From IMG/VR virus record IMGVR_UViG_3300032050_000182, positions 1 to 53,456 of that record: DNA of 53,456 bases; one strand, written 5' to 3'. Under the pieces are notes generated by a model. The model ran no database searches, was not told the DNA's origin, and was given only the letters and a program-made list of their open reading frames with translations. Positions 1 to 53,456 of the stretch are shown piece by piece. The stretch comes from a virus. Positions within the stretch are counted from its first letter, which is position 1. Each line of letters begins with the position of its first letter. Made by a program: the position numbers and the translations under genes.

Positions 1-2
1 CT

Positions 3-581
3 CTGGCGCAGGCCGGATTCAAGATGGCTGCGGCTGCTTCACGCCCCGGTGCTACGGCGCTTGGTGCGTTGGGTGAAGGTGCCTCTGAAGGTGCCAAGAT
101 GATGTCTGATATCAACAAGCAATACCGCGCCCTCCAGAGTGATTTGGAAGACAAGGTAATGACGTTGCAGCGTTATCAGCAAGAGCGCAAAGAAGGCAAG
201 ATCGACCGCGATATTGAGTTTGAACGCGAACTTGCTAAAGAAATTCGTGGCACAGAAGCGAAGATTGGAGAACTTGCAGAAGAATCTCGTCGGTTCGATG
301 TCACGACTCAACTTACTCGTGAGCAAATCGCGGCTACTCGTGACCGTGGCGCGGGTTCGGCTGAAGAAAAACTCAAGCGTGCCTACGTTAGCGGTGCCAC
401 TCCACAGATAAGACAGGAAGCACTCAGACGGCTTAGCGAGTTGCGTCGCGTTGATGTACGCTTGCTTGCCGAAGAGTTAAAGGCTGAAGCCGCTGAAAAA
501 CGCGCCGCTATGGAAAACCCCTTTGGCGGTATGGGAAGTATGGGAAGTGGTGAAGGCTGGGGCGAAGTAAGAGTTAAGTAA
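3..581 (+). CDS. Internal virion-type protein, C-terminal part (truncated by window edge)
   Basis: The reading frame is open through the left edge of the window, so only the C-terminal ~192 residues are seen; the first internal ATG is at 24. The visible part begins with a small Ala/Gly-rich stretch and continues as a long charged helical, probably coiled-coil, region (repeated Glu/Lys/Arg/Gln), ending in a Gly/Met-rich tail. The stop codon is immediately followed by the start of the 2070-residue protein, indicating one operon. The composition and position resemble internal or ejection proteins of podovirus-like phages, but no specific family is recognised. The role in the virion is inferred from context only. 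Confidence 0.75.
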   Translation: MAQAGFKMAAAASRPGATALGALGEGASEGAKMMSDINKQYRALQSDLEDKVMTLQRYQQERKEGKIDRDIEFERELAKEIRGTEAKIGELAEESRRFDVTTQLTREQIAATRDRGAGSAEEKLKRAYVSGATPQIRQEALRRLSELRRVDVRLLAEELKAEAAEKRAAMENPFGGMGSMGSGEGWGEVRVK

Positions 582-3500
582 ATGCCTACCTACGAGATTA
601 CTGGGCCGGACGGTAAAACTTATAGTATCGATGGCCCGGAAGGGGCTACTCGTGAGCAGGTCATTGCGGCTATTCGTAGGCGGCTCGGCGTACAGCAGGC
701 GGGTTCAAGGCAGGCTGGCTTTGTCGAGTCCTTCAAAGAAGCCGCTACCACTCTAAAGGCTGCACCTGCTGCGGCTAAGTTTGCTGCTGCCGATACTCCT
801 GAAGAAAAGGCCGCTACTCGTAAGGCGTTGCTTGAGCAAGCCGGTGGCGATGAGTTCGACACGACGGCGTTTGCCGATATCAAGGATCTACCGGGTGCGC
901 TTGACTGGGCTAAGCAAGTACTTGGCTCGTCGGCAGGTGCATTGGCTGCACCCGCTTTGGCTGGCGTGGCTACTGGCCCGATTGGTGGCGTGGCTGCACT
1001 TGGCACTCAATACACAACGTCGAATCTTATTCGGCAGGCAGAGGAACAAGAGCGAGCCATTGCCGAAGGCCGTCAGGCTGAAGAGACCTCTGTTGGCAAA
1101 GCGATTGCCGGTGCAGGCGCGTCCACGGCGTTGGACGTTGTTGGCTTCAAGTTCTTCCAGCCCCTGTTTAAATCATTCCCGTTGGTTGGAAAACTCTTTG
1201 GCGAGAGTGGTGAGAAAGGCGCTGCGGAAGCTGGCGATAAAATTAAGCAGGCCATAGAAAACAAATCGCTCACGTTCAAGGGCGGTGTTGCTCGTGGCAT
1301 AGCCGAGGGTGTGGCTTTTGAAGTCCCGCAAGAAATCGCACAGACCGCGATTGAGCGTTGGCAGGCTGGCCTGTCCCTGACTGACTCTGAAGCCAAGAGT
1401 GAGTACATCGAAGCCGGTGCTGGCGCGGTTCTCCTTGGCGGTGGCCTTGGTGGTGCGTCTGGCTTTGTCAGTACTCGTAACGAGAAGCGCAGGGCTGAAG
1501 AAGCATTGCGTGAGAAACAACTTGCTGACGAGAAGGCTAAGAGAGAAGCGGCGGAAGCCGCCCGAGCAGCGGCAGGTGAGCCTGTATCGGCTGAGACAGC
1601 CGCAGAGAAACTTGAGCCTGCGAAGATTGATAATACGCTGCTGGCTAATGCCGAGCGCGTTGTTCGTGAGTTTGGCAACGAAGTAAAGGTAAGCGACCAC
1701 GTAAACAAGTTGGTTGATGAGCTTGGCCTGTCGGTCAAGGATGCCAAGAAGACTCTTAGGGAACTACAAAAGAACAAGATCATCTCTTTGAAAGACGGTA
1801 AGTTTACAGTTAACGCGCCCGAAGTTGATGTGCTGCCCTACGTGGGCAAAGAAGGCGAGACTGATTTAGAAGAAGTTGTAACGGATGAAACCGCAGCACA
1901 AGCCCAAGCCGCACAACAAGCACAACAGGAAGCCGCTCCTACCGGAGCACAGGCTGCTGAAACTGCGACTGCCGCTGGAGAACCTGCTGCCGTTGAAGTT
2001 GGCACAGCAGCCCCAACTGAGATTGCAACCACTGAAGGAGTACAACCTGATGAGTCCGTTGCAGGAATTGCAGATGTCACTGCTGAACCGACTGACGTTG
2101 GAGCAGGTGCAGGAGGCGTTGGAGTGCCTCCATCGGGATCAGTTGCCGCAGGATCAGACCTTGAAGGAACTGAAACTTCAGGATTGGGGGCTGCTACACC
2201 TGCTGCTGAGCGACTTGATGTCGGAGCGGAGGCATCTCAGCCTGCATTAACTAAGAAAGCGCAGGCTCAGGCAGAGGTTGTTCAGCGTAAGGAGCAGCGC
2301 AAGGTTGCCCTGAATGAGTTGACGGTCAACTTAGACAATCTAACTACGCTTCTGCCTGAAGATGCTGAGCAAGATACTGTTAGAGAAATTGCTGCTCTTG
2401 CCAAAAAGCTCGGTGCTGTCTATACGCAATTTGAGCGTCTCCCAAAAAACAAGACCGCTGCATTAGATAAGAAAGAATCTGCTCTTGATGCACAGATCGT
2501 ATCTATCCGTAACAGGATCAACTTCCTGACCGATCTTGTAGTAGAGCAGGGTAAGCCGTTCAAGAGCAAGGCTGAACTCGATGCTGAACTGAAGACGAAC
2601 GAGGCTGAGGCACAGCGCCGTGCTGCCCGTGAAGATGCGGGTGGCTTGTCTGCGACTGAAAAAGCGGAGCCTTTCAACCTTCAACTAGAAGCGCAACTGC
2701 GTAATGGCGTTAATAACGCTATCGACTTCATATCCCAAGACGTTGATCAGAGCCGAAGCGTTCTTCTGGCTCAGCCGCGCAAGCAAGTCATGCAGGATGT
2801 CAAGCGGGGCAAACCTGCTCTTGCTGAAGACATCACAGATACTATCGTTGAGGCCAAGCCTGCGATTGGTGGACGCCGCGTTGAAGCGGATGAAAAGCGC
2901 CAGATAGGTATTAAAGTATCTGAGGTTCTGTCAGGTCTGACAGAGCTTCTTAGCCGTGTCAGTTTCCAAGACTCTGCGGTGCAGATTGAAGGTGACGCAA
3001 ACACAGATCCAAATGTGTTCACCCGACTGCGGCAGGACAACCGTCTTGCTGAGTATGATCCGAAGACCAACACGTTCTACTTCACACGTGACGGTCTCTC
3101 AAGCAAGGTCTTCCTGCACGAAGCGGTACACGCTGCGACTGTAAAGATATTAAGGGCTTTTGAGACTGCACCAGACAGTCTTACGCCTAGTCAGCGTGAC
3201 GGCGCTGAACACATGATTAAAATCTACACCGAGGCAAAGAAGAAGCTCGGTGGGCGGTTCCGTAATGAGTTTGAGAACGTATATGAGTTCGTCAGTGGCG
3301 TGGCTACCGACAAGAAACTACAGCGCGAACTAGCGAAGATCTCTCGTCCCAATCTCGCCAAGTACACCAAGCGTGTCACGACTCTGTGGAATCAGTTCAC
3401 GGAAGCGTTGGCTAAGATGTTTGGTATTGATAGCCGCAAGGGGACTAAGGGTCGAATCCTCGACGAGAACGTACTTCCTCCAGAAGTCTCCGGCACAAGC

Positions 3501-6500
3501 CGCTTAGTACCGGGCGATGCTGGCTATCAAGGCAACCTGCTGCTTGAGGCATCGCAGGCTCTTCAGTACATCATCTCTGCACCCGAGAAGGGCGTGGATG
3601 TGGCTCCTCTGCCTGCCCGTGGTCGGCGTGGTAAGGGTCAGCGTCTCGTTGCTCCTACCCAAAAGATGACGTTAGAAGAGGCGATTGCTGCTGACACGGT
3701 TAGGTACAAAAAGAAGTACGACAAGCCAAGCACCGTCAAAAAATTGGCTAACTTCTTCTCTGGTCAGGATGGCTACGAGTGGCTTGCCCGTAAGTTTCAG
3801 AACGACCGTCGCCCGTTGGTCTGGCTGCAAGAACAGTTGCGCCGTGCGGGACTACTGAAATATGGCGGTAAGGATGCCAACAACCTGTATGACTTAATTG
3901 CTCTGTCGTCAGGTAAGGCATTCCACAACATGACTCAGTACATGCAGAGCCATTTTGACGACGTTCATAAGGCTATCAAGGACTACGCGAACGCGAAGGG
4001 TATCGATGTAGATACAGCGTTGATCCGTCTTAGCCGGTACTTGACTGCCCGTCACGAGCCTGAACGCAGGCATGTGAAGTATTTGATGAACGTGCCGCTG
4101 AATAATACGACTAAGGTTCGTAGTGCGGTGCTTGGCGTCGAGGGCACCCCTGCGATGCTACGTGAGTTCATTCTCCGTGAGTTGCATAAGCCACAGGATC
4201 TAGTCAGCAACGGCAAAGCCAAGCAATACCGTCAGGTTCTAGAGCAACTCGTTCAGAAGTACAAGGACAAGGACGGCGTAAGCACGACCAAGGCTAAGCC
4301 CGGTTCGATGTCTCTGGACGAGAACGCGCCTGAATACACGGTACTTGGCACGTTGGATAAGGAACTCATTGCCGAAACAATGAGGGATTTCGAAGCTGAT
4401 CAGGCCAATGAAGCAACGGCTGCGTCAATGAAGCAGTTGCTCGACGCTTTAGAAGTCATCAAGGAAAACTCCAAGATGCTGGATCGGGAGGCAAACTACT
4501 GGTCGCCCCCGGTTGATAACATCGTGAACTTCTACGGCTATCAGTACTACGTGCCGTTCAAAGGTAAGCCGCCCAAAGAGACTGATGTCAGCGAAGGCGA
4601 TGAGCGGTTTGAGATTGGCGGCCCCCGTCTGGGTGGCGAACTGTCCGAGGCCGCGCAAGCCGCTGAAGGTCGTATATCCGACTCCGAAAACGTGATCTTG
4701 CAGTTGCTTTCGGACGGTACAAAATCGACGATGCGGGCCGGGCGTAGCGGAGTTACTCAGGCCATTAAGAATCTCATTCAGGATGGCTACATCCGTGGCA
4801 GCAAGAGTCCCAAGGTCGTCAAGTTTGAAGACCGCTATAAGGGATTTGACCCGTCTGAGTTGCGCGGTGAGAACAAGATCTTCCACCACACGCCGGAAGG
4901 CAACATCGAAGTCTTCACCATCAATGATAACGTGATGCGTGATGCCATCCGTCGTGCATATCAGACGCCGAGTCCGTTCATTGAGTTCGCCAACAAGATC
5001 ACGAGCGGCATCGGTCACTTCCACACCCGATACAACCCTGCCTTCTACCCGTACAACTTTGTCCGTGACGCGCTAACCAACGCCTTCACGATGAGTTCGG
5101 AAATGGGGCCGAAAGCAGCGTTCGACTACATCGGCGCTGTGGCTGTACAAGTAGGCAAGATGGGTCTGGTCAAGACGGGTCGTGTTGCCAAAATGTATGC
5201 TGAGGGCCGCGTCTCAGAAATTGAGGCGATGGCTAAGAAAGATCCAGACGTTGCCAACATTCTTGAGTATCTCGAAGAAGGCGGTCGAACGACGTACATC
5301 CAAGGCTTGTCTTTGGAGAGCCAGAAGGAAGAACTTGCCAAGAGCATCGGCAACCAGAAGTACGCACGTACCTCCGAGCAGATCAACAAGTGGGTTGATA
5401 TCTGGGCAGACTCGTTTGAATTCACGAGCCGTGCCGCTGCCTACTCGGTAGCCAAGAGTAACGCTATGGCGCGTGGTGCTACAGAAGCCGAAGCCCGTCA
5501 GGAAGCCGCCGCCTACGCCAAGAACCTCGCTAACTTTGAGCAGGTCGGTGAATACGGCAGAACGGCAGGCGCACTCTTTATGTTCTTCCGTCCGGCTGCG
5601 ACGGGTGCTGTCCGTGCCTTCGACTCAATGGCTCCGCTGTTCCAGAACCTAGAGGCTGCTGAAGCCCGGTTGCCACCCGGCATTCGTGAGAACCCGGAGG
5701 CTATGGCCAAGTTCCGTGAGAACTTCATCAGACAACAGGACATGGCTCGGGCTACGGTCTACGGCCTCCTCGGTGCGGGTGCGACGTTGTATCTCATGGC
5801 TTACATGGCCTCGGATGACGACGAGTTAGGTCGCAACAAAGTCGAGACGGATGACATGGCTCTTTGGACGCGCAACCTGCGCCTGCCGCTTGGCATCATC
5901 GGCAAGGAAGGCTTTCTGCAACTGCCGTGGGGCTTCGGTCTTGGCGCGTTCGGTGCTGCTGGCGCACAGGTAGCGGGCGCTGCCTTCGGTAAAACGTCCA
6001 TGAAAGACATGGCTGTGAACATGACGAACGTAGCCTTGGATTCGTTCATGCCGTTGCCGGTGTCGCGTATCGATCCTACGGAGAACTTCCCGGCGTGGAT
6101 CGTGGACTCCATCGTGCCTTCGGCAGCGCGTCCGTTTGTTGAGTTTGCGATGAACGTCGATGGCCTCGGTCGTGAGATCTACAACAACCGTGCGACCAAG
6201 TACGGTGAAGCCTACACGGGTGGCAAGAACGTGCCTGAACTCTATAAGACGATGGCGCAGGGCATGTTTGAGTTCACAAACGGCGATATCAAAGTCCAGC
6301 CGAACACGTTGTACTTCTGGACTAATAATTACTTAGACGGTATCTCGCGTATCGCGCACAGTGCATACGGCATCGGCCTGACGGCGGCGGGAGATAAAGA
6401 CTTCGATGCTAAGACTGACCTTGTTCTCTTCAGCAGTTTTGTGGGTCGTAAGTCGAACTATGATGGCCGCGAGTTTGCACAGGTAGAAAAGAAGATTGAA

Positions 6501-6794
6501 GACAAGGCCGACACGCTTCGTTCTCTTGAGAACACGGCTAAACTAACTGGTGATGTTGAGTCGCTACGCCGGTACTATGAGCGTTTTCCGAATGACAAGG
6601 CGATTATTTACATCTACAACAAGCAGAAAAATAATCGGCTGCGTAACCTTCAGGAAATACGTAATGCCGTGGATAGTAATAAGAATTACACGCCGAAGCA
6701 GAAGAAAGAAATCATCGATCAAATTGATCTGGAACGAAACTACATCAAGCGCGGCTTGATCGAAACCTTCCGACAGTACGGCGTGAATCCTTAA
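582..6794 (+). CDS. Giant polyvalent internal virion protein with zincin-like HExxH motif
   Basis: This 2070-residue protein opens with a short module (YEITGPDGKTYSIDGPEGAT) common at the start of large phage internal proteins. Residues ~100-290 are hydrophobic and Gly/Ala-rich, ~300-345 form a coiled coil, and ~348-412 could be a winged helix. An Ala/Gln/Glu low-complexity linker follows (~430-560). A zinc metallopeptidase-like HEAVH sits at 846-850 with a possible third ligand Glu at ~902. Residues ~1450-1700 resemble the LPD38-type 'large polyvalent protein associated' domain (NPAFYPYNFVRDA, later FFRPAATGA), followed by a hydrophobic helix at ~1724-1746. Known relatives are packaged in the capsid and ejected into the host. 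The gene directly follows another internal-protein gene and ends by overlapping a convergent gene by 4 bp. The protease activity is inference. Confidence 0.85.
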   Translation: MPTYEITGPDGKTYSIDGPEGATREQVIAAIRRRLGVQQAGSRQAGFVESFKEAATTLKAAPAAAKFAAADTPEEKAATRKALLEQAGGDEFDTTAFADIKDLPGALDWAKQVLGSSAGALAAPALAGVATGPIGGVAALGTQYTTSNLIRQAEEQERAIAEGRQAEETSVGKAIAGAGASTALDVVGFKFFQPLFKSFPLVGKLFGESGEKGAAEAGDKIKQAIENKSLTFKGGVARGIAEGVAFEVPQEIAQTAIERWQAGLSLTDSEAKSEYIEAGAGAVLLGGGLGGASGFVSTRNEKRRAEEALREKQLADEKAKREAAEAARAAAGEPVSAETAAEKLEPAKIDNTLLANAERVVREFGNEVKVSDHVNKLVDELGLSVKDAKKTLRELQKNKIISLKDGKFTVNAPEVDVLPYVGKEGETDLEEVVTDETAAQAQAAQQAQQEAAPTGAQAAETATAAGEPAAVEVGTAAPTEIATTEGVQPDESVAGIADVTAEPTDVGAGAGGVGVPPSGSVAAGSDLEGTETSGLGAATPAAERLDVGAEASQPALTKKAQAQAEVVQRKEQRKVALNELTVNLDNLTTLLPEDAEQDTVREIAALAKKLGAVYTQFERLPKNKTAALDKKESALDAQIVSIRNRINFLTDLVVEQGKPFKSKAELDAELKTNEAEAQRRAAREDAGGLSATEKAEPFNLQLEAQLRNGVNNAIDFISQDVDQSRSVLLAQPRKQVMQDVKRGKPALAEDITDTIVEAKPAIGGRRVEADEKRQIGIKVSEVLSGLTELLSRVSFQDSAVQIEGDANTDPNVFTRLRQDNRLAEYDPKTNTFYFTRDGLSSKVFLHEAVHAATVKILRAFETAPDSLTPSQRDGAEHMIKIYTEAKKKLGGRFRNEFENVYEFVSGVATDKKLQRELAKISRPNLAKYTKRVTTLWNQFTEALAKMFGIDSRKGTKGRILDENVLPPEVSGTSRLVPGDAGYQGNLLLEASQALQYIISAPEKGVDVAPLPARGRRGKGQRLVAPTQKMTLEEAIAADTVRYKKKYDKPSTVKKLANFFSGQDGYEWLARKFQNDRRPLVWLQEQLRRAGLLKYGGKDANNLYDLIALSSGKAFHNMTQYMQSHFDDVHKAIKDYANAKGIDVDTALIRLSRYLTARHEPERRHVKYLMNVPLNNTTKVRSAVLGVEGTPAMLREFILRELHKPQDLVSNGKAKQYRQVLEQLVQKYKDKDGVSTTKAKPGSMSLDENAPEYTVLGTLDKELIAETMRDFEADQANEATAASMKQLLDALEVIKENSKMLDREANYWSPPVDNIVNFYGYQYYVPFKGKPPKETDVSEGDERFEIGGPRLGGELSEAAQAAEGRISDSENVILQLLSDGTKSTMRAGRSGVTQAIKNLIQDGYIRGSKSPKVVKFEDRYKGFDPSELRGENKIFHHTPEGNIEVFTINDNVMRDAIRRAYQTPSPFIEFANKITSGIGHFHTRYNPAFYPYNFVRDALTNAFTMSSEMGPKAAFDYIGAVAVQVGKMGLVKTGRVAKMYAEGRVSEIEAMAKKDPDVANILEYLEEGGRTTYIQGLSLESQKEELAKSIGNQKYARTSEQINKWVDIWADSFEFTSRAAAYSVAKSNAMARGATEAEARQEAAAYAKNLANFEQVGEYGRTAGALFMFFRPAATGAVRAFDSMAPLFQNLEAAEARLPPGIRENPEAMAKFRENFIRQQDMARATVYGLLGAGATLYLMAYMASDDDELGRNKVETDDMALWTRNLRLPLGIIGKEGFLQLPWGFGLGAFGAAGAQVAGAAFGKTSMKDMAVNMTNVALDSFMPLPVSRIDPTENFPAWIVDSIVPSAARPFVEFAMNVDGLGREIYNNRATKYGEAYTGGKNVPELYKTMAQGMFEFTNGDIKVQPNTLYFWTNNYLDGISRIAHSAYGIGLTAAGDKDFDAKTDLVLFSSFVGRKSNYDGREFAQVEKKIEDKADTLRSLENTAKLTGDVESLRRYYERFPNDKAIIYIYNKQKNNRLRNLQEIRNAVDSNKNYTPKQKKEIIDQIDLERNYIKRGLIETFRQYGVNP

Positions 6795-6997
6795 GCGAGC
6801 CTCCACACCCGCACACCAATAAGCCCGTCCTTACTGGACGGGTATACCCTGACTTTAACTTTTGCTTTCTTAGCTGAAGTGTCTATTTTGTAGACCATCT
6901 CTGCTGGCTTGAGAGTAGGCACGAAGAAACTGTCCCCAATCTTCATGAAGTCGAAAGGGAACAGCCACTCCGGTTCCTCAATCCTTACGGAGTTCAT
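6791..6997 (-). CDS. Small conserved phage protein, 68 aa
   Basis: This short protein carries a motif typical of many phage genomes, FPFDFMKIGDSFFVPT, followed by a Lys/Val-rich beta-like segment. Its function is unknown. The start overlaps the last 20 nt of the upstream primase-helicase gene, and the stop overlaps the convergent 2070-residue gene by 4 bp, so it is the last gene of the leftward block. The conserved composition and tight packing support a real gene. Confidence 0.75.
   Translation of the reverse strand: MNSVRIEEPEWLFPFDFMKIGDSFFVPTLKPAEMVYKIDTSAKKAKVKVRVYPSSKDGLIGVRVWRLA
6824..6842. other. Strong inverted repeat near convergent gene ends
   Basis: CCCGTCC and GGACGGG form a perfect 7-bp stem around TTACT, about 30 nt past the stop of the plus-strand giant gene and inside the 3' part of the minus-strand small gene. 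There is no T-tract on either side, so it is not a canonical terminator. It could still pause or stabilise transcripts where the two transcription units meet. Confidence 0.35.
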
Positions 6998-9794
6998 TCA
7001 CCAAGTTCTCTACGTTCTCGTCCTTGAATGCGTACGCCCAGACCGGATGGAAACTAGAACCGCCCTTCCAACCTGCGCCGAGACGCTTCTTCTTGGTGTC
7101 AACCAACAACCCCTGTGAAGTCATCACGTGTTCAAACTTGCGGATGCTGATGCCACGTGAGGCCAAGAACTTATTCAGTTCCGTGCGTGATACGTAGTAC
7201 ATCTTTGTATCCATCTCGATACGCCCGATCAACTGCCTCGGGTCGTACTGATTGACCAGACGCTCGCCGTCGAAGATCAAGAACGTGGACTGATTGTTGT
7301 TGCAGAACTCACCAAGCAGAGTCTTGTAGTCGCTCGGGTCAATCTTCACCGCACGGTCGCGGATGTCCATGATGTCAGTCAAGACCTTCTGATAAATGTG
7401 TTCCAGATCAAGGCTGATGATCTCGGCTTCGTTGGCAATCTCACCACCCGCAAACGCCGCTGCCACCAAACTCTCATAGAAGCGATGGCTCACATCGTCA
7501 CCGAAGTCGGCACGGAACCGATACTGCCACTTCTCAATCTTGCGCTTAACCTCATCTACGCCGATCTTATATACGTACTTGATGAACATCGGCCCTGCGT
7601 GCCCATAGTTGAAGCGGAATGGGTTAAACAACTTCATACCCACTTCGCGGGTCAGGCTGTGCGGTCGCTTCACATCAAACTCAACAATACGAGCCACCTC
7701 ACCATCCGGGCTTGCCTTCAGTTGCTGCAACTTATCGTAGAGCGGAGAGTTCGTAGTAAAGATAGCAATCAGCGATGCCGTCATCTCCAAATCACGTTCT
7801 GCGTTGACCGAAGACTGCATACGCAACTTGGCCTTACCCTGCGAGATCCGGTGAGCCAGACGAGAGATAGCCTCGGGGTCTGCGTTCGATGCCTCATCGA
7901 TACCGAGCGGCAGGTTCTTCAGGTTAAGCAAACGTCCAACGAAAGCGTTGTCCGTTGCGTTGCCATCCAACACGCTGAGTTCTCGTGGATCGCCCCAGAT
8001 CGACAAGGCTGAATACATGGCACTCGTCTTACCCGTGCCTGACTCGGCACTAGCGAAGGACACGCATACACCCGCAGTCGGGGTCAGGTACATAAGAGGA
8101 GAGCCGAATCCACAGAGCATACCGAAGGCATGCAACTCATAGCCCGGTGCGTCCAGTGCGTTGGCTGATTCCTTCCACAGATCGTACTCACCAACCGGAT
8201 TCAGCAGTTTAGAAATGTTCCGTACCAACGGACTGGCAGACGCCTTCACCGTTTCTCCGGTCGGGATAATCTCGTTCCCACCAATCACGAACGCATCGTG
8301 ATTCTCTGTCCATCCCATTTGCATACGCATAATTTCGGCCTTGTGTTTGCTCATCAAGTATTGGTTCCACTTGATTACATAGTTCTGTAGGTGAACCAAG
8401 TGGGTCGGAAGAAAGGTAACGCTGTTACTACTAAGGATCTTTTTAAAGAAATCAATGGCGTAGACCCAACTCATCGGCAATATAAATTCACGGAGCGGGT
8501 CGTGCTGCATCAGGTGGCGCATCAACATGCACTCACCGTCCGCTGGGCTATACATTCTCTTAACAGGAAAGAGATCATTAACTGACAGACAGATCGGATC
8601 TTGCTGCTGCTTTATACCTTCCTCGTCCACCTTGGGAGGAGGCACGAAATACACACCCCCGTTGCGGCCACGAGTGTATGGCTTCAAGAATGGTGGGAAT
8701 GTAGGAATCTCTTGGGGATTCTCCGAGAGCCGAACTGTGTCCTCCTCGGACATTTCCTTTGTCGGGGCTTCGACGAGCCGCTTTCCGATAGCAAGTGGGT
8801 TTGTGATTCGTCCCTTGAGGGGGCATCCTTCACAGCCACCGGGGTTGAGTTCGTCAAACTTCTCACACGAGAAGGGCTTACCAAATGCTTGGTTGGCTTT
8901 CTTAACGGTGTTTTCATAGTTATAGCCGGGGTGATCCTCAGACATGAGGTGGATGGCAGATTCCCAATCGGTGCAATGCCGTGCAATCGATAACCCCGCA
9001 TACCACATTGGCTCTTCCAACGTGGCGGCATTCATAAGGATGTGCTTGATCTGAGCGCAGCCCTCGCCGCTCAGACTACTCTCAGCAATGTCTTGGAACG
9101 TGGTCTCGTAGTTGTCGAGCCGCGCTATCTTCTTCGTATCTTCGTCCAAGCCCTTGGGGAACATGTCCAACAGGGACTTAGTATCGGGTTCGACGACACC
9201 CAGAAAGTCCTTGAAGTCTTCAAAACTGTACTGCCCAAAGTCTTCATCAAGCAGGCGAGTCGGTACAGGTTCGTCCTTCTTGTAATTAAACGTCTCAGGA
9301 CAGCGTAGGATTCTCGCTGCATCCGCTGTGACAGCAGGATCAATCTTGATGTGATCCAAACATAACTGTTTGAATTTGAGTGCGTAGGGCTTCCACTCCT
9401 CGGTAGGAATGTCCTGATCAAATAGCCAATACGCATGGACACCGCCGCCCGAATCCACGCGGACTGGAGGCGGAAGACCCACAATAGATATGAAGTCATC
9501 AAGCGAGGCTAATGCCTCTTCCTTGGTGCGGTACTTCTTCGGATTGTCACCTACGTCCAGATCGATAAAGAACGACCGGCAATAGATGGCATTCTCGGCA
9601 CGACGGCTATAGCCGTTGAACGTGTTTAACGCGACGAATACATTTTGGTTTACCTCTTTCAGTCCTTCAACAATTTCAAACAATTCGCCGAGTGTCTCTG
9701 CAAACTCGTTGGTAATCTTACCTTCTCTGTCGATTCCAGCAGCACAGTAAACACCCTGCGACGGCAATGCTTTCTCGTAGAATTCTTTTATCAT
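6978..9794 (-). CDS. Primase-helicase: AEP-like primase fused to a DUF927/SF3-like ATPase
   Basis: The 938-residue protein likely primes and unwinds phage DNA. The N-terminal region has the archaeo-eukaryotic primase signature: FFIDLD with Asp78/Asp80, SGGGVH with His120, and a downstream Asp152...Arg161-Arg164 segment. A middle Cys-rich zone (Cys246, Cys274, Cys310, Cys321, Cys324) probably binds zinc or Fe-S. The C-terminal half is a P-loop ATPase: Walker A ESGTGKTS with Lys589, Walker B LGIDEAS with Asp633/Glu634, and a sensor-like TTNSP, closest in feel to DUF927/SF3 helicases. The gene lies downstream of an HTH gene and a hairpin terminator. It has a weak Shine-Dalgarno sequence. The domain family assignment is from motif memory; a replicative role is well supported. 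Confidence 0.85.
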   Translation of the reverse strand: MIKEFYEKALPSQGVYCAAGIDREGKITNEFAETLGELFEIVEGLKEVNQNVFVALNTFNGYSRRAENAIYCRSFFIDLDVGDNPKKYRTKEEALASLDDFISIVGLPPPVRVDSGGGVHAYWLFDQDIPTEEWKPYALKFKQLCLDHIKIDPAVTADAARILRCPETFNYKKDEPVPTRLLDEDFGQYSFEDFKDFLGVVEPDTKSLLDMFPKGLDEDTKKIARLDNYETTFQDIAESSLSGEGCAQIKHILMNAATLEEPMWYAGLSIARHCTDWESAIHLMSEDHPGYNYENTVKKANQAFGKPFSCEKFDELNPGGCEGCPLKGRITNPLAIGKRLVEAPTKEMSEEDTVRLSENPQEIPTFPPFLKPYTRGRNGGVYFVPPPKVDEEGIKQQQDPICLSVNDLFPVKRMYSPADGECMLMRHLMQHDPLREFILPMSWVYAIDFFKKILSSNSVTFLPTHLVHLQNYVIKWNQYLMSKHKAEIMRMQMGWTENHDAFVIGGNEIIPTGETVKASASPLVRNISKLLNPVGEYDLWKESANALDAPGYELHAFGMLCGFGSPLMYLTPTAGVCVSFASAESGTGKTSAMYSALSIWGDPRELSVLDGNATDNAFVGRLLNLKNLPLGIDEASNADPEAISRLAHRISQGKAKLRMQSSVNAERDLEMTASLIAIFTTNSPLYDKLQQLKASPDGEVARIVEFDVKRPHSLTREVGMKLFNPFRFNYGHAGPMFIKYVYKIGVDEVKRKIEKWQYRFRADFGDDVSHRFYESLVAAAFAGGEIANEAEIISLDLEHIYQKVLTDIMDIRDRAVKIDPSDYKTLLGEFCNNNQSTFLIFDGERLVNQYDPRQLIGRIEMDTKMYYVSRTELNKFLASRGISIRKFEHVMTSQGLLVDTKKKRLGAGWKGGSSFHPVWAYAFKDENVENLVNELRKD

Positions 9795-9808
9795 GACCGC
9801 TCACAGAT

Positions 9809-9836
9809 AAAAAAGCGGGGCGACGGCCACCCCGCT
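9809..9836 (-). terminator. Rho-independent terminator downstream of HTH gene
   Basis: On the minus strand the hairpin AGCGGGG/CCCCGCT (7-bp stem, 9-nt loop) is followed directly by six T residues (A-run at 9809-9814 on plus). It lies between the HTH gene and the primase-helicase, so it would attenuate leftward transcription before the primase gene. Confidence 0.8.
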
Positions 9837-9861
9837 AACACCTATAGACTAACGACTCAGA

Positions 9862-10173
9862 TCAAACCTGACCTCCAACCATGTCTTCGATGTAGAGTTT
9901 CGCATCGATCATATTGGAAGCCGGAAGCCTACCAAACTCCATGTCTTTCTCTACAAGAGTCATGAAGGCTTCGACCATCTTGCGCTTCTCCTCACGGATA
10001 CCTTGGCCACGAAACCACGCATACACAGTCATGCGTGAGATCTTCAATGCTTTAGCCACGTACGTCGCAGGGAGATTGGCCTCGACACACAGCCTACCGA
10101 GTTTGACACCCAGACGAGTAGGGTCTGCGTCCTTCAGGCCGAGCAGAAATTCGTAACTGTATGAACGAGGCAT
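9862..10173 (-). CDS. Small HTH DNA-binding protein (XRE-like)
   Basis: This 103-residue protein contains a helix-turn-helix at about residues 36-56 (NLPATYVAKALKISRMTVYA), followed by WFRGQGIRE and a charged helix. Proteins beginning MPRSYSYEF with this HTH are common in phages and are taken to be regulators or replication accessory proteins; the target is unknown. The gene is 9 nt downstream of the candidate ssDNA-binding gene and ends just before a strong terminator, so it may regulate the replication genes. No partner operator was identified. Confidence 0.8.
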   Translation of the reverse strand: MPRSYSYEFLLGLKDADPTRLGVKLGRLCVEANLPATYVAKALKISRMTVYAWFRGQGIREEKRKMVEAFMTLVEKDMEFGRLPASNMIDAKLYIEDMVGGQV

Positions 10174-10182
10174 GGCTGCTCC

Positions 10183-11025
10183 TTACTTCTTCGCCCACTT
10201 CTTGACTACCTCTGCTGCATCAGCAGAAGCGGCTTCAGGCTTCTTGGGCGCAGCCTCACGCAACTTCGGTTCCTCGACTTGAGCAACTTCTGCCGGGGCA
10301 TCAGTCTCGTCGGCCTGATACACAGTCAGTTTGATCGCTGACTCAGCCGCTGCCGAATCACGCTGCTTGGTGATGGCCTCGTAGTCATCCTGCGGAACCG
10401 GAGCCACAGGCGAGAACAACAACTTCGGCACAGGCGACTTCGTGTCGAACTGCATCTTGGTGATCACACGACCTGCCGAGATATTGTTGTTAGCCAACAT
10501 CTGAATGTACGGACGGAACGGGAACTTGCCGCTCTCTTCCTTACCAAAGCACGACGTAGCCGGAAGCACCAACTGCATGACATCCCCTGCCGGATCATGC
10601 GGCAACACAACAGCCGTACGCCACGACAGACGGCAAGCAGCACCGCTGCCACCCTGACCAGAACCCTTCACAGAGAACTGACACTTGTCACAGGCCGAGG
10701 CTTGCGGAGTCTTAACTTCGGCATCGGGAGTCTTACCGTCAGATGACCAACAGGTAGGAGCCGACTTCTCGCCTTCTTTGTACGTGCCTGAGTAGTAAGT
10801 ACGCGCAGCGTTGTGCGCCATCTTCACAAAGATCACGTTCATGTGACGATCTTCAATCGCACCAACTTCCTTGCCACCGGCCATCTTGCGGAATACACCG
10901 CCCTTGATGGAGATGCGCTTAGATCCTGCACCGCCACCACCTGCAACGGCACGAGTATCCTCATCCAACCCTCCCTGAATCTGAGAGAGTTGGCTCTTCA
11001 AACTAGCAATAATATCGTTAGACAT
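10183..11025 (-). CDS. Conserved phage protein with Cys cluster, candidate ssDNA-binding protein
   Basis: This 280-residue protein has a Gly-rich N-terminal segment (~28-35), a central domain with a Cys set (Cys92, Cys112, Cys115, Cys131) suited to zinc binding, and an Ala/Glu/Lys/Pro-rich flexible tail ending KKWAKK. Similar proteins sit in phage replication clusters between helicase and primase genes, and a single-stranded DNA-binding role is plausible. No OB-fold can be shown by eye, and the tail is basic rather than acidic as in T7 gp2.5. Function is inferred mainly from neighbourhood. Confidence 0.75.
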   Translation of the reverse strand: MSNDIIASLKSQLSQIQGGLDEDTRAVAGGGGAGSKRISIKGGVFRKMAGGKEVGAIEDRHMNVIFVKMAHNAARTYYSGTYKEGEKSAPTCWSSDGKTPDAEVKTPQASACDKCQFSVKGSGQGGSGAACRLSWRTAVVLPHDPAGDVMQLVLPATSCFGKEESGKFPFRPYIQMLANNNISAGRVITKMQFDTKSPVPKLLFSPVAPVPQDDYEAITKQRDSAAAESAIKLTVYQADETDAPAEVAQVEEPKLREAAPKKPEAASADAAEVVKKWAKK

Positions 11026-11039
11026 ATAGACCTCTTGAT

Positions 11040-11435
11040 TTAACTTGCTTTACGTACTGACACGCCATACTCACGCATGACGTTTACACCGGGAGGGAGG
11101 CCGTCTCCCTCGTTATCATCCAAGAACTGCTTGAAGTTACCCTGATGGATACGCTTCTCAAGAAGTTGGACTGCATCGTGATCTAGAACAAACTTGTAGA
11201 AGTTGTCCCAGTCGGTGCAGAAATACTTCTCCTTCAACCTACGCATGACTGTGCCATGTGAAGTCTTGATGCTATCGGCATTCACCGAATTGCAGACATC
11301 CAACATAGCAGCCTCTAACTTCACCATCTCGTTCTCCAGTTCTTTGTCAGCCGCTTCGTATTCACGGAGAATTGCTTCGCGCTGATTACGGATCTGAAGA
11401 TACGCATTCACCAAATCTTCGGTATTGATACTCAT
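11040..11435 (-). CDS. Conserved phage protein with N-terminal coiled coil, 131 aa
   Basis: Residues ~15-50 form a Glu/Lys/Leu-rich coiled coil, followed by ADSIKTSHGT, a DWDNFYKFV segment, and a C-terminal PPGVNVMREYGVSVRK motif found in similar phage proteins of unknown function. It starts 1 nt after the helicase stop, with a Shine-Dalgarno (GAGGTG) that contains the helicase stop codon, so the two are translationally coupled. An accessory role in recombination or replication is inferred from context only. Confidence 0.75.
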   Translation of the reverse strand: MSINTEDLVNAYLQIRNQREAILREYEAADKELENEMVKLEAAMLDVCNSVNADSIKTSHGTVMRRLKEKYFCTDWDNFYKFVLDHDAVQLLEKRIHQGNFKQFLDDNEGDGLPPGVNVMREYGVSVRKAS

Positions 11436-11436
11436 C

Positions 11437-13023
11437 TCACACCTCGTCTAATTCCTGTTTATACAAGTCCACAATCTTCTGGTGGCTATCCACCTTTCCT
11501 TGCAACATCGAATACATCTTTCTCTCAACGTCAGAACCTTGGAGATGCACCACAGTCATCTTGTTCTGTTGTCCCACTCGGTCGATTCGCCCAATACATT
11601 GCAGGTAGGTCTCGACTGACATCACCGGAGACCAGAACACAATCGTGTCTGCGGCAGTCAGCGTGATACCGTGCGATGCAGATTGAGGCTGAATCACTAG
11701 CACTCGCGGATCAGGAGCCGTCTGGAATTTATTGACGATCTCCGATCTACCTTGTGCGCTAACAGAGCCTTGAATAACTGCGGTTGATATCCCTTGCTTT
11801 CTCAAGTACGCCACGACTACATCAATAGTGTGGATGTACGGAACGAATATTACTACTTTGTTGGACGTTTCGTCTAGTACTTCTTGCAAAGCATTTAGGC
11901 GAGGGGAGACATCGAACTCCACAACGTCATGCTTGTCGGTGTAGACCGCACCGCCTGAAATCTGTAGCAACTTGTTGAGACTGGCTGCGGCATTGACCGC
12001 GCTGATTTGTTCACCCGCTGCTTCGATAAGAAGTTGTTGCCTCAACGCCTTGTAGTACTGAGCTACTTGTGTCGTGAGTGGAACATCGCGTGTCTGATAA
12101 GTAAGTTCTGGAAGATCCAGACAGTCTTTCTTGCAATGCCGCACGGCGGGTTGCAGCGCATTGAAGACCTCGACCTGTGCCGTAGGCTTCGGCAACCACT
12201 TAAACCGAGTGACCGGATACATCACCCTGTCACGCCACGCCGTCGTGAACTTCGGAACCCGGTACGGCGAAACAAGTTTAGCAATGCCAAACGCATCGAC
12301 CGGAGACTGCGAGGCCGGTGTGCCGGTCATCATCCACAGCCACGTGTGGGGCTGAATCAATTTGGCCAGAGTCTTCCAACGCCGAGTCGATGTGGCCTTG
12401 TATGCGTTCGCTTCGTCTACGATGATCAGGTCGTAGTTAGCCTCAAGCAGTTCTTTGAAGACGATATGTGTGCCGTCAAAGTTGATGATCGTGAAGTCGG
12501 CATTGTCATCGATTAGATTCTTGCGCTTGGTAGCCGAGCCGTGAGCGATGGCGCAGCGACGGTGCATTGCTGTCTTGAAGATGTCTGCTTGCCACGCCGA
12601 GTACATGATCGACAACGGGCAGATCACAAGTACCTTCTTGATAATGCCTTGGTTCATCAGGTAGTCAGCCGCCCAGATCGCCGCTGATGTCTTACCTGTA
12701 CCTGCCTCGTTGAAACAGAACGCACGGGGTCGGAGCGACAGGAACGATGCCGTATCCCGCTGATGTTCAAACGGTGTGTGGAATCCCGGCCATGCGTAAT
12801 CTCGCATAATGGGCGAGGGGATCTTTGGCAGCGACGGGTTGGGTTGTTCTAGATCAAAGATCGTTGCCAACTTCATCGCTTCTTGGTGTCCCCAGTACAC
12901 CAACAATTCTTTGTAATCCTCGTCCGACTTCAGGATCTCGCACTTCTCAATGCGTGAGTAGGCTTCATCCGCTATCTGCGGATTCACCTGAAACTGAAGT
13001 GCTGTGTTCTCAATTACTTGCAT
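11437..13023 (-). CDS. SNF2-type superfamily 2 helicase
   Basis: The 528-residue protein has the full SF2 motif set: Walker A EAGTGKT (Lys111), motif II DEAN (203-206), motif III TGTPA (233-237), and motif VI QCIGRIDRVGQ (Arg479, Arg482). The RIDRVGQ form is typical of SNF2-family translocases. It probably remodels or unwinds DNA during phage replication, recombination or repair. There are no extra nuclease domains. The upstream 227-bp gap contains inverted repeats and a weak terminator. The stop codon is embedded in the Shine-Dalgarno of the next gene. Confidence 0.9.
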   Translation of the reverse strand: MQVIENTALQFQVNPQIADEAYSRIEKCEILKSDEDYKELLVYWGHQEAMKLATIFDLEQPNPSLPKIPSPIMRDYAWPGFHTPFEHQRDTASFLSLRPRAFCFNEAGTGKTSAAIWAADYLMNQGIIKKVLVICPLSIMYSAWQADIFKTAMHRRCAIAHGSATKRKNLIDDNADFTIINFDGTHIVFKELLEANYDLIIVDEANAYKATSTRRWKTLAKLIQPHTWLWMMTGTPASQSPVDAFGIAKLVSPYRVPKFTTAWRDRVMYPVTRFKWLPKPTAQVEVFNALQPAVRHCKKDCLDLPELTYQTRDVPLTTQVAQYYKALRQQLLIEAAGEQISAVNAAASLNKLLQISGGAVYTDKHDVVEFDVSPRLNALQEVLDETSNKVVIFVPYIHTIDVVVAYLRKQGISTAVIQGSVSAQGRSEIVNKFQTAPDPRVLVIQPQSASHGITLTAADTIVFWSPVMSVETYLQCIGRIDRVGQQNKMTVVHLQGSDVERKMYSMLQGKVDSHQKIVDLYKQELDEV

Positions 13024-13056
13024 TATATAAACCTAACTATACACCTACGCTGAATT

Positions 13057-13076
13057 AAAAAGCCCGTAACGTGGGC
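13057..13076 (-). terminator. Weak candidate terminator
   Basis: On the minus strand GCCC and GGGC flank a 7-nt loop and are followed by five T residues. The stem is only 4 bp, so it may be an attenuator between the HNH/nuclease genes and the helicase rather than a full terminator. Confidence 0.35.
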
Positions 13077-13078
13077 CA

Positions 13079-13123
13079 GTCGTCTGAAGCATGGGAGAAA
13101 GTGTAAGACCATCTTCAGATGAC
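13079..13123. repeat. 11-bp inverted repeat in the helicase upstream gap
   Basis: GTCGTCTGAAG (13079-13089) pairs with CTTCAGATGAC (13113-13123), ten Watson-Crick pairs plus one G-U if transcribed, around a 23-nt loop. Two shorter inverted repeats follow in the same gap (GTGGGT/ACCCAC and GCCGCT/AGCGGC). The 13024-13250 gap has no convincing gene. It may be a processing hairpin or protein-binding site. Confidence 0.5.
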
Positions 13124-13250
13124 GCAGTTAATTTGTTGGGTGGACTAAACCCTGTGGGTGAGGTGTGAATGACCCACGCCGCTATGGTCACTTGCGCCTT
13201 AGCCAAGCGGCATAGAATTTATAAGGACTCCTTACCCATTAGTCAACCCT

Positions 13251-13505
13251 TTACTTCATGGAGCCGTCAGACTTTCTTCGGAAGGAGCGGTTCTTGCCGG
13301 GTGACTCAAGACGAGTTCCCTGCTTGTTGCTGCCGCCCTTCGATAGTGCTTTGACATGGGCAACGTCCTTACCGTTTCGGCTAATACCTTTCTTATCGTA
13401 GGAACGACGCGCTCGCTGGCGCTCCATGCGGTTCTCGTGTTCGCCTCTTTCGACCTGCTGCTTGTACTCTTTTTTGTACGGGCGGCTCTTGTTCACGTAC
13501 GGCAT
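13251..13505 (-). CDS. Small basic HNH-like protein
   Basis: This 84-residue, very basic protein has an N-terminal Lys/Arg/Glu helix (ERQRARRSYDKKG) and a C-terminal DVAHVKALSKGGSN...RLESPGKNRSF segment. That segment resembles the core of phage HNH-like proteins (His in DVAH, Asn in SGGSN-like turns, Asn in KNRSF). There are no zinc-knuckle cysteines. It starts directly after the Cas4-like nuclease stop. Nuclease activity is plausible but unproven; it could instead be a DNA-binding accessory protein. Confidence 0.7.
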   Translation of the reverse strand: MPYVNKSRPYKKEYKQQVERGEHENRMERQRARRSYDKKGISRNGKDVAHVKALSKGGSNKQGTRLESPGKNRSFRRKSDGSMK

Positions 13506-14162
13506 CTATCTTCCTCCAAAATACTTGCATGACTCGACCGGGCAATGCTTGCGGCACAAGCCTGTCGGATTCGGTGGCCAGATCGCATTGTCGAACGCGA
13601 TGTGTAGCCTTTCAAGATCTGTCTCAAACGACTTCCAAAGTACGTCAGACGACTCCCGATGATACTCCTCCGTCACGAAAGCATTGTGTAGAAGAAACAT
13701 CAACGCTGACTTGATCTGAGCTACCTCGGGAAAGTGTGCAAACACCATCAGTCCCATCAACTTCAACTGATTCGGGTCGGCATACGTCGGCTTGCCTGTC
13801 TTGTAGTCCACGATGAATGCCGTGTCCCCGTCGATCACAAGCAAGTCGGCGATGCCCCTTACCCAATAAGTCTCGCCATGAAAGTCGCAGGGCTTCCGAT
13901 CAATGTCGAGAGCCATCTCATGTTCGCAATACCTCGTGCCCGGTATCTCTAGCAGCGGGTCAACCATCTTCCGAAAGTCATCGTAGAACCTCGGCAGCGG
14001 TGTCCCGTCTCTTACGTAATGCTCTAGTGCCGTGTGAACTTCCTTACCGTACCGGGCATCGTCGCCCTCTCTGGATATAAAGTTCTTAGCGACACGGATC
14101 TCATAGTACTGACGCGGACAAGTCTTGTACTGCTTGAGACTACTGTAACTCCATCTAATCAT
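13506..14162 (-). CDS. PD-(D/E)XK nuclease of the Cas4/RecB type with Fe-S cysteines
   Basis: The 218-residue protein carries the RecB/Cas4 nuclease motifs: GKEVH with His43, GIAD with Asp106, the core IVDYKTGK with Asp119/Lys121, and Gln132 (motif QLK). One Cys near the N-terminus (Cys15 in KTCPRQY) and three near the C-terminus (Cys203, Cys207, Cys212) fit the four-Cys iron-sulphur site of Cas4/AddB-type nucleases. It probably acts as a 5' exonuclease in recombination. ATG at 14162 is preferred over an in-frame TTG one codon upstream. Its start overlaps the preceding gene by 8 nt. Confidence 0.88.
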   Translation of the reverse strand: MIRWSYSSLKQYKTCPRQYYEIRVAKNFISREGDDARYGKEVHTALEHYVRDGTPLPRFYDDFRKMVDPLLEIPGTRYCEHEMALDIDRKPCDFHGETYWVRGIADLLVIDGDTAFIVDYKTGKPTYADPNQLKLMGLMVFAHFPEVAQIKSALMFLLHNAFVTEEYHRESSDVLWKSFETDLERLHIAFDNAIWPPNPTGLCRKHCPVESCKYFGGR

Positions 14163-14628
14163 CAAAACTGCCCCACATTACTTCGTTGTAGTCAAATGTG
14201 TTTTCAAAGCAGTCCTCAATAAACACAAGATTGTTGCTAAACCCTTCAACGGTATTGTTGTAGGTATAAACCTTGTGGGGAATGTTGATCTCCCTACGAT
14301 AGAACTGCCAACCTTTCTGGGTCGGTTTCCACAAACCGCTGTACTTGGTTTTGTTCACATCGTTCTTGTGGCATCGTTCGACCAAACCCCACCATGCTAA
14401 TGTAGGTAGTTGGTTGGTTCGTACGATGGATCGCGGCGCGGTATTGGGTACATCAACCCATGCGTCCGGGTCTTGCAACGCTTCTCGGCACAACCAGATC
14501 AATGAACGTGCCATCGTCATATTTAGGGAGCGTCCGTAGACTTTGCCCCAACGATCACAAACGGGGCACACACCGCCCTCATCGTGAATAGTATGTTCCC
14601 AGTCTTCTCTCAACTTTCTCAATTCCAT
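14155..14628 (-). CDS. Conserved phage protein with zinc-knuckle and winged-helix-like region
   Basis: This 157-residue protein has a CPVCDRWGKVY knuckle near residue 21 and repeated aromatic motifs (SLIWLCREA, AWWGLVERC, SGLWKPTQKGWQFY) that resemble a small winged-helix fold. A C-terminal acidic segment ends GSFDD. Relatives occur beside phage DNA polymerase genes, with no known function. The start lies 2 nt after the polymerase stop, with GGAG inside the polymerase end. Confidence 0.75.
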   Translation of the reverse strand: MELRKLREDWEHTIHDEGGVCPVCDRWGKVYGRSLNMTMARSLIWLCREALQDPDAWVDVPNTAPRSIVRTNQLPTLAWWGLVERCHKNDVNKTKYSGLWKPTQKGWQFYRREINIPHKVYTYNNTVEGFSNNLVFIEDCFENTFDYNEVMWGSFDD

Positions 14629-14630
14629 AA

Positions 14631-16487
14631 TTAACAGTCTCCGTAGGATTCACCACACTTTGCTTCACAGGCTACGGGTAATCCGATAGCCCAATCTGGT
14701 GGAGTAGACATTACTTTAGTTATGAACGCAAGTGCTTCATCTTGCTCACTTTTTGGAGCGACGATTACTGCTGCGTCATGCACGGTCAGTACTGGACGGT
14801 AGTGGTCTCTAATAGACAACATCTGTTCGCCAACAATAATTCTGGCTAGTGCCTGCACCACGTTCTCAACGACAGCCCCGCCCCAGATCGTGACCTTACC
14901 CTTGCGGGAGTCGTAGGTAGCCTTGCCATCCTCCTGCCTCAAGTTCGGATAATGAATGTACAAACCGTTCGGTAATTTGATACCTGCTGGGCCAACCTCA
15001 AGAACTTTGTGCTTACCCAAGTAATACGGACGGCGATCCCTAGACCAACCCATCATGTCGTCCAACGCACGATCCGAATCCCGCCAGAACTCTGTGATCT
15101 TGTCGTTCTCTTTCCGATACAGATCGACGATGCGCTTGCACTCTTCCTCGGCCAAATCCGCACCGGGTGGCTGCGTCTTCAACGTGTGCTGAAGTTTCTT
15201 TGCACCTGTGCCATACCCCAGACCTAGTATGCAGGTCTTTCCGACAAAGCGTTCAACGGGGTTTGCTTTGCTGATGGGCTGCTTATAGATCTTGCTGGCA
15301 AAGACGCTATAAACGTCGTCTCCTTTAGCAAACTGTTCAACCACATCTGTCTGTCCTGCCAACCACGCAAGCACACGGGCTTCGATCTGCGATGAGTCAC
15401 AGTTGATAACCACGTGATCCTTCGGAGCCATGACTGAGTTCTTCAAGGCTTTCTTTTTCTTGTCGCGGCTCGGCAGGTTCTGGAAGTTTACCGAATCGGC
15501 TCCTGCCCAACGCCCGGTGTGCGCCCCGTAATACTTCAACGGAATTGGAAGTAATCCTTTGTTCCTAGCGCCGATGCCGATGAATCTCTCCACGCGAGAC
15601 TCTTCGATGGTGGACTTCGTACCCAACCGGACAGCACACAACTGCTGAATGAACGGATCTTCGTGTTCCGATAACGCGATAAACCCCTCGTCGTTCTTGG
15701 CAAGAGCGTATGTCTCCTTGCCTGTCGTGGGGGATATCTTCAGAGGAACCGTAATCCCGCTGTCTTCCAAAACGGCAGCAAACTGTTTGTTGCTTGCGAG
15801 TTTCTTCCGCACTTCCTCTTCGTTGCCTACCTCAAGAGTATCCATGAGGCCACGCAACAACGTGGACTTCTCCTGTCGGATCTCATCCAAGCGTTCAACC
15901 AACAACGCATCATCCACCCGCAGTACCGGCATCGTGTACATGCGGATCGTCATGTCGATCAGGTCGAGTTCGCTTTGAGGGAATCTCTCAATAAGCCTAT
16001 TAAAAAGATTATAGGTAAGATCAACATCGTTGCGGCAATAACCAGCATACCGATCAAGATCTCCACTATTAAAATCCAACCTCTTCTTACCCAACGCATT
16101 GACTACCTCCGTCCCTTTCTCTCCAAGTTCGTATCTTTTGACAAGCGCAGATAATGATCCACCTGCATCTACACCATGTAATGCTCTCGCTATACACAAC
16201 GTATCAAAGTAGTAAGCTGGCACGATCCCGAAAATGAATGACAGGATGCCGCCATCAAACTGCGTGTTGTGGCACAGGAGCGCAGACGTATTCCAGTCCA
16301 CCTGATTCAGCCACGCCTTGATCTCCTCGTGCGTACCGCTGAACCATTGTGTCTCGTCCTCGTCAATCTTCATCGCAACGCCGATCACCTCAAATCTCGG
16401 GTCGCGGATGTATTCTTCAGTTGTTAGCCTCTTCAGACTGAACTGCTGATCGTAATAAGTCTCAAAGTCCAACGTCACGAAACTCAT
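14631..16487 (-). CDS. polA: DNA polymerase, family A, with 3'-5' exonuclease
   Basis: The 618-residue replicative polymerase has a DnaQ-like exonuclease domain: Exo I DFE (Asp7, Glu9), Exo II N-x3-D (Asn74, Asp78), and Exo III Y-x3-D (Tyr150, Asp154). The polymerase domain shows motif A DSSQIEAR (Asp364, Glu369, Arg371), motif B R-x3-K-x7-YG (Arg413, Lys417, Tyr425) and motif C TVHDAAV (His570, Asp571). The usual Glu of the HDE motif C is Ala572, a variation that leaves the catalytic Asp in place. The size is that of short T7-like phage polymerases. It is surrounded by helicase, nuclease and primase genes. Confidence 0.95.
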   Translation of the reverse strand: MSFVTLDFETYYDQQFSLKRLTTEEYIRDPRFEVIGVAMKIDEDETQWFSGTHEEIKAWLNQVDWNTSALLCHNTQFDGGILSFIFGIVPAYYFDTLCIARALHGVDAGGSLSALVKRYELGEKGTEVVNALGKKRLDFNSGDLDRYAGYCRNDVDLTYNLFNRLIERFPQSELDLIDMTIRMYTMPVLRVDDALLVERLDEIRQEKSTLLRGLMDTLEVGNEEEVRKKLASNKQFAAVLEDSGITVPLKISPTTGKETYALAKNDEGFIALSEHEDPFIQQLCAVRLGTKSTIEESRVERFIGIGARNKGLLPIPLKYYGAHTGRWAGADSVNFQNLPSRDKKKKALKNSVMAPKDHVVINCDSSQIEARVLAWLAGQTDVVEQFAKGDDVYSVFASKIYKQPISKANPVERFVGKTCILGLGYGTGAKKLQHTLKTQPPGADLAEEECKRIVDLYRKENDKITEFWRDSDRALDDMMGWSRDRRPYYLGKHKVLEVGPAGIKLPNGLYIHYPNLRQEDGKATYDSRKGKVTIWGGAVVENVVQALARIIVGEQMLSIRDHYRPVLTVHDAAVIVAPKSEQDEALAFITKVMSTPPDWAIGLPVACEAKCGESYGDC

Positions 16488-16672
16488 TTCTTATTTAATT
16501 CCCTTACGTAGACCCAACCCCTGCCTGTCTCAATAAACCCTGCTGCTGCAAGGGCTTCTACTGAACGGCACGAACCAAACTTGTAGTACCTATGTGATCT
16601 GAACGATTCTGGTGTAGCAAACTTGCGCTTACACTCAGTACACCTTCTTTCCTTTTTTACCACGACTGTCAC
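16484..16672 (-). CDS. Small C2HC zinc-finger protein, 62 aa
   Basis: The motif CTECKRKFATPESFRSH followed by GSC (Cys11, Cys14, His27, Cys35) is a classical small zinc finger, then a short GFIETGRGWVY tail seen in related phage proteins. The start is GTG with a GAGG Shine-Dalgarno 7 nt upstream. It overlaps the polymerase start by 4 nt and the upstream gene end by 38 nt. It probably binds nucleic acid as a polymerase-linked accessory; the role is unknown. Confidence 0.75.
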   Translation of the reverse strand: MTVVVKKERRCTECKRKFATPESFRSHRYYKFGSCRSVEALAAAGFIETGRGWVYVRELNKK

Positions 16673-16835
16673 TTTCTAACCTCGCTACTTCCTTTCTCAA
16701 CCAAATGATTTCGTGGTGGCACTGCCACAACACGCTTCCCACCGTCAAGAACTTCATCTCTGTTGTCGTTGACGCATCGTTGACCTCGTTTGGTAAGGCA
16801 CGAATTAGATCTAAGATATCGTCTTCAATTTCCAT
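16635..16835 (-). CDS. Small hypothetical protein, 66 aa
   Basis: This acidic N-terminus followed by a helical segment (EIIWLRKEVARLES) and a basic tail gives no recognised family. It has an AGAGGG Shine-Dalgarno, overlaps the methyltransferase stop by 11 nt and the zinc-finger start by 38 nt, consistent with the packed leftward operon. Confidence 0.6.
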   Translation of the reverse strand: MEIEDDILDLIRALPNEVNDASTTTEMKFLTVGSVLWQCHHEIIWLRKEVARLESDSRGKKGKKVY

Positions 16836-17532
16836 ACGCCCTCTTAATTACTAACATCTGCGGGTAGTACCGTATTTCATCGATCAGATTCTTACCGTCC
16901 ACTTCCTGCATCAGGTAGTCCATAAACTTCACGATCTCGGCTCGGTTGTTCACCGCTGCCGGATTGAAGTACTTACGGAACTGTTCGGTGTATGCAGGGT
17001 TATACGTGCAGCCCAAGTCTTCAATGACGTAGTACCCGCCATGCGCTACGTCCTGAAAACAATTACTAAACATCGCCACCATGTCCTCAGCAATGTGCGA
17101 GGCGTCATCCACGAACAGGTCAACCGTTTGCGGCAGCATCTCGTTGGACTTGCACAGATCAGCGATACGGATCTCGACATTCTCCATGTCCTTACAGAGT
17201 TCTTTACACTCTGGTCGAATGTCATACCCGATGATCTCGGATGCAGGGAGATAGTTACCCCACATGCGGAGTGATGCGCCACACGCAACACCTGCCTCAA
17301 CCACAAGCAACTCTGCCTTCTTACGATCCCGCCCTGCCAACAACTCACTAACGATCTTCTCGTAGTGCTTGGTGTAATTGTGTTTGATCGTACCCTTGTC
17401 GCTGCCGTACAGATCGGCAAGACCTTGCAGCGAGAGTTCGGTCAGATCAACCTCACCTACGTTAGGCACGTACTCTTCTGGGTTAACGGTATCCAGATAC
17501 CGGCGCACCCCACCTCTAGCGTTTCGATCCAC
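16825..17532 (-). CDS. SAM-dependent class I methyltransferase (sugar/macrolide-type)
   Basis: The 235-residue protein has LADLYGSDKGT near residue 38, then motif I VVEAGVACGASLRMW and an acidic residue in IGYDIRPE. DLFVDDASH and GGYYVIEDLG follow. This layout matches methyltransferases of the demethylmacrocin/TylF-like sugar O-methylation group. The substrate is not known. With two glycosyltransferases and another methyltransferase nearby, a glycan or small-molecule target is more likely than DNA. The start is GTG with GTGGAG 7 nt upstream. Confidence 0.8.
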   Translation of the reverse strand: MDRNARGGVRRYLDTVNPEEYVPNVGEVDLTELSLQGLADLYGSDKGTIKHNYTKHYEKIVSELLAGRDRKKAELLVVEAGVACGASLRMWGNYLPASEIIGYDIRPECKELCKDMENVEIRIADLCKSNEMLPQTVDLFVDDASHIAEDMVAMFSNCFQDVAHGGYYVIEDLGCTYNPAYTEQFRKYFNPAAVNNRAEIVKFMDYLMQEVDGKNLIDEIRYYPQMLVIKRAYGN

Positions 17533-17731
17533 GTAACAACTCCACTTCAGTCTTCAAAGTACTGAGTTCTAATGAAATCACTGTAGCCTCCGCGAACAAT
17601 CCGGCTCTGCGGATATTCTCCAAGGCTCGCTCTATCTGCTGTTGCTGTGTTTGCCCATAGCCCCACGGTGCTGCACTCATTTCGTTTTTCCATGAACCGG
17701 GCGGCGATTTGTCGTCGTATGTTACTGACAC
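17516..17731 (-). CDS. Small helical protein, GTG start, 71 aa
   Basis: A GTG start is preceded by a strong Shine-Dalgarno (AAGGAGG, 6-7 nt away). The protein has a Trp/Gly/Gln-rich head and a helical tail (RRAGLFAEATVISLELSTLK) like a short coiled coil. It overlaps the upstream 147-residue frame by 185 nt in another reading frame, which is unusual, and the methyltransferase start by 17 nt. Function is unknown. Confidence 0.6.
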   Translation of the reverse strand: MSVTYDDKSPPGSWKNEMSAAPWGYGQTQQQQIERALENIRRAGLFAEATVISLELSTLKTEVELLRGSKR

Positions 17732-17990
17732 GCTCTTCCTCCTTTATCCGGTCGTCATATTGTTTGATTCCACGGTACACGGCACTAGCCATGTGATGCT
17801 GCTTGATGCCCCAATTCTCTACCAAGTCTTTGTACTTCACCCGCTCGTCATACTCTCTGGCGTATGCCTTTCGTTTCAGCAGAATCTTGTACTGCTCAAG
17901 CGAGAGAACCAAGTTAAACCTCGACGGCTTGGTGTATACACTCAGCCTCTTACGCACGTTCCTGCCTCGTCTTATCTCGTACCAGTACAA
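17547..17990 (-). CDS. HTH-like phage protein, 147 aa (C-terminal third overlaps next gene)
   Basis: Residues ~30-95 look like a real conserved domain: EYDERVKYKDLVENWGIKQ then AVYRGIKQYDDR, which fits a helix-turn-helix. The last ~50 residues share DNA with the next gene in another frame and look non-conserved in composition. Either the two genes really overlap or the C-terminus has been extended by a frameshift. A DNA-binding role is inferred. It overlaps the upstream gene by 41 nt. Confidence 0.6.
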   Translation of the reverse strand: MYWYEIRRGRNVRKRLSVYTKPSRFNLVLSLEQYKILLKRKAYAREYDERVKYKDLVENWGIKQHHMASAVYRGIKQYDDRIKEEERVSNIRRQIAARFMEKRNECSTVGLWANTATADRASLGEYPQSRIVRGGYSDFIRTQYFED

Positions 17991-18216
17991 GCAACTTACA
18001 CATCACGTGCGACTGAGTGCGGTTCTTGTTGTCGATGTCGTACTGCTTGGCGTACATCTCAATGATGTCCCAACGGATAACTTCTAGATCACCGTTGTCA
18101 CCAATCTTCGCCCAGACGGTATCAGCGGGGACTGCCTTAGAGTTACCTTTGCTGATAATCAACTCGGCGTACTCTGCACCATCAGTGGGTGCAACTGCTG
18201 CGGGAACCTTTGCCAT
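17950..18216 (-). CDS. Conserved phage protein, 88 aa
   Basis: Contains YAELIISKGNSKAVPADTVW and GDLEVIRWDIIEMYAKQYD, a compact alpha/beta pattern found in other phages without a known role. The start uses GGAG and lies 1 nt after the preceding glycosyltransferase stop, with the stop codon lying between the Shine-Dalgarno and the ATG. The end overlaps the HTH-like gene. Confidence 0.75.
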   Translation of the reverse strand: MAKVPAAVAPTDGAEYAELIISKGNSKAVPADTVWAKIGDNGDLEVIRWDIIEMYAKQYDIDNKNRTQSHVMCKLLVLVRDKTRQERA

Positions 18217-18217
18217 C

Positions 18218-18889
18218 TCACATCTCCTTCGCTATTGCCAACCACTCGTCGGCGTACTCAACATTCTGCCAATCCTTAAACCACGGCCCACCACGTGTCA
18301 TGTGTACGGCAATCGGGTTCGGGCAGTCGTTCTTGGTGTGCCAACCTTCTAGGTAGTTGTAAGCAATCGGCAATCCACCAATGTGTTCATCGCCCGTCCA
18401 TCTGAACCGATGCAGATACATACCCGTAGCGATGTTCACGGTCTTCGGCGTCAGGATCTCCCGTACATCCTCATGACCACAGTTGAACAGCATCAGGCTC
18501 GACCAATTCTTTCTCGGATATTGGTGCTGCACAGCCCCGTCCATCTTGGTCTCTTCCTTCGGCTTGTACCGATGCTGCACACACATGACGCTGTATTTTG
18601 GATCGGCGTAGTCCATGATCCCTGCTACATCTCCTCGCCAGAGAAAGTCACAGTCCATGAACAACGCCCAACCCTCGTAGCCTGCGAGATACGGCGTGAG
18701 GAAACGAGTAAAGGAAAACTCTGTAGACGACAGCGGGTCATGCTCCCGCCAGTACAGATTCTTCTCACGCAGATCGCTCTGCTTGATCGGCTTGATGTTC
18801 AGTTCGATGGAGGAGTTACGCGCAAGCGACTCCCGACAGACCTGATACGCAATGTCTTCTCGACTGTCCCAACCAATAAATACTTTCAT
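18218..18889 (-). CDS. Glycosyltransferase, GT-A fold (GT8-like)
   Basis: The 223-residue protein begins KVFIGWDSREDIAYQV, typical of phage GT-A glycosyltransferases, and has a metal-binding DxD in FMDCDFLW (about Asp79/Asp81) and a C-terminal AVHMTRGGPWF His. It transfers a sugar from a nucleotide-sugar donor; the acceptor is unknown. ATG at 18889 forms a TGATG overlap with the upstream fused glycosyltransferase, and GTG at 18892 is an alternative. The tight coupling of two glycosyltransferases suggests sequential action. Confidence 0.82.
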   Translation of the reverse strand: MKVFIGWDSREDIAYQVCRESLARNSSIELNIKPIKQSDLREKNLYWREHDPLSSTEFSFTRFLTPYLAGYEGWALFMDCDFLWRGDVAGIMDYADPKYSVMCVQHRYKPKEETKMDGAVQHQYPRKNWSSLMLFNCGHEDVREILTPKTVNIATGMYLHRFRWTGDEHIGGLPIAYNYLEGWHTKNDCPNPIAVHMTRGGPWFKDWQNVEYADEWLAIAKEM

Positions 18890-20751
18890 CACATAGCCTC
18901 AAACAGTTGTTTCCGACTCGGCCCTTTGTAGTGCAGGATCTTCGCACCATCGTGCTTGTTTTCTGGCAGACAGCCGATGACTGACTCCGGCATCTCATGA
19001 TGCGCGTAGCGTTTGCCGAATTCTCTCAAGACCTCCTGATCTCCGTACCACTTCCTAAACTTCTCGGGTAGTTCCCTGTACATCTGCAACATCATTTGCC
19101 ACATACTTCCATCCTTCATGGCAATGGCACAGCCCACGTACGGATACAGTTCATCCAGAGTCTTGCCTTCGTACTCATCGAACCGCATACCACGCTGCTC
19201 GATATTGAAGATAGCGTCCTTACCAAACTCACGGCGGCAGAGTGCTGTGTATTTATCACTCACCAAATCGTTCACCACCACGCGATCCACAAAGATCATA
19301 TCGGTGTCGATGTAGAGTGCGGGTTCTGCGAAGTTCAACCCTGCAAACGCTTTCATGCGTGAGTACATCAAGTTCTCACGATCAACCACAAACTCTTTGC
19401 GGTCAGTGATGCCCATGACATCCGGTGTATCTTTATCCGTACACATGATGATGTTGGCATCTGGGTTGTACCGTAGCAGCGACTTGACCATCTTCTGTGG
19501 ATACGAAATGTCATCGCCCACGTGGAAGAACACAAAGTTATCTCGCACACGTGTGGCTTCAAAGTTGAGCATAAGATCTAATTCGTCCTTGACCTGTTTC
19601 AACTGCAAGTCCCACGGCGCGTTCATGTTCTCGCGCTGATAAACCTTCACCCCGCTGTACCACATACTCTCGTTGCCAAGGCGGTTGTTCCAGTACCAGA
19701 GTTTGTTGGCATCAAGAAGCAAAACATTCTTACCCATCGCACCTGCCAGATGCACCGTTGCACATGATGGCGAGATGATCAGATCACACAATTCAATCAA
19801 CGCAGCCGTGTTCTCCAGATCCAAGAACGTATCAATGTGCGTTGTGATCAGGTTCGGGTGAAAGTCTCGCCCTTCTTCTTGGGCTTTGCCGTACTGAAGA
19901 TTGATGAACTTCACGTGTGGGGTATCTAGTATGGGTTTGAACGCCGCCAAGGGCACGGACTTGTGTTCCCCGATAATCGGAGCGGTACTTGTCCATGCCA
20001 GACCAATCGTGAACGTCTCGCCCAGATCCAACTCCTTACGCAACGCTTCAACGCGATACATATCAGAACTCATGTATACGGTAGAGACGTAATGCGGGAT
20101 GTCATGCACCCGTTTAATAAAGTATTTACCCATGCTTGCGATGGGGATGTGTGAGTCATGATCCGACATCTTGATCTTGGCATTGTGCGGCAGGAACGTG
20201 ACGTTGTTGGCCTTACACCCACGCTGCAACAAGTTAGCCAGACGCATGTCGATCAGGACAGTTATGTGTTCAACCTCACCCGCTAACGCTTCGATCAGGG
20301 ATGCGTAAAGAATCTGATCACCGATGCCCTGCTCCGTCCAAATGATCGGACGCTTCAAGCCAAGGCCACGCTCCCATTGAGGATGTATGGTGGACAGGCG
20401 CGGGGACTGGAACGATTGGCTACCCCATCGTCGCTCATAGCCTTCCCATCCTGCCTTGAAGTCGCCCATCTGTAGCGCGAGCAAACCCAACGTCCACCCG
20501 GCATCGTCGTTCACCGGATCAAGGCGGTTGGCTATCTCGAAATACTTTCTTGCAGGTTCCCACCTGTGCATCTCCCAATGACAACGCCCAGTCTGTAAGG
20601 CAGCCGCAACAAAGATCGGCAAGATTGAGTTCACGTTCTCAAGTAACCCAATGGCCTCGTCATACTTGCCCTGACCTGCTGCTGCCAGACCTTTCTCAAA
20701 GATGTCTTTGGAGAAGTCGTACAGAGTCTTGCCTTTCTTTTCTTCGGTCAT
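18889..20751 (-). CDS. TPR-glycosyltransferase-glycosyltransferase fusion protein
   Basis: The 620-residue protein has three parts. Residues ~10-110 are tetratricopeptide-like helices. Residues ~130-395 form a GT-B-like domain with EQGIGDQ (140-146) and the donor-site motif SPSCATVHLAGAMG (~327-340), as in TPR-linked GT9/GT41-like enzymes. Residues ~405-620 form a GT-A domain with DTDMIF (Asp482, Asp484). Two catalytic domains in one chain imply addition of two sugars, or one active and one structural domain. It sits in a cluster with another glycosyltransferase and two methyltransferases. The acceptor (host surface, virion, or modified base) cannot be told. Confidence 0.8.
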   Translation of the reverse strand: MTEEKKGKTLYDFSKDIFEKGLAAAGQGKYDEAIGLLENVNSILPIFVAAALQTGRCHWEMHRWEPARKYFEIANRLDPVNDDAGWTLGLLALQMGDFKAGWEGYERRWGSQSFQSPRLSTIHPQWERGLGLKRPIIWTEQGIGDQILYASLIEALAGEVEHITVLIDMRLANLLQRGCKANNVTFLPHNAKIKMSDHDSHIPIASMGKYFIKRVHDIPHYVSTVYMSSDMYRVEALRKELDLGETFTIGLAWTSTAPIIGEHKSVPLAAFKPILDTPHVKFINLQYGKAQEEGRDFHPNLITTHIDTFLDLENTAALIELCDLIISPSCATVHLAGAMGKNVLLLDANKLWYWNNRLGNESMWYSGVKVYQRENMNAPWDLQLKQVKDELDLMLNFEATRVRDNFVFFHVGDDISYPQKMVKSLLRYNPDANIIMCTDKDTPDVMGITDRKEFVVDRENLMYSRMKAFAGLNFAEPALYIDTDMIFVDRVVVNDLVSDKYTALCRREFGKDAIFNIEQRGMRFDEYEGKTLDELYPYVGCAIAMKDGSMWQMMLQMYRELPEKFRKWYGDQEVLREFGKRYAHHEMPESVIGCLPENKHDGAKILHYKGPSRKQLFEAM

Positions 20752-20760
20752 AATTTTTCC

Positions 20761-20982
20761 TCAAGCGTCCTTGATATGAATATCAAACATATCTCTCGCC
20801 ACGCAGCCACGCTCATAACAACCGGGGTCAAGAAACTTAACATCCTCTCTCAATCTGTCGAGTTCCTTTTCTTGTTCAACCCAACGTATTTCACTCTGAG
20901 CCAAACGCTCCTCAAGAAATTCAATCCGCGCTCTGAGTTTCTGCTTGGACTCAAAAAAAGATTTTAAGAATTTAATAATCAT
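20761..20982 (-). CDS. Coiled-coil protein, 73 aa
   Basis: ATG at 20982 is chosen because AGGAGA lies 9-10 nt upstream; a longer frame to 21063 lacks a good start. The protein is mostly a coiled coil (LRARIEFLEERLAQSE and more), ending with two Cys (GCYERGC) and an acidic tail. Function is unknown. Confidence 0.65.
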   Translation of the reverse strand: MIIKFLKSFFESKQKLRARIEFLEERLAQSEIRWVEQEKELDRLREDVKFLDPGCYERGCVARDMFDIHIKDA

Positions 20983-21002
20983 GGTCTTCGTATCTCCTAT
21001 GT

Positions 21003-21119
21003 TCACCAGTACTCCCTCCCACCTCTTGATGCACCCCAACTCGGTGGCGGCACGTGTGCCCACTCTCGACGGCGATACTCTTCGCGTCTCTTAAAGAAAT
21101 CTAACAGCCATCTGATCAT
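21003..21119 (-). CDS. Small Arg-rich protein, 38 aa
   Basis: Its ATG overlaps the preceding methyltransferase stop (ATGA), with AGGAGA 6 nt upstream. The product starts with a short amphipathic helix (MIRWLLDFFKRREEYRRREW) and ends PPSWGASRGGREYW. The coupling and Shine-Dalgarno support a real gene despite its length. It may be membrane- or nucleic-acid-associated; no function is known. Confidence 0.6.
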   Translation of the reverse strand: MIRWLLDFFKRREEYRRREWAHVPPPSWGASRGGREYW

Positions 21120-21772
21120 GTCATCTCCTGTCGGACGAATTCGATCCTGCTATATGGAATCAGGATCGCGGTTTTGTTTACGTTCCGTGGATAGATCAAC
21201 GTGGTGTTGCTCCGCTCCAGAAGCAACGCATTAGCCACACCCTTCTCGGTTCCCTCAAAGTCATCAAGCACAAAGACAGTATCGCTATACTTCTCTGTGC
21301 TTACCTCGCGCAGATCGTCCTTGGTCAGACGCCCGTCTAGATACACTAGATCAGGCGTAATACCTTTCAGCCTCATCTTTTCAAACATCACATAGGACGG
21401 TGTTAACGGGTATTGATTGATCAGCGGAAGCACTATCTTGATGTCATTGGAGAAGTCGCACGTATGAATGTCTACCTCACCCTTACAAGCCTCGTAGATA
21501 ACATGGGTAGACACGCCGATAAACGTGCCCACCTCTGCTACGACTCGTGGTTTGAAGTAATTGATGATGGTGTAGAGATCATACGCATCGTTGTACGCAA
21601 GAGATCCGGTGTTGTAGTTAGCCTCCACCCGCATCCGGTTCTGGTTGTAGATAATGCTTTCAATCTTCTCGTGTGGGTTGTCTTCATCTACAACTAACTT
21701 CTCATCCATGATCTCCCAGACAATCCTGCTGAATCGATCACGCCCGATCTGTAGGTTGGTGTTCGGGATCAT
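21116..21772 (-). CDS. Class I methyltransferase-like protein (Methyltransf_24 type)
   Basis: This 218-residue protein has motif I VVAEVGTFIGVSTHVI, then HTCDF, a PDLVYLDGRL motif and VFVLDDFEGTEKG, matching the Methyltransf_24 family of SAM-dependent enzymes acting on sugars or small molecules. The substrate is unknown. It overlaps the alpha-CTD-like gene by 4 nt and the 38-aa gene by 4 nt, so it is co-translated with the alpha-CTD-like gene. Confidence 0.78.
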   Translation of the reverse strand: MIPNTNLQIGRDRFSRIVWEIMDEKLVVDEDNPHEKIESIIYNQNRMRVEANYNTGSLAYNDAYDLYTIINYFKPRVVAEVGTFIGVSTHVIYEACKGEVDIHTCDFSNDIKIVLPLINQYPLTPSYVMFEKMRLKGITPDLVYLDGRLTKDDLREVSTEKYSDTVFVLDDFEGTEKGVANALLLERSNTTLIYPRNVNKTAILIPYSRIEFVRQEMT

Positions 21773-22221
21773 TTCTCCCCCTCCTTGAGCAAACGATGTA
21801 GTTGCTCAATAAGTTTTGCATATTCAAGTGACTTCACCGGATCATCAACCTCACAGTTAATCACAAGACGATGCGCGGCAATCCGCATAGCCTTGATCAG
21901 TTTTTCTCTTGTGATCGGAACGATATGTTCATCGGGACTAGCAACGTCAAGATCGCTCGGTGGCCAATTCTCCAACTTCATATTAAATTTCAAACCGACC
22001 TGCACCAAAGATTTTTCCAACTCTTCGATTGACTTCCTACCCAAGTTGGGTATGCAGAGAAGTTCCCATCTTTGTTTTTGGACAAGTTCGCCAATCGTGT
22101 TTATCCCACCGGCTTTCAAACAATGACTCAAACGAACTGTTAGCCAAAGTTCATCAACAGGTGCGGTAAATATGTTTGTATACCTTGATAGGATATCTTT
22201 CTTTAAGTCGTACTCGCTCAT
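21769..22221 (-). CDS. RNA polymerase alpha-CTD-like protein
   Basis: Residues ~20-88 closely match the C-terminal domain of bacterial RNA polymerase alpha: PVDELWLTVR, CLKAGGINTIGELVQ, PNLGRKSIEEL and MKLENWPP. Positions equivalent to E. coli DNA contacts are kept: Arg265 (Arg30), Cys269 (Cys34), Gly296 (Gly61), Lys298 (Lys63), Ser299 (Ser64) and Glu302 (Glu67). Asn268 is replaced by His33. The alpha assembly domain is absent. The C-terminal ~60 residues are a separate helical extension. It could bind UP elements or host activators and redirect or block host transcription. It is coupled by ATGA overlaps to DUF3310 and methyltransferase genes. Confidence 0.88.
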   Translation of the reverse strand: MSEYDLKKDILSRYTNIFTAPVDELWLTVRLSHCLKAGGINTIGELVQKQRWELLCIPNLGRKSIEELEKSLVQVGLKFNMKLENWPPSDLDVASPDEHIVPITREKLIKAMRIAAHRLVINCEVDDPVKSLEYAKLIEQLHRLLKEGEK

Positions 22222-22655
22222 GCGTTCTTCCTCGCGGCAATCTCACGCTGCAAGTACCACGCAGCCTTCTCAAGATCCTGCACCGGATCGGAAGACTTCT
22301 TCCCTGCGCGACTCACATACTTCACGACGTTACCCAGTCGGTAGTTAAGATCTTTGGCTTCGATGAAATCGATAGTCTCAAAGCCACCGGCCTTGTAATG
22401 CGGAGGATGATTCACGGGATCGATTTCGGTTGCTTGTAGTCTGTGTTTCGGCCTTCTCATCTCAATCACATCCAACACTTGCTTCATCTCGGTCACAGCC
22501 TTCACGATCTTCGACTTCTTGGTTTTGTTTTTGTAGTTACGCAGCACCACAGCGATGAGTGCATGGCTGCACTTCAACTTCGCTTTAATCTCTTTGACGG
22601 TCTTACCTTCGTCGTACAACTTACGAATTTGCTCAGATTTATTTACCTTTGACAT
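22218..22655 (-). CDS. HTH-DUF3310 fusion protein
   Basis: The N-terminal ~45 residues form an HTH (KLYDEGKTVKEIKAKLKCSH). Residues ~80-140 are a DUF3310 domain (NHPPHYKAGG, GNVVKYVSRAG, DLEKAAWYLQREI), a phage family linked to nucleotide-kinase-like folds. The pairing suggests a DNA-binding or regulatory form of this nucleotide-associated domain. It has a good Shine-Dalgarno and overlaps the VRR-NUC gene by 17 nt. Confidence 0.85.
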   Translation of the reverse strand: MSKVNKSEQIRKLYDEGKTVKEIKAKLKCSHALIAVVLRNYKNKTKKSKIVKAVTEMKQVLDVIEMRRPKHRLQATEIDPVNHPPHYKAGGFETIDFIEAKDLNYRLGNVVKYVSRAGKKSSDPVQDLEKAAWYLQREIAARKNA

Positions 22656-22938
22656 GACTTAAAATCTCCTTTCTCAAGTTTTCAACATTAGTTTCATCGA
22701 CGACCAACGCCACGCCACCCGCAGTCCGAATAGCCTTCATGTGCGCGTGTTGTAGTGCAGTCGGGCGTCCACCATTTGCCTTACACTCAATAGCATAAAA
22801 CAACCCTTCTTTACAAATCAAGAAGTCTGGAACCCCTGAGTTCCCGTAACCTCCTGTAACTGGCATCGCATAATATGCGCCCATGTCCTCCAAGATTTTC
22901 TTTACCTTGGATTTAACTTTGCTCTCGGGGGTACTCAT
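22639..22938 (-). CDS. VRR-NUC nuclease
   Basis: The 99-residue protein is a complete VRR-NUC (PD-(D/E)XK) domain: Glu5 in the first helix, GVPDFLIC with Asp38, AIECKA with Glu51/Lys53, and TALQ with Gln63. Stand-alone phage VRR-NUC proteins act as Holliday-junction or flap-type nucleases. It has GGAGG upstream and overlaps the preceding gene. Confidence 0.9.
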   Translation of the reverse strand: MSTPESKVKSKVKKILEDMGAYYAMPVTGGYGNSGVPDFLICKEGLFYAIECKANGGRPTALQHAHMKAIRTAGGVALVVDETNVENLRKEILSHVKGK

Positions 22939-23357
22939 ACGTCCTCCTTCGGTTTACGTAGCCATTCACTCTTGAGTGAATCCTTATCTTGGCTGTTCAT
23001 GTACACGCAGTAGAACAGTTCATTCACCCGATACCCAACGTCAGGTAGAAACTCCACGCCGGGTTTGAGTGGTGGATACATAAACAACTTGGGCATGCCC
23101 ACTACCTCAAAGTCCTCATTCTCGACCGGCCAGTTAAACCCATTGTTGAACCCATTGATTATGGCTAGACGTTCTTTTAGAAGATCCGGTAAGTTCCTAT
23201 CTGTGAAGTGCATCACAATGTAGTCATCAGCCTTCCCAGTCCACACCTTGTATGTACCCTCCCGCACCTTGACGGGCATACGCCAGATATCTTTTCTCAG
23301 ATCGTAGAACGCATACAGCCTGTCGAACAATCTGTTCTCGCTCAGTAAGTTATCCAC
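22935..23357 (-). CDS. Hypothetical phage protein, 140 aa
   Basis: No family recognised. The sequence has aromatic and acidic motifs (WRMPVKVREGTYKVW, MYPPLKPGVEFLPD) and looks globular. GTG at 23357 is preferred, with GAGG 6 nt upstream, over a TTG at 23369. It begins just after the stop of the 335-residue gene and overlaps the VRR-NUC start by 4 nt. Confidence 0.65.
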   Translation of the reverse strand: MDNLLSENRLFDRLYAFYDLRKDIWRMPVKVREGTYKVWTGKADDYIVMHFTDRNLPDLLKERLAIINGFNNGFNWPVENEDFEVVGMPKLFMYPPLKPGVEFLPDVGYRVNELFYCVYMNSQDKDSLKSEWLRKPKEDV

Positions 23358-23358
23358 A

Positions 23359-24366
23359 TCAAACCTCAATCATGTAAGTATGTTTCTCTGCCCAGTACGT
23401 AACAGCAGACGCACCCATGTCTCGCCAAGTCGTTGATGCGTGATCTCCGCGAGGGAAGAGTGTGTTCTGTCCCGTGTGTGCCTTCAGCATGGCGAGCGAT
23501 GCCATGACTGATGTACGCAGATCTTCAGGGAGATCGTCGAGACTTTTGTACCACATGCCGCTGCCCAACTGCGGCTTGCCATGCAGCGTACGTTCAGCCA
23601 CGAGACCTCTAAAATCCGTATGCCGATTACGCTTCACCTGATTAAGAAAGTCTTTGCAGATATCAGCAGGACAGTACGTCACGTTGATCCCACCATACAG
23701 ATCATTTGTGATCAGCACCTTGTCACGAGAATAGAACGACTCGACATCTTCAAAGTCGATAGCCCGCTGCTCCTCTAATTGTTTGCGTTCCTTGACTCGT
23801 GAGGCACACTCAGCCCGTGTGTATTGGCTAAGATCTGCACTAGTGATCTCACCTTCTGCGAGTAGTGCAAGTTCAAGCAACAAGTCGCCGTTTATCCGTT
23901 CGTATGACGAATCATTTTCCGTCAATTTCGGATAGTTGTCGTTGAGTACTCTGCTGATCATCTCACTCACTCGCTTGATCATGGCGTGTTCTGCCTGTAC
24001 CACTTCAGCCTTCACTTCATCCTTGAATGAAGTCTTAATCTTGTTGGCCAGATACTTGGGCTTATCACTACGCAAGTCAGCCCTACCTGCATTGACGTAG
24101 GTGTAGTAGTCATGGGCGAATGGATTGCTCGTAAACTTGAGCGCGTAGTACGAACGCTTCTCCGTCTGTTGCCGATAGACGAACCCGATCTGCAACCCAT
24201 CCTCCAATGCAAAGTGCATGTTCCCTGCCTCCGTCAGTTCTGCGATGCGGATCTTTCCTTCCGAGACGTTATGCAGCGCAGCGTACACAGGCCACAACGC
24301 ATGACGAGTGATGGCAAGTTTCTCTTGATCAGAGTACTTACCGTTCAAAAAGAATTGCTCAAACAT
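23359..24366 (-). CDS. Hypothetical phage protein, 335 aa
   Basis: A mid-size globular protein with helical middle region (residues ~115-210) and no recognised catalytic motif. The end has a Trp-rich segment (STTWRDMGASAVTYWAEKH). It lies with nuclease and VWA genes in the leftward operon and has a strong GGAGGTG Shine-Dalgarno. Function is unknown. Confidence 0.7.
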   Translation of the reverse strand: MFEQFFLNGKYSDQEKLAITRHALWPVYAALHNVSEGKIRIAELTEAGNMHFALEDGLQIGFVYRQQTEKRSYYALKFTSNPFAHDYYTYVNAGRADLRSDKPKYLANKIKTSFKDEVKAEVVQAEHAMIKRVSEMISRVLNDNYPKLTENDSSYERINGDLLLELALLAEGEITSADLSQYTRAECASRVKERKQLEEQRAIDFEDVESFYSRDKVLITNDLYGGINVTYCPADICKDFLNQVKRNRHTDFRGLVAERTLHGKPQLGSGMWYKSLDDLPEDLRTSVMASLAMLKAHTGQNTLFPRGDHASTTWRDMGASAVTYWAEKHTYMIEV

Positions 24367-24577
24367 GATTCACCTCCTCTGCCAAAACCCATTTTTCAGA
24401 ATCTCCAAAGACTTCTTCGACCCACACAGCGAGCGGTTTATGTCCGCTGACGAACCCCTCTACCCACTCTTCCGTGGATTGAGTCAAGCCCCGCACAATC
24501 TCGTCAGCCTTGTCACTTTCGATGTCATCTACTCCATCAAACTCAAACACAACCAACACTTGCATCTTCTTACTCAT
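24359..24577 (-). CDS. Small acidic protein, 72 aa
   Basis: Starts MSKKMQVLVVFEFDGVDD and looks like a small acidic alpha/beta protein; the family is unknown. It uses the recurring GAGGTGTGAG-ATG junction, whose TGA is the stop of the 52-residue gene upstream, and overlaps the next gene by 8 nt. Confidence 0.7.
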   Translation of the reverse strand: MSKKMQVLVVFEFDGVDDIESDKADEIVRGLTQSTEEWVEGFVSGHKPLAVWVEEVFGDSEKWVLAEEVNHV

Positions 24578-24578
24578 C

Positions 24579-24737
24579 TCACACCTCTTGAGTCCGTAGT
24601 ACTTTCATATCCTCACGCATCTTGCGTGCTTGCTCGATGCGTGCCAAAGTTTTCCTATCCTGTTCAAGAACATAATTAGTCACGTGTGTGCGCTTGAAGT
24701 CAGGTGGAGGGATTAACTCTTCCTCCTTCTTACTCAT
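24579..24737 (-). CDS. Small helical protein, 52 aa
   Basis: Begins MSKKEEELIPPPDFKRTHVT and continues as a basic helix. It has the same GAGGTGTGAG-ATG initiation junction as its neighbours, sharing DNA with the stop of the VWA gene, and ends with EV-stop that forms the next Shine-Dalgarno. It is real by junction logic, but its function is unknown. Confidence 0.65.
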   Translation of the reverse strand: MSKKEEELIPPPDFKRTHVTNYVLEQDRKTLARIEQARKMREDMKVLRTQEV

Positions 24738-24738
24738 C

Positions 24739-25944
24739 TCACACCTCCATCTTCACAAGCCGACCACTCGGCGGGGTAAAGTCACGAGCCATCGTCACCA
24801 TCCACAGCGTCGGGATGTTCGTCTGCCATCTGATGTTGTCCTCAACGTATCCGTCCGTGAACACAACCAAGCACTCGGCGTTGGAGTTCTCGCTGCATAA
24901 CAGTTCACTCACAGATGAAACCCTAGTTCCACCACCACCCTCGGGCTTCAGCATCGTTGCCAGTCCGTCGTAGTTGTCGCTGAATACTTGCTCACCTCGT
25001 ACCTGATGATCCCACCAGATCACTCGCACCCGATCAGGTGACGCCATGTCGCAGATCGATATCATCTCGGTCGCAAACTCAGTCAACTCACGGCTGCCGA
25101 TACTGCCGGACGTATCGATGGCGATGATGATCTCGCTCACCTTCTCCGCTTCCAGAGTTGGCAAGTAAACATCATCAACCATGCGACGACGATTCATCTT
25201 GCGCCACGTGTACTCATCTCGCCCCTTCGTGGTGGATGACACAAACTCACGCAACTCGTCACGCCACGATACCTTTGGTGTCATCAAGTCTTGGATGACG
25301 CGCGGTACTTTGACGCCAAACTTCCCGGCCAACATCGCACCCTGTTGGATAGCCTCGCTGATCTCGTCGGACAACTTCCGTACATCCTCAACGCTCGCAC
25401 CGGCCAACGCTTCCGCATCATGCTCGTCGAGAGGCTGCATCTCCTCGGGGTTCTTCCCGCTGCCTGTACCTTGTCCACCTTGTCCGTTACCTTTCTTCTT
25501 GCGCTTGTCCATCTCTGCCTTGAGATCGTTGTACACCTCACGCACCGACCAGTTGTGGTACTTGGCATCGTACAGCCCACCTTTCGGCAACTTGACCAGA
25601 TCAGGAGCCTTCTTGCCGATCTCTGTGATGATGTCATTGATCACAAAGTCCATCGCCACGTTAGCGAGTCGCGGGTTCTCCTTCACCAAGTCCATGTGAC
25701 GAGGGATGTGCTTCAAGAACACGTGACCATTCTCGTGCAGCACCAACGCAGATTGCTCGGGCAACGTCAAAGATTGAAAGAACTCACGACCATACCGTTT
25801 GTTCTTGCCATCCGTGTACGCTGTCGGGATGCCGTCTTCGATGGTCGATTCACCCATCAACATGATCCCACCGTACAAACAAGTCTCGGGGTGGCGCATC
25901 AGTCGGATGTGTGCCTTCTTCAATGCTGTGTTTGCGTCAGTCAT
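24739..25944 (-). CDS. VWA-domain protein with HExxH metallopeptidase-like N-terminus
   Basis: The 401-residue protein starts with a DUF2201-like metallopeptidase-type region: HENGH at 70-74, then His79, giving HExxHxxxxH. A Gly/Lys-rich linker (~148-163) follows. The C-terminal half is a von Willebrand A domain with MIDAS AIDTSGS (Asp277, Ser279, Ser281) and a later FTDG. Such proteins work with MoxR-like AAA ATPases, here encoded just upstream, to remodel or process a protein target. Its ATG overlaps the 59-residue gene (ATGA). The target is unknown. Confidence 0.88.
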   Translation of the reverse strand: MTDANTALKKAHIRLMRHPETCLYGGIMLMGESTIEDGIPTAYTDGKNKRYGREFFQSLTLPEQSALVLHENGHVFLKHIPRHMDLVKENPRLANVAMDFVINDIITEIGKKAPDLVKLPKGGLYDAKYHNWSVREVYNDLKAEMDKRKKKGNGQGGQGTGSGKNPEEMQPLDEHDAEALAGASVEDVRKLSDEISEAIQQGAMLAGKFGVKVPRVIQDLMTPKVSWRDELREFVSSTTKGRDEYTWRKMNRRRMVDDVYLPTLEAEKVSEIIIAIDTSGSIGSRELTEFATEMISICDMASPDRVRVIWWDHQVRGEQVFSDNYDGLATMLKPEGGGGTRVSSVSELLCSENSNAECLVVFTDGYVEDNIRWQTNIPTLWMVTMARDFTPPSGRLVKMEV

Positions 25945-26120
25945 AACGTCACTTCCTCTTGCTTGACGACGATTGTGTAACCCAACTCTTTGATCAGAGA
26001 TAATTCTGTACGAGTGAATGTCCTACGATGTGCGAGTCTTGCCAACAACGCAGCCTTCACGCACTCGGGATAGAACCGCTCTGTCCCATACTGTTCTCGA
26101 CGAGTGATCACGATCTCCAT
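25941..26120 (-). CDS. Small protein between MoxR and VWA genes, 59 aa
   Basis: It has GGAGGTGTGAC just before ATG, ends by an ATGA overlap with the VWA gene, and encodes MEIVITRREQYGTERF plus a Cys and an Arg-rich helix (LARLAHRRTFTRTE). It resembles a small alpha/beta adaptor, but no family is recognised. The coupling to the VWA gene suggests it works with the ATPase-VWA pair. Confidence 0.65.
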   Translation of the reverse strand: MEIVITRREQYGTERFYPECVKAALLARLAHRRTFTRTELSLIKELGYTIVVKQEEVTL

Positions 26121-26132
26121 GTCACACCTCCG

Positions 26133-27218
26133 TCAGATCAACAACTCATAGTTGCTCTTTGCCCACTCGCTCACCTGTGAGTTCAGTCTTGCGATACGGC
26201 TCGTGCGCTTGCTCTGCAACAGCATCGTGAAGAACACGGCTTGCACCTCGGACGATCTCACGCGATTGACGAACCGCATGAACTTGCTCAAGTCATCTTG
26301 TGTTTCGATCACATCGATGGCGTTGAACATCGTCATGAACAACGCAGCCGGTCGCTCGGGTATCTCCACGTTGTCGGGATCAGCCAAGATTTGTTTGACC
26401 GATACCAACTCTTTCTCTAGTGCCAAGAACGCAGCCATTGATTCAGCCGCAGCCACGCCAATCGTACCGGCCAAGGATGAGTGAGTCAGTTTCGATCCGA
26501 TCAGATCACGCTTGCGAACAATCGGATCAGCCTTGGCGAGACTACGTGGTGAGACGAATGACAGGATGCGATTACCCGGCTTGAAGATGAACGGATTATC
26601 TTCCTGCCCACCGTCAAGGTACGACGCGAGACAACGAGGATTCATCGCCACCCATGCACGAATGACAGCAGAGATGCCATTGTCCGTTGCCCACGTGTTC
26701 CACATTTTCTCGTTCGACTTGCTGACGTTGATGATCGTCACGCGATTGCCGCCGTGTGCGAGGATCGCATCACCCACACCGTCAGAGAAGTTATTAGTTG
26801 TTGCGAACACCATTGAACCATCGGGGAGTTCCTCGTCACCCAACACGTGATCCAACACGAGACGCATCGCCATCTTCTGCATCATCTTGTCGCACTTGCC
26901 GATCTCGTCGAGCATGATGATCTTCGGCTTGCGTGACTTCATCTTGAAGATAGATGACGGATAGAACTCCAACTCACCTGTCTCCCGATTCGGAGCGCGG
27001 ATGAACAAGTCACCCAAGTCCGTGTTGGAGAAGTCCACGTAGATGTGGTCGTACTTGTCGGCGGGAAAGTCTATGTCTGACTTCAGCCGTGAGTGAAGTG
27101 ATGATTTGCCGATACCCGGCTCGCCAACGAACAAGAACGTGTTGCTCGTGCCGAGAGTCTTGACCAACGTATACGCCTCGTCGATGGTGACGGGGTTAGC
27201 GAACAGATTGATAGCCAT
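26133..27218 (-). CDS. MoxR-like AAA+ ATPase
   Basis: The 361-residue AAA+ protein has Walker A GEPGIGKSS (Lys38), Walker B IIMLDE (Asp104/Glu105), sensor ATTNN (~142) and a helical C-terminal lid region. It pairs with the VWA/HExxH protein downstream, as MoxR/RavA-type ATPases do with VWA partners. It likely uses ATP to load or remodel a metal-containing or assembly substrate. It has TAGGAG upstream. A DUF3150-like gene lies just upstream. Confidence 0.9.
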   Translation of the reverse strand: MAINLFANPVTIDEAYTLVKTLGTSNTFLFVGEPGIGKSSLHSRLKSDIDFPADKYDHIYVDFSNTDLGDLFIRAPNRETGELEFYPSSIFKMKSRKPKIIMLDEIGKCDKMMQKMAMRLVLDHVLGDEELPDGSMVFATTNNFSDGVGDAILAHGGNRVTIINVSKSNEKMWNTWATDNGISAVIRAWVAMNPRCLASYLDGGQEDNPFIFKPGNRILSFVSPRSLAKADPIVRKRDLIGSKLTHSSLAGTIGVAAAESMAAFLALEKELVSVKQILADPDNVEIPERPAALFMTMFNAIDVIETQDDLSKFMRFVNRVRSSEVQAVFFTMLLQSKRTSRIARLNSQVSEWAKSNYELLI

Positions 27219-27270
27219 TACACTTTTCTCCTAATGGTTTACTAAATCAAACGTATAAATTCTGGAGGAT

Positions 27271-27286
27271 TGAAATCATCATTTCA
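27271..27286. repeat. Short palindrome between DUF3150-like and MoxR genes
   Basis: TGAAAT-CATC-ATTTCA is a 6-bp perfect inverted repeat with a 4-nt loop in the short intergenic gap. In the minus-strand transcript it spans an ATGATG preceded by GGAGACTGAA, which could start an 11-codon peptide. It could also be a weak operator or RNA stem. Confidence 0.35.
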
Positions 27287-27292
27287 GTCTCC

Positions 27293-28216
27293 TCACACAC
27301 CAAACTTGCTCAAGATATCGTCCACACTTTCCTTGACCACAACACGCTTGGTGTCGCTGTCTCTCAACTGATCAATCGTCACACCTTCTAATGCCCGCAG
27401 CAGAGAGACACGTGCTTCTTCTAATGCAGAATCTTGTGACACGTTGAACTCTGCGAATGTGTTGCACAACTCAATAGCCCGTTGCAGGGTGGTGTCGTAC
27501 AGTTTCCGTCGCTTGATCTTGATCTCCCCGTTCTCGACGACGGTCTCGGTCTCGCAACAATGCGAGAGAGACTTCATCACCTCGACTAGTTGCTCCTTCT
27601 GCCTGTTGATGATGCCGTCCACCAAGTCACGAGCCTGTCGCTCGTAGTGAACCTGTAAATCAGACGCCAACTCGTTGGCAATCTTGCAACGGAAATCCCC
27701 AAGCGGAACCTCGCTTGTGTACAGACGGATGGAGAACTTGCTGAATACTTCATTAACTGACGGGTAGTCCTCCCGCCTGAACATATCTCCCTGTGCCACG
27801 AACGCCATGTTCGACACGATTGTGGGGTATGCCTTGATGAAGTCAGCCACGAGTCCGTTGAACGTAGTCTCGTGCTGTCCAAACTCCTTCATAAACCGAG
27901 GGAGTTCCACGGAAGGTAGTATGCGTTGAGATCCCGCCCAGTCGTACGTGCGTCGCTGCATCCAGTTATAAACTGTCTGGCGATAGTTCAGCACCCGCTT
28001 GTGTTCCAAGTTCTTGGCGAGCAAGTGCTTCACAAACTTACCCGCATCGCTGTCGGCTTTCTTGGCTTGCGTCACCTCCTCGCTGATTTGTTTATCCTGC
28101 ATCGTTGCCGTCCACACTCGGGTGTCTACGTCCACCAACACGCACGACGATGCGAGCGAGACGATGTGTTCCGGCTTCTTCAAGAATGTTTCGTTCGTTC
28201 CGTTTGCTACGTCCAT
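27293..28216 (-). CDS. DUF3150-like protein of the MoxR-VWA module
   Basis: The 307-residue protein resembles the phage/ICE family found next to MoxR and VWA genes (DUF3150-like): N-terminal SSCVLVDVDTRVWT, then AGKFVKHLLA, and a long helical C-terminus. The family has no established function but is co-inherited with the ATPase-VWA pair. ATG at 28216 with GGAG 8 nt upstream is preferred over GTG at 28219. A sigma-70 promoter at 28293-28321 reads into it. Confidence 0.72.
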   Translation of the reverse strand: MDVANGTNETFLKKPEHIVSLASSCVLVDVDTRVWTATMQDKQISEEVTQAKKADSDAGKFVKHLLAKNLEHKRVLNYRQTVYNWMQRRTYDWAGSQRILPSVELPRFMKEFGQHETTFNGLVADFIKAYPTIVSNMAFVAQGDMFRREDYPSVNEVFSKFSIRLYTSEVPLGDFRCKIANELASDLQVHYERQARDLVDGIINRQKEQLVEVMKSLSHCCETETVVENGEIKIKRRKLYDTTLQRAIELCNTFAEFNVSQDSALEEARVSLLRALEGVTIDQLRDSDTKRVVVKESVDDILSKFGV

Positions 28217-28230
28217 CACTTATCTCCTAG

Positions 28231-28246
28231 TTCATGTCCAAGTGAA
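28231..28246. promoter_or_regulatory. 16-bp palindromic element, copy 1
   Basis: TTCATGTCCAAGTGAA has TTCA/TGAA arms. It lies ~47 bp downstream of the -10 box of the leftward promoter, between promoter and DUF3150-like gene. Near-identical copies occur at 29490 and 30038 and a related palindrome at 31163, so it is probably an operator or RNA leader element. Confidence 0.5.
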
Positions 28247-28292
28247 TCGTTAGTTAGTCCAGTTGCTTACTCATCCCTACGTCTATGTTCAT

Positions 28293-28321
28293 AGTATAGG
28301 ATAAGTTTACATATAAAGCAA
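28293..28321 (-). promoter_or_regulatory. Sigma-70 promoter for DUF3150-MoxR-VWA operon
   Basis: On the minus strand, TTGCTT (-35) and TATACT (-10) are separated by 17 nt. The transcript would run through a 6-codon frame (28254-28274), the 16-bp element and into the DUF3150-like gene. Confidence 0.7.
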
Positions 28322-28353
28322 GAGTTTGGGTAAAAAAGTCCCGAGAAAGTAAA

Positions 28354-28503
28354 TCAGAAGGCTCCCTCTGTTACTTCCCACGCACTTTGCCACCCCCCAT
28401 TACTCTGCACTTTTTCGAGCAACTCTTTCCGCTCCATGTATTCAAGTTCTAACTCACGCTGATATGCAGCCGCTTCGATGGCGGCCATCTCTTCATCTTC
28501 CAT
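28354..28503 (-). CDS. Small acidic helical protein, 49 aa
   Basis: Encodes MEDEEMAAIEAAAYQRELEL and a Trp-containing tail (GGWQSAWEV). It overlaps the upstream 68-residue gene by 11 nt. It has a weak AGAAAGA Shine-Dalgarno, so translation is likely coupled. Function is unknown; it is the last gene before the 28.3 kb promoter. Confidence 0.55.
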   Translation of the reverse strand: MEDEEMAAIEAAAYQRELELEYMERKELLEKVQSNGGWQSAWEVTEGAF

Positions 28504-28699
28504 CGATCTTTCTCTCAAGAATTACTCGCAGCATTGCCTTCTTGATATGCAGCGGTACGGGTGTTCTGAACCCGTCCAGAAAAGTCTCACGTGGCAAAAA
28601 TACATACTGATCTGGACTGTCTTTGCCCACCGAATACCGCAACGCCGACTCTGGCAGCGTGAACGGCATCGGATCTTTTGCGCTGTTGATCTTCTTCAT
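28493..28699 (-). CDS. Small hypothetical protein, 68 aa
   Basis: Contains MPFTLPESALRYSVGKDSPD and RVILERKIDG; no family is recognised. Initiation uses the recurring GAGGTGTGAG-ATG junction with the stop of the 51-residue gene inside the Shine-Dalgarno spacer. It overlaps the next gene. Confidence 0.65.
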   Translation of the reverse strand: MKKINSAKDPMPFTLPESALRYSVGKDSPDQYVFLPRETFLDGFRTPVPLHIKKAMLRVILERKIDGR

Positions 28700-28700
28700 C

Positions 28701-28856
28701 TCACACCTCCTCGGCTGTCTTGATTTGAAACTCTGCGTCGATACCTTTCTTAAAGAAGTGAGTCAGAGTCTCCCACTCCGCATCAGACAGTTCCTCACGG
28801 TTCCTCAACAGCGTGAGAATCCAACTCATTTCGTCTCGTGCTTCTTGCTCGGTCAT
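28701..28856 (-). CDS. Small acidic protein, 51 aa
   Basis: ATG at 28856 overlaps the stop of the 69-residue gene (ATGA), so this start is preferred over a longer frame beginning at 29048 that only shadows the upstream gene. The product MTEQEARDEMSWILTLLRNR is helical and acidic. It ends EEV-stop, forming the next gene's Shine-Dalgarno. Confidence 0.65.
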   Translation of the reverse strand: MTEQEARDEMSWILTLLRNREELSDAEWETLTHFFKKGIDAEFQIKTAEEV

Positions 28857-29062
28857 CGGTAAAACCCTCCCTTGTTGTTGATCCCCTTCAAGTCGTCCAA
28901 GTCCTCTATCTTTATGTAGTTGCTCTTGTGGAGCGGGACGACGGTGTGCTTCCTCTTCCTTGCCTGTGCCTCGCCACATGGCATACAGGTGAGATAGCCA
29001 AGCACCACACGCTCGTCCTCGACGAACTCGGCATAGCATCGTGTACACAACTTCTTATCCAT
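28853..29062 (-). CDS. Small zinc-ribbon protein, 69 aa
   Basis: CTRC (6-9) and CMPC (~26-29) form a likely zinc ribbon, followed by HTVVPLHKSNYIKI and LKGINNKGG, a tail seen in other phage zinc-ribbon proteins. The role is unknown; it may bind nucleic acid. Confidence 0.72.
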   Translation of the reverse strand: MDKKLCTRCYAEFVEDERVVLGYLTCMPCGEAQARKRKHTVVPLHKSNYIKIEDLDDLKGINNKGGFYR

Positions 29063-29092
29063 CTATTTAATCTCCGTATAGGCTTGGCCAAC

Positions 29093-29494
29093 TCAGCCGC
29101 GCATATTTGCTTGATGGTTTACTTCGTGCCTCACCAAGGCATTCCCGAATCCCATGTCGAGAACGTCACGCAAGAAGTCCCGGCTTACCTCTGTACAAGT
29201 CTCGTGTGGGTGCGCCTGTCCCTTGTGCTTGGATGTGGTGATGGAGTACCTGTCCACGTTGGCAAACCAACGGTTCACGCTCGGGATGAAGGCATACATA
29301 GGGAAGTGCTTGCCGTACGAGTAGACGGCGTAGATGTTTTCTCCCGCTGTGCCGGAATACCCGACACCTGCCTTTACCCATTCAGCAAAGATGTTATTAG
29401 CGATGAAGGGTTGCTTGGCCTGTACGTGTGGGCGCACTTTGGGGTTGGTCGTCTTGATCGGCTTGGTCATGGCTTTCTCCGTTTCGTGATTCAT
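29093..29494 (-). CDS. Conserved phage protein, 133 aa, first gene after a consensus promoter
   Basis: A phage protein family is suggested by KQPFIANN, YSYGKHFPMYAF and RYSITTSKHKGQAHP; its function is unknown. The start codon lies inside the 16-bp palindrome (copy 2), so a protein or RNA fold at that element could block translation. It is the first gene downstream of the perfect sigma-70 promoter, suggesting early expression. Confidence 0.75.
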   Translation of the reverse strand: MNHETEKAMTKPIKTTNPKVRPHVQAKQPFIANNIFAEWVKAGVGYSGTAGENIYAVYSYGKHFPMYAFIPSVNRWFANVDRYSITTSKHKGQAHPHETCTEVSRDFLRDVLDMGFGNALVRHEVNHQANMRG

Positions 29495-29505
29495 GTCGAA
29501 GTGAA
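29490..29505. promoter_or_regulatory. 16-bp palindromic element, copy 2
   Basis: TTCATGTCGAAGTGAA differs from copy 1 at one base. It covers the start codon of the 133-residue gene and lies ~48 bp downstream of the -10 box, the same distance as copy 1. Confidence 0.5.
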
Positions 29506-29508
29506 GTC

Positions 29509-29544
29509 CTATTTAATGTGTTGTGTTAGTTGTTCATCGGTCAT
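29509..29544 (-). CDS. Candidate 11-codon leader peptide
   Basis: ATG at 29544 would be within about 2 nt of the start of the transcript from the consensus promoter, so it could be translated without a leader. It encodes MTDEQLTQHIK and ends just before the GGACTTCAC segment that precedes the 133-residue gene. It is speculative and based on position only. Confidence 0.25.
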   Translation of the reverse strand: MTDEQLTQHIK

Positions 29545-29552
29545 GAGCCCAT

Positions 29553-29581
29553 ATTATAAGGCTTCTTTACGTTTATGTCAA
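29553..29581 (-). promoter_or_regulatory. Perfect-consensus sigma-70 promoter
   Basis: On the minus strand TTGACA, a 17-nt spacer and TATAAT give a full 12/12 match. It drives the 133-residue gene and the leftward block. It borders the TGTTCCA box array. Confidence 0.92.
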
Positions 29582-29635
29582 GACTTTGGATAAAAAAGAT
29601 ATCTAGCCACGTGTGGCCGCACGACGGACAAAATC

Positions 29636-29987
29636 TGTTCCATCTGTTCCAAGTTGTTCCAGATTTTGAACTTATACAATGCTACAAAAGGAGGGGGGTG
29701 GAGGGTAAGTAAGTTCTTGTTTTTATTAATATTTATTAGTAGTAGTAGTAGATGTTCAATCTGTTCCATGAAAAATGAGGTATACAAATGATTTGATGAT
29801 TTTTTGTGTGGGGGTTGACGCATCGCGGTGCAGACTTCCCCGACTTGGTTTTTACCCCCCTCCCCCTGCCCTACCTCGAAAAACGTGGAACATTGGAACA
29901 GATTTACACTATTCCTTTGCAAAACAATGACTTACCGATTTTGAACTTGGAACAAAACTTGGAACAAGTGTGGAACAACGTGGAACA
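29636..29987. repeat. Iteron-like array of TGTTCCA/TGGAACA boxes, candidate origin
   Basis: TGTTCCA occurs at 29636, 29645, 29655 and 29762 (with TGTTCAA at 29753). The inverse TGGAACA occurs at 29886, 29894, 29948, 29960, 29971 and 29981. Most spacings are 8-12 bp, about one helical turn. The two orientations face each other around an AT-rich centre flanked by a 10-bp G/C inverted repeat. This is the expected layout of a replication origin with initiator iterons, or of a centromere-like site. Ten exact 7-mers in 350 bp are far above chance. Confidence 0.7.
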
Positions 29988-30037
29988 GACCATCATTTTA
30001 TGACGTTATAAAACGATGCGGGACTTTGTGGGTTCAA

Positions 30038-30053
30038 TTCACTTGGAGGTGAA
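30038..30053. promoter_or_regulatory. 16-bp palindromic element, copy 3
   Basis: TTCACTTGGAGGTGAA has perfect TTCAC/GTGAA arms. Its flank matches copy 2 closely (22 of 28 positions on the minus strand) but has no start codon and no promoter at the usual distance. It may be a spare operator or relic leader. Confidence 0.4.
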
Positions 30054-30082
30054 GTCTTATTTAGTGGAACCCCTCTCGCTTA

Positions 30083-30099
30083 ATGGCTTAACTAGCCAT
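30083..30099. repeat. Perfect 6-bp palindrome with 5-nt spacer
   Basis: ATGGCT-TAACT-AGCCAT lies between the box array and the terminator of the 62-residue gene. It has operator-like geometry. No gene is attached to it. Confidence 0.35.
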
Positions 30100-30177
30100 G
30101 CCTCTCCCCGCGCAGCCACGCACACGCGACACGCGCGCACAAACAAGGAACTGGTTTCTTATGCGAAACGCAGGCAC

Positions 30178-30210
30178 AAAAAAACCCCGGCAACCTTGCG
30201 GCTACCGGGG
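30178..30210 (-). terminator. Rho-independent terminator
   Basis: On the minus strand CCCCGG...CCGGGG with an inner CC-GCAA-GG tetraloop is followed by seven T residues. It lies just past the 62-residue gene stop and would end transcription before the box array. Its core repeats at 30430. Confidence 0.88.
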
Positions 30211-30218
30211 CGCGTCGT

Positions 30219-30407
30219 TTAAGCAAAGTTGAATTCAAGTTGCTTTGCTTCGTGGTCGAGTCTGTAGAGCACTTTGAATTTGACGTCGTTGCGGGTCAGT
30301 ACATCCATCCAAAAGAGCAGTTGCTGGAATGACAACTCTTTGACAACTTCACCATCGATGGTGGATTCAGACTGAACTATGTAGACAACATTCTTTCCGA
30401 TTGGCAT
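30219..30407 (-). CDS. Small hypothetical protein, 62 aa
   Basis: Encodes MPIGKNVVYIVQSESTIDGE and FKVLYRLDHEAKQLEF, a small alpha/beta protein without a recognised family. AGAGG lies 6 nt upstream of ATG. It is flanked by two related hairpins and ends in a terminator. Confidence 0.65.
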   Translation of the reverse strand: MPIGKNVVYIVQSESTIDGEVVKELSFQQLLFWMDVLTRNDVKFKVLYRLDHEAKQLEFNFA

Positions 30408-30428
30408 AAGAACCTCTTAAATGAAGAG

Positions 30429-30454
30429 ACCCGGTAACCTTGCGGCTACCGGGT
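30429..30454 (-). repeat. Hairpin with GCAA tetraloop, second copy of terminator core
   Basis: ACCCGGTA/TACCGGGT arms plus G-U and CC/GG pairs form an 11-bp stem around GCAA. There is no T-tract after it on the minus strand. Its 24-nt core matches the 30186-30209 terminator core with one change, so it is a duplicated element. It may act as an attenuator or processing stem between the two genes. Confidence 0.65.
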
Positions 30455-30462
30455 CGAGTGGG

Positions 30463-31080
30463 TTACATCTTGTCGATTGCCTCGTTGATCATCCGTTTCA
30501 ACTCGGCCTTGTTGGGTGCGGCAGTTGGGTCGCCCTTGCCTTGTGCGACCTTGTTGCGTTTAACCAACGTCTCGGCCGCTGCGTTTACCGTCTCTAGCAT
30601 TGTCTTATTCTCGCCGCGCGTCCGGCCTTTGATACCGGCCTTCAAGTCGTTCACGGCCTTCATCAGACTCTTCATGCGATTCGAGCGGTACTTACTCTCG
30701 TCGAGACGCGCCGCCCTGACTAACTCATAACGCGCATTGTCTTTGGTTTTCAGTTGGCCAAAGTCATAGGCCGACAATCCGCAAGCGTAATCGATAGTGA
30801 GGGCGAACAGGCCGTCAGCATCCTGTACCTGTTTCGGATTCTTAATCGGTGTGTACTCGCTGCCCTTGTGAGTGTAATAGCGCGTACCGTATAACTCCGC
30901 CTTGCGGCCTGTCATACCCCTCTCTAACTTGGCCTTACTCTCATCGGAGAATTCACCCGATGGATTGCGTCGGAGTAATTCCGCTGCGAGCACATCCAGA
31001 GTGTCGCCCTGCGATGCGGCAGAGTAACCGATTGAATCAAGATCGGCTGATTCAAGATTTTTGAAGTCTACTGCTTTCAT
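30463..31080 (-). CDS. Hypothetical phage protein, 205 aa, first gene left of terminase
   Basis: A mostly helical, charged protein (N-terminal ESADLDSIGYSAASQGDTL; Lys/Asn/Arg-rich C-terminus). No family is recognised. It is transcribed leftward from a promoter at 31132-31160 and followed by the GCAA hairpin. Its position at the divergent boundary with the terminase suggests an early or regulatory role, but no DNA-binding fold is evident. Confidence 0.7.
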   Translation of the reverse strand: MKAVDFKNLESADLDSIGYSAASQGDTLDVLAAELLRRNPSGEFSDESKAKLERGMTGRKAELYGTRYYTHKGSEYTPIKNPKQVQDADGLFALTIDYACGLSAYDFGQLKTKDNARYELVRAARLDESKYRSNRMKSLMKAVNDLKAGIKGRTRGENKTMLETVNAAAETLVKRNKVAQGKGDPTAAPNKAELKRMINEAIDKM

Positions 31081-31131
31081 CTGTGTAGTCCTATGTTGAA
31101 TGCGCCGCGCGGTATTGCGTGGCGTGGAATT

Positions 31132-31160
31132 GTTATATATCAGGTGAATCTATAAGTAAA
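31132..31160 (-). promoter_or_regulatory. Sigma-70-like promoter for the 205-residue gene
   Basis: On the minus strand TTTACT (-35), 17-nt spacer, TATAAC (-10). A palindrome abuts the -35 on the upstream side. The leader then carries ATAGGACTACACAG before ATG, similar to the leader before the 133-residue gene. Confidence 0.65.
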
Positions 31161-31180
31161 GTTTCATCTATAAATGAAAC
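31161..31180. promoter_or_regulatory. 20-bp palindrome abutting the -35 (copy 4 of TTCA-N8-TGAA element)
   Basis: GTTTCAT-CTATAA-ATGAAAC has 7-bp perfect arms. Its core TTCATCTATAAATGAA fits the 16-bp element. The inner ATCTATAA is directly repeated 19 bp away at 31148. It is a likely binding site for a regulator of the leftward promoter. Confidence 0.55.
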
Positions 31181-31387
31181 GCTACATAGCCTGACCCCAC
31201 CCGCCCGCCGCCCCCCGCTGTGCAGTTGGGACTCCGCCGCGCCCCCCATACCCCTGAATACACACAAACAATGCCCACTTTTTCCACACTTGGCTGACCC
31301 CACCCCCCTTCATATAGAAAACCCCCCCGTCATCAATTTGGTACCATGCCATTCTCTTTTATATATTTTGTTGTACTATCCACGCAC
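31181..31387. other. C-tract-rich intergenic region upstream of terminase, candidate packaging/control site
   Basis: The plus strand holds several C-tracts of 4-8 bases (G-tracts on the minus strand) and a 12-bp direct repeat CTGACCCCACCC at 31191 and 31294. A weak rightward promoter (TTGGTA, 16 nt, TATATA, 31338-31365) precedes the TerS-like gene. The spot next to the terminase genes fits a packaging start site. No coding frame is credible. Confidence 0.5.
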
Positions 31388-31957
31388 ATGGATGCACAGC
31401 CGCTAGTCCCGGACATCGAAGACAACATCCCGCTTCCCGCTCATGCTCGGGAAGCCCTACCTGAGTTGTCTGCGCCCGAAGAGATCGAGATGCGGGCAAG
31501 GACAATTAAGTTGATCTCGGATCTCACGCTGACTCCGCTTGAGCCAACGGAAGCAGATGCCGATGCTGCCAAGGAATTGGCACGCGAGATGGTCGAGAAC
31601 CCGCAGGCGAAGCCCGACTTCAGTATCTATCCGAACGAAGTGATTGCTTTGTATGCCGGTATCGCTGCCCGATACAACCACATGATCGTCAAAGAGCTAT
31701 CTGACCTGAAGCTCTACGTGGTTAATAAGTTGTTTGAATCAGTGGAACAGGCCGATGACCTCAAAACTCGGGTCACAGCCCTCAAAGCATTAGGCGAAGT
31801 CGAGGGAATTGATGCGTTTAAGAAGCGCAGCGAGGTCACGCACATCATTAAGCCCATCGAAGAGGTGGAGCGAGAGCTAATGAGCGTGCTGGAGGGGATT
31901 GAGTACAAGGTTTTGGACAGCGGGGACGAGAAGAAAGCCCTGCCAAACCTAGAATAA
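31388..31957 (+). CDS. Terminase small-subunit-like protein
   Basis: A 189-residue acidic, helical protein placed directly before the large terminase. It has KELSDLKLYVVNKLFESV, RVTALKALGEVEGIDAFKKR and a C-terminal IEEVERELMSVLEGIEYKVL as in phage proteins assigned as TerS from position. It would recognise packaging DNA and hand it to TerL. Neither ATG (31388) nor an upstream ATG (31346) has a Shine-Dalgarno; 31388 fits the conserved part better. The assignment is mostly by synteny. Confidence 0.7.
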   Translation: MDAQPLVPDIEDNIPLPAHAREALPELSAPEEIEMRARTIKLISDLTLTPLEPTEADADAAKELAREMVENPQAKPDFSIYPNEVIALYAGIAARYNHMIVKELSDLKLYVVNKLFESVEQADDLKTRVTALKALGEVEGIDAFKKRSEVTHIIKPIEEVERELMSVLEGIEYKVLDSGDEKKALPNLE

Positions 31958-31969
31958 ACATAAAAAACC

Positions 31970-33478
31970 GTGCAACTGACCCAAGAAAACCTCGCCAAAC
32001 TGCGTCAAGCCTTGCCGACTCTGCCGGATAAGGAGAAACGGCGCGTTGCCGACCTCCTGAAGCAGTATCAGAACCAAATTACGCAGAAACTAGGCAAGGA
32101 TTCGTTCCTAGATTTCATTCATCACGTGTATCCGGGGTACAAAGTAGGCCCACATCACCGGAAATTGGCAAAAATCTTCGAAGACATAGCCGAAGGCAAG
32201 AAGAAGAGAGTGATCGTTAACATTGCCCCGCGACATGGTAAGTCTGAGATGATTTCTTACCTTGCTCCGGCGTGGTTTCTAGGCAAATTTCCGCAGAAGA
32301 AGGTCATCATGGCCTCACACACCGCAGATCTTGCGGTAAATTTTGGTCGTCGGGTGCGTAACTTAGTGGGAGCAGAGAATTACCGTGACATCTTCCCCAA
32401 CGTCTCTCTCCAAGCTGACTCTAAAAGTGCTTCTCGCTGGGGTACGAACTTTAATGGTGAGTATTTTGCTATTGGTGTTGGCGGTGCCTTGGCTGGTCGG
32501 GGTGCTGATCTATTCATTATTGATGATCCTCATTCTGAACAAGAGGCCAAGCAAGGAAGGGCTGATGTATTTGAGCCTGCTTGGGAATGGTTCCAATCGG
32601 GCCCCGTCCAACGACTGATGCCGGGCGGCGCGATCATCGTGGTGATGACGCGATGGTCGAAGATGGATCTGACGGGGAAGATCGTCGATCACATGACCCG
32701 CGAAGAGGGTGCAGATCAGTGGGAAGTAGTCGAGTTTCCCGCCATCCTCAACGAGAAACCGCTTTGGCCTGAGTTCTGGGATATCGACGAGTTGCTGGCT
32801 AAAAAGGCCAGTATGGATGTGCGGTATTGGCAAGCCCAGTACATGCAGCAGCCGACCTCGGAAGAAGGTGCACTCCTCAAGCGGGAGTGGTGGCAGGTAT
32901 GGGAGGGAGATAATCCGCCCCCGTGCGAGCACATCATCATGAGCCTCGACGCAGCCCAAGAGAAATCAAACCGGTCGGACTTCAACGCCCTCACAACGTG
33001 GGGTGTTTTCTTTAATGAAGAGACAAAAAACTACAACATAATCCTGCTCAACTCCATCAAGCAGCGACTTGAATTCCCTGAGTTAAAGGCGATGGTGCTG
33101 GAGGAGTACAAGGAGTGGAACCCGGACACGTTCATCGTGGAGAAGAAGTCCAACGGTGCGGCGCTGTATCAGGAGTTCCGCCGGATGGGTGTGCCCATCA
33201 GTGAGTTCACGCCGGGTAAGGGTCAGGACAAGATCAGCCGGGTCAATGCGGTGTCAGACTTGTTTTCTTCAGGTATAGTCTGGTGTACTGACCATAGGTG
33301 GGCCAGAGAAGTAGTCGAGGAGTGTAACGACTTCCCGAGCGGTACACACGACGACTTGGTGGACTCTACTACTCTCGCCCTCCTGCGCTTCAGGCAGGGT
33401 GGGTTTATTCGACTTCCGTCAGACGAGCCGGAACCAACAAAGTGGTTCAAGAGCCATCGGCGCGAAGGCTACTACTAG
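31970..33478 (+). CDS. terL: Terminase large subunit
   Basis: The 502-residue packaging motor and nuclease has Walker A APRHGKS (Lys91), Walker B LFIIDD (Asp185/Asp186) and a coupling MTRWS motif. The RNase H-like nuclease domain shows Asp327 (SLDAAQ), Glu391 (IVEKKSNG), and Asp461/Asp462 with Asp465 (THDDLVDS). It cuts concatemers and drives DNA into the prohead with TerS and portal. Translation starts at GTG; an in-frame stop at 31961 blocks an earlier start and no Shine-Dalgarno is visible. Confidence 0.97.
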   Translation: MQLTQENLAKLRQALPTLPDKEKRRVADLLKQYQNQITQKLGKDSFLDFIHHVYPGYKVGPHHRKLAKIFEDIAEGKKKRVIVNIAPRHGKSEMISYLAPAWFLGKFPQKKVIMASHTADLAVNFGRRVRNLVGAENYRDIFPNVSLQADSKSASRWGTNFNGEYFAIGVGGALAGRGADLFIIDDPHSEQEAKQGRADVFEPAWEWFQSGPVQRLMPGGAIIVVMTRWSKMDLTGKIVDHMTREEGADQWEVVEFPAILNEKPLWPEFWDIDELLAKKASMDVRYWQAQYMQQPTSEEGALLKREWWQVWEGDNPPPCEHIIMSLDAAQEKSNRSDFNALTTWGVFFNEETKNYNIILLNSIKQRLEFPELKAMVLEEYKEWNPDTFIVEKKSNGAALYQEFRRMGVPISEFTPGKGQDKISRVNAVSDLFSSGIVWCTDHRWAREVVEECNDFPSGTHDDLVDSTTLALLRFRQGGFIRLPSDEPEPTKWFKSHRREGYY

Positions 33479-33488
33479 GAGAGTTTAG

Positions 33489-36062
33489 ATGGCCGTCGAT
33501 AAAAGTTTGATGGAAGCTCCGCAAGGCATTGCTGGCATGGCGATGGACATGGAGCCGATTGAGATTGAGATCGTTGACCCTGAAGAGGTCAGGATTGGCG
33601 TAGATGGGATGGTCATTGAGATGGCCAAGGCAGAACCCCGCGCTGAAGACTTCGATGCCAACCTTGCAGACTTTATTGACGAGCAGGAACTTCAGATTCT
33701 TGCCTCCGAGTTGATTGGAGATTACGAGCAAGACCTCTCCTCCCGCAAAGACTGGCTCGATACCTACGTCAAAGGTTTGAAGATTCTGGGTATCCGATAC
33801 GAGGATCGGACAGAGCCGTGGCCGGGTGCGTGTGGTGTGTTCCACCCGCTTCTTATGGAGAGTGCGGTCAAGTTCCAGTCCGAGACGATCATGGAGACCT
33901 TCCCTGCGATGGGGCCGGTCAAGACCAAGATCATCGGCAAGGAGACGGCAGAGAAGAAAGACTCGGCCATTCGTGTCGCGGATGACATGAACTATAAGTT
34001 GACCGAGGAGATGAAGGAGTATCGGCCAGAACACGAACGCCTCCTCCTGTCCCTAGCCCTCGCGGGTAACTCCTTTAAGAAGGTGTACTACGACCCGTCG
34101 CTTGGTCGTCAGACTGCGGTCTATATCCCGGCTGAAGATATCGTGGTGCCATACGGCGCTGCCAACATTGAGTCAGCCGAGCGTGTTACGCACCGGATGC
34201 GTAAGACTAAGAATGAGGTGAAGAAGCTTCAGTACGCAGGCTTCTATAAGGATGTGGATCTGGGTGATCCGATCCGTGTCATGGACGAGGTTGAGAAGCA
34301 GAAGGCTGAAGATCAAGGCTTCAGCGCGAGCATGGACGAGCGGTTCCAGTTGCTTGAGATGCACGTGAGTTTGGATCTCAAGGACTACCCGGACGTTGAT
34401 GACGACAATAGTGAGACTGGGATTGCGTTGCCGTACGTGGTGACGATTGAGAAGGGTACGGGGACGATCTTAGCAATCCGAAGGAATTGGAGGGAAGATG
34501 ACAAGCTCAAGCAAAAGCGACAGCATTTCGTCCACTACGGATATATACCCGGATTTGGATTTTACTACTTCGGCCTTATTCACCTCATCGGGGGACATAG
34601 TAAGGCTGCAACGTCCCTCCTTCGACAACTTATCGATGCAGGAACTCTCTCAAATCTCCCCGGAGGACTTAAGTCTAGAGGACTACGAATTAAGGGAGAC
34701 GATACTCCGATTGCACCGGGAGAGTGGCGAGATGTAGACGTACCCTCGGGTGCGATCAAAGACAATATCCTCCCGCTTCCGTACAAAGAACCTTCGCAGA
34801 CTTTGGCTACCCTTATGGATCGGGTGGTCGAGGAAGGACGCCGCTTCGCTGCGGTGTCGGATCTGAAGGTATCGGATATGTCTTCGCAGGCTCCGGTGGG
34901 CACTACGCTCGCTATCTTGGAGCGCGTGTTGAAGGTGATGTCGGCTGTTCAGGCTCGCATTCACTACACGATGAAGCAGGAGTTCAAGCTCCTCGCTGCG
35001 ATTATTCGTGACTACACCCCGGATGAGTATTCGTACGAACCAGAAGTCGGCGGTCGCAAGGCCAAGAAGTCTGACTACGATAACGTCGATATCCTCCCGG
35101 TCAGTGATCCGAATGCGGCAACGATGTCGCAGAAGGTGGTGCAGTATCAAGCAGTGCTTCAACTGTCGCAGTCTGCTCCACAAATTTACGATCTACCCTA
35201 TTTGCATCGTCAGATGATTGAGACGCTTGGCATACGAAACGCCAACAAGATCGTCCCGTCGCCTGATGATCAGAAGCCCGTAGACCCCGTGACGGAAAAT
35301 ATGAACATCATGAACGGCAAACCCGTGAAGGCGTTCTATTACCAAGACCACGAGGCGCATCTACAGGTTCACATGATGGCTATGCAGGATCCAAAGATCA
35401 TGCAGATTGTGGGTCAAAACCCGCAGGCTCAGGCAATCATGGCCGCTGGCGCTGCTCACATCATGGAGCACGTTGCCTTTCAATACCGCAAGGAAATCGA
35501 GAAACAGTTGGGAGCAAATCTCCCGCCGATGCCCGATGCGGAGAAGGACGAGAACTTCCTGCCAGAAGCAGCCGAGGTTCAGATCTCTCAACTTGCCGCA
35601 GCAGCCGCTGCCAAACTGCTACAGAAGGATCAGGCCGAGGCTCAAGCACAGCAGGCCCAGCAACAGGCTCAAGATCCTGTCGTCCAGATGCAGCAGATGG
35701 AGCTTCAACTCCGACAGCAGGAGTTGCAGATCGAGTCTCAAAAATTGCAGCTTAACGCTCAAATCCAGCAGCAGAAGTTGCAACTTGATGCTCAGGTCAA
35801 GATGGCTGATCAGCAGCGCAAGGAGAAGGAGTTGCAGATTGATGCGGCTCTTAAGGCTGACGAGATCGAACTCCGTCAGGCCGAGATCTCAAATCGTCAA
35901 CAAATTGAAGCAGCCAGAATGGGCGCTGATATCCAGAAGCACAAGGCATCCCTCGCCGCCAAACAGCAGGCAGATGGAGTCCGCATGGGTATCGACATCG
36001 CCAAGGCCAAAGAATCCGCTGATCTTCAGCGCAACCGCCCCCAAAAGGGCAAGAAGGAGTAA
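33489..36062 (+). CDS. Portal protein
   Basis: The 857-residue protein has the order and motifs of P22-like portal proteins: WPGACGVFHPLLMES, LSLALAGNSFKKVYYDP, YIPAEDIVVPYGA, and a Gly-rich wing segment IPGFGFYYFGLIHLIGG. A long Gln-rich coiled-coil C-terminus (~715-850) may form the barrel or contact ejection proteins. Portal forms the unique vertex for DNA entry and exit. It follows terL with an AGGAG Shine-Dalgarno. Confidence 0.93.
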   Translation: MAVDKSLMEAPQGIAGMAMDMEPIEIEIVDPEEVRIGVDGMVIEMAKAEPRAEDFDANLADFIDEQELQILASELIGDYEQDLSSRKDWLDTYVKGLKILGIRYEDRTEPWPGACGVFHPLLMESAVKFQSETIMETFPAMGPVKTKIIGKETAEKKDSAIRVADDMNYKLTEEMKEYRPEHERLLLSLALAGNSFKKVYYDPSLGRQTAVYIPAEDIVVPYGAANIESAERVTHRMRKTKNEVKKLQYAGFYKDVDLGDPIRVMDEVEKQKAEDQGFSASMDERFQLLEMHVSLDLKDYPDVDDDNSETGIALPYVVTIEKGTGTILAIRRNWREDDKLKQKRQHFVHYGYIPGFGFYYFGLIHLIGGHSKAATSLLRQLIDAGTLSNLPGGLKSRGLRIKGDDTPIAPGEWRDVDVPSGAIKDNILPLPYKEPSQTLATLMDRVVEEGRRFAAVSDLKVSDMSSQAPVGTTLAILERVLKVMSAVQARIHYTMKQEFKLLAAIIRDYTPDEYSYEPEVGGRKAKKSDYDNVDILPVSDPNAATMSQKVVQYQAVLQLSQSAPQIYDLPYLHRQMIETLGIRNANKIVPSPDDQKPVDPVTENMNIMNGKPVKAFYYQDHEAHLQVHMMAMQDPKIMQIVGQNPQAQAIMAAGAAHIMEHVAFQYRKEIEKQLGANLPPMPDAEKDENFLPEAAEVQISQLAAAAAAKLLQKDQAEAQAQQAQQQAQDPVVQMQQMELQLRQQELQIESQKLQLNAQIQQQKLQLDAQVKMADQQRKEKELQIDAALKADEIELRQAEISNRQQIEAARMGADIQKHKASLAAKQQADGVRMGIDIAKAKESADLQRNRPQKGKKE

Positions 36063-36260
36063 ATGAGTTATACGACACCTCTTGAGTACCTCAAATCAAA
36101 ACTTGAGGACGAGCGTTCCAACATCGTGTCTTTTCTGTCTCAGGGCACGCTGAAGGACATCGAGGAGTACCGAAGATTGTGCGGGATCATCCAAGGTCTT
36201 GATGCCGCCAAAGTTCATATTAATGACCTTGAAAAACGGATGGAGACAGGCGATGAGTAA
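36063..36260 (+). CDS. Small helical protein between portal and GroES-like gene, 65 aa
   Basis: The start follows the portal stop directly. The protein is a single charged coiled coil (LEYLKSKLEDERSNIVSFL, DLEKRMETGDE). It overlaps the next start. A structural or assembly role is inferred from position. Confidence 0.7.
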   Translation: MSYTTPLEYLKSKLEDERSNIVSFLSQGTLKDIEEYRRLCGIIQGLDAAKVHINDLEKRMETGDE

Positions 36261-36630
36261 CATTGATATTGAGAAGACACAGGAGGAAGCGAAGAAGGCT
36301 TCCTTGCTCCCAGCGCCGAGAGGGTATCGGTTGCTGTGCGCGGTTCCTCATGTAGAAGAGGAATTTGAAGGCGGAATCGTCAAGGCCGAAGACACCAAGC
36401 GAACGGAGGAACTGACTACGGTTGTTCTCTTCGTCGTGAAGATGGGTGACATGGCCTACAACGATAAGGATCGGTTTCCTACCGGCCCTTGGTGCAAAGA
36501 GGGGGATTTCGTCCTCACTCGCCCGTACGCGGGCACCCGTGTGGTCATTCATGGCCGCGAGTTCCGACTTATCAACGACGACAGTGTGGAAGCGGTGGTC
36601 GATGACCCCCGTGGTATCCGCCGCGCATAA
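36253..36630 (+). CDS. GroES-like co-chaperonin
   Basis: The 125-residue protein resembles a co-chaperonin fold: PRGYRLLCAVPHVEEEFEGG, then GDFVLTRPYAGTRVVIHGREF and a DDSVEAVVDDP tail. Phage GroES-like proteins (as T4 gp31) help host GroEL fold capsid proteins, and this gene sits between portal and scaffold/capsid genes. ATG at 36253 overlaps the preceding stop; an upstream ATG at 36199 is in the other gene's coding space. The assignment is by motif and context. Confidence 0.75.
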   Translation: MSNIDIEKTQEEAKKASLLPAPRGYRLLCAVPHVEEEFEGGIVKAEDTKRTEELTTVVLFVVKMGDMAYNDKDRFPTGPWCKEGDFVLTRPYAGTRVVIHGREFRLINDDSVEAVVDDPRGIRRA

Positions 36631-36640
36631 GGAGTGATTT

Positions 36641-37615
36641 ATGGCTAATGAAGAATTTAAATTCCCAGACGAGGTAGAGGCTGAAGCCAAAGCCACGCCG
36701 GGAGCCGATGATTTCAGCATTGAGGTCATCGATGACATGCCTCCAGAGGATCGGGCACACGCTAAGCCGATGCCGAAGGAGATCGTTGAGAATCTGGAAA
36801 AGGACGAACTTGACCAGTATTCAGACGATGTAAAGGAACGCTTCAAGCAGATGAAGAAGGTTTGGAACGACGAGCGTCGGGCCAAGGAATCTGCTGCTCG
36901 TGAGCGTGAGGAAGCCCTCAAGTTTGCTCAAGCCCAAATGGAGGAGAACAAGCGTCTCAAACAGCGCCTTGGCGTTGGTGAGCGTGTCTTCATCCAAGAG
37001 GTAACTAAGGCGGCTAACACCGAGTTGGCAGTCGCTAAAGATAAACTTAAGCAAGCTTATGATTCGGGTGATTCGGAGAGTATTGCCTCGGCACAGGAGG
37101 CTATGACCGATGCCAAGCTGCGTTTGAAGCAGTACGAAAATTTCCGACCCTCTTTACAAGACGAAGATTCGCGTGTACAAGAAAACCAACAGGTAACGAC
37201 ACCACAAGCGCCTGCTCCAGCTATCGACCCAAAAGCCGATGCTTGGAAACGGAATAACACTTGGTTCGGTGTGGACGAGGAGATGACCGCCCTCGCGCTC
37301 GGCCTTCATGAAAAATTGGTCAGGTCTGGAATCGATCCGCGTAGTGACGACTACTACCAACAGATCGATGCGACGATGAAGAGGCGGTTTCCGGAGGCGT
37401 TCGAAGACGCTGAAGAGGAAGCCAAACCTCAGAAGGAAGTGGCCAAAACCGCTCCCAAGCCCAAGCCGTCCACAAACGTGGCTCCTGTGACGCGGGGAAC
37501 CGCGCCTCGTCAGATTCGTTTGACAGCTACGCAAGTTGCTCTGGCTAAGAAACTTGGCTTGAGTAATGAACAGTATGCACGGGAACTTATGAAACTGGAG
37601 AACGACAATGGCTGA
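36641..37615 (+). CDS. Scaffolding-type protein
   Basis: The 324-residue protein is acidic at the N-terminus, highly charged and coiled-coil-like (residues ~60-175), has a Pro-rich linker, and ends with a conserved helix (ATQVALAKKLGLSNEQYARE). This composition and its position directly before the head genes match phage scaffolding proteins, which template the prohead and are then removed. No protease gene is visible nearby. Confidence 0.75.
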   Translation: MANEEFKFPDEVEAEAKATPGADDFSIEVIDDMPPEDRAHAKPMPKEIVENLEKDELDQYSDDVKERFKQMKKVWNDERRAKESAAREREEALKFAQAQMEENKRLKQRLGVGERVFIQEVTKAANTELAVAKDKLKQAYDSGDSESIASAQEAMTDAKLRLKQYENFRPSLQDEDSRVQENQQVTTPQAPAPAIDPKADAWKRNNTWFGVDEEMTALALGLHEKLVRSGIDPRSDDYYQQIDATMKRRFPEAFEDAEEEAKPQKEVAKTAPKPKPSTNVAPVTRGTAPRQIRLTATQVALAKKLGLSNEQYARELMKLENDNG

Positions 37616-38057
37616 GAATCGTCTGCAACGAGAAGTTGAGAATAGAGACGCCGCGCAGCGGAAAGCATCGTGGGCACCGCCCCAAACGCTCCCCGAACCG
37701 GAGCCGCAGGAAGGTTGGGTGTTCCGATGGATTCGGACAAGTATTATGGGTCAGGCTGATCCCACTAATACATCTGCAAAATTTCGTGAAGGTTGGGAGC
37801 CAGTCAAAGCTGCCGAACAACCTAAGCTAATGTTGCAAGCCGATCCCAATGGACGTTTTAAAGACAACATTGAGATTGGTGGGTTGTTGCTCTGTAAGGC
37901 TCCGGCTGAACTGATGAAGCAGCGTGATGATTATTACGCGAAGCAGGCGCAGTCTCAGATCCAGTCTGTAGACAACAACTTTATGAGGCTGAACGATGAG
38001 CGTATGCCACTCTTTAACGAGAGGAAGACATCGGTCTCGTTCGGCAAGGGTAAATAA
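37608..38057 (+). CDS. Head-associated protein, 149 aa
   Basis: Conserved in phage head operons by WAPPQTLPEPEPQEGWVFRW, a REGWEPVKA motif and the C-terminal RKTSVSFGKG. It overlaps the scaffold gene by 8 nt. It may assist capsid or decoration assembly; no enzymatic motif is visible. Confidence 0.7.
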   Translation: MAENRLQREVENRDAAQRKASWAPPQTLPEPEPQEGWVFRWIRTSIMGQADPTNTSAKFREGWEPVKAAEQPKLMLQADPNGRFKDNIEIGGLLLCKAPAELMKQRDDYYAKQAQSQIQSVDNNFMRLNDERMPLFNERKTSVSFGKGK

Positions 38058-38077
38058 TTTCTTTATTGGAGTAACAA

Positions 38078-38737
38078 ATGGCTTATCCTTCCGTTGACAA
38101 GCCTTATGGCTTGAAGCCGATCAACTTGATCGGTGGGCAGGTGTTTGCCGGTTCGACCCGTCAGCGTCGTATCGCTTCCAGTGCGGATAGCATTGGTTTC
38201 GGCGACCCGTTGGAGTTCGCATCGGACGGCACCGTTAAAGTAACGACTGCCACGACGACGGCCCCGACCGCTGGCTTTGCCGGTGTGTTTTTGGGCTGCA
38301 CGTTCGTGTCCTCTGTGACGGGTCAGCCGACCTACTCGCAGCAGTGGACTTCGGGTACCTCGGTCAAGGCCAACACGTACATTGTTGCGTATGTGGCTGA
38401 TGATCCGGACACCCTGTTCAAGGCTGTGGGCGTGACGGCTTCGCTCGTTGTGTCCACCACGGGTGGCTTCACGTATTCGAACGTTGGCAACAACGTGGCT
38501 CTCGTAGCCAATACGCTGAACACCACGAGTGGTGATTCGCAGCAGGGTCTGTTGGTCTCGTCGGCCAGCACCACGCTGTCTCTGCCGATCCGCATCGTTG
38601 ATGTTGTTGAAGACACGGCCTTCGTGTCGAGCGGCACCGTCTATTACCCGGAAGTCATCGTTAAGTTCAATGCAGCTTACGTGAACTCTGGTGTGATCGA
38701 GGGTGGTCACTCTTACAACAACCCGACTGGCGTTTAA
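38078..38737 (+). CDS. Capsid decoration/head structural protein
   Basis: The 219-residue Thr/Ser/Gly/Val-rich beta protein begins DKPYGLKPINLIGGQ, typical of small head proteins placed just before the major capsid gene. A surface decoration or stabiliser role is inferred. Good GGAG Shine-Dalgarno. Confidence 0.7.
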   Translation: MAYPSVDKPYGLKPINLIGGQVFAGSTRQRRIASSADSIGFGDPLEFASDGTVKVTTATTTAPTAGFAGVFLGCTFVSSVTGQPTYSQQWTSGTSVKANTYIVAYVADDPDTLFKAVGVTASLVVSTTGGFTYSNVGNNVALVANTLNTTSGDSQQGLLVSSASTTLSLPIRIVDVVEDTAFVSSGTVYYPEVIVKFNAAYVNSGVIEGGHSYNNPTGV

Positions 38738-38753
38738 TAGGGAGTTCTAAGAC

Positions 38754-39662
38754 ATGGCTATTTCACGCGCACAATTACTTAAGGAACTCCTTCCGGGCTT
38801 GAACGCCCTGTTCGGCCTTGAGTACAAGACCTATGGCGAAGAGCACAAAGAGATCTACGAAACTGAGACCTCTGAGCGTTCCTTCGAAGAAGAGACCAAG
38901 CTTTCTGGTTTCAGCGCCGCTCCGGTAAAGGCCGAAGGTGCTGCGATTGCGTATGACAACGCGCAGGAAGCATGGACTGCTCGCTACAACCACGAGACGA
39001 TTGCTCTCGGCTTCTCCATCACGGAAGAAGCGGTTGAAGACAACCTGTACGACTCGCTCAGCAAGCGTTATACGAAGGCTCTTGCTCGCGCTATGGCGTA
39101 CACGAAGCAAGTCAAGGCGGCTTCTGTTCTGAACAATGGCTTCTCGTCCAGCTACGCTGGTGGCGACGGTCAGGCTCTGTTCAGCGCGAACCATCCGCTT
39201 GTCTCGGGCGGTGTCAACAGCAACCGTCTGACGGCCTCGGATCTCAACGAAACCTCGTTGGAAGCTGCGGTTATTCAGATCGCTGGTTGGACGGACGAGC
39301 GCGGTCTCTTGATCGCGGCGAAGCCCAATAAGCTCATCGTTCCCCCGGCCTTGATGTTCGTTGCCAAGCGTCTTCTCGACACGGAACTCCGTGTTGCGAC
39401 CGCCGATAACGACATCAACGCTCTGAAGGCGATGGGTTCGATTCCGGGCGGCTACACCGTCAACCACTTCCTGACCGACACGAATGCGTGGTTCCTGACC
39501 ACGGACGTTCCGAACGGCATGAAGCACTTCGTTCGTACCCCGCTGGCTAACAGCATGGACGGCGATTTCGACACCGGCAACGTCCGGTACAAGAGCCGCG
39601 AGCGTTATAGCTTCGGCTGGTCGGATCCGCTCGGCATGTTCGGTTCGCCGGGTTCGACCTAA
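38754..39662 (+). CDS. Major capsid protein
   Basis: The 302-residue protein resembles Mu gpT-like major capsid proteins: acidic N-arm with YKTYGEEHKEIYETETSERS, an ALSKRYTKALARAMAYTKQ helix, ALFSANHPLVSGG, and PNKLIVPPALMFVAKRLL. It assembles the icosahedral shell with the preceding scaffold and decoration proteins. A strong terminator follows immediately, typical after capsid genes. Confidence 0.9.
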   Translation: MAISRAQLLKELLPGLNALFGLEYKTYGEEHKEIYETETSERSFEEETKLSGFSAAPVKAEGAAIAYDNAQEAWTARYNHETIALGFSITEEAVEDNLYDSLSKRYTKALARAMAYTKQVKAASVLNNGFSSSYAGGDGQALFSANHPLVSGGVNSNRLTASDLNETSLEAAVIQIAGWTDERGLLIAAKPNKLIVPPALMFVAKRLLDTELRVATADNDINALKAMGSIPGGYTVNHFLTDTNAWFLTTDVPNGMKHFVRTPLANSMDGDFDTGNVRYKSRERYSFGWSDPLGMFGSPGST

Positions 39663-39687
39663 TAGGTTGATGACCTAGAGAGATTGG

Positions 39688-39725
39688 GGGGTTACAAGTA
39701 GCAATGCTTGTAGCCCCTCTTTTTT
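39688..39725 (+). terminator. Rho-independent terminator after capsid gene
   Basis: GGGGTTACAAG and CTTGTAGCCCC form an 11-bp stem (one G-U pair) with an 8-nt loop and a T-rich tail TCTTTTTT. It would isolate capsid expression from the downstream genes. Confidence 0.9.
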
Positions 39726-39755
39726 AGTGATATACAGTCGTTCATCGGGATTAAC

Positions 39756-39802
39756 AGGTTTATCAGACAGACCCGACTGACGACATGCAGACTGATAAAC
39801 CT
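39756..39802. repeat. Perfect 11-bp inverted repeat
   Basis: AGGTTTATCAG (39756-39766) and CTGATAAACCT (39792-39802) are perfect complements around 25 nt. It lies between the capsid terminator and the next gene's Shine-Dalgarno. It may be an RNase III-type processing stem or a regulatory site. Confidence 0.6.
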
Positions 39803-39823
39803 ACTCGCATGTGAGGATTTGAA

Positions 39824-40057
39824 ATGGCACGTACAACTTTTAGCGGCCCGGTTGCTTCCGACAATGGTTTCATTGGCGTTATTGCTTCCGATTCTGCCGT
39901 TGTTACTAACCTTCTTTGCACGACCCTGACGATTGGCAGCACCAAGCTGACCACGGGTTCGGTATCGGGCACGGTATCGGTTCAGGCCGGTCGCATCCCG
40001 GTTCTCATCGGCAGCACGACGCTCTACATCGGTCTGTACGCCAGTCTGGTTCCGTAA
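39824..40057 (+). CDS. Small structural protein, 77 aa
   Basis: A Thr/Ser/Val/Gly-rich beta protein (MARTTFSGPVASDNGF, TLTIGSTKLTTGSVSGTV) typical of small virion surface proteins. The Shine-Dalgarno GAGG lies upstream. The role is inferred from context. Confidence 0.65.
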   Translation: MARTTFSGPVASDNGFIGVIASDSAVVTNLLCTTLTIGSTKLTTGSVSGTVSVQAGRIPVLIGSTTLYIGLYASLVP

Positions 40058-40065
40058 GATTTCGT

Positions 40066-40082
40066 GGGGGGCGTAAGCCCCC
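40066..40082 (+). other. GNRA-loop hairpin between structural genes
   Basis: GGGGGC-GTAA-GCCCCC is a perfect 6-bp stem with a GTAA tetraloop, followed by only two T residues. It probably attenuates or stabilises the transcript rather than terminating it. Confidence 0.5.
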
Positions 40083-40106
40083 TTCATCCATTACAGGAGA
40101 ACCAGA

Positions 40107-40406
40107 ATGCAAACAGATGTCTTAGCTAGTAAGGTCGCCACAAATGCTGGCGACCTGCTGGATCAAAATAGCCTCGTTATTGGCCGCTCTCGCGTGAAGG
40201 CGATTTATGTTGTTCCGGATACGGGTGCTGGCACGGTCACGTTTCGTGATGGTGGAGTCAGTGGCCCGGTAAAAATTCAGATCAACACGTTGGCCTCTTC
40301 CACCACTCCTGACTACATCCTGATGCCGGGTGAAGGATTGCTCTTCCAAACGAGCATCTACATCGTCCCGTCAGCCGTAGTCTCGACGATGGTCATTTAT
40401 GGCTAA
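40107..40406 (+). CDS. Small structural protein, 99 aa
   Basis: A beta-rich protein (SRVKAIYVVPDTGAGTVTF, PDYILMPGEGLLFQTSIY) with a good AGGAGAACC Shine-Dalgarno. It looks like a small virion protein. Its last 8 nt overlap the next gene. Confidence 0.7.
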   Translation: MQTDVLASKVATNAGDLLDQNSLVIGRSRVKAIYVVPDTGAGTVTFRDGGVSGPVKIQINTLASSTTPDYILMPGEGLLFQTSIYIVPSAVVSTMVIYG

Positions 40407-40653
40407 GTCTCCCGCTTGGCAGCGTAAGGAAGGTAAGAACCCCGCTGGCGGCTTAAATGCTAAAGGCAGGGCTTCCTACAACCGGGCTAACCCCGGCAAG
40501 CCGGGACTCAAGGCTCCGCAGCCTGAAGGCGGCTCTCGTAAGAAATCCTTCTGTGCCCGGATGTCTGGGATGAAGAAGAAACTCACGAGCGCCAAGACTG
40601 CCAATGACCCCAACTCCCGTATCAACAAGTCTCTTAGAGCATGGAAGTGCTGA
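40399..40653 (+). CDS. Small basic protein (DUF6321-like)
   Basis: The 84-residue protein has AWQRKEGKNPAGGLNAKGRA and KKSFCARMSGMKKKL, a conserved pattern in phage structural operons (similar to DUF6321). It is very basic and probably binds DNA or virion proteins. No function is known. Confidence 0.75.
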   Translation: MAKSPAWQRKEGKNPAGGLNAKGRASYNRANPGKPGLKAPQPEGGSRKKSFCARMSGMKKKLTSAKTANDPNSRINKSLRAWKC

Positions 40654-40654
40654 T

Positions 40655-40891
40655 ATGGAGATGGTTGTCTGGAACATGGTTCTTACGGGAATCGTGGCCA
40701 TTTTGGGTTTTGTTGTGAAAGAGAAGTTTGAAGAACTCAAGCGTCTCGGCATCCTTCTCAACAGAACTCGGGAAGAAGTTGCTAGGGATCACGTGACCCG
40801 TGCGGAAGTACGGGCTGATGCACAAATGCTGCTTGACCGGCTTGATCGGTTGGAGCAAAAGATTGACAGGTTGGTGAATCATGCCAAGTAA
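40655..40891 (+). CDS. Single-TM coiled-coil membrane protein, 78 aa
   Basis: ATG at 40655 directly follows the preceding gene; a longer frame from 40604 only shadows that gene. Residues ~4-20 form one transmembrane helix (MVLTGIVAILGFVVKE), then a coiled coil (RLDRLEQKIDRLVN). It could be a lysis accessory or structural membrane protein; evidence is by topology. Confidence 0.65.
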   Translation: MEMVVWNMVLTGIVAILGFVVKEKFEELKRLGILLNRTREEVARDHVTRAEVRADAQMLLDRLDRLEQKIDRLVNHAK

Positions 40892-41024
40892 GTCAGGCAA
40901 ACAGCACCGACTAATGGCCTTGGTCGCTAACGATCCGAAAGCAGCCAAGCGATTGGGTATCCCACAAAAAGTGGGCAAAGAGTACGTCAAGGCCGACAAA
41001 GGCCGCAAATTTAAGAGGAAATAA
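40881..41024 (+). CDS. Very small basic protein, 47 aa
   Basis: Encodes MPSKSGKQHRLMALVAND, a KRLGIPQKVGKEYVK helix and a basic tail; similar tiny proteins recur in phage structural blocks. It overlaps the upstream gene end by 11 nt and is a likely DNA- or capsid-interacting protein. Confidence 0.7.
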   Translation: MPSKSGKQHRLMALVANDPKAAKRLGIPQKVGKEYVKADKGRKFKRK

Positions 41025-41026
41025 TC

Positions 41027-41347
41027 ATGGGCATGTCACCGAAAGCGATGAATATGGCGAAAGCGCGTATGGCCGACCGTGCTGGCCGCGCAATGATGGC
41101 TCCGCAGCCCCAGATGGGCATGAAGAAGGGCGGTAAGGCCGAGTCAAAAGCAATGGCCAAGAAAGAGATCTCCTTCATGAAGAAGAAGGGCGCTCCGAAG
41201 TCCATGATCAAGCACGAGAAGGCCGAGTACGGCATGAAGAAGGGCGGTATGGCCGGTGGTTCCTTCCGTAAGGCCGCTGACGGTATCGCCTCTAAGGGCA
41301 AGACCAAGGTCAAGATGGTTCGTATGAACTACGGCGGTAAGTGCTGA
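41027..41347 (+). CDS. Lys/Met-rich protein with C-terminal ADGIA-GKT tag, 106 aa
   Basis: A basic protein rich in Lys, Met and Gly with repeated MKKGG elements (MGMKKGGKAE, GMKKGGMAGG). Near its C-terminus it carries RKAADGIASKGKTKVKM, the same tag type as the next two genes. It is likely a virion DNA-binding or packaged protein. TGATG overlap with the next gene. Confidence 0.72.
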   Translation: MGMSPKAMNMAKARMADRAGRAMMAPQPQMGMKKGGKAESKAMAKKEISFMKKKGAPKSMIKHEKAEYGMKKGGMAGGSFRKAADGIASKGKTKVKMVRMNYGGKC

Positions 41348-41667
41348 TGAAGTACAAAATGGGCGGACATATCAAAAAACCCCCTGAACCTGTTAGACCG
41401 CTTTCAAAAGGTCCGCAAGGTCGGCGGCGTTATCCCGGTCAGAACGAGGCTGATAAAAAGCGTCGTGAGGCAATGCAGGCTGTCGAGGACAGTGATATGT
41501 CCACCAAGATGCAGGAAGCTTACGAGCGTTTTGGCCGTAGTTCCGAGTCTGACTCGCCGGGCTATAAGAAGGGCGGTAAGGTCAAGAAGATGGCCGGTGG
41601 CGGCTCCGCTTCCAAACGTGCTGATGGCTGCGCTGTTCGCGGCAAAACACGAGGTAAGATGGTATGA
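41347..41667 (+). CDS. Basic protein with SASKRADG-RGKTRGK tag, 106 aa
   Basis: ATG at 41347 overlaps the previous TGA. It is Arg/Lys-rich, with a helical middle and a C-terminal KKGGKVKKM segment then SASKRADGCAVRGKTRGKMV. The tag is shared with its two neighbours, which implies a common recognition role. Function is unknown. Confidence 0.7.
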   Translation: MKYKMGGHIKKPPEPVRPLSKGPQGRRRYPGQNEADKKRREAMQAVEDSDMSTKMQEAYERFGRSSESDSPGYKKGGKVKKMAGGGSASKRADGCAVRGKTRGKMV

Positions 41668-42275
41668 AAGGTTTTGGTAGCCGTGGCTTCGGCACAAAGA
41701 AGCGCATGCGTAAGTTTGAAGAAGGCGGTGCGACTGATTACGCCGAGTCCGGCAGTGCCGGTGGCACAAACATCAGTTTTGGCGAAGCCTTTCGCGCTGC
41801 TCGCAAACAGGGCCTGAAGACTTTCACATGGCGTGGCAAGGAATACTCAACAGACACCAAGGAAGATAAGGCTAAAAAGGCCGAGAAGTCCTTGACCGAA
41901 GTTGAAGTGACTAGCAAGCGTCCTGACTTCTCTAAGATTTACGAGATGGACAAGGTGACGGATAAGGCTGGCGCTGGTAGTCGCGGTGTCCCCCGTCGCG
42001 GCGGCGCTCGTGATCCTGAAGCGTCTAAGAAGGTTGAAGCCAAGATTGATGAGAAGATTGGCGCGTCAATCCGTGGTTCGACCAGCAGCATGAAGAATAC
42101 GGATAGCGTTTATGAGCGTCTTGCTCGCGGCTCAAATGAGTCTGAGCGTAAGGCCAAGCGCGTTCGTGAAGCCCGTGAAGCGATGAGTTATCGCAAGGGC
42201 GGCTCAGTCGGCTCCGCTTCTAAGCGTGCTGACGGTATCGCACAGCGCGGTAAGACTCGTGGGAAGATGTGCTAA
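41664..42275 (+). CDS. Basic protein with SFGEAFR and ADGIA-GKT tag, 203 aa
   Basis: The start overlaps the previous stop (ATGA). It has FGEAFRAARKQGLKTFTWRG near residues 39-58, a motif recurring in phage structural blocks, then a charged helical part, and the C-terminal GSASKRADGIAQRGKTRGKM tag. It is probably a packaged or virion-associated protein. Confidence 0.72.
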   Translation: MKGFGSRGFGTKKRMRKFEEGGATDYAESGSAGGTNISFGEAFRAARKQGLKTFTWRGKEYSTDTKEDKAKKAEKSLTEVEVTSKRPDFSKIYEMDKVTDKAGAGSRGVPRRGGARDPEASKKVEAKIDEKIGASIRGSTSSMKNTDSVYERLARGSNESERKAKRVREAREAMSYRKGGSVGSASKRADGIAQRGKTRGKMC

Positions 42276-42571
42276 TGATGCCCTCTCGCGGAATGGGTGC
42301 AATTAGTCCGAAGAAGATCCCCCGTGCTAAACGCCGGGGGGACTCTAAGCCTGTAGAAGGCACGGGTAAGCCCATCCGCACCTTTAAGAAAGGCGGCGAG
42401 TCGAAGGTCAATCAGGCTGGCAACTACACCAAGCCGGGTATGCGTAAGAAGTTGTTTGAGTCCATCAAGGCTTCGGCAACGCAGGGCACCGGTGCAGGGC
42501 AGTGGTCAGCGCGTAAGGCGCAGTTGTTAGCCAAGCGGTACAAGGAGAAGGGCGGTGGATACCGGGACTGA
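42275..42571 (+). CDS. Small basic protein (DUF5872-like), 98 aa
   Basis: ATG at 42275 overlaps the preceding TAA by one base. Contains GNYTKPGMRKKLFESIKASA and GQWSARKAQLLAKRYKEKGG, matching the DUF5872-type phage/bacterial motif (my match, from memory). Likely nucleic-acid-binding. It overlaps the next gene. Confidence 0.75.
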   Translation: MMPSRGMGAISPKKIPRAKRRGDSKPVEGTGKPIRTFKKGGESKVNQAGNYTKPGMRKKLFESIKASATQGTGAGQWSARKAQLLAKRYKEKGGGYRD

Positions 42572-42968
42572 CATCGAACTTTTCAAAGCGCAGGTTCAGG
42601 CTGAACTAAATCGGCTTGAGGCCAAGGCGTCTGCTAAGACTGTTGCTGGTAAGGCTATCGGCAAAGACGGTCTGAAGTACATTACAGCCATCGTCGTGAT
42701 TGGCGTCGTCTCTAGCCTCTTCTTGGATAACGACAAGATCGCTGCCGTGATGGGGCTGCTTGGCGCGTCTCTGACCGCTTTGATCTCGATGCTGAACGGC
42801 ATTGCAGGCACGGTTGAGAAGGAAGAGAAGCCCGAGTACGCGGTCATCAAGGAACTTATCGCCAAGTTGGATCGGCTGGATCGCAAGGAAATGCCCATGA
42901 GGGTCGATGTCGAGGGCGACCATGTGACCGTCACCAAGGGTGATGATGTGGTTAGGGCAAGCAAGTGA
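42555..42968 (+). CDS. Two-TM membrane protein, holin-like, 137 aa
   Basis: GTG start with AAGGAG 9 nt upstream. Two hydrophobic helices (~44-58 and ~64-88: VMGLLGASLTALISMLNG) sit between charged ends. The topology fits a class II holin-like or structural membrane protein. It shares a GTGA junction with the next gene. Confidence 0.7.
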   Translation: MDTGTDIELFKAQVQAELNRLEAKASAKTVAGKAIGKDGLKYITAIVVIGVVSSLFLDNDKIAAVMGLLGASLTALISMLNGIAGTVEKEEKPEYAVIKELIAKLDRLDRKEMPMRVDVEGDHVTVTKGDDVVRASK

Positions 42969-43222
42969 ACATGCAGAAGATTGTAGATATGTTGTTTCCG
43001 GTTCTTCTGGCCGCCGTTGGCTGGCTATTGGCCGAGATTGCATCATTCAACAATCGGCTGATTGCTATCGAGTCGAAGATTCCGATCCTCATTACCGAAG
43101 ACGGCGTTCCGACCGACAGCCCGTTGAGCGCCTCCAAGCGGCAAGAACTTAAAGACGAGATCATGGAAGACATCCATGACTTGCAAGTGCGGGTCAAGTT
43201 GATGGAAGAGCGCAACAAATGA
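42965..43222 (+). CDS. Single-TM coiled-coil membrane protein, 85 aa
   Basis: N-terminal hydrophobic helix (MLFPVLLAAVGWLLAEIASF) and a Glu/Lys/Asp coiled coil. GTG at 42965 gives a GTGA overlap; ATG at 42971 is also possible. It may partner the preceding membrane protein, for example in lysis timing; inference only. Confidence 0.65.
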   Translation: MNMQKIVDMLFPVLLAAVGWLLAEIASFNNRLIAIESKIPILITEDGVPTDSPLSASKRQELKDEIMEDIHDLQVRVKLMEERNK

Positions 43223-43467
43223 AGTCCCCGCAGCAGTCCTTGAAGGCTTGGGGCGACCAGAAGTGGAGAACGAAGAGTGGTAAACGATCTTCTGACACGG
43301 GCGAAAGGTATCTTCCAGAGGCTGCGATTAAAGCTCTCAGCCCTGCTGAGTACGCCCGAACCACTGCCGCCAAGCGACGAGGCAAAGCCCAAGGCAAGCA
43401 GTTCGTCGCGCAGCCCAAGGGTATATCGCAAAAAACCCGTGCGTATCGTCAAAGGGGCAAAGGGTAA
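43219..43467 (+). CDS. Small basic phage protein, 82 aa
   Basis: A conserved-looking pattern: SPQQSLKAWGDQKWRTKSGK, TGERYLPEAAIKALSPAEYA, and KQFVAQPKGISQKTRAYR. It starts by an ATGA overlap. Such basic proteins are common near the tail genes of phages; function is unknown. Confidence 0.72.
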   Translation: MKSPQQSLKAWGDQKWRTKSGKRSSDTGERYLPEAAIKALSPAEYARTTAAKRRGKAQGKQFVAQPKGISQKTRAYRQRGKG

Positions 43468-43471
43468 GTAA

Positions 43472-44197
43472 ATGGCCTACAAGACTACAGCAACGACGGA
43501 CTTCAACCTTGATCTCAACACGATCATCGAAGAGGCTTTTGAGCGTTGTGGTGCTGAGTTGCGGACGGGTTACGACTTCCGTACCGCCAAGCGCAGTCTT
43601 GGTCTATTGCTCATGGACTGGGCAAACCGTGGTATTAACCTCTGGACGTTGGAGACCGGTACCCAAACTTTGACGTACAACGTCGGTACGTATGACCTGC
43701 CGGTAGATACGGTTGACCTGCTTGACCATGTGATCCGCACCGGGTCTGGCACGAACCAGCAGGACATCAACATCTCGCGTATCTCATCTAGCACGTACGT
43801 GTCGATCCCGAACAAGAATGCGACGGGTCGCCCGATTCAGATCTGGATCAATCGTCGTACGGGTGCAACGGATGCGGCTGGTACGATTATCTACCCGCAA
43901 TATACGGTGTGGCCGAAGCCCGATAACAGCACGACTTGGACGCTGTTCTACACTCGCCTTGTCCGTATGACTGATCCCGGCACGGGCGTGAATGGTCAGG
44001 ACATTCCGTTTCGCTTCTTGCCCTGCATGGTGGCGGGTTTGGCCTATATGCTGTCTATGAAAATCCCAAACGCTGATGCCCGTACACAAATGCTGAAAGC
44101 CCAGTACGACGAGGCTTGGGACTTGGCGGCTGGCGAGGATCGAGAAAAAGCGGCAGTGCGGTTCGTACCACGTGAGAGTTTCTTGGGTGGTTACTAA
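43472..44197 (+). CDS. Head-tail adaptor/packaged-DNA stabilisation protein (P22 gp4-like)
   Basis: The 241-residue protein has DLNTIIEEAFERCGAELRTG and SLGLLLMDWANRGINLWTLE at its N-terminus and SFLGGY at the C-terminus, a pattern shared with phage adaptor proteins that plug the portal. It begins right after the basic gene, with a 1-nt overlap into the zinc-ribbon gene. The assignment is by family resemblance and position. Confidence 0.78.
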   Translation: MAYKTTATTDFNLDLNTIIEEAFERCGAELRTGYDFRTAKRSLGLLLMDWANRGINLWTLETGTQTLTYNVGTYDLPVDTVDLLDHVIRTGSGTNQQDINISRISSSTYVSIPNKNATGRPIQIWINRRTGATDAAGTIIYPQYTVWPKPDNSTTWTLFYTRLVRMTDPGTGVNGQDIPFRFLPCMVAGLAYMLSMKIPNADARTQMLKAQYDEAWDLAAGEDREKAAVRFVPRESFLGGY

Positions 44198-44574
44198 TGC
44201 CGAACAGGTTTGCAAGTGGCAAGCACGCGATTGCGATGTGCGACCGGTGTGGGTTTCAGTACAAACTCCGCCAGTTAAAGTCGCTAGTGATCAAGACCAA
44301 GAACGTGAATATCTTGGTCTGTCCGGAGTGCTGGGAGCCAGATCAGCCCCAGTTGTCGCTTGGTCTTTACCCGGTGGACGACCCGCAGGCGTTGCGGAAT
44401 CCAAGGCCGGACACGAGCTACTTTGCGGTGGGCAATGACGGCGCGAATGGCAGTCGTCAGATACAATGGGGCTGGGCACCCGTAGGCGGGGCCAGAGCAG
44501 ATGATGCAGGATTAACTCCTAACGACTTAGCGCCGTTTGGAGAAGTTGGAACGGTTACGGTCGTTACGACCTAG
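44197..44574 (+). CDS. Zinc-ribbon structural protein, 125 aa
   Basis: CDRCGFQYKL (15-24) and CPECWEPDQP form a zinc ribbon. The rest is Gly/Pro/Asn-rich and ends in a beta segment. Related phage proteins follow adaptor genes. It may mediate tail or connector assembly. Confidence 0.75.
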   Translation: MPNRFASGKHAIAMCDRCGFQYKLRQLKSLVIKTKNVNILVCPECWEPDQPQLSLGLYPVDDPQALRNPRPDTSYFAVGNDGANGSRQIQWGWAPVGGARADDAGLTPNDLAPFGEVGTVTVVTT

Positions 44575-44583
44575 GAGACTGAA

Positions 44584-44760
44584 ATGGCTATGACTTTAAA
44601 AGAACACGCCAAACTTCCGGCGAATAAGGCCCACGGTAAGAACGCCAAGGGCTTTCGTGCTGGTGGCAAGACCAACAGCGAAATGAAGAAGTACGGTCGC
44701 GGTATGGCGAAGGTGATGAACCAACGCAGCCCGATGCGCGGCTCTTCTGGCCCGAGGTAA
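44584..44760 (+). CDS. Small basic protein, 58 aa
   Basis: ATG at 44584 has GGAG upstream. It encodes MAMTLKEHAKLPANKAHGKN and a Lys/Arg/Gly-rich region (GRGMAKVMNQRSPMRGSSG). It is compatible with nucleic-acid or capsid binding; function is unknown. Confidence 0.68.
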   Translation: MAMTLKEHAKLPANKAHGKNAKGFRAGGKTNSEMKKYGRGMAKVMNQRSPMRGSSGPR

Positions 44761-44765
44761 TTGCC

Positions 44766-44963
44766 ATGAAAGAACTGAATCCCGGCAAAATTAGGCCGAA
44801 CACGGACTCCACGGGGCGTAATGGCTACCCGGAGAAGGATGTGAACAAGGGCGTCACCCACATGGAAATGAAGGGTGCTGGTGCTGCCACGAAGGGTAAG
44901 AAGTTCGTGTCGCAGATCAACCTTGAGAACAACGCCAAGTACAGGGCGGGCTGGTCGCCGTGA
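44766..44963 (+). CDS. Small basic protein, 65 aa
   Basis: Contains KELNPGKIRPNTDSTGRNGY and MEMKGAGAATKGKKF, motifs recurrent in phage structural blocks, and ends in a GTGA junction with the next gene. Function is unknown. Confidence 0.68.
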   Translation: MKELNPGKIRPNTDSTGRNGYPEKDVNKGVTHMEMKGAGAATKGKKFVSQINLENNAKYRAGWSP

Positions 44964-45598
44964 ACTACTCTCAGCTTACTACGCTGATTCAGGACTATTG
45001 TGAGTCCACGGAGCAGAGCTTCGTGGCGAATATTCCTACGTTTGTGCAGTTGGCTGAAGAGCGGATTTACAACACGGTTCAACTTCCGGCCATTCGTAAG
45101 AACGTGACGGGTAGCACGAGCAACGGGAACCAATATCTCTCGTTGCCATCAGACTGGCTCTCGACGTTCTCAATGGCCGTGATTGACCCCACGACTCAGG
45201 ATTACGAGTACCTGCTCAATAAGGATGTGAACTACATCCGTGCGGCGTACCCGCCTCCGACCAGCACCGGCAAGCCTGCTTACTACGCCATCTTCGATGA
45301 CACGACGATGTTGCTGGGGCCGACTCCGGATGCGGCGTATACGATTGAACTGCACTATTACTACTACCCAACTTCCATCGTGAACTCGGGTACTTCTTGG
45401 CTCGGCACCAACTTTGAGACGGTGCTGCTGTACGGTTCGCTTCGTGAAGCCTATACCTACTTGAAAGGCTCCGAAGACATGATGAACTACTACGAGCAAA
45501 AGTATCAGGAGTCGCTGGGTCAACTGAAGCGCCTTGGCGATGGCTTGGATCGTCAGGATGCGTACCGTTCTGGTCAAGTTAGGGTTCCGGTGACTTAA
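44960..45598 (+). CDS. Tail adaptor-like protein (gp11/gp6 type)
   Basis: The 212-residue protein opens with YSQLTTLIQDYCESTEQSFV and has IPTFVQLAEERIYNTVQLP, followed by beta segments and an EAYTYLKGSEDMMNYYEQKY helix, as in T7 gp11-like or head-tail connector proteins. GTG start overlaps the preceding TGA. It likely joins head connector to tail or fibres. Confidence 0.78.
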   Translation: MNYSQLTTLIQDYCESTEQSFVANIPTFVQLAEERIYNTVQLPAIRKNVTGSTSNGNQYLSLPSDWLSTFSMAVIDPTTQDYEYLLNKDVNYIRAAYPPPTSTGKPAYYAIFDDTTMLLGPTPDAAYTIELHYYYYPTSIVNSGTSWLGTNFETVLLYGSLREAYTYLKGSEDMMNYYEQKYQESLGQLKRLGDGLDRQDAYRSGQVRVPVT

Positions 45599-45840
45599 TG
45601 TTTAACGCAGGAACAGAAATCGGTAATGTGTTTGTCCAAACGACAGACCATCGTGAACATACGGTAGAAGAGATTGCGGAGCGTGCGGTTAATCGTGCGA
45701 TTCGCGTGGACTCACAAGAAGGTTTGAAGCAGGTACTAATTAAGTATCTGCAAGAGGCGCAAGACTCGGCCTTGAAGACTGCGCGACGTACGTTGATTGA
45801 ACAAGGTTTTGACGACGCGGCAGCGCGTTTAGGAGACTGA
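45598..45840 (+). CDS. Small helical protein, 80 aa
   Basis: Overlaps the adaptor stop (TAATG). It has an N-terminal beta segment and a helical C-terminus (EEIAERAVNRAIRVDSQ, QDSALKTARRTLIEQ). It is probably a tail-assembly factor by position; no family is recognised. Confidence 0.68.
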   Translation: MFNAGTEIGNVFVQTTDHREHTVEEIAERAVNRAIRVDSQEGLKQVLIKYLQEAQDSALKTARRTLIEQGFDDAAARLGD

Positions 45841-45841
45841 A

Positions 45842-46297
45842 ATGGCGATTACTCAGGCAATGGCTACGTCGTTTAAGGTTGAGATCCTTGACGGCATTCA
45901 TAACTTTGGTACCGGCGTGATCCGCGCTTCGACGGCTGCGGATGTGTTCAAGCTGGCCCTGTTTACTTCTTCGGCTACGTTGAGCGCCACGACTACGGCG
46001 TACTCTTCGGCTGACGAGGTTTCTTCGTCTGGCACGAACTACCCGGCTGGTGGTTTGACGCTGACGATCTCGCAGGTGCCGACTTCGAGCAGCACGACGG
46101 CCTTTATCGACTTTGATGATCTGACGTTCCCGAGCGCCACGATTACGGCCAACGGTGCGCTGATCTACAACGCGACTCAGGGTAACAAGGCGGTTGCGGT
46201 GTTGGCGTTTGGTAGTGACAAGACCTCGACGGCAGGTAACTTCACTATCCAATTCCCGGCTGCGGCTGCTTCGACTGCTATTCTGCGTATCGCTTAA
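45842..46297 (+). CDS. Tail-type structural protein, 151 aa
   Basis: A Ser/Thr/Ala-rich beta protein starting MAITQAMATSFKVEILDGIH with a FKLALFTSSATL motif, like phage proteins preceding fibre genes. It ends in a hydrophobic ILRIA. It may be a fibre base or tail surface protein. Confidence 0.72.
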   Translation: MAITQAMATSFKVEILDGIHNFGTGVIRASTAADVFKLALFTSSATLSATTTAYSSADEVSSSGTNYPAGGLTLTISQVPTSSSTTAFIDFDDLTFPSATITANGALIYNATQGNKAVAVLAFGSDKTSTAGNFTIQFPAAAASTAILRIA

Positions 46298-46309
46298 TCG
46301 GAGGGTAAC

Positions 46310-48718
46310 ATGGCCCTCGTACTTGCGGATCGCGTCCTAGAGACGACGACCACTGCTGGTAGTGGCACGATTACCTTAGCTGGTGCAGAGCCGGGGTATC
46401 AGTCGTTTTCGGCTGTTGGTAACGGCAACCAGACCTACTACACCATTGCTAACGGTGCTGAGTGGGAAGTGGGCATCGGCACCTATACGGCTTCGGGGAC
46501 AACGCTCTCCCGAGATACGGTGCTGTCTTCTAGCGCAAGCGGCGCAAAGGTTACGCTCTCCGCAGGTACTAAGAACGTCTTCGTTACCTACCCGTCTGAA
46601 AAGTCAGTCAACTTCAACGTATCGGGCGACATCACGGCTGCTACAGGCAGGATCATCAATCTTGGTGCGCCTAGCCTGAATTCGGATGCGGCTACGAAAG
46701 AATACGTCGATAACATGACGACGGCTGCGCTGCACGTTCACGAGGCAGTTGTCCTTGCGACTCCAGCAAGTTCGGGACGTAACGATACTTACAACAACGG
46801 CACAGCGGGTGTTAGCGCAACTCTGACAGCGACAGCCAATGGCACCCTGACGATTGACAGCACGGTTGCTCAGGCGGCTCAGCGCGTTTTGATTAAGGAC
46901 TGCGACGATCAGGCCGAGAACGGGATTTACGTAGTTACAACGGTGGGCGACGGTTCTACCGCTTATGTAATGACCCGCGCATCTGATGCTGATACGTACG
47001 GTGAGCAGGGCGCTGAATCGCTTGACGAGGGTAGCTACTTCTTCGTCACGGGTGGTACGTCGTTAAAGGGCGCTGCTTTTGTCTGCAACACTGCGGGCAC
47101 GATTACGTTCGGTACGACGCCGATTACGTTTGGCGAGTTCAGTCAGGCACAAGTCTACTCAGCCGGTAATGGCATCAGTCTTACCGCTACGACTATTTCA
47201 CTCGCTTCGCCTGTTGTTGTTTCTAATGGCGGCACAGGGCTGACTACAACACCGACCAACGGCCAACTGCTGATCGGTAACGGCACGGGCTACACACTCT
47301 CGACCCTTACGGCAGGATCAGGTGTCTCCATCACGAACAGTGCTGGCAGCATCACGCTCTCTGCGACGGGCGCGGGCGGTACGGTCACGGCTGTTACAGC
47401 GACTGGGCCTTTGGCTTCGTCAGGCGGCACGACTCCTGATATCAGCATTGCCAATACGACTGGTACGGGTAGTGTTGTTCTAGATCAAGGCGCGACCATC
47501 TCCAGTGCCACGATCACGGCTGCACTCAGTGCGTCCATCACGACGATCACGGGTACGTCGGCTAACATTACCACCGTCTCCGGCACCACGGCACGGTTCA
47601 GCAGCGCGGCTATCACTCAACTGAGCGGCACCTCGGCGGGTATTACAACTGTCTCGGGAACAACGACTACGTTCTCAAGCGGCACGATCACTCAGTTCGG
47701 CGCGACCTCTGCGACGATTGCCAGCGTCTCTGGTACGAACGCTACCTATTCCAACGGTAACTTCACGAGTGCGACAGTCTCAACGATCTCCGGCACGACG
47801 GCTACTTATACGTCTGCCACGGTCACGAATCTGAATGTGACCAGCGTTACGCTGAGCAATCTCAGTATTGCCTCGGCTAACATCACGACTCTCACCGGTA
47901 CGACGTTTGGTACAACTGGTGCTACTCAGTTGCGTGGCGCATCTGCGACCATCAATAATGTTTATGTTCCTAATGCACTTTCAGTTTCTGCGACTGGGGC
48001 TAGATGGGATTCTAACGGCGATATTTATTCGTATCGTTCTGGTGGTACAACCGGTGTCATTTTCTTAAGTAGTAGCGCCACTCGTTATCTGTATTGGGAC
48101 GGCACCACATATTCTATGCCCGGTGGTCAACTTGACGTAAACGGGCAACGTGTTCTCAATGCGGGTAACTATAATACTTACGCTGTACCTGCTAAGACAT
48201 CATCAGATTGGAGCAATGCTCCGTCTGTAATCAGTAACGTAGTTGGCTTGATGGCGTGGAAGAACTACGGTAATAGCCACGTTATCTTTGATGCTTCAGC
48301 AAGTACGAGTCCTGCTGGTGGGGCGGTAAATAATACCAATTCAAGCTCTCCTTGGATTGCTTCGTATCCTACTTTGATGGGCTGGAATGGCGCAGGTACA
48401 TACGGCGTTCGAGTTGATTCCTGCCGAGTAGCCGATAACGGCCTTCCAATCGTTAACGTAACCTCGTCCACAAGTATTGCTGCGACGGCTGGTAATCATT
48501 ACATTTTGCGTGGCGGCGCTACGACGGTAACTTTGCCTGCATCGCCTGCTGCGGGCGCTCTAGTGTGGGTCACGGTATCCAACGGTCGCTCTGATAACGT
48601 CATTGCTCGTAACGGACAGAACATCCAAGGTTTGGCAGAAAACATGACGTTGGATGCGGCATACGCCGCAGTTCAGCTTCGCTTCTCCGATGCCACGATG
48701 GGTTGGGTATTCTGTTAA
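46310..48718 (+). CDS. Tail fibre with beta-repeat stalk, 802 aa
   Basis: The N-terminal part has an [13 protein letters not shown] module common in phage fibre/baseplate proteins, then a collar-like [12 protein letters not shown] motif. A ~52-residue module at ~302-354 (NGGTG...GSITLSATG) is shared with the next fibre. Residues ~414-550 are tandem beta repeats alternating 15 and 10 residues (TVSGTT..., QLSGTS...). The C-terminal region (~555-640, then Gly/Ala-rich) is more AT-rich in codon use and probably binds the receptor; the end lacks an S74 chaperone. Confidence 0.85.
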
Positions 48719-48721
48719 GCC

Positions 48722-49417
48722 ATGTTCGGCTTTACCCCATTTGCCGCCGCGCCATTTGCAGATCTTGGTAGCGGCGATGTAAACGTACAGGTTACTGGGG
48801 TAGAAGCCACCGGACAGCTTGGTGATGTCCTTATCATCGCTCAGGCCGACGTATTTCCGGCAGGTGTATCTGCTACGGCGGAACTGGGTAATGTCACTAT
48901 CCAGATCGTCTTCATCATCGAAGTCACGGGCCTTGAAGCTACAGGTTTCGTTGGTGATGCTCGTGCTGCGGCATCGGCTAATGCTCCGGTTACAGGCGTT
49001 TCGGCTTCTGGTGCAGTTGGCGATGTCACTGTCGTTGCCGAGTCGGTTGTATTCCCATCAGGGGTTGTCGGCACGGGTGAGACCGGCGATGTGTTCGTTA
49101 CCGGTATTGCTATTTTCTCCGTTACCGGCGTTGAAGGCACGGCGGAACTTGGCACGGTCACGGTCAGTATCCCCAAGGATGTCCCAGTCACGGGGGTGTC
49201 AGCCACAGGTGCGGTCGGTACTGTCTCTGTTACTGGCTCGGCTGTCGTGTTCCCGACCGGCGTTACCGGAACCGGCGCTATTGGTCAAGTCCTTGTTTGG
49301 GGTAAGATTGTCCCAGTTCCGACCGGGCCTTGGACTCCTGTGGATGATTCGCAGGCGGGTACATGGACACCGATTGACGATACACAAACGCCTAATTGGA
49401 TAGATATAGCGGCGTGA
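48722..49417 (+). CDS. Tandem-repeat structural protein (VTGVxATG repeats), 231 aa
   Basis: About eight repeats of ~20-23 residues fill residues ~18-205, each built from V-TGV-A-TG-x3-GDV-x-V (for example VTGVSATGAVGTVSVTGS). The C-terminus has two WTP(V/I)DDSQ/DDTQ copies and ends NWIDIAA. It lies between two fibres and may be a fibre linker or surface protein. The repeat unit would pack as beta strands. Confidence 0.75.
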   Translation: MFGFTPFAAAPFADLGSGDVNVQVTGVEATGQLGDVLIIAQADVFPAGVSATAELGNVTIQIVFIIEVTGLEATGFVGDARAAASANAPVTGVSASGAVGDVTVVAESVVFPSGVVGTGETGDVFVTGIAIFSVTGVEGTAELGTVTVSIPKDVPVTGVSATGAVGTVSVTGSAVVFPTGVTGTGAIGQVLVWGKIVPVPTGPWTPVDDSQAGTWTPIDDTQTPNWIDIAA

Positions 49418-49425
49418 GGTTTTAA

Positions 49426-50958
49426 ATGGCTAGTACATACTCAACCAATCTTGGCATCGAACTGATCGGAACAGGTGATCAGGCCGGTGCATGGGGTAAC
49501 ACCACCAACACGAACCTCGGCACGCTCATTGAGCAGGCCATCTCGGGGTACGTCACGCAGGCAGTCTCTACCGGAACAGATACGGTAATCACGATCCCAA
49601 GTGGTGCTACGGGTGTCGCCCGTAATATGTATATAGAGTTGACGGGCACGGGTGGTACGAACACCAACCTGATTGTCCCTGCCAACAAGAAGCTCTACTT
49701 CATCTATAACAACACCTCGTCTGGTCAGGTCACGGTCAAAGTGGCAGGACAAACCGGCGTGTCTGTGCCGAATGGCGTGAAGACGATTTTGGTGTCGAAC
49801 GGTACGGACATTGTTGATGCGACTTCTTACATCAATGGAGTTAGCGCCAACATCACAGTGCTAACTTCAAGCTCTGCCACGATCACGAATCTTCGTGCGA
49901 CCAGTCTTGTTGTTTCCAATGCTCTGGGCATTGCTCAAGGCGGTACGGGTAGTAGCCTCACCCCGTCTAACGGACAACTTCTGGTTGGTAATGGTACGGG
50001 ATTTACGCTCAACACTCTGAACGGTGGCCCCGGTGTCGGCATCACGAACGCGGCTGGCTCTATCACCATCACGGCCACGGGCACGGGCTTTATCGGCTCG
50101 GTCAACGCGACTTCACCGCTTCAGTCAGTAGGCACGCAGTCAATTACGATCAGTCTTGCTAGTGCTGTACCGATTTCGTTGGGCGGTACAGGACAAACTT
50201 CAGCCCCTGCGAACGGTCGTTTACTGATTGGTAACGGCACAAGCTTTGTGCTGTCCAACCTGACGGCAGGTACCGGCGTTTCTATTACCAACGGTGCTGG
50301 GTCTATCACTATTTCAGCAACGGGTTCTACCGGCGATATCACGTTTACCAGCGCAACTATTGCGTCTGTAAATACCAATCAGAATATCAATCTGATGGCT
50401 AACGGGACTGGTGCGGTAAACGTCAACACCACTGCTCCTTATCTTGCTGGCAGTTATGCCATGAATGTTTTCGCCAGTACATCTGGAAAAATTTACGGCA
50501 TGTTGGTCAAGAGCATTCAGCAACCTAGAGAGTGTGTTTCTTTTTGGAACGAAGCGAGTACAGGTGATAATCTTTTTGCTGTTTTCTTCACAGAAAGTAC
50601 TTTTGACGTAAGAGGAAGTATTACCTATAACAGAGGCGCTGGTCAGGTTGCATACAACACGACCTCTGATCGTCGCGCAAAAACAATTTACGGGCCTGTT
50701 ACTAATAGCGGCCAGATTGTTGATGAACTGAAGGTTTATACCGGGAAAATGAACTGGGGCACGACTCAGTACCCAATGATGATTGCCGATGAAGCGCAGC
50801 AAGTGACGCCGTACTGCGTTACAGGTCAGCCTAATGCTGTTGACGATAAAGGAAAGCCGATTTATCAACAGATGGACTACAGTGCTTTGGTTCCGCTGTT
50901 GATTGCAGAAGTTCAGTCACTACGCGCACGTGTTGCAGAACTAGAGGCGAAAAACTGA
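49426..50958 (+). CDS. Tail fibre/spike with S74 intramolecular chaperone, 510 aa
   Basis: The protein begins with STNLGIELIGTGDQAGAWGN, then two copies of the shared ~52-residue module (~167-218 and ~249-301). The last ~100 residues are a peptidase S74-like auto-cleaving chaperone: TTSDRRAKT (Ser414, Lys419), a MIADEAQQVTP segment and a C-terminal coiled coil (LRARVAELEAK). The chaperone trimerises the fibre and is cut off. Codon use is AT-richer in the region ~330-420. Confidence 0.85.
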   Translation: MASTYSTNLGIELIGTGDQAGAWGNTTNTNLGTLIEQAISGYVTQAVSTGTDTVITIPSGATGVARNMYIELTGTGGTNTNLIVPANKKLYFIYNNTSSGQVTVKVAGQTGVSVPNGVKTILVSNGTDIVDATSYINGVSANITVLTSSSATITNLRATSLVVSNALGIAQGGTGSSLTPSNGQLLVGNGTGFTLNTLNGGPGVGITNAAGSITITATGTGFIGSVNATSPLQSVGTQSITISLASAVPISLGGTGQTSAPANGRLLIGNGTSFVLSNLTAGTGVSITNGAGSITISATGSTGDITFTSATIASVNTNQNINLMANGTGAVNVNTTAPYLAGSYAMNVFASTSGKIYGMLVKSIQQPRECVSFWNEASTGDNLFAVFFTESTFDVRGSITYNRGAGQVAYNTTSDRRAKTIYGPVTNSGQIVDELKVYTGKMNWGTTQYPMMIADEAQQVTPYCVTGQPNAVDDKGKPIYQQMDYSALVPLLIAEVQSLRARVAELEAKN

Positions 50959-50959
50959 T

Positions 50960-51949
50960 ATGAGTTTGTTCACTCAATTTACTAACACTACTACGGGCGG
51001 TCGATACACGCTGATATCTAGCTCGCGTACGTTCACTATTCCGCAGTCGGGTACATATCGTTTATATGTGTGCGGTGCTGGCGGAAGTGGTGGATCGCTC
51101 GGACCTTCTTGGGGTCTTCCTGCCGCTGCTCTTGGCGGTGGAGCCGGGGGTCTCGCCATCAAAACCGCTTACTTCAATGCAGGCACTAACCTTGTTATGA
51201 CGATTGGCGCTGGTGGCACTGGCGCTGTAGGTTTTGTTGCAAACGGTACTGGTGGTGGAGCAACTAACGTAGCTGGTGGTGGAATTAACGTCACAGCAAA
51301 CGGTGGCGGCGCTGGCGGTATTGTAGGTGGTAGTACTGGAACGTGGAACGGCGGCGGTGGCGGCACTGCGGGCGGTGGCGATTTTAATTTTACTGGCGGC
51401 GCTGGCGGAGTAGTGCAAATTAACGGCGGCGGTGGACAAGCCGCTTCAGGAGGCGGTGCGGTTGCATGGAACGGTATTGGCTACGCTGGTGGAACCGCGA
51501 TTACATCTAACTGGTTTGTAGGTGCTGGCGGTGCTGGCGTTGGCGGATCAGGTGGTACAGCTACTGGAAATAATGACCAATGCGCTTCTGGTGGTGGCGG
51601 AGCCTTTGGCCCCGGCCCTGCGGTTACAGACAATCGGTTTGGTTCAGCCAACAACTCTCGCGGAGCGGGATTAAACGGTTTCACCAACAATACTCTCTAC
51701 TTTTCACAAGATCTTTTAAATCCCGCTGGGTGGGGCGGCGCACAAGGTGGCGGTGCCGCAGACTGGGGCGGTGGAGGTGGTGGTACATCAGCGGGTGGTA
51801 CTGGCCCTACTATGATGGGTCTTGGCGGCAGTGGCGGTGCTGCTGAGAACTCGATCAGTGGGCTTGTTGTTTATGGCGGCGGTTCTGGTGGCGGTTCTAA
51901 CGGTACTAGTAGAGGCGGTAACGGATTCGTAATTATCGCTTGGAGTTAA
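50960..51949 (+). CDS. Glycine-rich tail adhesin, 329 aa
   Basis: The N-terminus is a small beta fold (YTLISSSRTFTIPQSGTYRL). The rest is rich in short Gly-Gly motifs (GGGGG, GGAGG) separated by variable residues, matching the polyglycine helix adhesins at phage fibre tips (as S16 gp38). It likely binds the host receptor. It directly follows the S74 fibre. Confidence 0.8.
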   Translation: MSLFTQFTNTTTGGRYTLISSSRTFTIPQSGTYRLYVCGAGGSGGSLGPSWGLPAAALGGGAGGLAIKTAYFNAGTNLVMTIGAGGTGAVGFVANGTGGGATNVAGGGINVTANGGGAGGIVGGSTGTWNGGGGGTAGGGDFNFTGGAGGVVQINGGGGQAASGGGAVAWNGIGYAGGTAITSNWFVGAGGAGVGGSGGTATGNNDQCASGGGGAFGPGPAVTDNRFGSANNSRGAGLNGFTNNTLYFSQDLLNPAGWGGAQGGGAADWGGGGGGTSAGGTGPTMMGLGGSGGAAENSISGLVVYGGGSGGGSNGTSRGGNGFVIIAWS

Positions 51950-51951
51950 TT

Positions 51952-52332
51952 GTGATTTATCAAATTTTAAACGACGTTGGCGAAGTCATTAACAGAATTG
52001 TTGCTGACGAGGCTTTTGTAGAAGCTGCTTACCCCGGTCGGTACAGGCTGGAAGGTCCCGAGTCTTTGATTGTTGATCCAGCCATTATTACGAAAATTGC
52101 CATGATTACTCGGTTCCTTGATGCTGAGTATACGGGCATCCTGTCTGCTGCAAAGACTGACGTTGAAGTGCAAGGCTGGCTAGACCGTTTTTACGCTGCT
52201 GGAGCGATTGACCTTGGCGATACCCGAACTATTGACGGTATCAACATGATGGTTAGCAAAGGATTACTTGTTCCTGCTCGCGCAACAGAAATTTTGACAG
52301 CCCCGGTTCGTCAGGATGAGAAGCCGCAATGA
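51952..52332 (+). CDS. Hypothetical fibre-associated protein, 126 aa
   Basis: GTG at 51952 with GGAG upstream is preferred over TTG at 51940. The protein contains YQILNDVGEVINRIVADE, a helical FLDAEYTGILSAAKTD segment and an acidic C-terminus. Such proteins often follow fibre genes as assembly chaperones, but the role is not shown. ATGA overlap with the oxygenase gene. Confidence 0.68.
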   Translation: MIYQILNDVGEVINRIVADEAFVEAAYPGRYRLEGPESLIVDPAIITKIAMITRFLDAEYTGILSAAKTDVEVQGWLDRFYAAGAIDLGDTRTIDGINMMVSKGLLVPARATEILTAPVRQDEKPQ

Positions 52333-52988
52333 TTGACGGAATGGACAAGTGCACCACCCCAAGCATCGCGCAAGTGTTGGCGCAGAAATATCCTGCGCTC
52401 AAGTATGAAGTTGGTGATGACTTCATTGGGATATACGACGGTCTGTTCAGTAAAGAATACTGCGACCGTTGGATCAAGCATTTTGAAACCGCAGACGCTA
52501 ATGGGTTTGGCTATAACCGATTACAAGGACTTCAACGTGATGGTCATATAAATGCTGACCAGTCAATAGACTATGCAAACGCGGCGTTCTATCATGACCA
52601 CAGTATGAAACTTGAATGCGGCGAGTTTAACGTCGCGTTTTGGGAAGCTTGTTATGCGTTATACGCTGAAAAGTTTTCGATACTGAAGACAGCAGACCAA
52701 CACAAAATTTACGAAGTCAAAATACAGCGTACTCGTCCGAAAGAGGGGTACCACATTTGGCACTGTGAAGATACGACGCGGCTAAAACGTAATCGCCTGC
52801 TGACTTTTATTGTCTATTTGAACGATATTGAAGATGGCGGTGAGACCGAGTTCCTGTACTTGAGTAAGCGCGTAAAACCGGTTACTGGCCGTGTTGTGCT
52901 TTGGCCTGCTGGATATACCCACACACATCGTGGCAATCCTCCGCTGAAAGATACCAAATACATCATCACTGGCTGGGTGGAGTTCTAA
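52329..52988 (+). CDS. 2-oxoglutarate/Fe(II)-dependent oxygenase (prolyl-4-hydroxylase type)
   Basis: The 219-residue protein has the dioxygenase core: iron ligands in WHCED (His145-x-Glu147 rather than the common HxD), FIVYLNDIEDGGETEF, and a distal His (His198 or His200) in GYTHTHRG, with Lys210 able to bind 2OG. It may hydroxylate a virion protein, glycan or nucleotide. The HxE variant is unusual but is within the family range. It couples to the preceding gene. Confidence 0.85.
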   Translation: MIDGMDKCTTPSIAQVLAQKYPALKYEVGDDFIGIYDGLFSKEYCDRWIKHFETADANGFGYNRLQGLQRDGHINADQSIDYANAAFYHDHSMKLECGEFNVAFWEACYALYAEKFSILKTADQHKIYEVKIQRTRPKEGYHIWHCEDTTRLKRNRLLTFIVYLNDIEDGGETEFLYLSKRVKPVTGRVVLWPAGYTHTHRGNPPLKDTKYIITGWVEF

Positions 52989-52990
52989 TC

Positions 52991-53456
52991 ATGATGACCC
53001 TAGTCTCGACGTTCCTTTCATTCCTCGCAGGCGGCTTGCCCAAAATCTTGTCGATCTTTCAAGACCGGCAGGATAAGAAGCACGAACTTGCACTTGTCGC
53101 TGCCCAGAAGGAGCGTGAGTTGGCTTTGGCTGAGCGAGGCTTCTTGGCACAGGCAAAAGTTGAAGAGATTAAGCTGGAGCAGATCCAGACTCAGACCGCT
53201 GCCGAAGAACGTCAGGCTCTCTATCAGCACGACATCGAGATCGGTAAAGGTGCGTCTCAATGGATGATCAATCTTCGCGCTTCGGTGCGTCCGGTCGTGA
53301 CATACATCTTCGTGCTGGAACTCGTGGCGCTGAATGTCGCCGGGGTTTGGTATGCGTACACCACCGGCATCCCGTTTGCGATTGCCATGGAGAATGTCTT
53401 CTCGGACGACGAGATGTTGATTCTGAGTTCAATCATCGCGTTTTGGTTCGGGACGC
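52991..53456 (+). CDS. 3-TM holin-like protein (GTA holin type), truncated by window edge
   Basis: The frame begins with ATGATG just after the oxygenase stop and is open to the right edge. The N-terminus has a hydrophobic segment (LVSTFLSFLAGGL), a charged coiled coil (residues ~25-85), then ASVRPVVTYIFVLELVALNV and an FWFG end, matching the GTA_holin_3TM type. It would permeabilise the membrane for lysis. Its end and any endolysin lie outside the window. Confidence 0.82.
   Translation, partial: MMTLVSTFLSFLAGGLPKILSIFQDRQDKKHELALVAAQKERELALAERGFLAQAKVEEIKLEQIQTQTAAEERQALYQHDIEIGKGASQWMINLRASVRPVVTYIFVLELVALNVAGVWYAYTTGIPFAIAMENVFSDDEMLILSSIIAFWFGT

Follow-up and report, generated by a model that had tools for sequence, protein, structure and literature searches.

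A mirrored array of short boxes is very probably the replication origin of an uncultured aquatic phage

Related origin systems

To our knowledge, few phage origins have been mapped, and mostly not in uncultured phages. In P4-type replication, the alpha protein initiates at short repeats (ori and crr), and in RSF1010 the iterons are bound by RepC, with RepA as the helicase and RepB' as the primase. The P4 alpha protein is a single primase-helicase fusion (PMC7145576), and SaPI Rep recognises its origin iterons through its C-terminal domain (PMC7581432). For the mechanism, iteron plasmids were used as a comparison (PMC5043065), along with the basal unwinding system of bacterial oriC, which consists of DnaA boxes, DnaA-trios and AT-rich DNA (PMC6669920, PMC8287927).

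The window analysed here is a whole virus record of 53,456 bases from an uncultured aquatic phage, and its positions 29636-29987 carry an array of TGTTCCA boxes that, judged from the sequence, is very probably the phage's replication origin, of the iteron type and fired by a primase-helicase/HTH module. The locus is similar to the replicons of SaPIBov1 Rep and SCCmec Cch, with a DUF927 helicase that ends in a C-terminal winged helix and a short-iteron origin. Unlike in SaPI/SCC, however, a PrimPol domain is fused N-terminally to the helicase, the phage has its own family-A polymerase, the origin shows two mirrored arms, IHF-like sites and a triplet/AT element, and it is located not directly downstream of the helicase gene but ~20 kb away, in the window as in its relatives. 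As in oriC, a double-strand box pair is found beside TAG/TAA triplets that run 5' into the boxes, followed by AT-rich DNA, and a second box cluster lies at helical phase. In contrast to oriC, the boxes are not DnaA boxes, and clear triplets, with at least three repeats, were seen in just 9 of the 48 arms examined (8 with the polarity of DnaA-trios and 1 reversed). DnaA boxes (TTATNCACA) are not enriched, with one near-match at 29585 and an overall count below chance, which led us to reject the array as a set of DnaA boxes; no DnaA gene was found.

The phased iterons, AT-rich unwinding element and IHF/NAP sites of RK2, R6K gamma and pSC101 have their counterparts here, although the iterons of such plasmids are direct repeats of 17-22 bp, compared with 7-mers in two facing arms in the phage. 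There is also a likeness to the oriV of RSF1010, a plasmid with a separate iteron binder, helicase and primase; unlike in these plasmids, no plasmid Rep family was found here, and PrimPol and helicase are fused. P4 shares the combination of one primase-helicase fusion with short repeats, but we take it to differ in its box, in its helicase (D5 by Pfam, versus DUF927) and in having two distant sites instead of a single array. The parts are of known kinds. We did not find their combination (mirrored 7-mer arms, 8-bp pairs, IHF-like sites, trio-like triplets and a PrimPol-Cch/Rep-like fusion) in the open-licence literature searched, where no description of the motif in phages turned up either. 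Such an origin grammar, made up of a triplet/AT melting zone, IHF-like sites and facing 8-bp box pairs in helical register, works from sequence alone, can place origins in many uncultured aquatic contigs, and ties them to a helicase-primase family known from staphylococcal islands.

Anatomy and conservation of the array

The first-pass annotation had described ten exact boxes and a degenerate one, mostly spaced by 8-12 bp and rare by chance, and all of this was borne out. A scan of both strands over the 352 bp of 29636-29987 gave ten exact TGTTCCA/TGGAACA boxes against 0.051 expected (Poisson P ~3e-20), with start-to-start steps of 8-12 bp within the clusters. The whole window holds 19 exact copies on both strands versus 7.8 in dinucleotide shuffles, none of 100 shuffles reaching 19. 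As in an iteron-type origin, many short candidate initiator boxes, beyond chance, are thus gathered in a non-coding gap.

The left arm (+ strand) is composed of an outer cluster at 29636-29661, with TGTTCCA at 29636, 29645 and 29655 (three phased boxes that are kept in relatives), and of an inner pair at 29753-29768, with a degenerate TGTTCAA at 29753 and TGTTCCA at 29762. This inner pair is intact in most relatives, with a step of 8 bp, whereas one of its boxes is degenerate in the window. In the right arm (- strand), the inner pair at 29886-29900 has TGGAACA at 29886 and 29894, again with an 8-bp step, and the outer cluster at 29948-29987 has TGGAACA at 29948, 29960, 29971 and 29981, with a phasing of 10-12 bp. 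The length of the central spacer between the inner pairs (29769-29885) is phased by helical turns across relatives. The array is centred at ~29812 and not at 29777, the centre of a perfect 10-bp G-run inverted repeat (GGAGGGGGGT/ACCCCCCTCC, 29690-29699 / 29854-29863) that had been described as symmetrically placed. That repeat is real, but relatives do not keep it: it is eroded in the near ones L002 and L005 and missing from L018/L023, and we discarded it as a core element.

Two IHF-like sites had escaped the first reading, one in the left arm (29710-29722, - strand, AAACAAGAACTTA) and one in the right arm (29922-29934, + strand, AAACAATGACTTA). Each shows one mismatch to WATCAANNNNTTR and neither arm of the window has an exact site, while the left-arm position carries the exact consensus in many relatives. 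Across 24 arrays the sites nearly always point in the same outward direction, and the exact consensus gives 16 matches in 12 of the 24 arrays versus 1.3 expected. The TAG repeats noticed earlier between the box sets correspond to (TAG)5 at 29737-29751 (+ strand). This tract leads into the inner pair from its 5' side and has DnaA-trio polarity, the boxes being on the 3' side of the 5'-TAG-3' strand. In a nearest-neighbour profile of all 53 kb, no 60-mer is less stable than the putative DNA unwinding element at 29706-29765, which agrees with the AT-rich unwinding element of an iteron-type origin, and the 50-mer, 60-mer and 100-mer minima of the window all start at 29705-29706, within the array. 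In 11 of the 12 phages that bear the replication module, the 60-mer with the lowest stability in the available sequence (some relatives being fragments of 40-54 kb) falls within the array; these are the window, G001, G043, G044, G058, G059, G020, G014, G028, G009 and phage Rollin (W05). The sole exception is G002, in which five overlapping 60-mers elsewhere are less stable. In W01-W04, W06, G053 and G047, all of which are without the module, this pattern is not seen.

The same boxes were recovered at the same gap in close and remote relatives. In the close ones (L001-L005, L026, L029 and L030), 10-13 boxes follow one another as in the window, and the remote ones (L018, L020, L021 and L023, whose neighbouring gene is 35-37% identical) show 13. 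The array is conserved, together with its position and orientation, from 90% down to ~30% protein identity. In IMG/VR, the tight pair TGTTCCANTGTTCCA was found in at least 120 stretches, and at least 54 of these pack a minimum of four boxes into 600 bp. Those with genes in common with the window have the array where the window has it, flanked by the terminase and leftward blocks. When TGTTCYA is counted, at least 43 arrays have facing inner pairs, at least 24 of them non-redundant, in a contig sample partly gathered via the array or via the primase. The consensus anatomy consists of outer boxes with 8-12 bp steps, an IHF-like site, an inner pair with a step of exactly 8 bp, a centre, and the mirrored arm. 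The centre measures 111-146 bp between the inner pairs, with the far pair on the other strand, and YTA triplets and AT-rich DNA are found in one of the two arms. The distances between inner pairs cluster at ~121 and ~132 bp, one helical turn apart, and the helical phasing has a Rayleigh p of 2e-4 at 10.5 bp, uncorrected for phylogeny.

Two other genomes, G053 (L228-L230) and G047 (L231-L232), have TGTTCCA clusters without facing pairs, primase-helicase or melting minimum. The TGTTCCA 7-mer alone is therefore not diagnostic, and these two cases contradict the idea that every such cluster is the same element. Their clusters are positioned at ~41314 and ~35291, respectively. At the DNA level, the gap sequence had no match among annotated phages, and the TGTTCCA pair is absent in six related isolates.

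The replication module and the candidate box readers

The putative initiator helicase-primase is a 938-aa protein encoded at 6978-9794 (- strand). Its N-terminal PrimPol matches 6zp9 and RepB' (3h20), and its helicase is a DUF927-type, MCM-like one as in the SaPI/SCC (Cch-Rep) replicon, with matches to 5dgk (Cch) and 8tch (SaPIBov1 Rep). The NCBIfam Cch1 score is well under the cut-off, indicating a related protein and not an equivalog. A C-terminal winged helix is predicted, with 5dgk and 8tch as best matches; the model of the C-terminus (pLDDT 83) is better than the full-length one, which is of moderate quality (mean pLDDT 70). Directly upstream are a 103-aa HTH protein (9862-10173, - strand), which is kept in nearly all the phages with this module and has weak Pfam HTH matches, and, in the same operon, a conserved 280-aa protein (10183-11025, - strand), which every window-type array phage has, as does Rollin.

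The primase-helicase is encoded by the full-anatomy array contigs above 34 kb (G001, G002, G043, G044, G055, G058, G059 and G076), and in seven array contigs of that size with the gene set of the window it is 34-88% identical to the 938-aa protein. It is also present in G075 and G091, which are smaller or mixed-box (TGTTCYA) contigs. G081 (35.7 kb) has facing pairs and no primase-helicase on the contig, which may be a fragment. Five phages of the TerL/portal/capsid lineage of the window, at 42-53% identity (W01-W04 and W06: DSL-LC04, HTVC027P, 023Pt_psg01, MinM2 and HTVC023P), have neither the primase-helicase nor the array. The array is co-inherited with the genes for replication and not with the structural module. 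Also, these five phages have a structural module in common with the window and a largely different replication module, which implies wholesale module exchange.

The opposite combination is seen in Pseudomonas phage Rollin (OR577172, W05/L251), whose structural module differs from that of the window but which encodes the primase-helicase (26% identity) and homologues of the genes at 10183, 11437, 14631 and 22639. Eight TATGCAA boxes lie at positions 250-690 of the Rollin record, its melting minimum, together with an exact IHF site and an AT tract rich in triplets. We predict that this array is the origin of a culturable phage, and Rollin would thus bring the origin design into a Pseudomonas host where it can be tested. 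Several AAAAGGTAGYAANTTRCTACCTTTT hairpins are interleaved with the TATGCAA array in positions 1-700 of the record. In G028 the layout is identical to that of the window but the boxes are TGTTCTA, implying one trans-acting reader, and in G009 the boxes are mixed. Together with the co-inheritance and with Rollin, these variants form the pattern expected of a single trans-acting reader, and the natural boxes TGTTCCA, TGTTCTA and TATGCAA could be used to work out which protein reads them.

The first-pass annotation had named an unidentified small protein or the primase-helicase as the possible initiator, and the same two candidates survive. The C-terminal winged helix of the helicase has about an even chance of being the sequence-specific binder, and the 103-aa HTH protein is a tentative candidate for that role. 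When HTH and winged-helix sequences were compared, no residue separated the TGTTCCA phages from the TGTTCTA phages, and reading a box code from either domain was given up.

The small HTH protein, either rival or partner of the helicase, would in an alternative account of the same origin read the boxes and recruit the PrimPol-helicase as in RSF1010. This account, which we regard as possible but rather doubtful, is consistent with the position of its gene, which in nearly every window-type genome directly precedes that of the primase-helicase and encodes a helix that hardly varies (SRMTVYAWFRG), with the similarity of the PrimPol half to RepB' and with Rollin, where a different box goes together with an unrelated small gene at the HTH position. 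However, G002 (TGTTCCA) and G076 (TGTTCTA) share nearly the same HTH helix despite their different boxes, G059 retains TGTTCCA with a small HTH gene that is not detectably homologous, and the SaPI-type helicase itself binds (PMC7581432).

For the iteron-type origin, conservation at the gap, the melting minimum and co-inheritance with the replication module all support the earlier suggestion of iterons with an unwinding element. By analogy with SaPI/SCC, iteron plasmids and oriC, we infer how binding, IHF action, triplet capture, loading and direction could follow one another. The phage initiator would bind the TGTTCCA boxes, as two tight 8-bp pairs and outer phased clusters, with the inner pairs on matching helix faces across a centre of 111-146 bp, and a host IHF-type bending protein would fold each arm. 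The complex would then open the AT-rich stretch beside the inner pair of one arm, where the YTA/TAR triplets may be captured single-stranded. The PrimPol-DUF927 helicase could self-load, in line with a proposal made for the helicases of SCCmec (Cch) and SaPI (Rep), and prime synthesis by the phage family-A polymerase, and replication would probably be bidirectional, towards a terminus near 7 kb. Taken as a whole, origin and mechanism are in our view highly likely to be the best explanation of the locus. A more specific proposal is speculative and on balance unlikely: the origin would be a DnaA-independent counterpart of basal unwinding, in which an initiator unrelated to DnaA, either the AAA+ PrimPol-helicase or its HTH partner, is directed by the box pair to TAG/TAA triplets in single-stranded form, these having DnaA-trio polarity. 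If true, box pair, triplets and AT-rich DNA would be a convergent answer to origin opening.

Genomic setting and other readings

The array lies in a gap of 724 bp (29495-30218), with a terminator-like hairpin on one side of it and a leftward sigma70 promoter on the other. It had been called the only large gap of the leftward block; it is indeed the largest, but there is another of ~480 bp at 28220-28700. A structured RNA was considered and dropped, as Rfam gave no match. The hairpin (30184-30211, - strand) resembles an intrinsic terminator and closes the upstream leftward unit. A near-identical one is located at 30428-30455 (a 30-bp stretch is 90% identical), and the two bracket a leftward ORF of 62 aa. 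The leftward genes, from 31.1 to 7.0 kb, contain the replication genes, including a SNF2-type helicase (11437-13023), a PD-(D/E)XK nuclease and the family-A polymerase (14631-16487). The rightward genes start with a probable small terminase gene, terS (31346-31957), and continue with TerL (31970-33478), portal and capsid genes. The cumulative GC skew of the window has its minimum at 31.5 kb, near the array, and its maximum at 6.7 kb, but its effect is mixed with that of gene direction, which changes at ~31.1 kb. The skew turn is found 0.6-4 kb from the array in 9 of 10 genomes (G028 being covered only in part); since skew tracks gene direction, it is weak evidence alone.

The promoter, missed in the first reading, is a perfect TTGACA-17-TATAAT (29553-29581, - strand) that reads left into the early/replication block. 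It is only ~55 bp outside the array and is kept in close relatives, and the boxes could on this ground be repressor or activator operators that govern it. We consider a purely regulatory array improbable, given two mirrored arms that extend over 350 bp, boxes that are upstream of the promoter and not over it, a genome melting minimum, triplets and IHF-like sites inside the array, and co-inheritance with replication and not regulatory genes. A dual use, as origin and in promoter control, is possible.

A cos/pac site for the small terminase is a still poorer explanation and very improbable. The array is 1.4 kb upstream of terS and terL, and in lambda cosB repeated R sites are combined with an IHF site. 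However, the array does not track the terminase genes among relatives: it is missing from the five phages of the same structural lineage, Rollin has an analogous array while sharing the replication module only, and in G059 the array is present and no homologue of the 31346 gene is detectable. Packaging also has no need of a melting minimum. Finally, the centromere put forward as an alternative in the first-pass annotation is hardly credible and was rejected, since, even though TGTTCCA is identical to the initial seven letters of a parS half-site (which we take to be TGTTYCACG), there is no 16-bp palindrome at ≤3 mismatches anywhere in the window, neighbouring boxes are in tandem at 8-12 bp with a facing 9-bp geometry only once among all arrays examined, box position 6 is C/T, CG does not follow 3' of the box, and no ParB motif or ParA/ParB family was found among the genes scanned.

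Some other genes deserve mention. At 24739-28219 (- strand) are encoded a 308-aa protein with a distant DUF3150 match, a MoxR-like AAA+ ATPase and a metallopeptidase/VWA (DUF2201) protein. These genes adjoin the origin in most relatives, but G014 is without all three and keeps the array, and their products were excluded as box binders. A 150-aa protein (21769-22221, - strand) has the C-terminal domain of the RNA polymerase alpha subunit (PF03118, E 2.5e-17) and is possibly a factor for transcription take-over or an activator. A 2070-aa protein with LPD38, a large polyvalent protein domain, is encoded at 582-6794 (+ strand); it has no PHROG match and is kept in all window-type relatives with the array.
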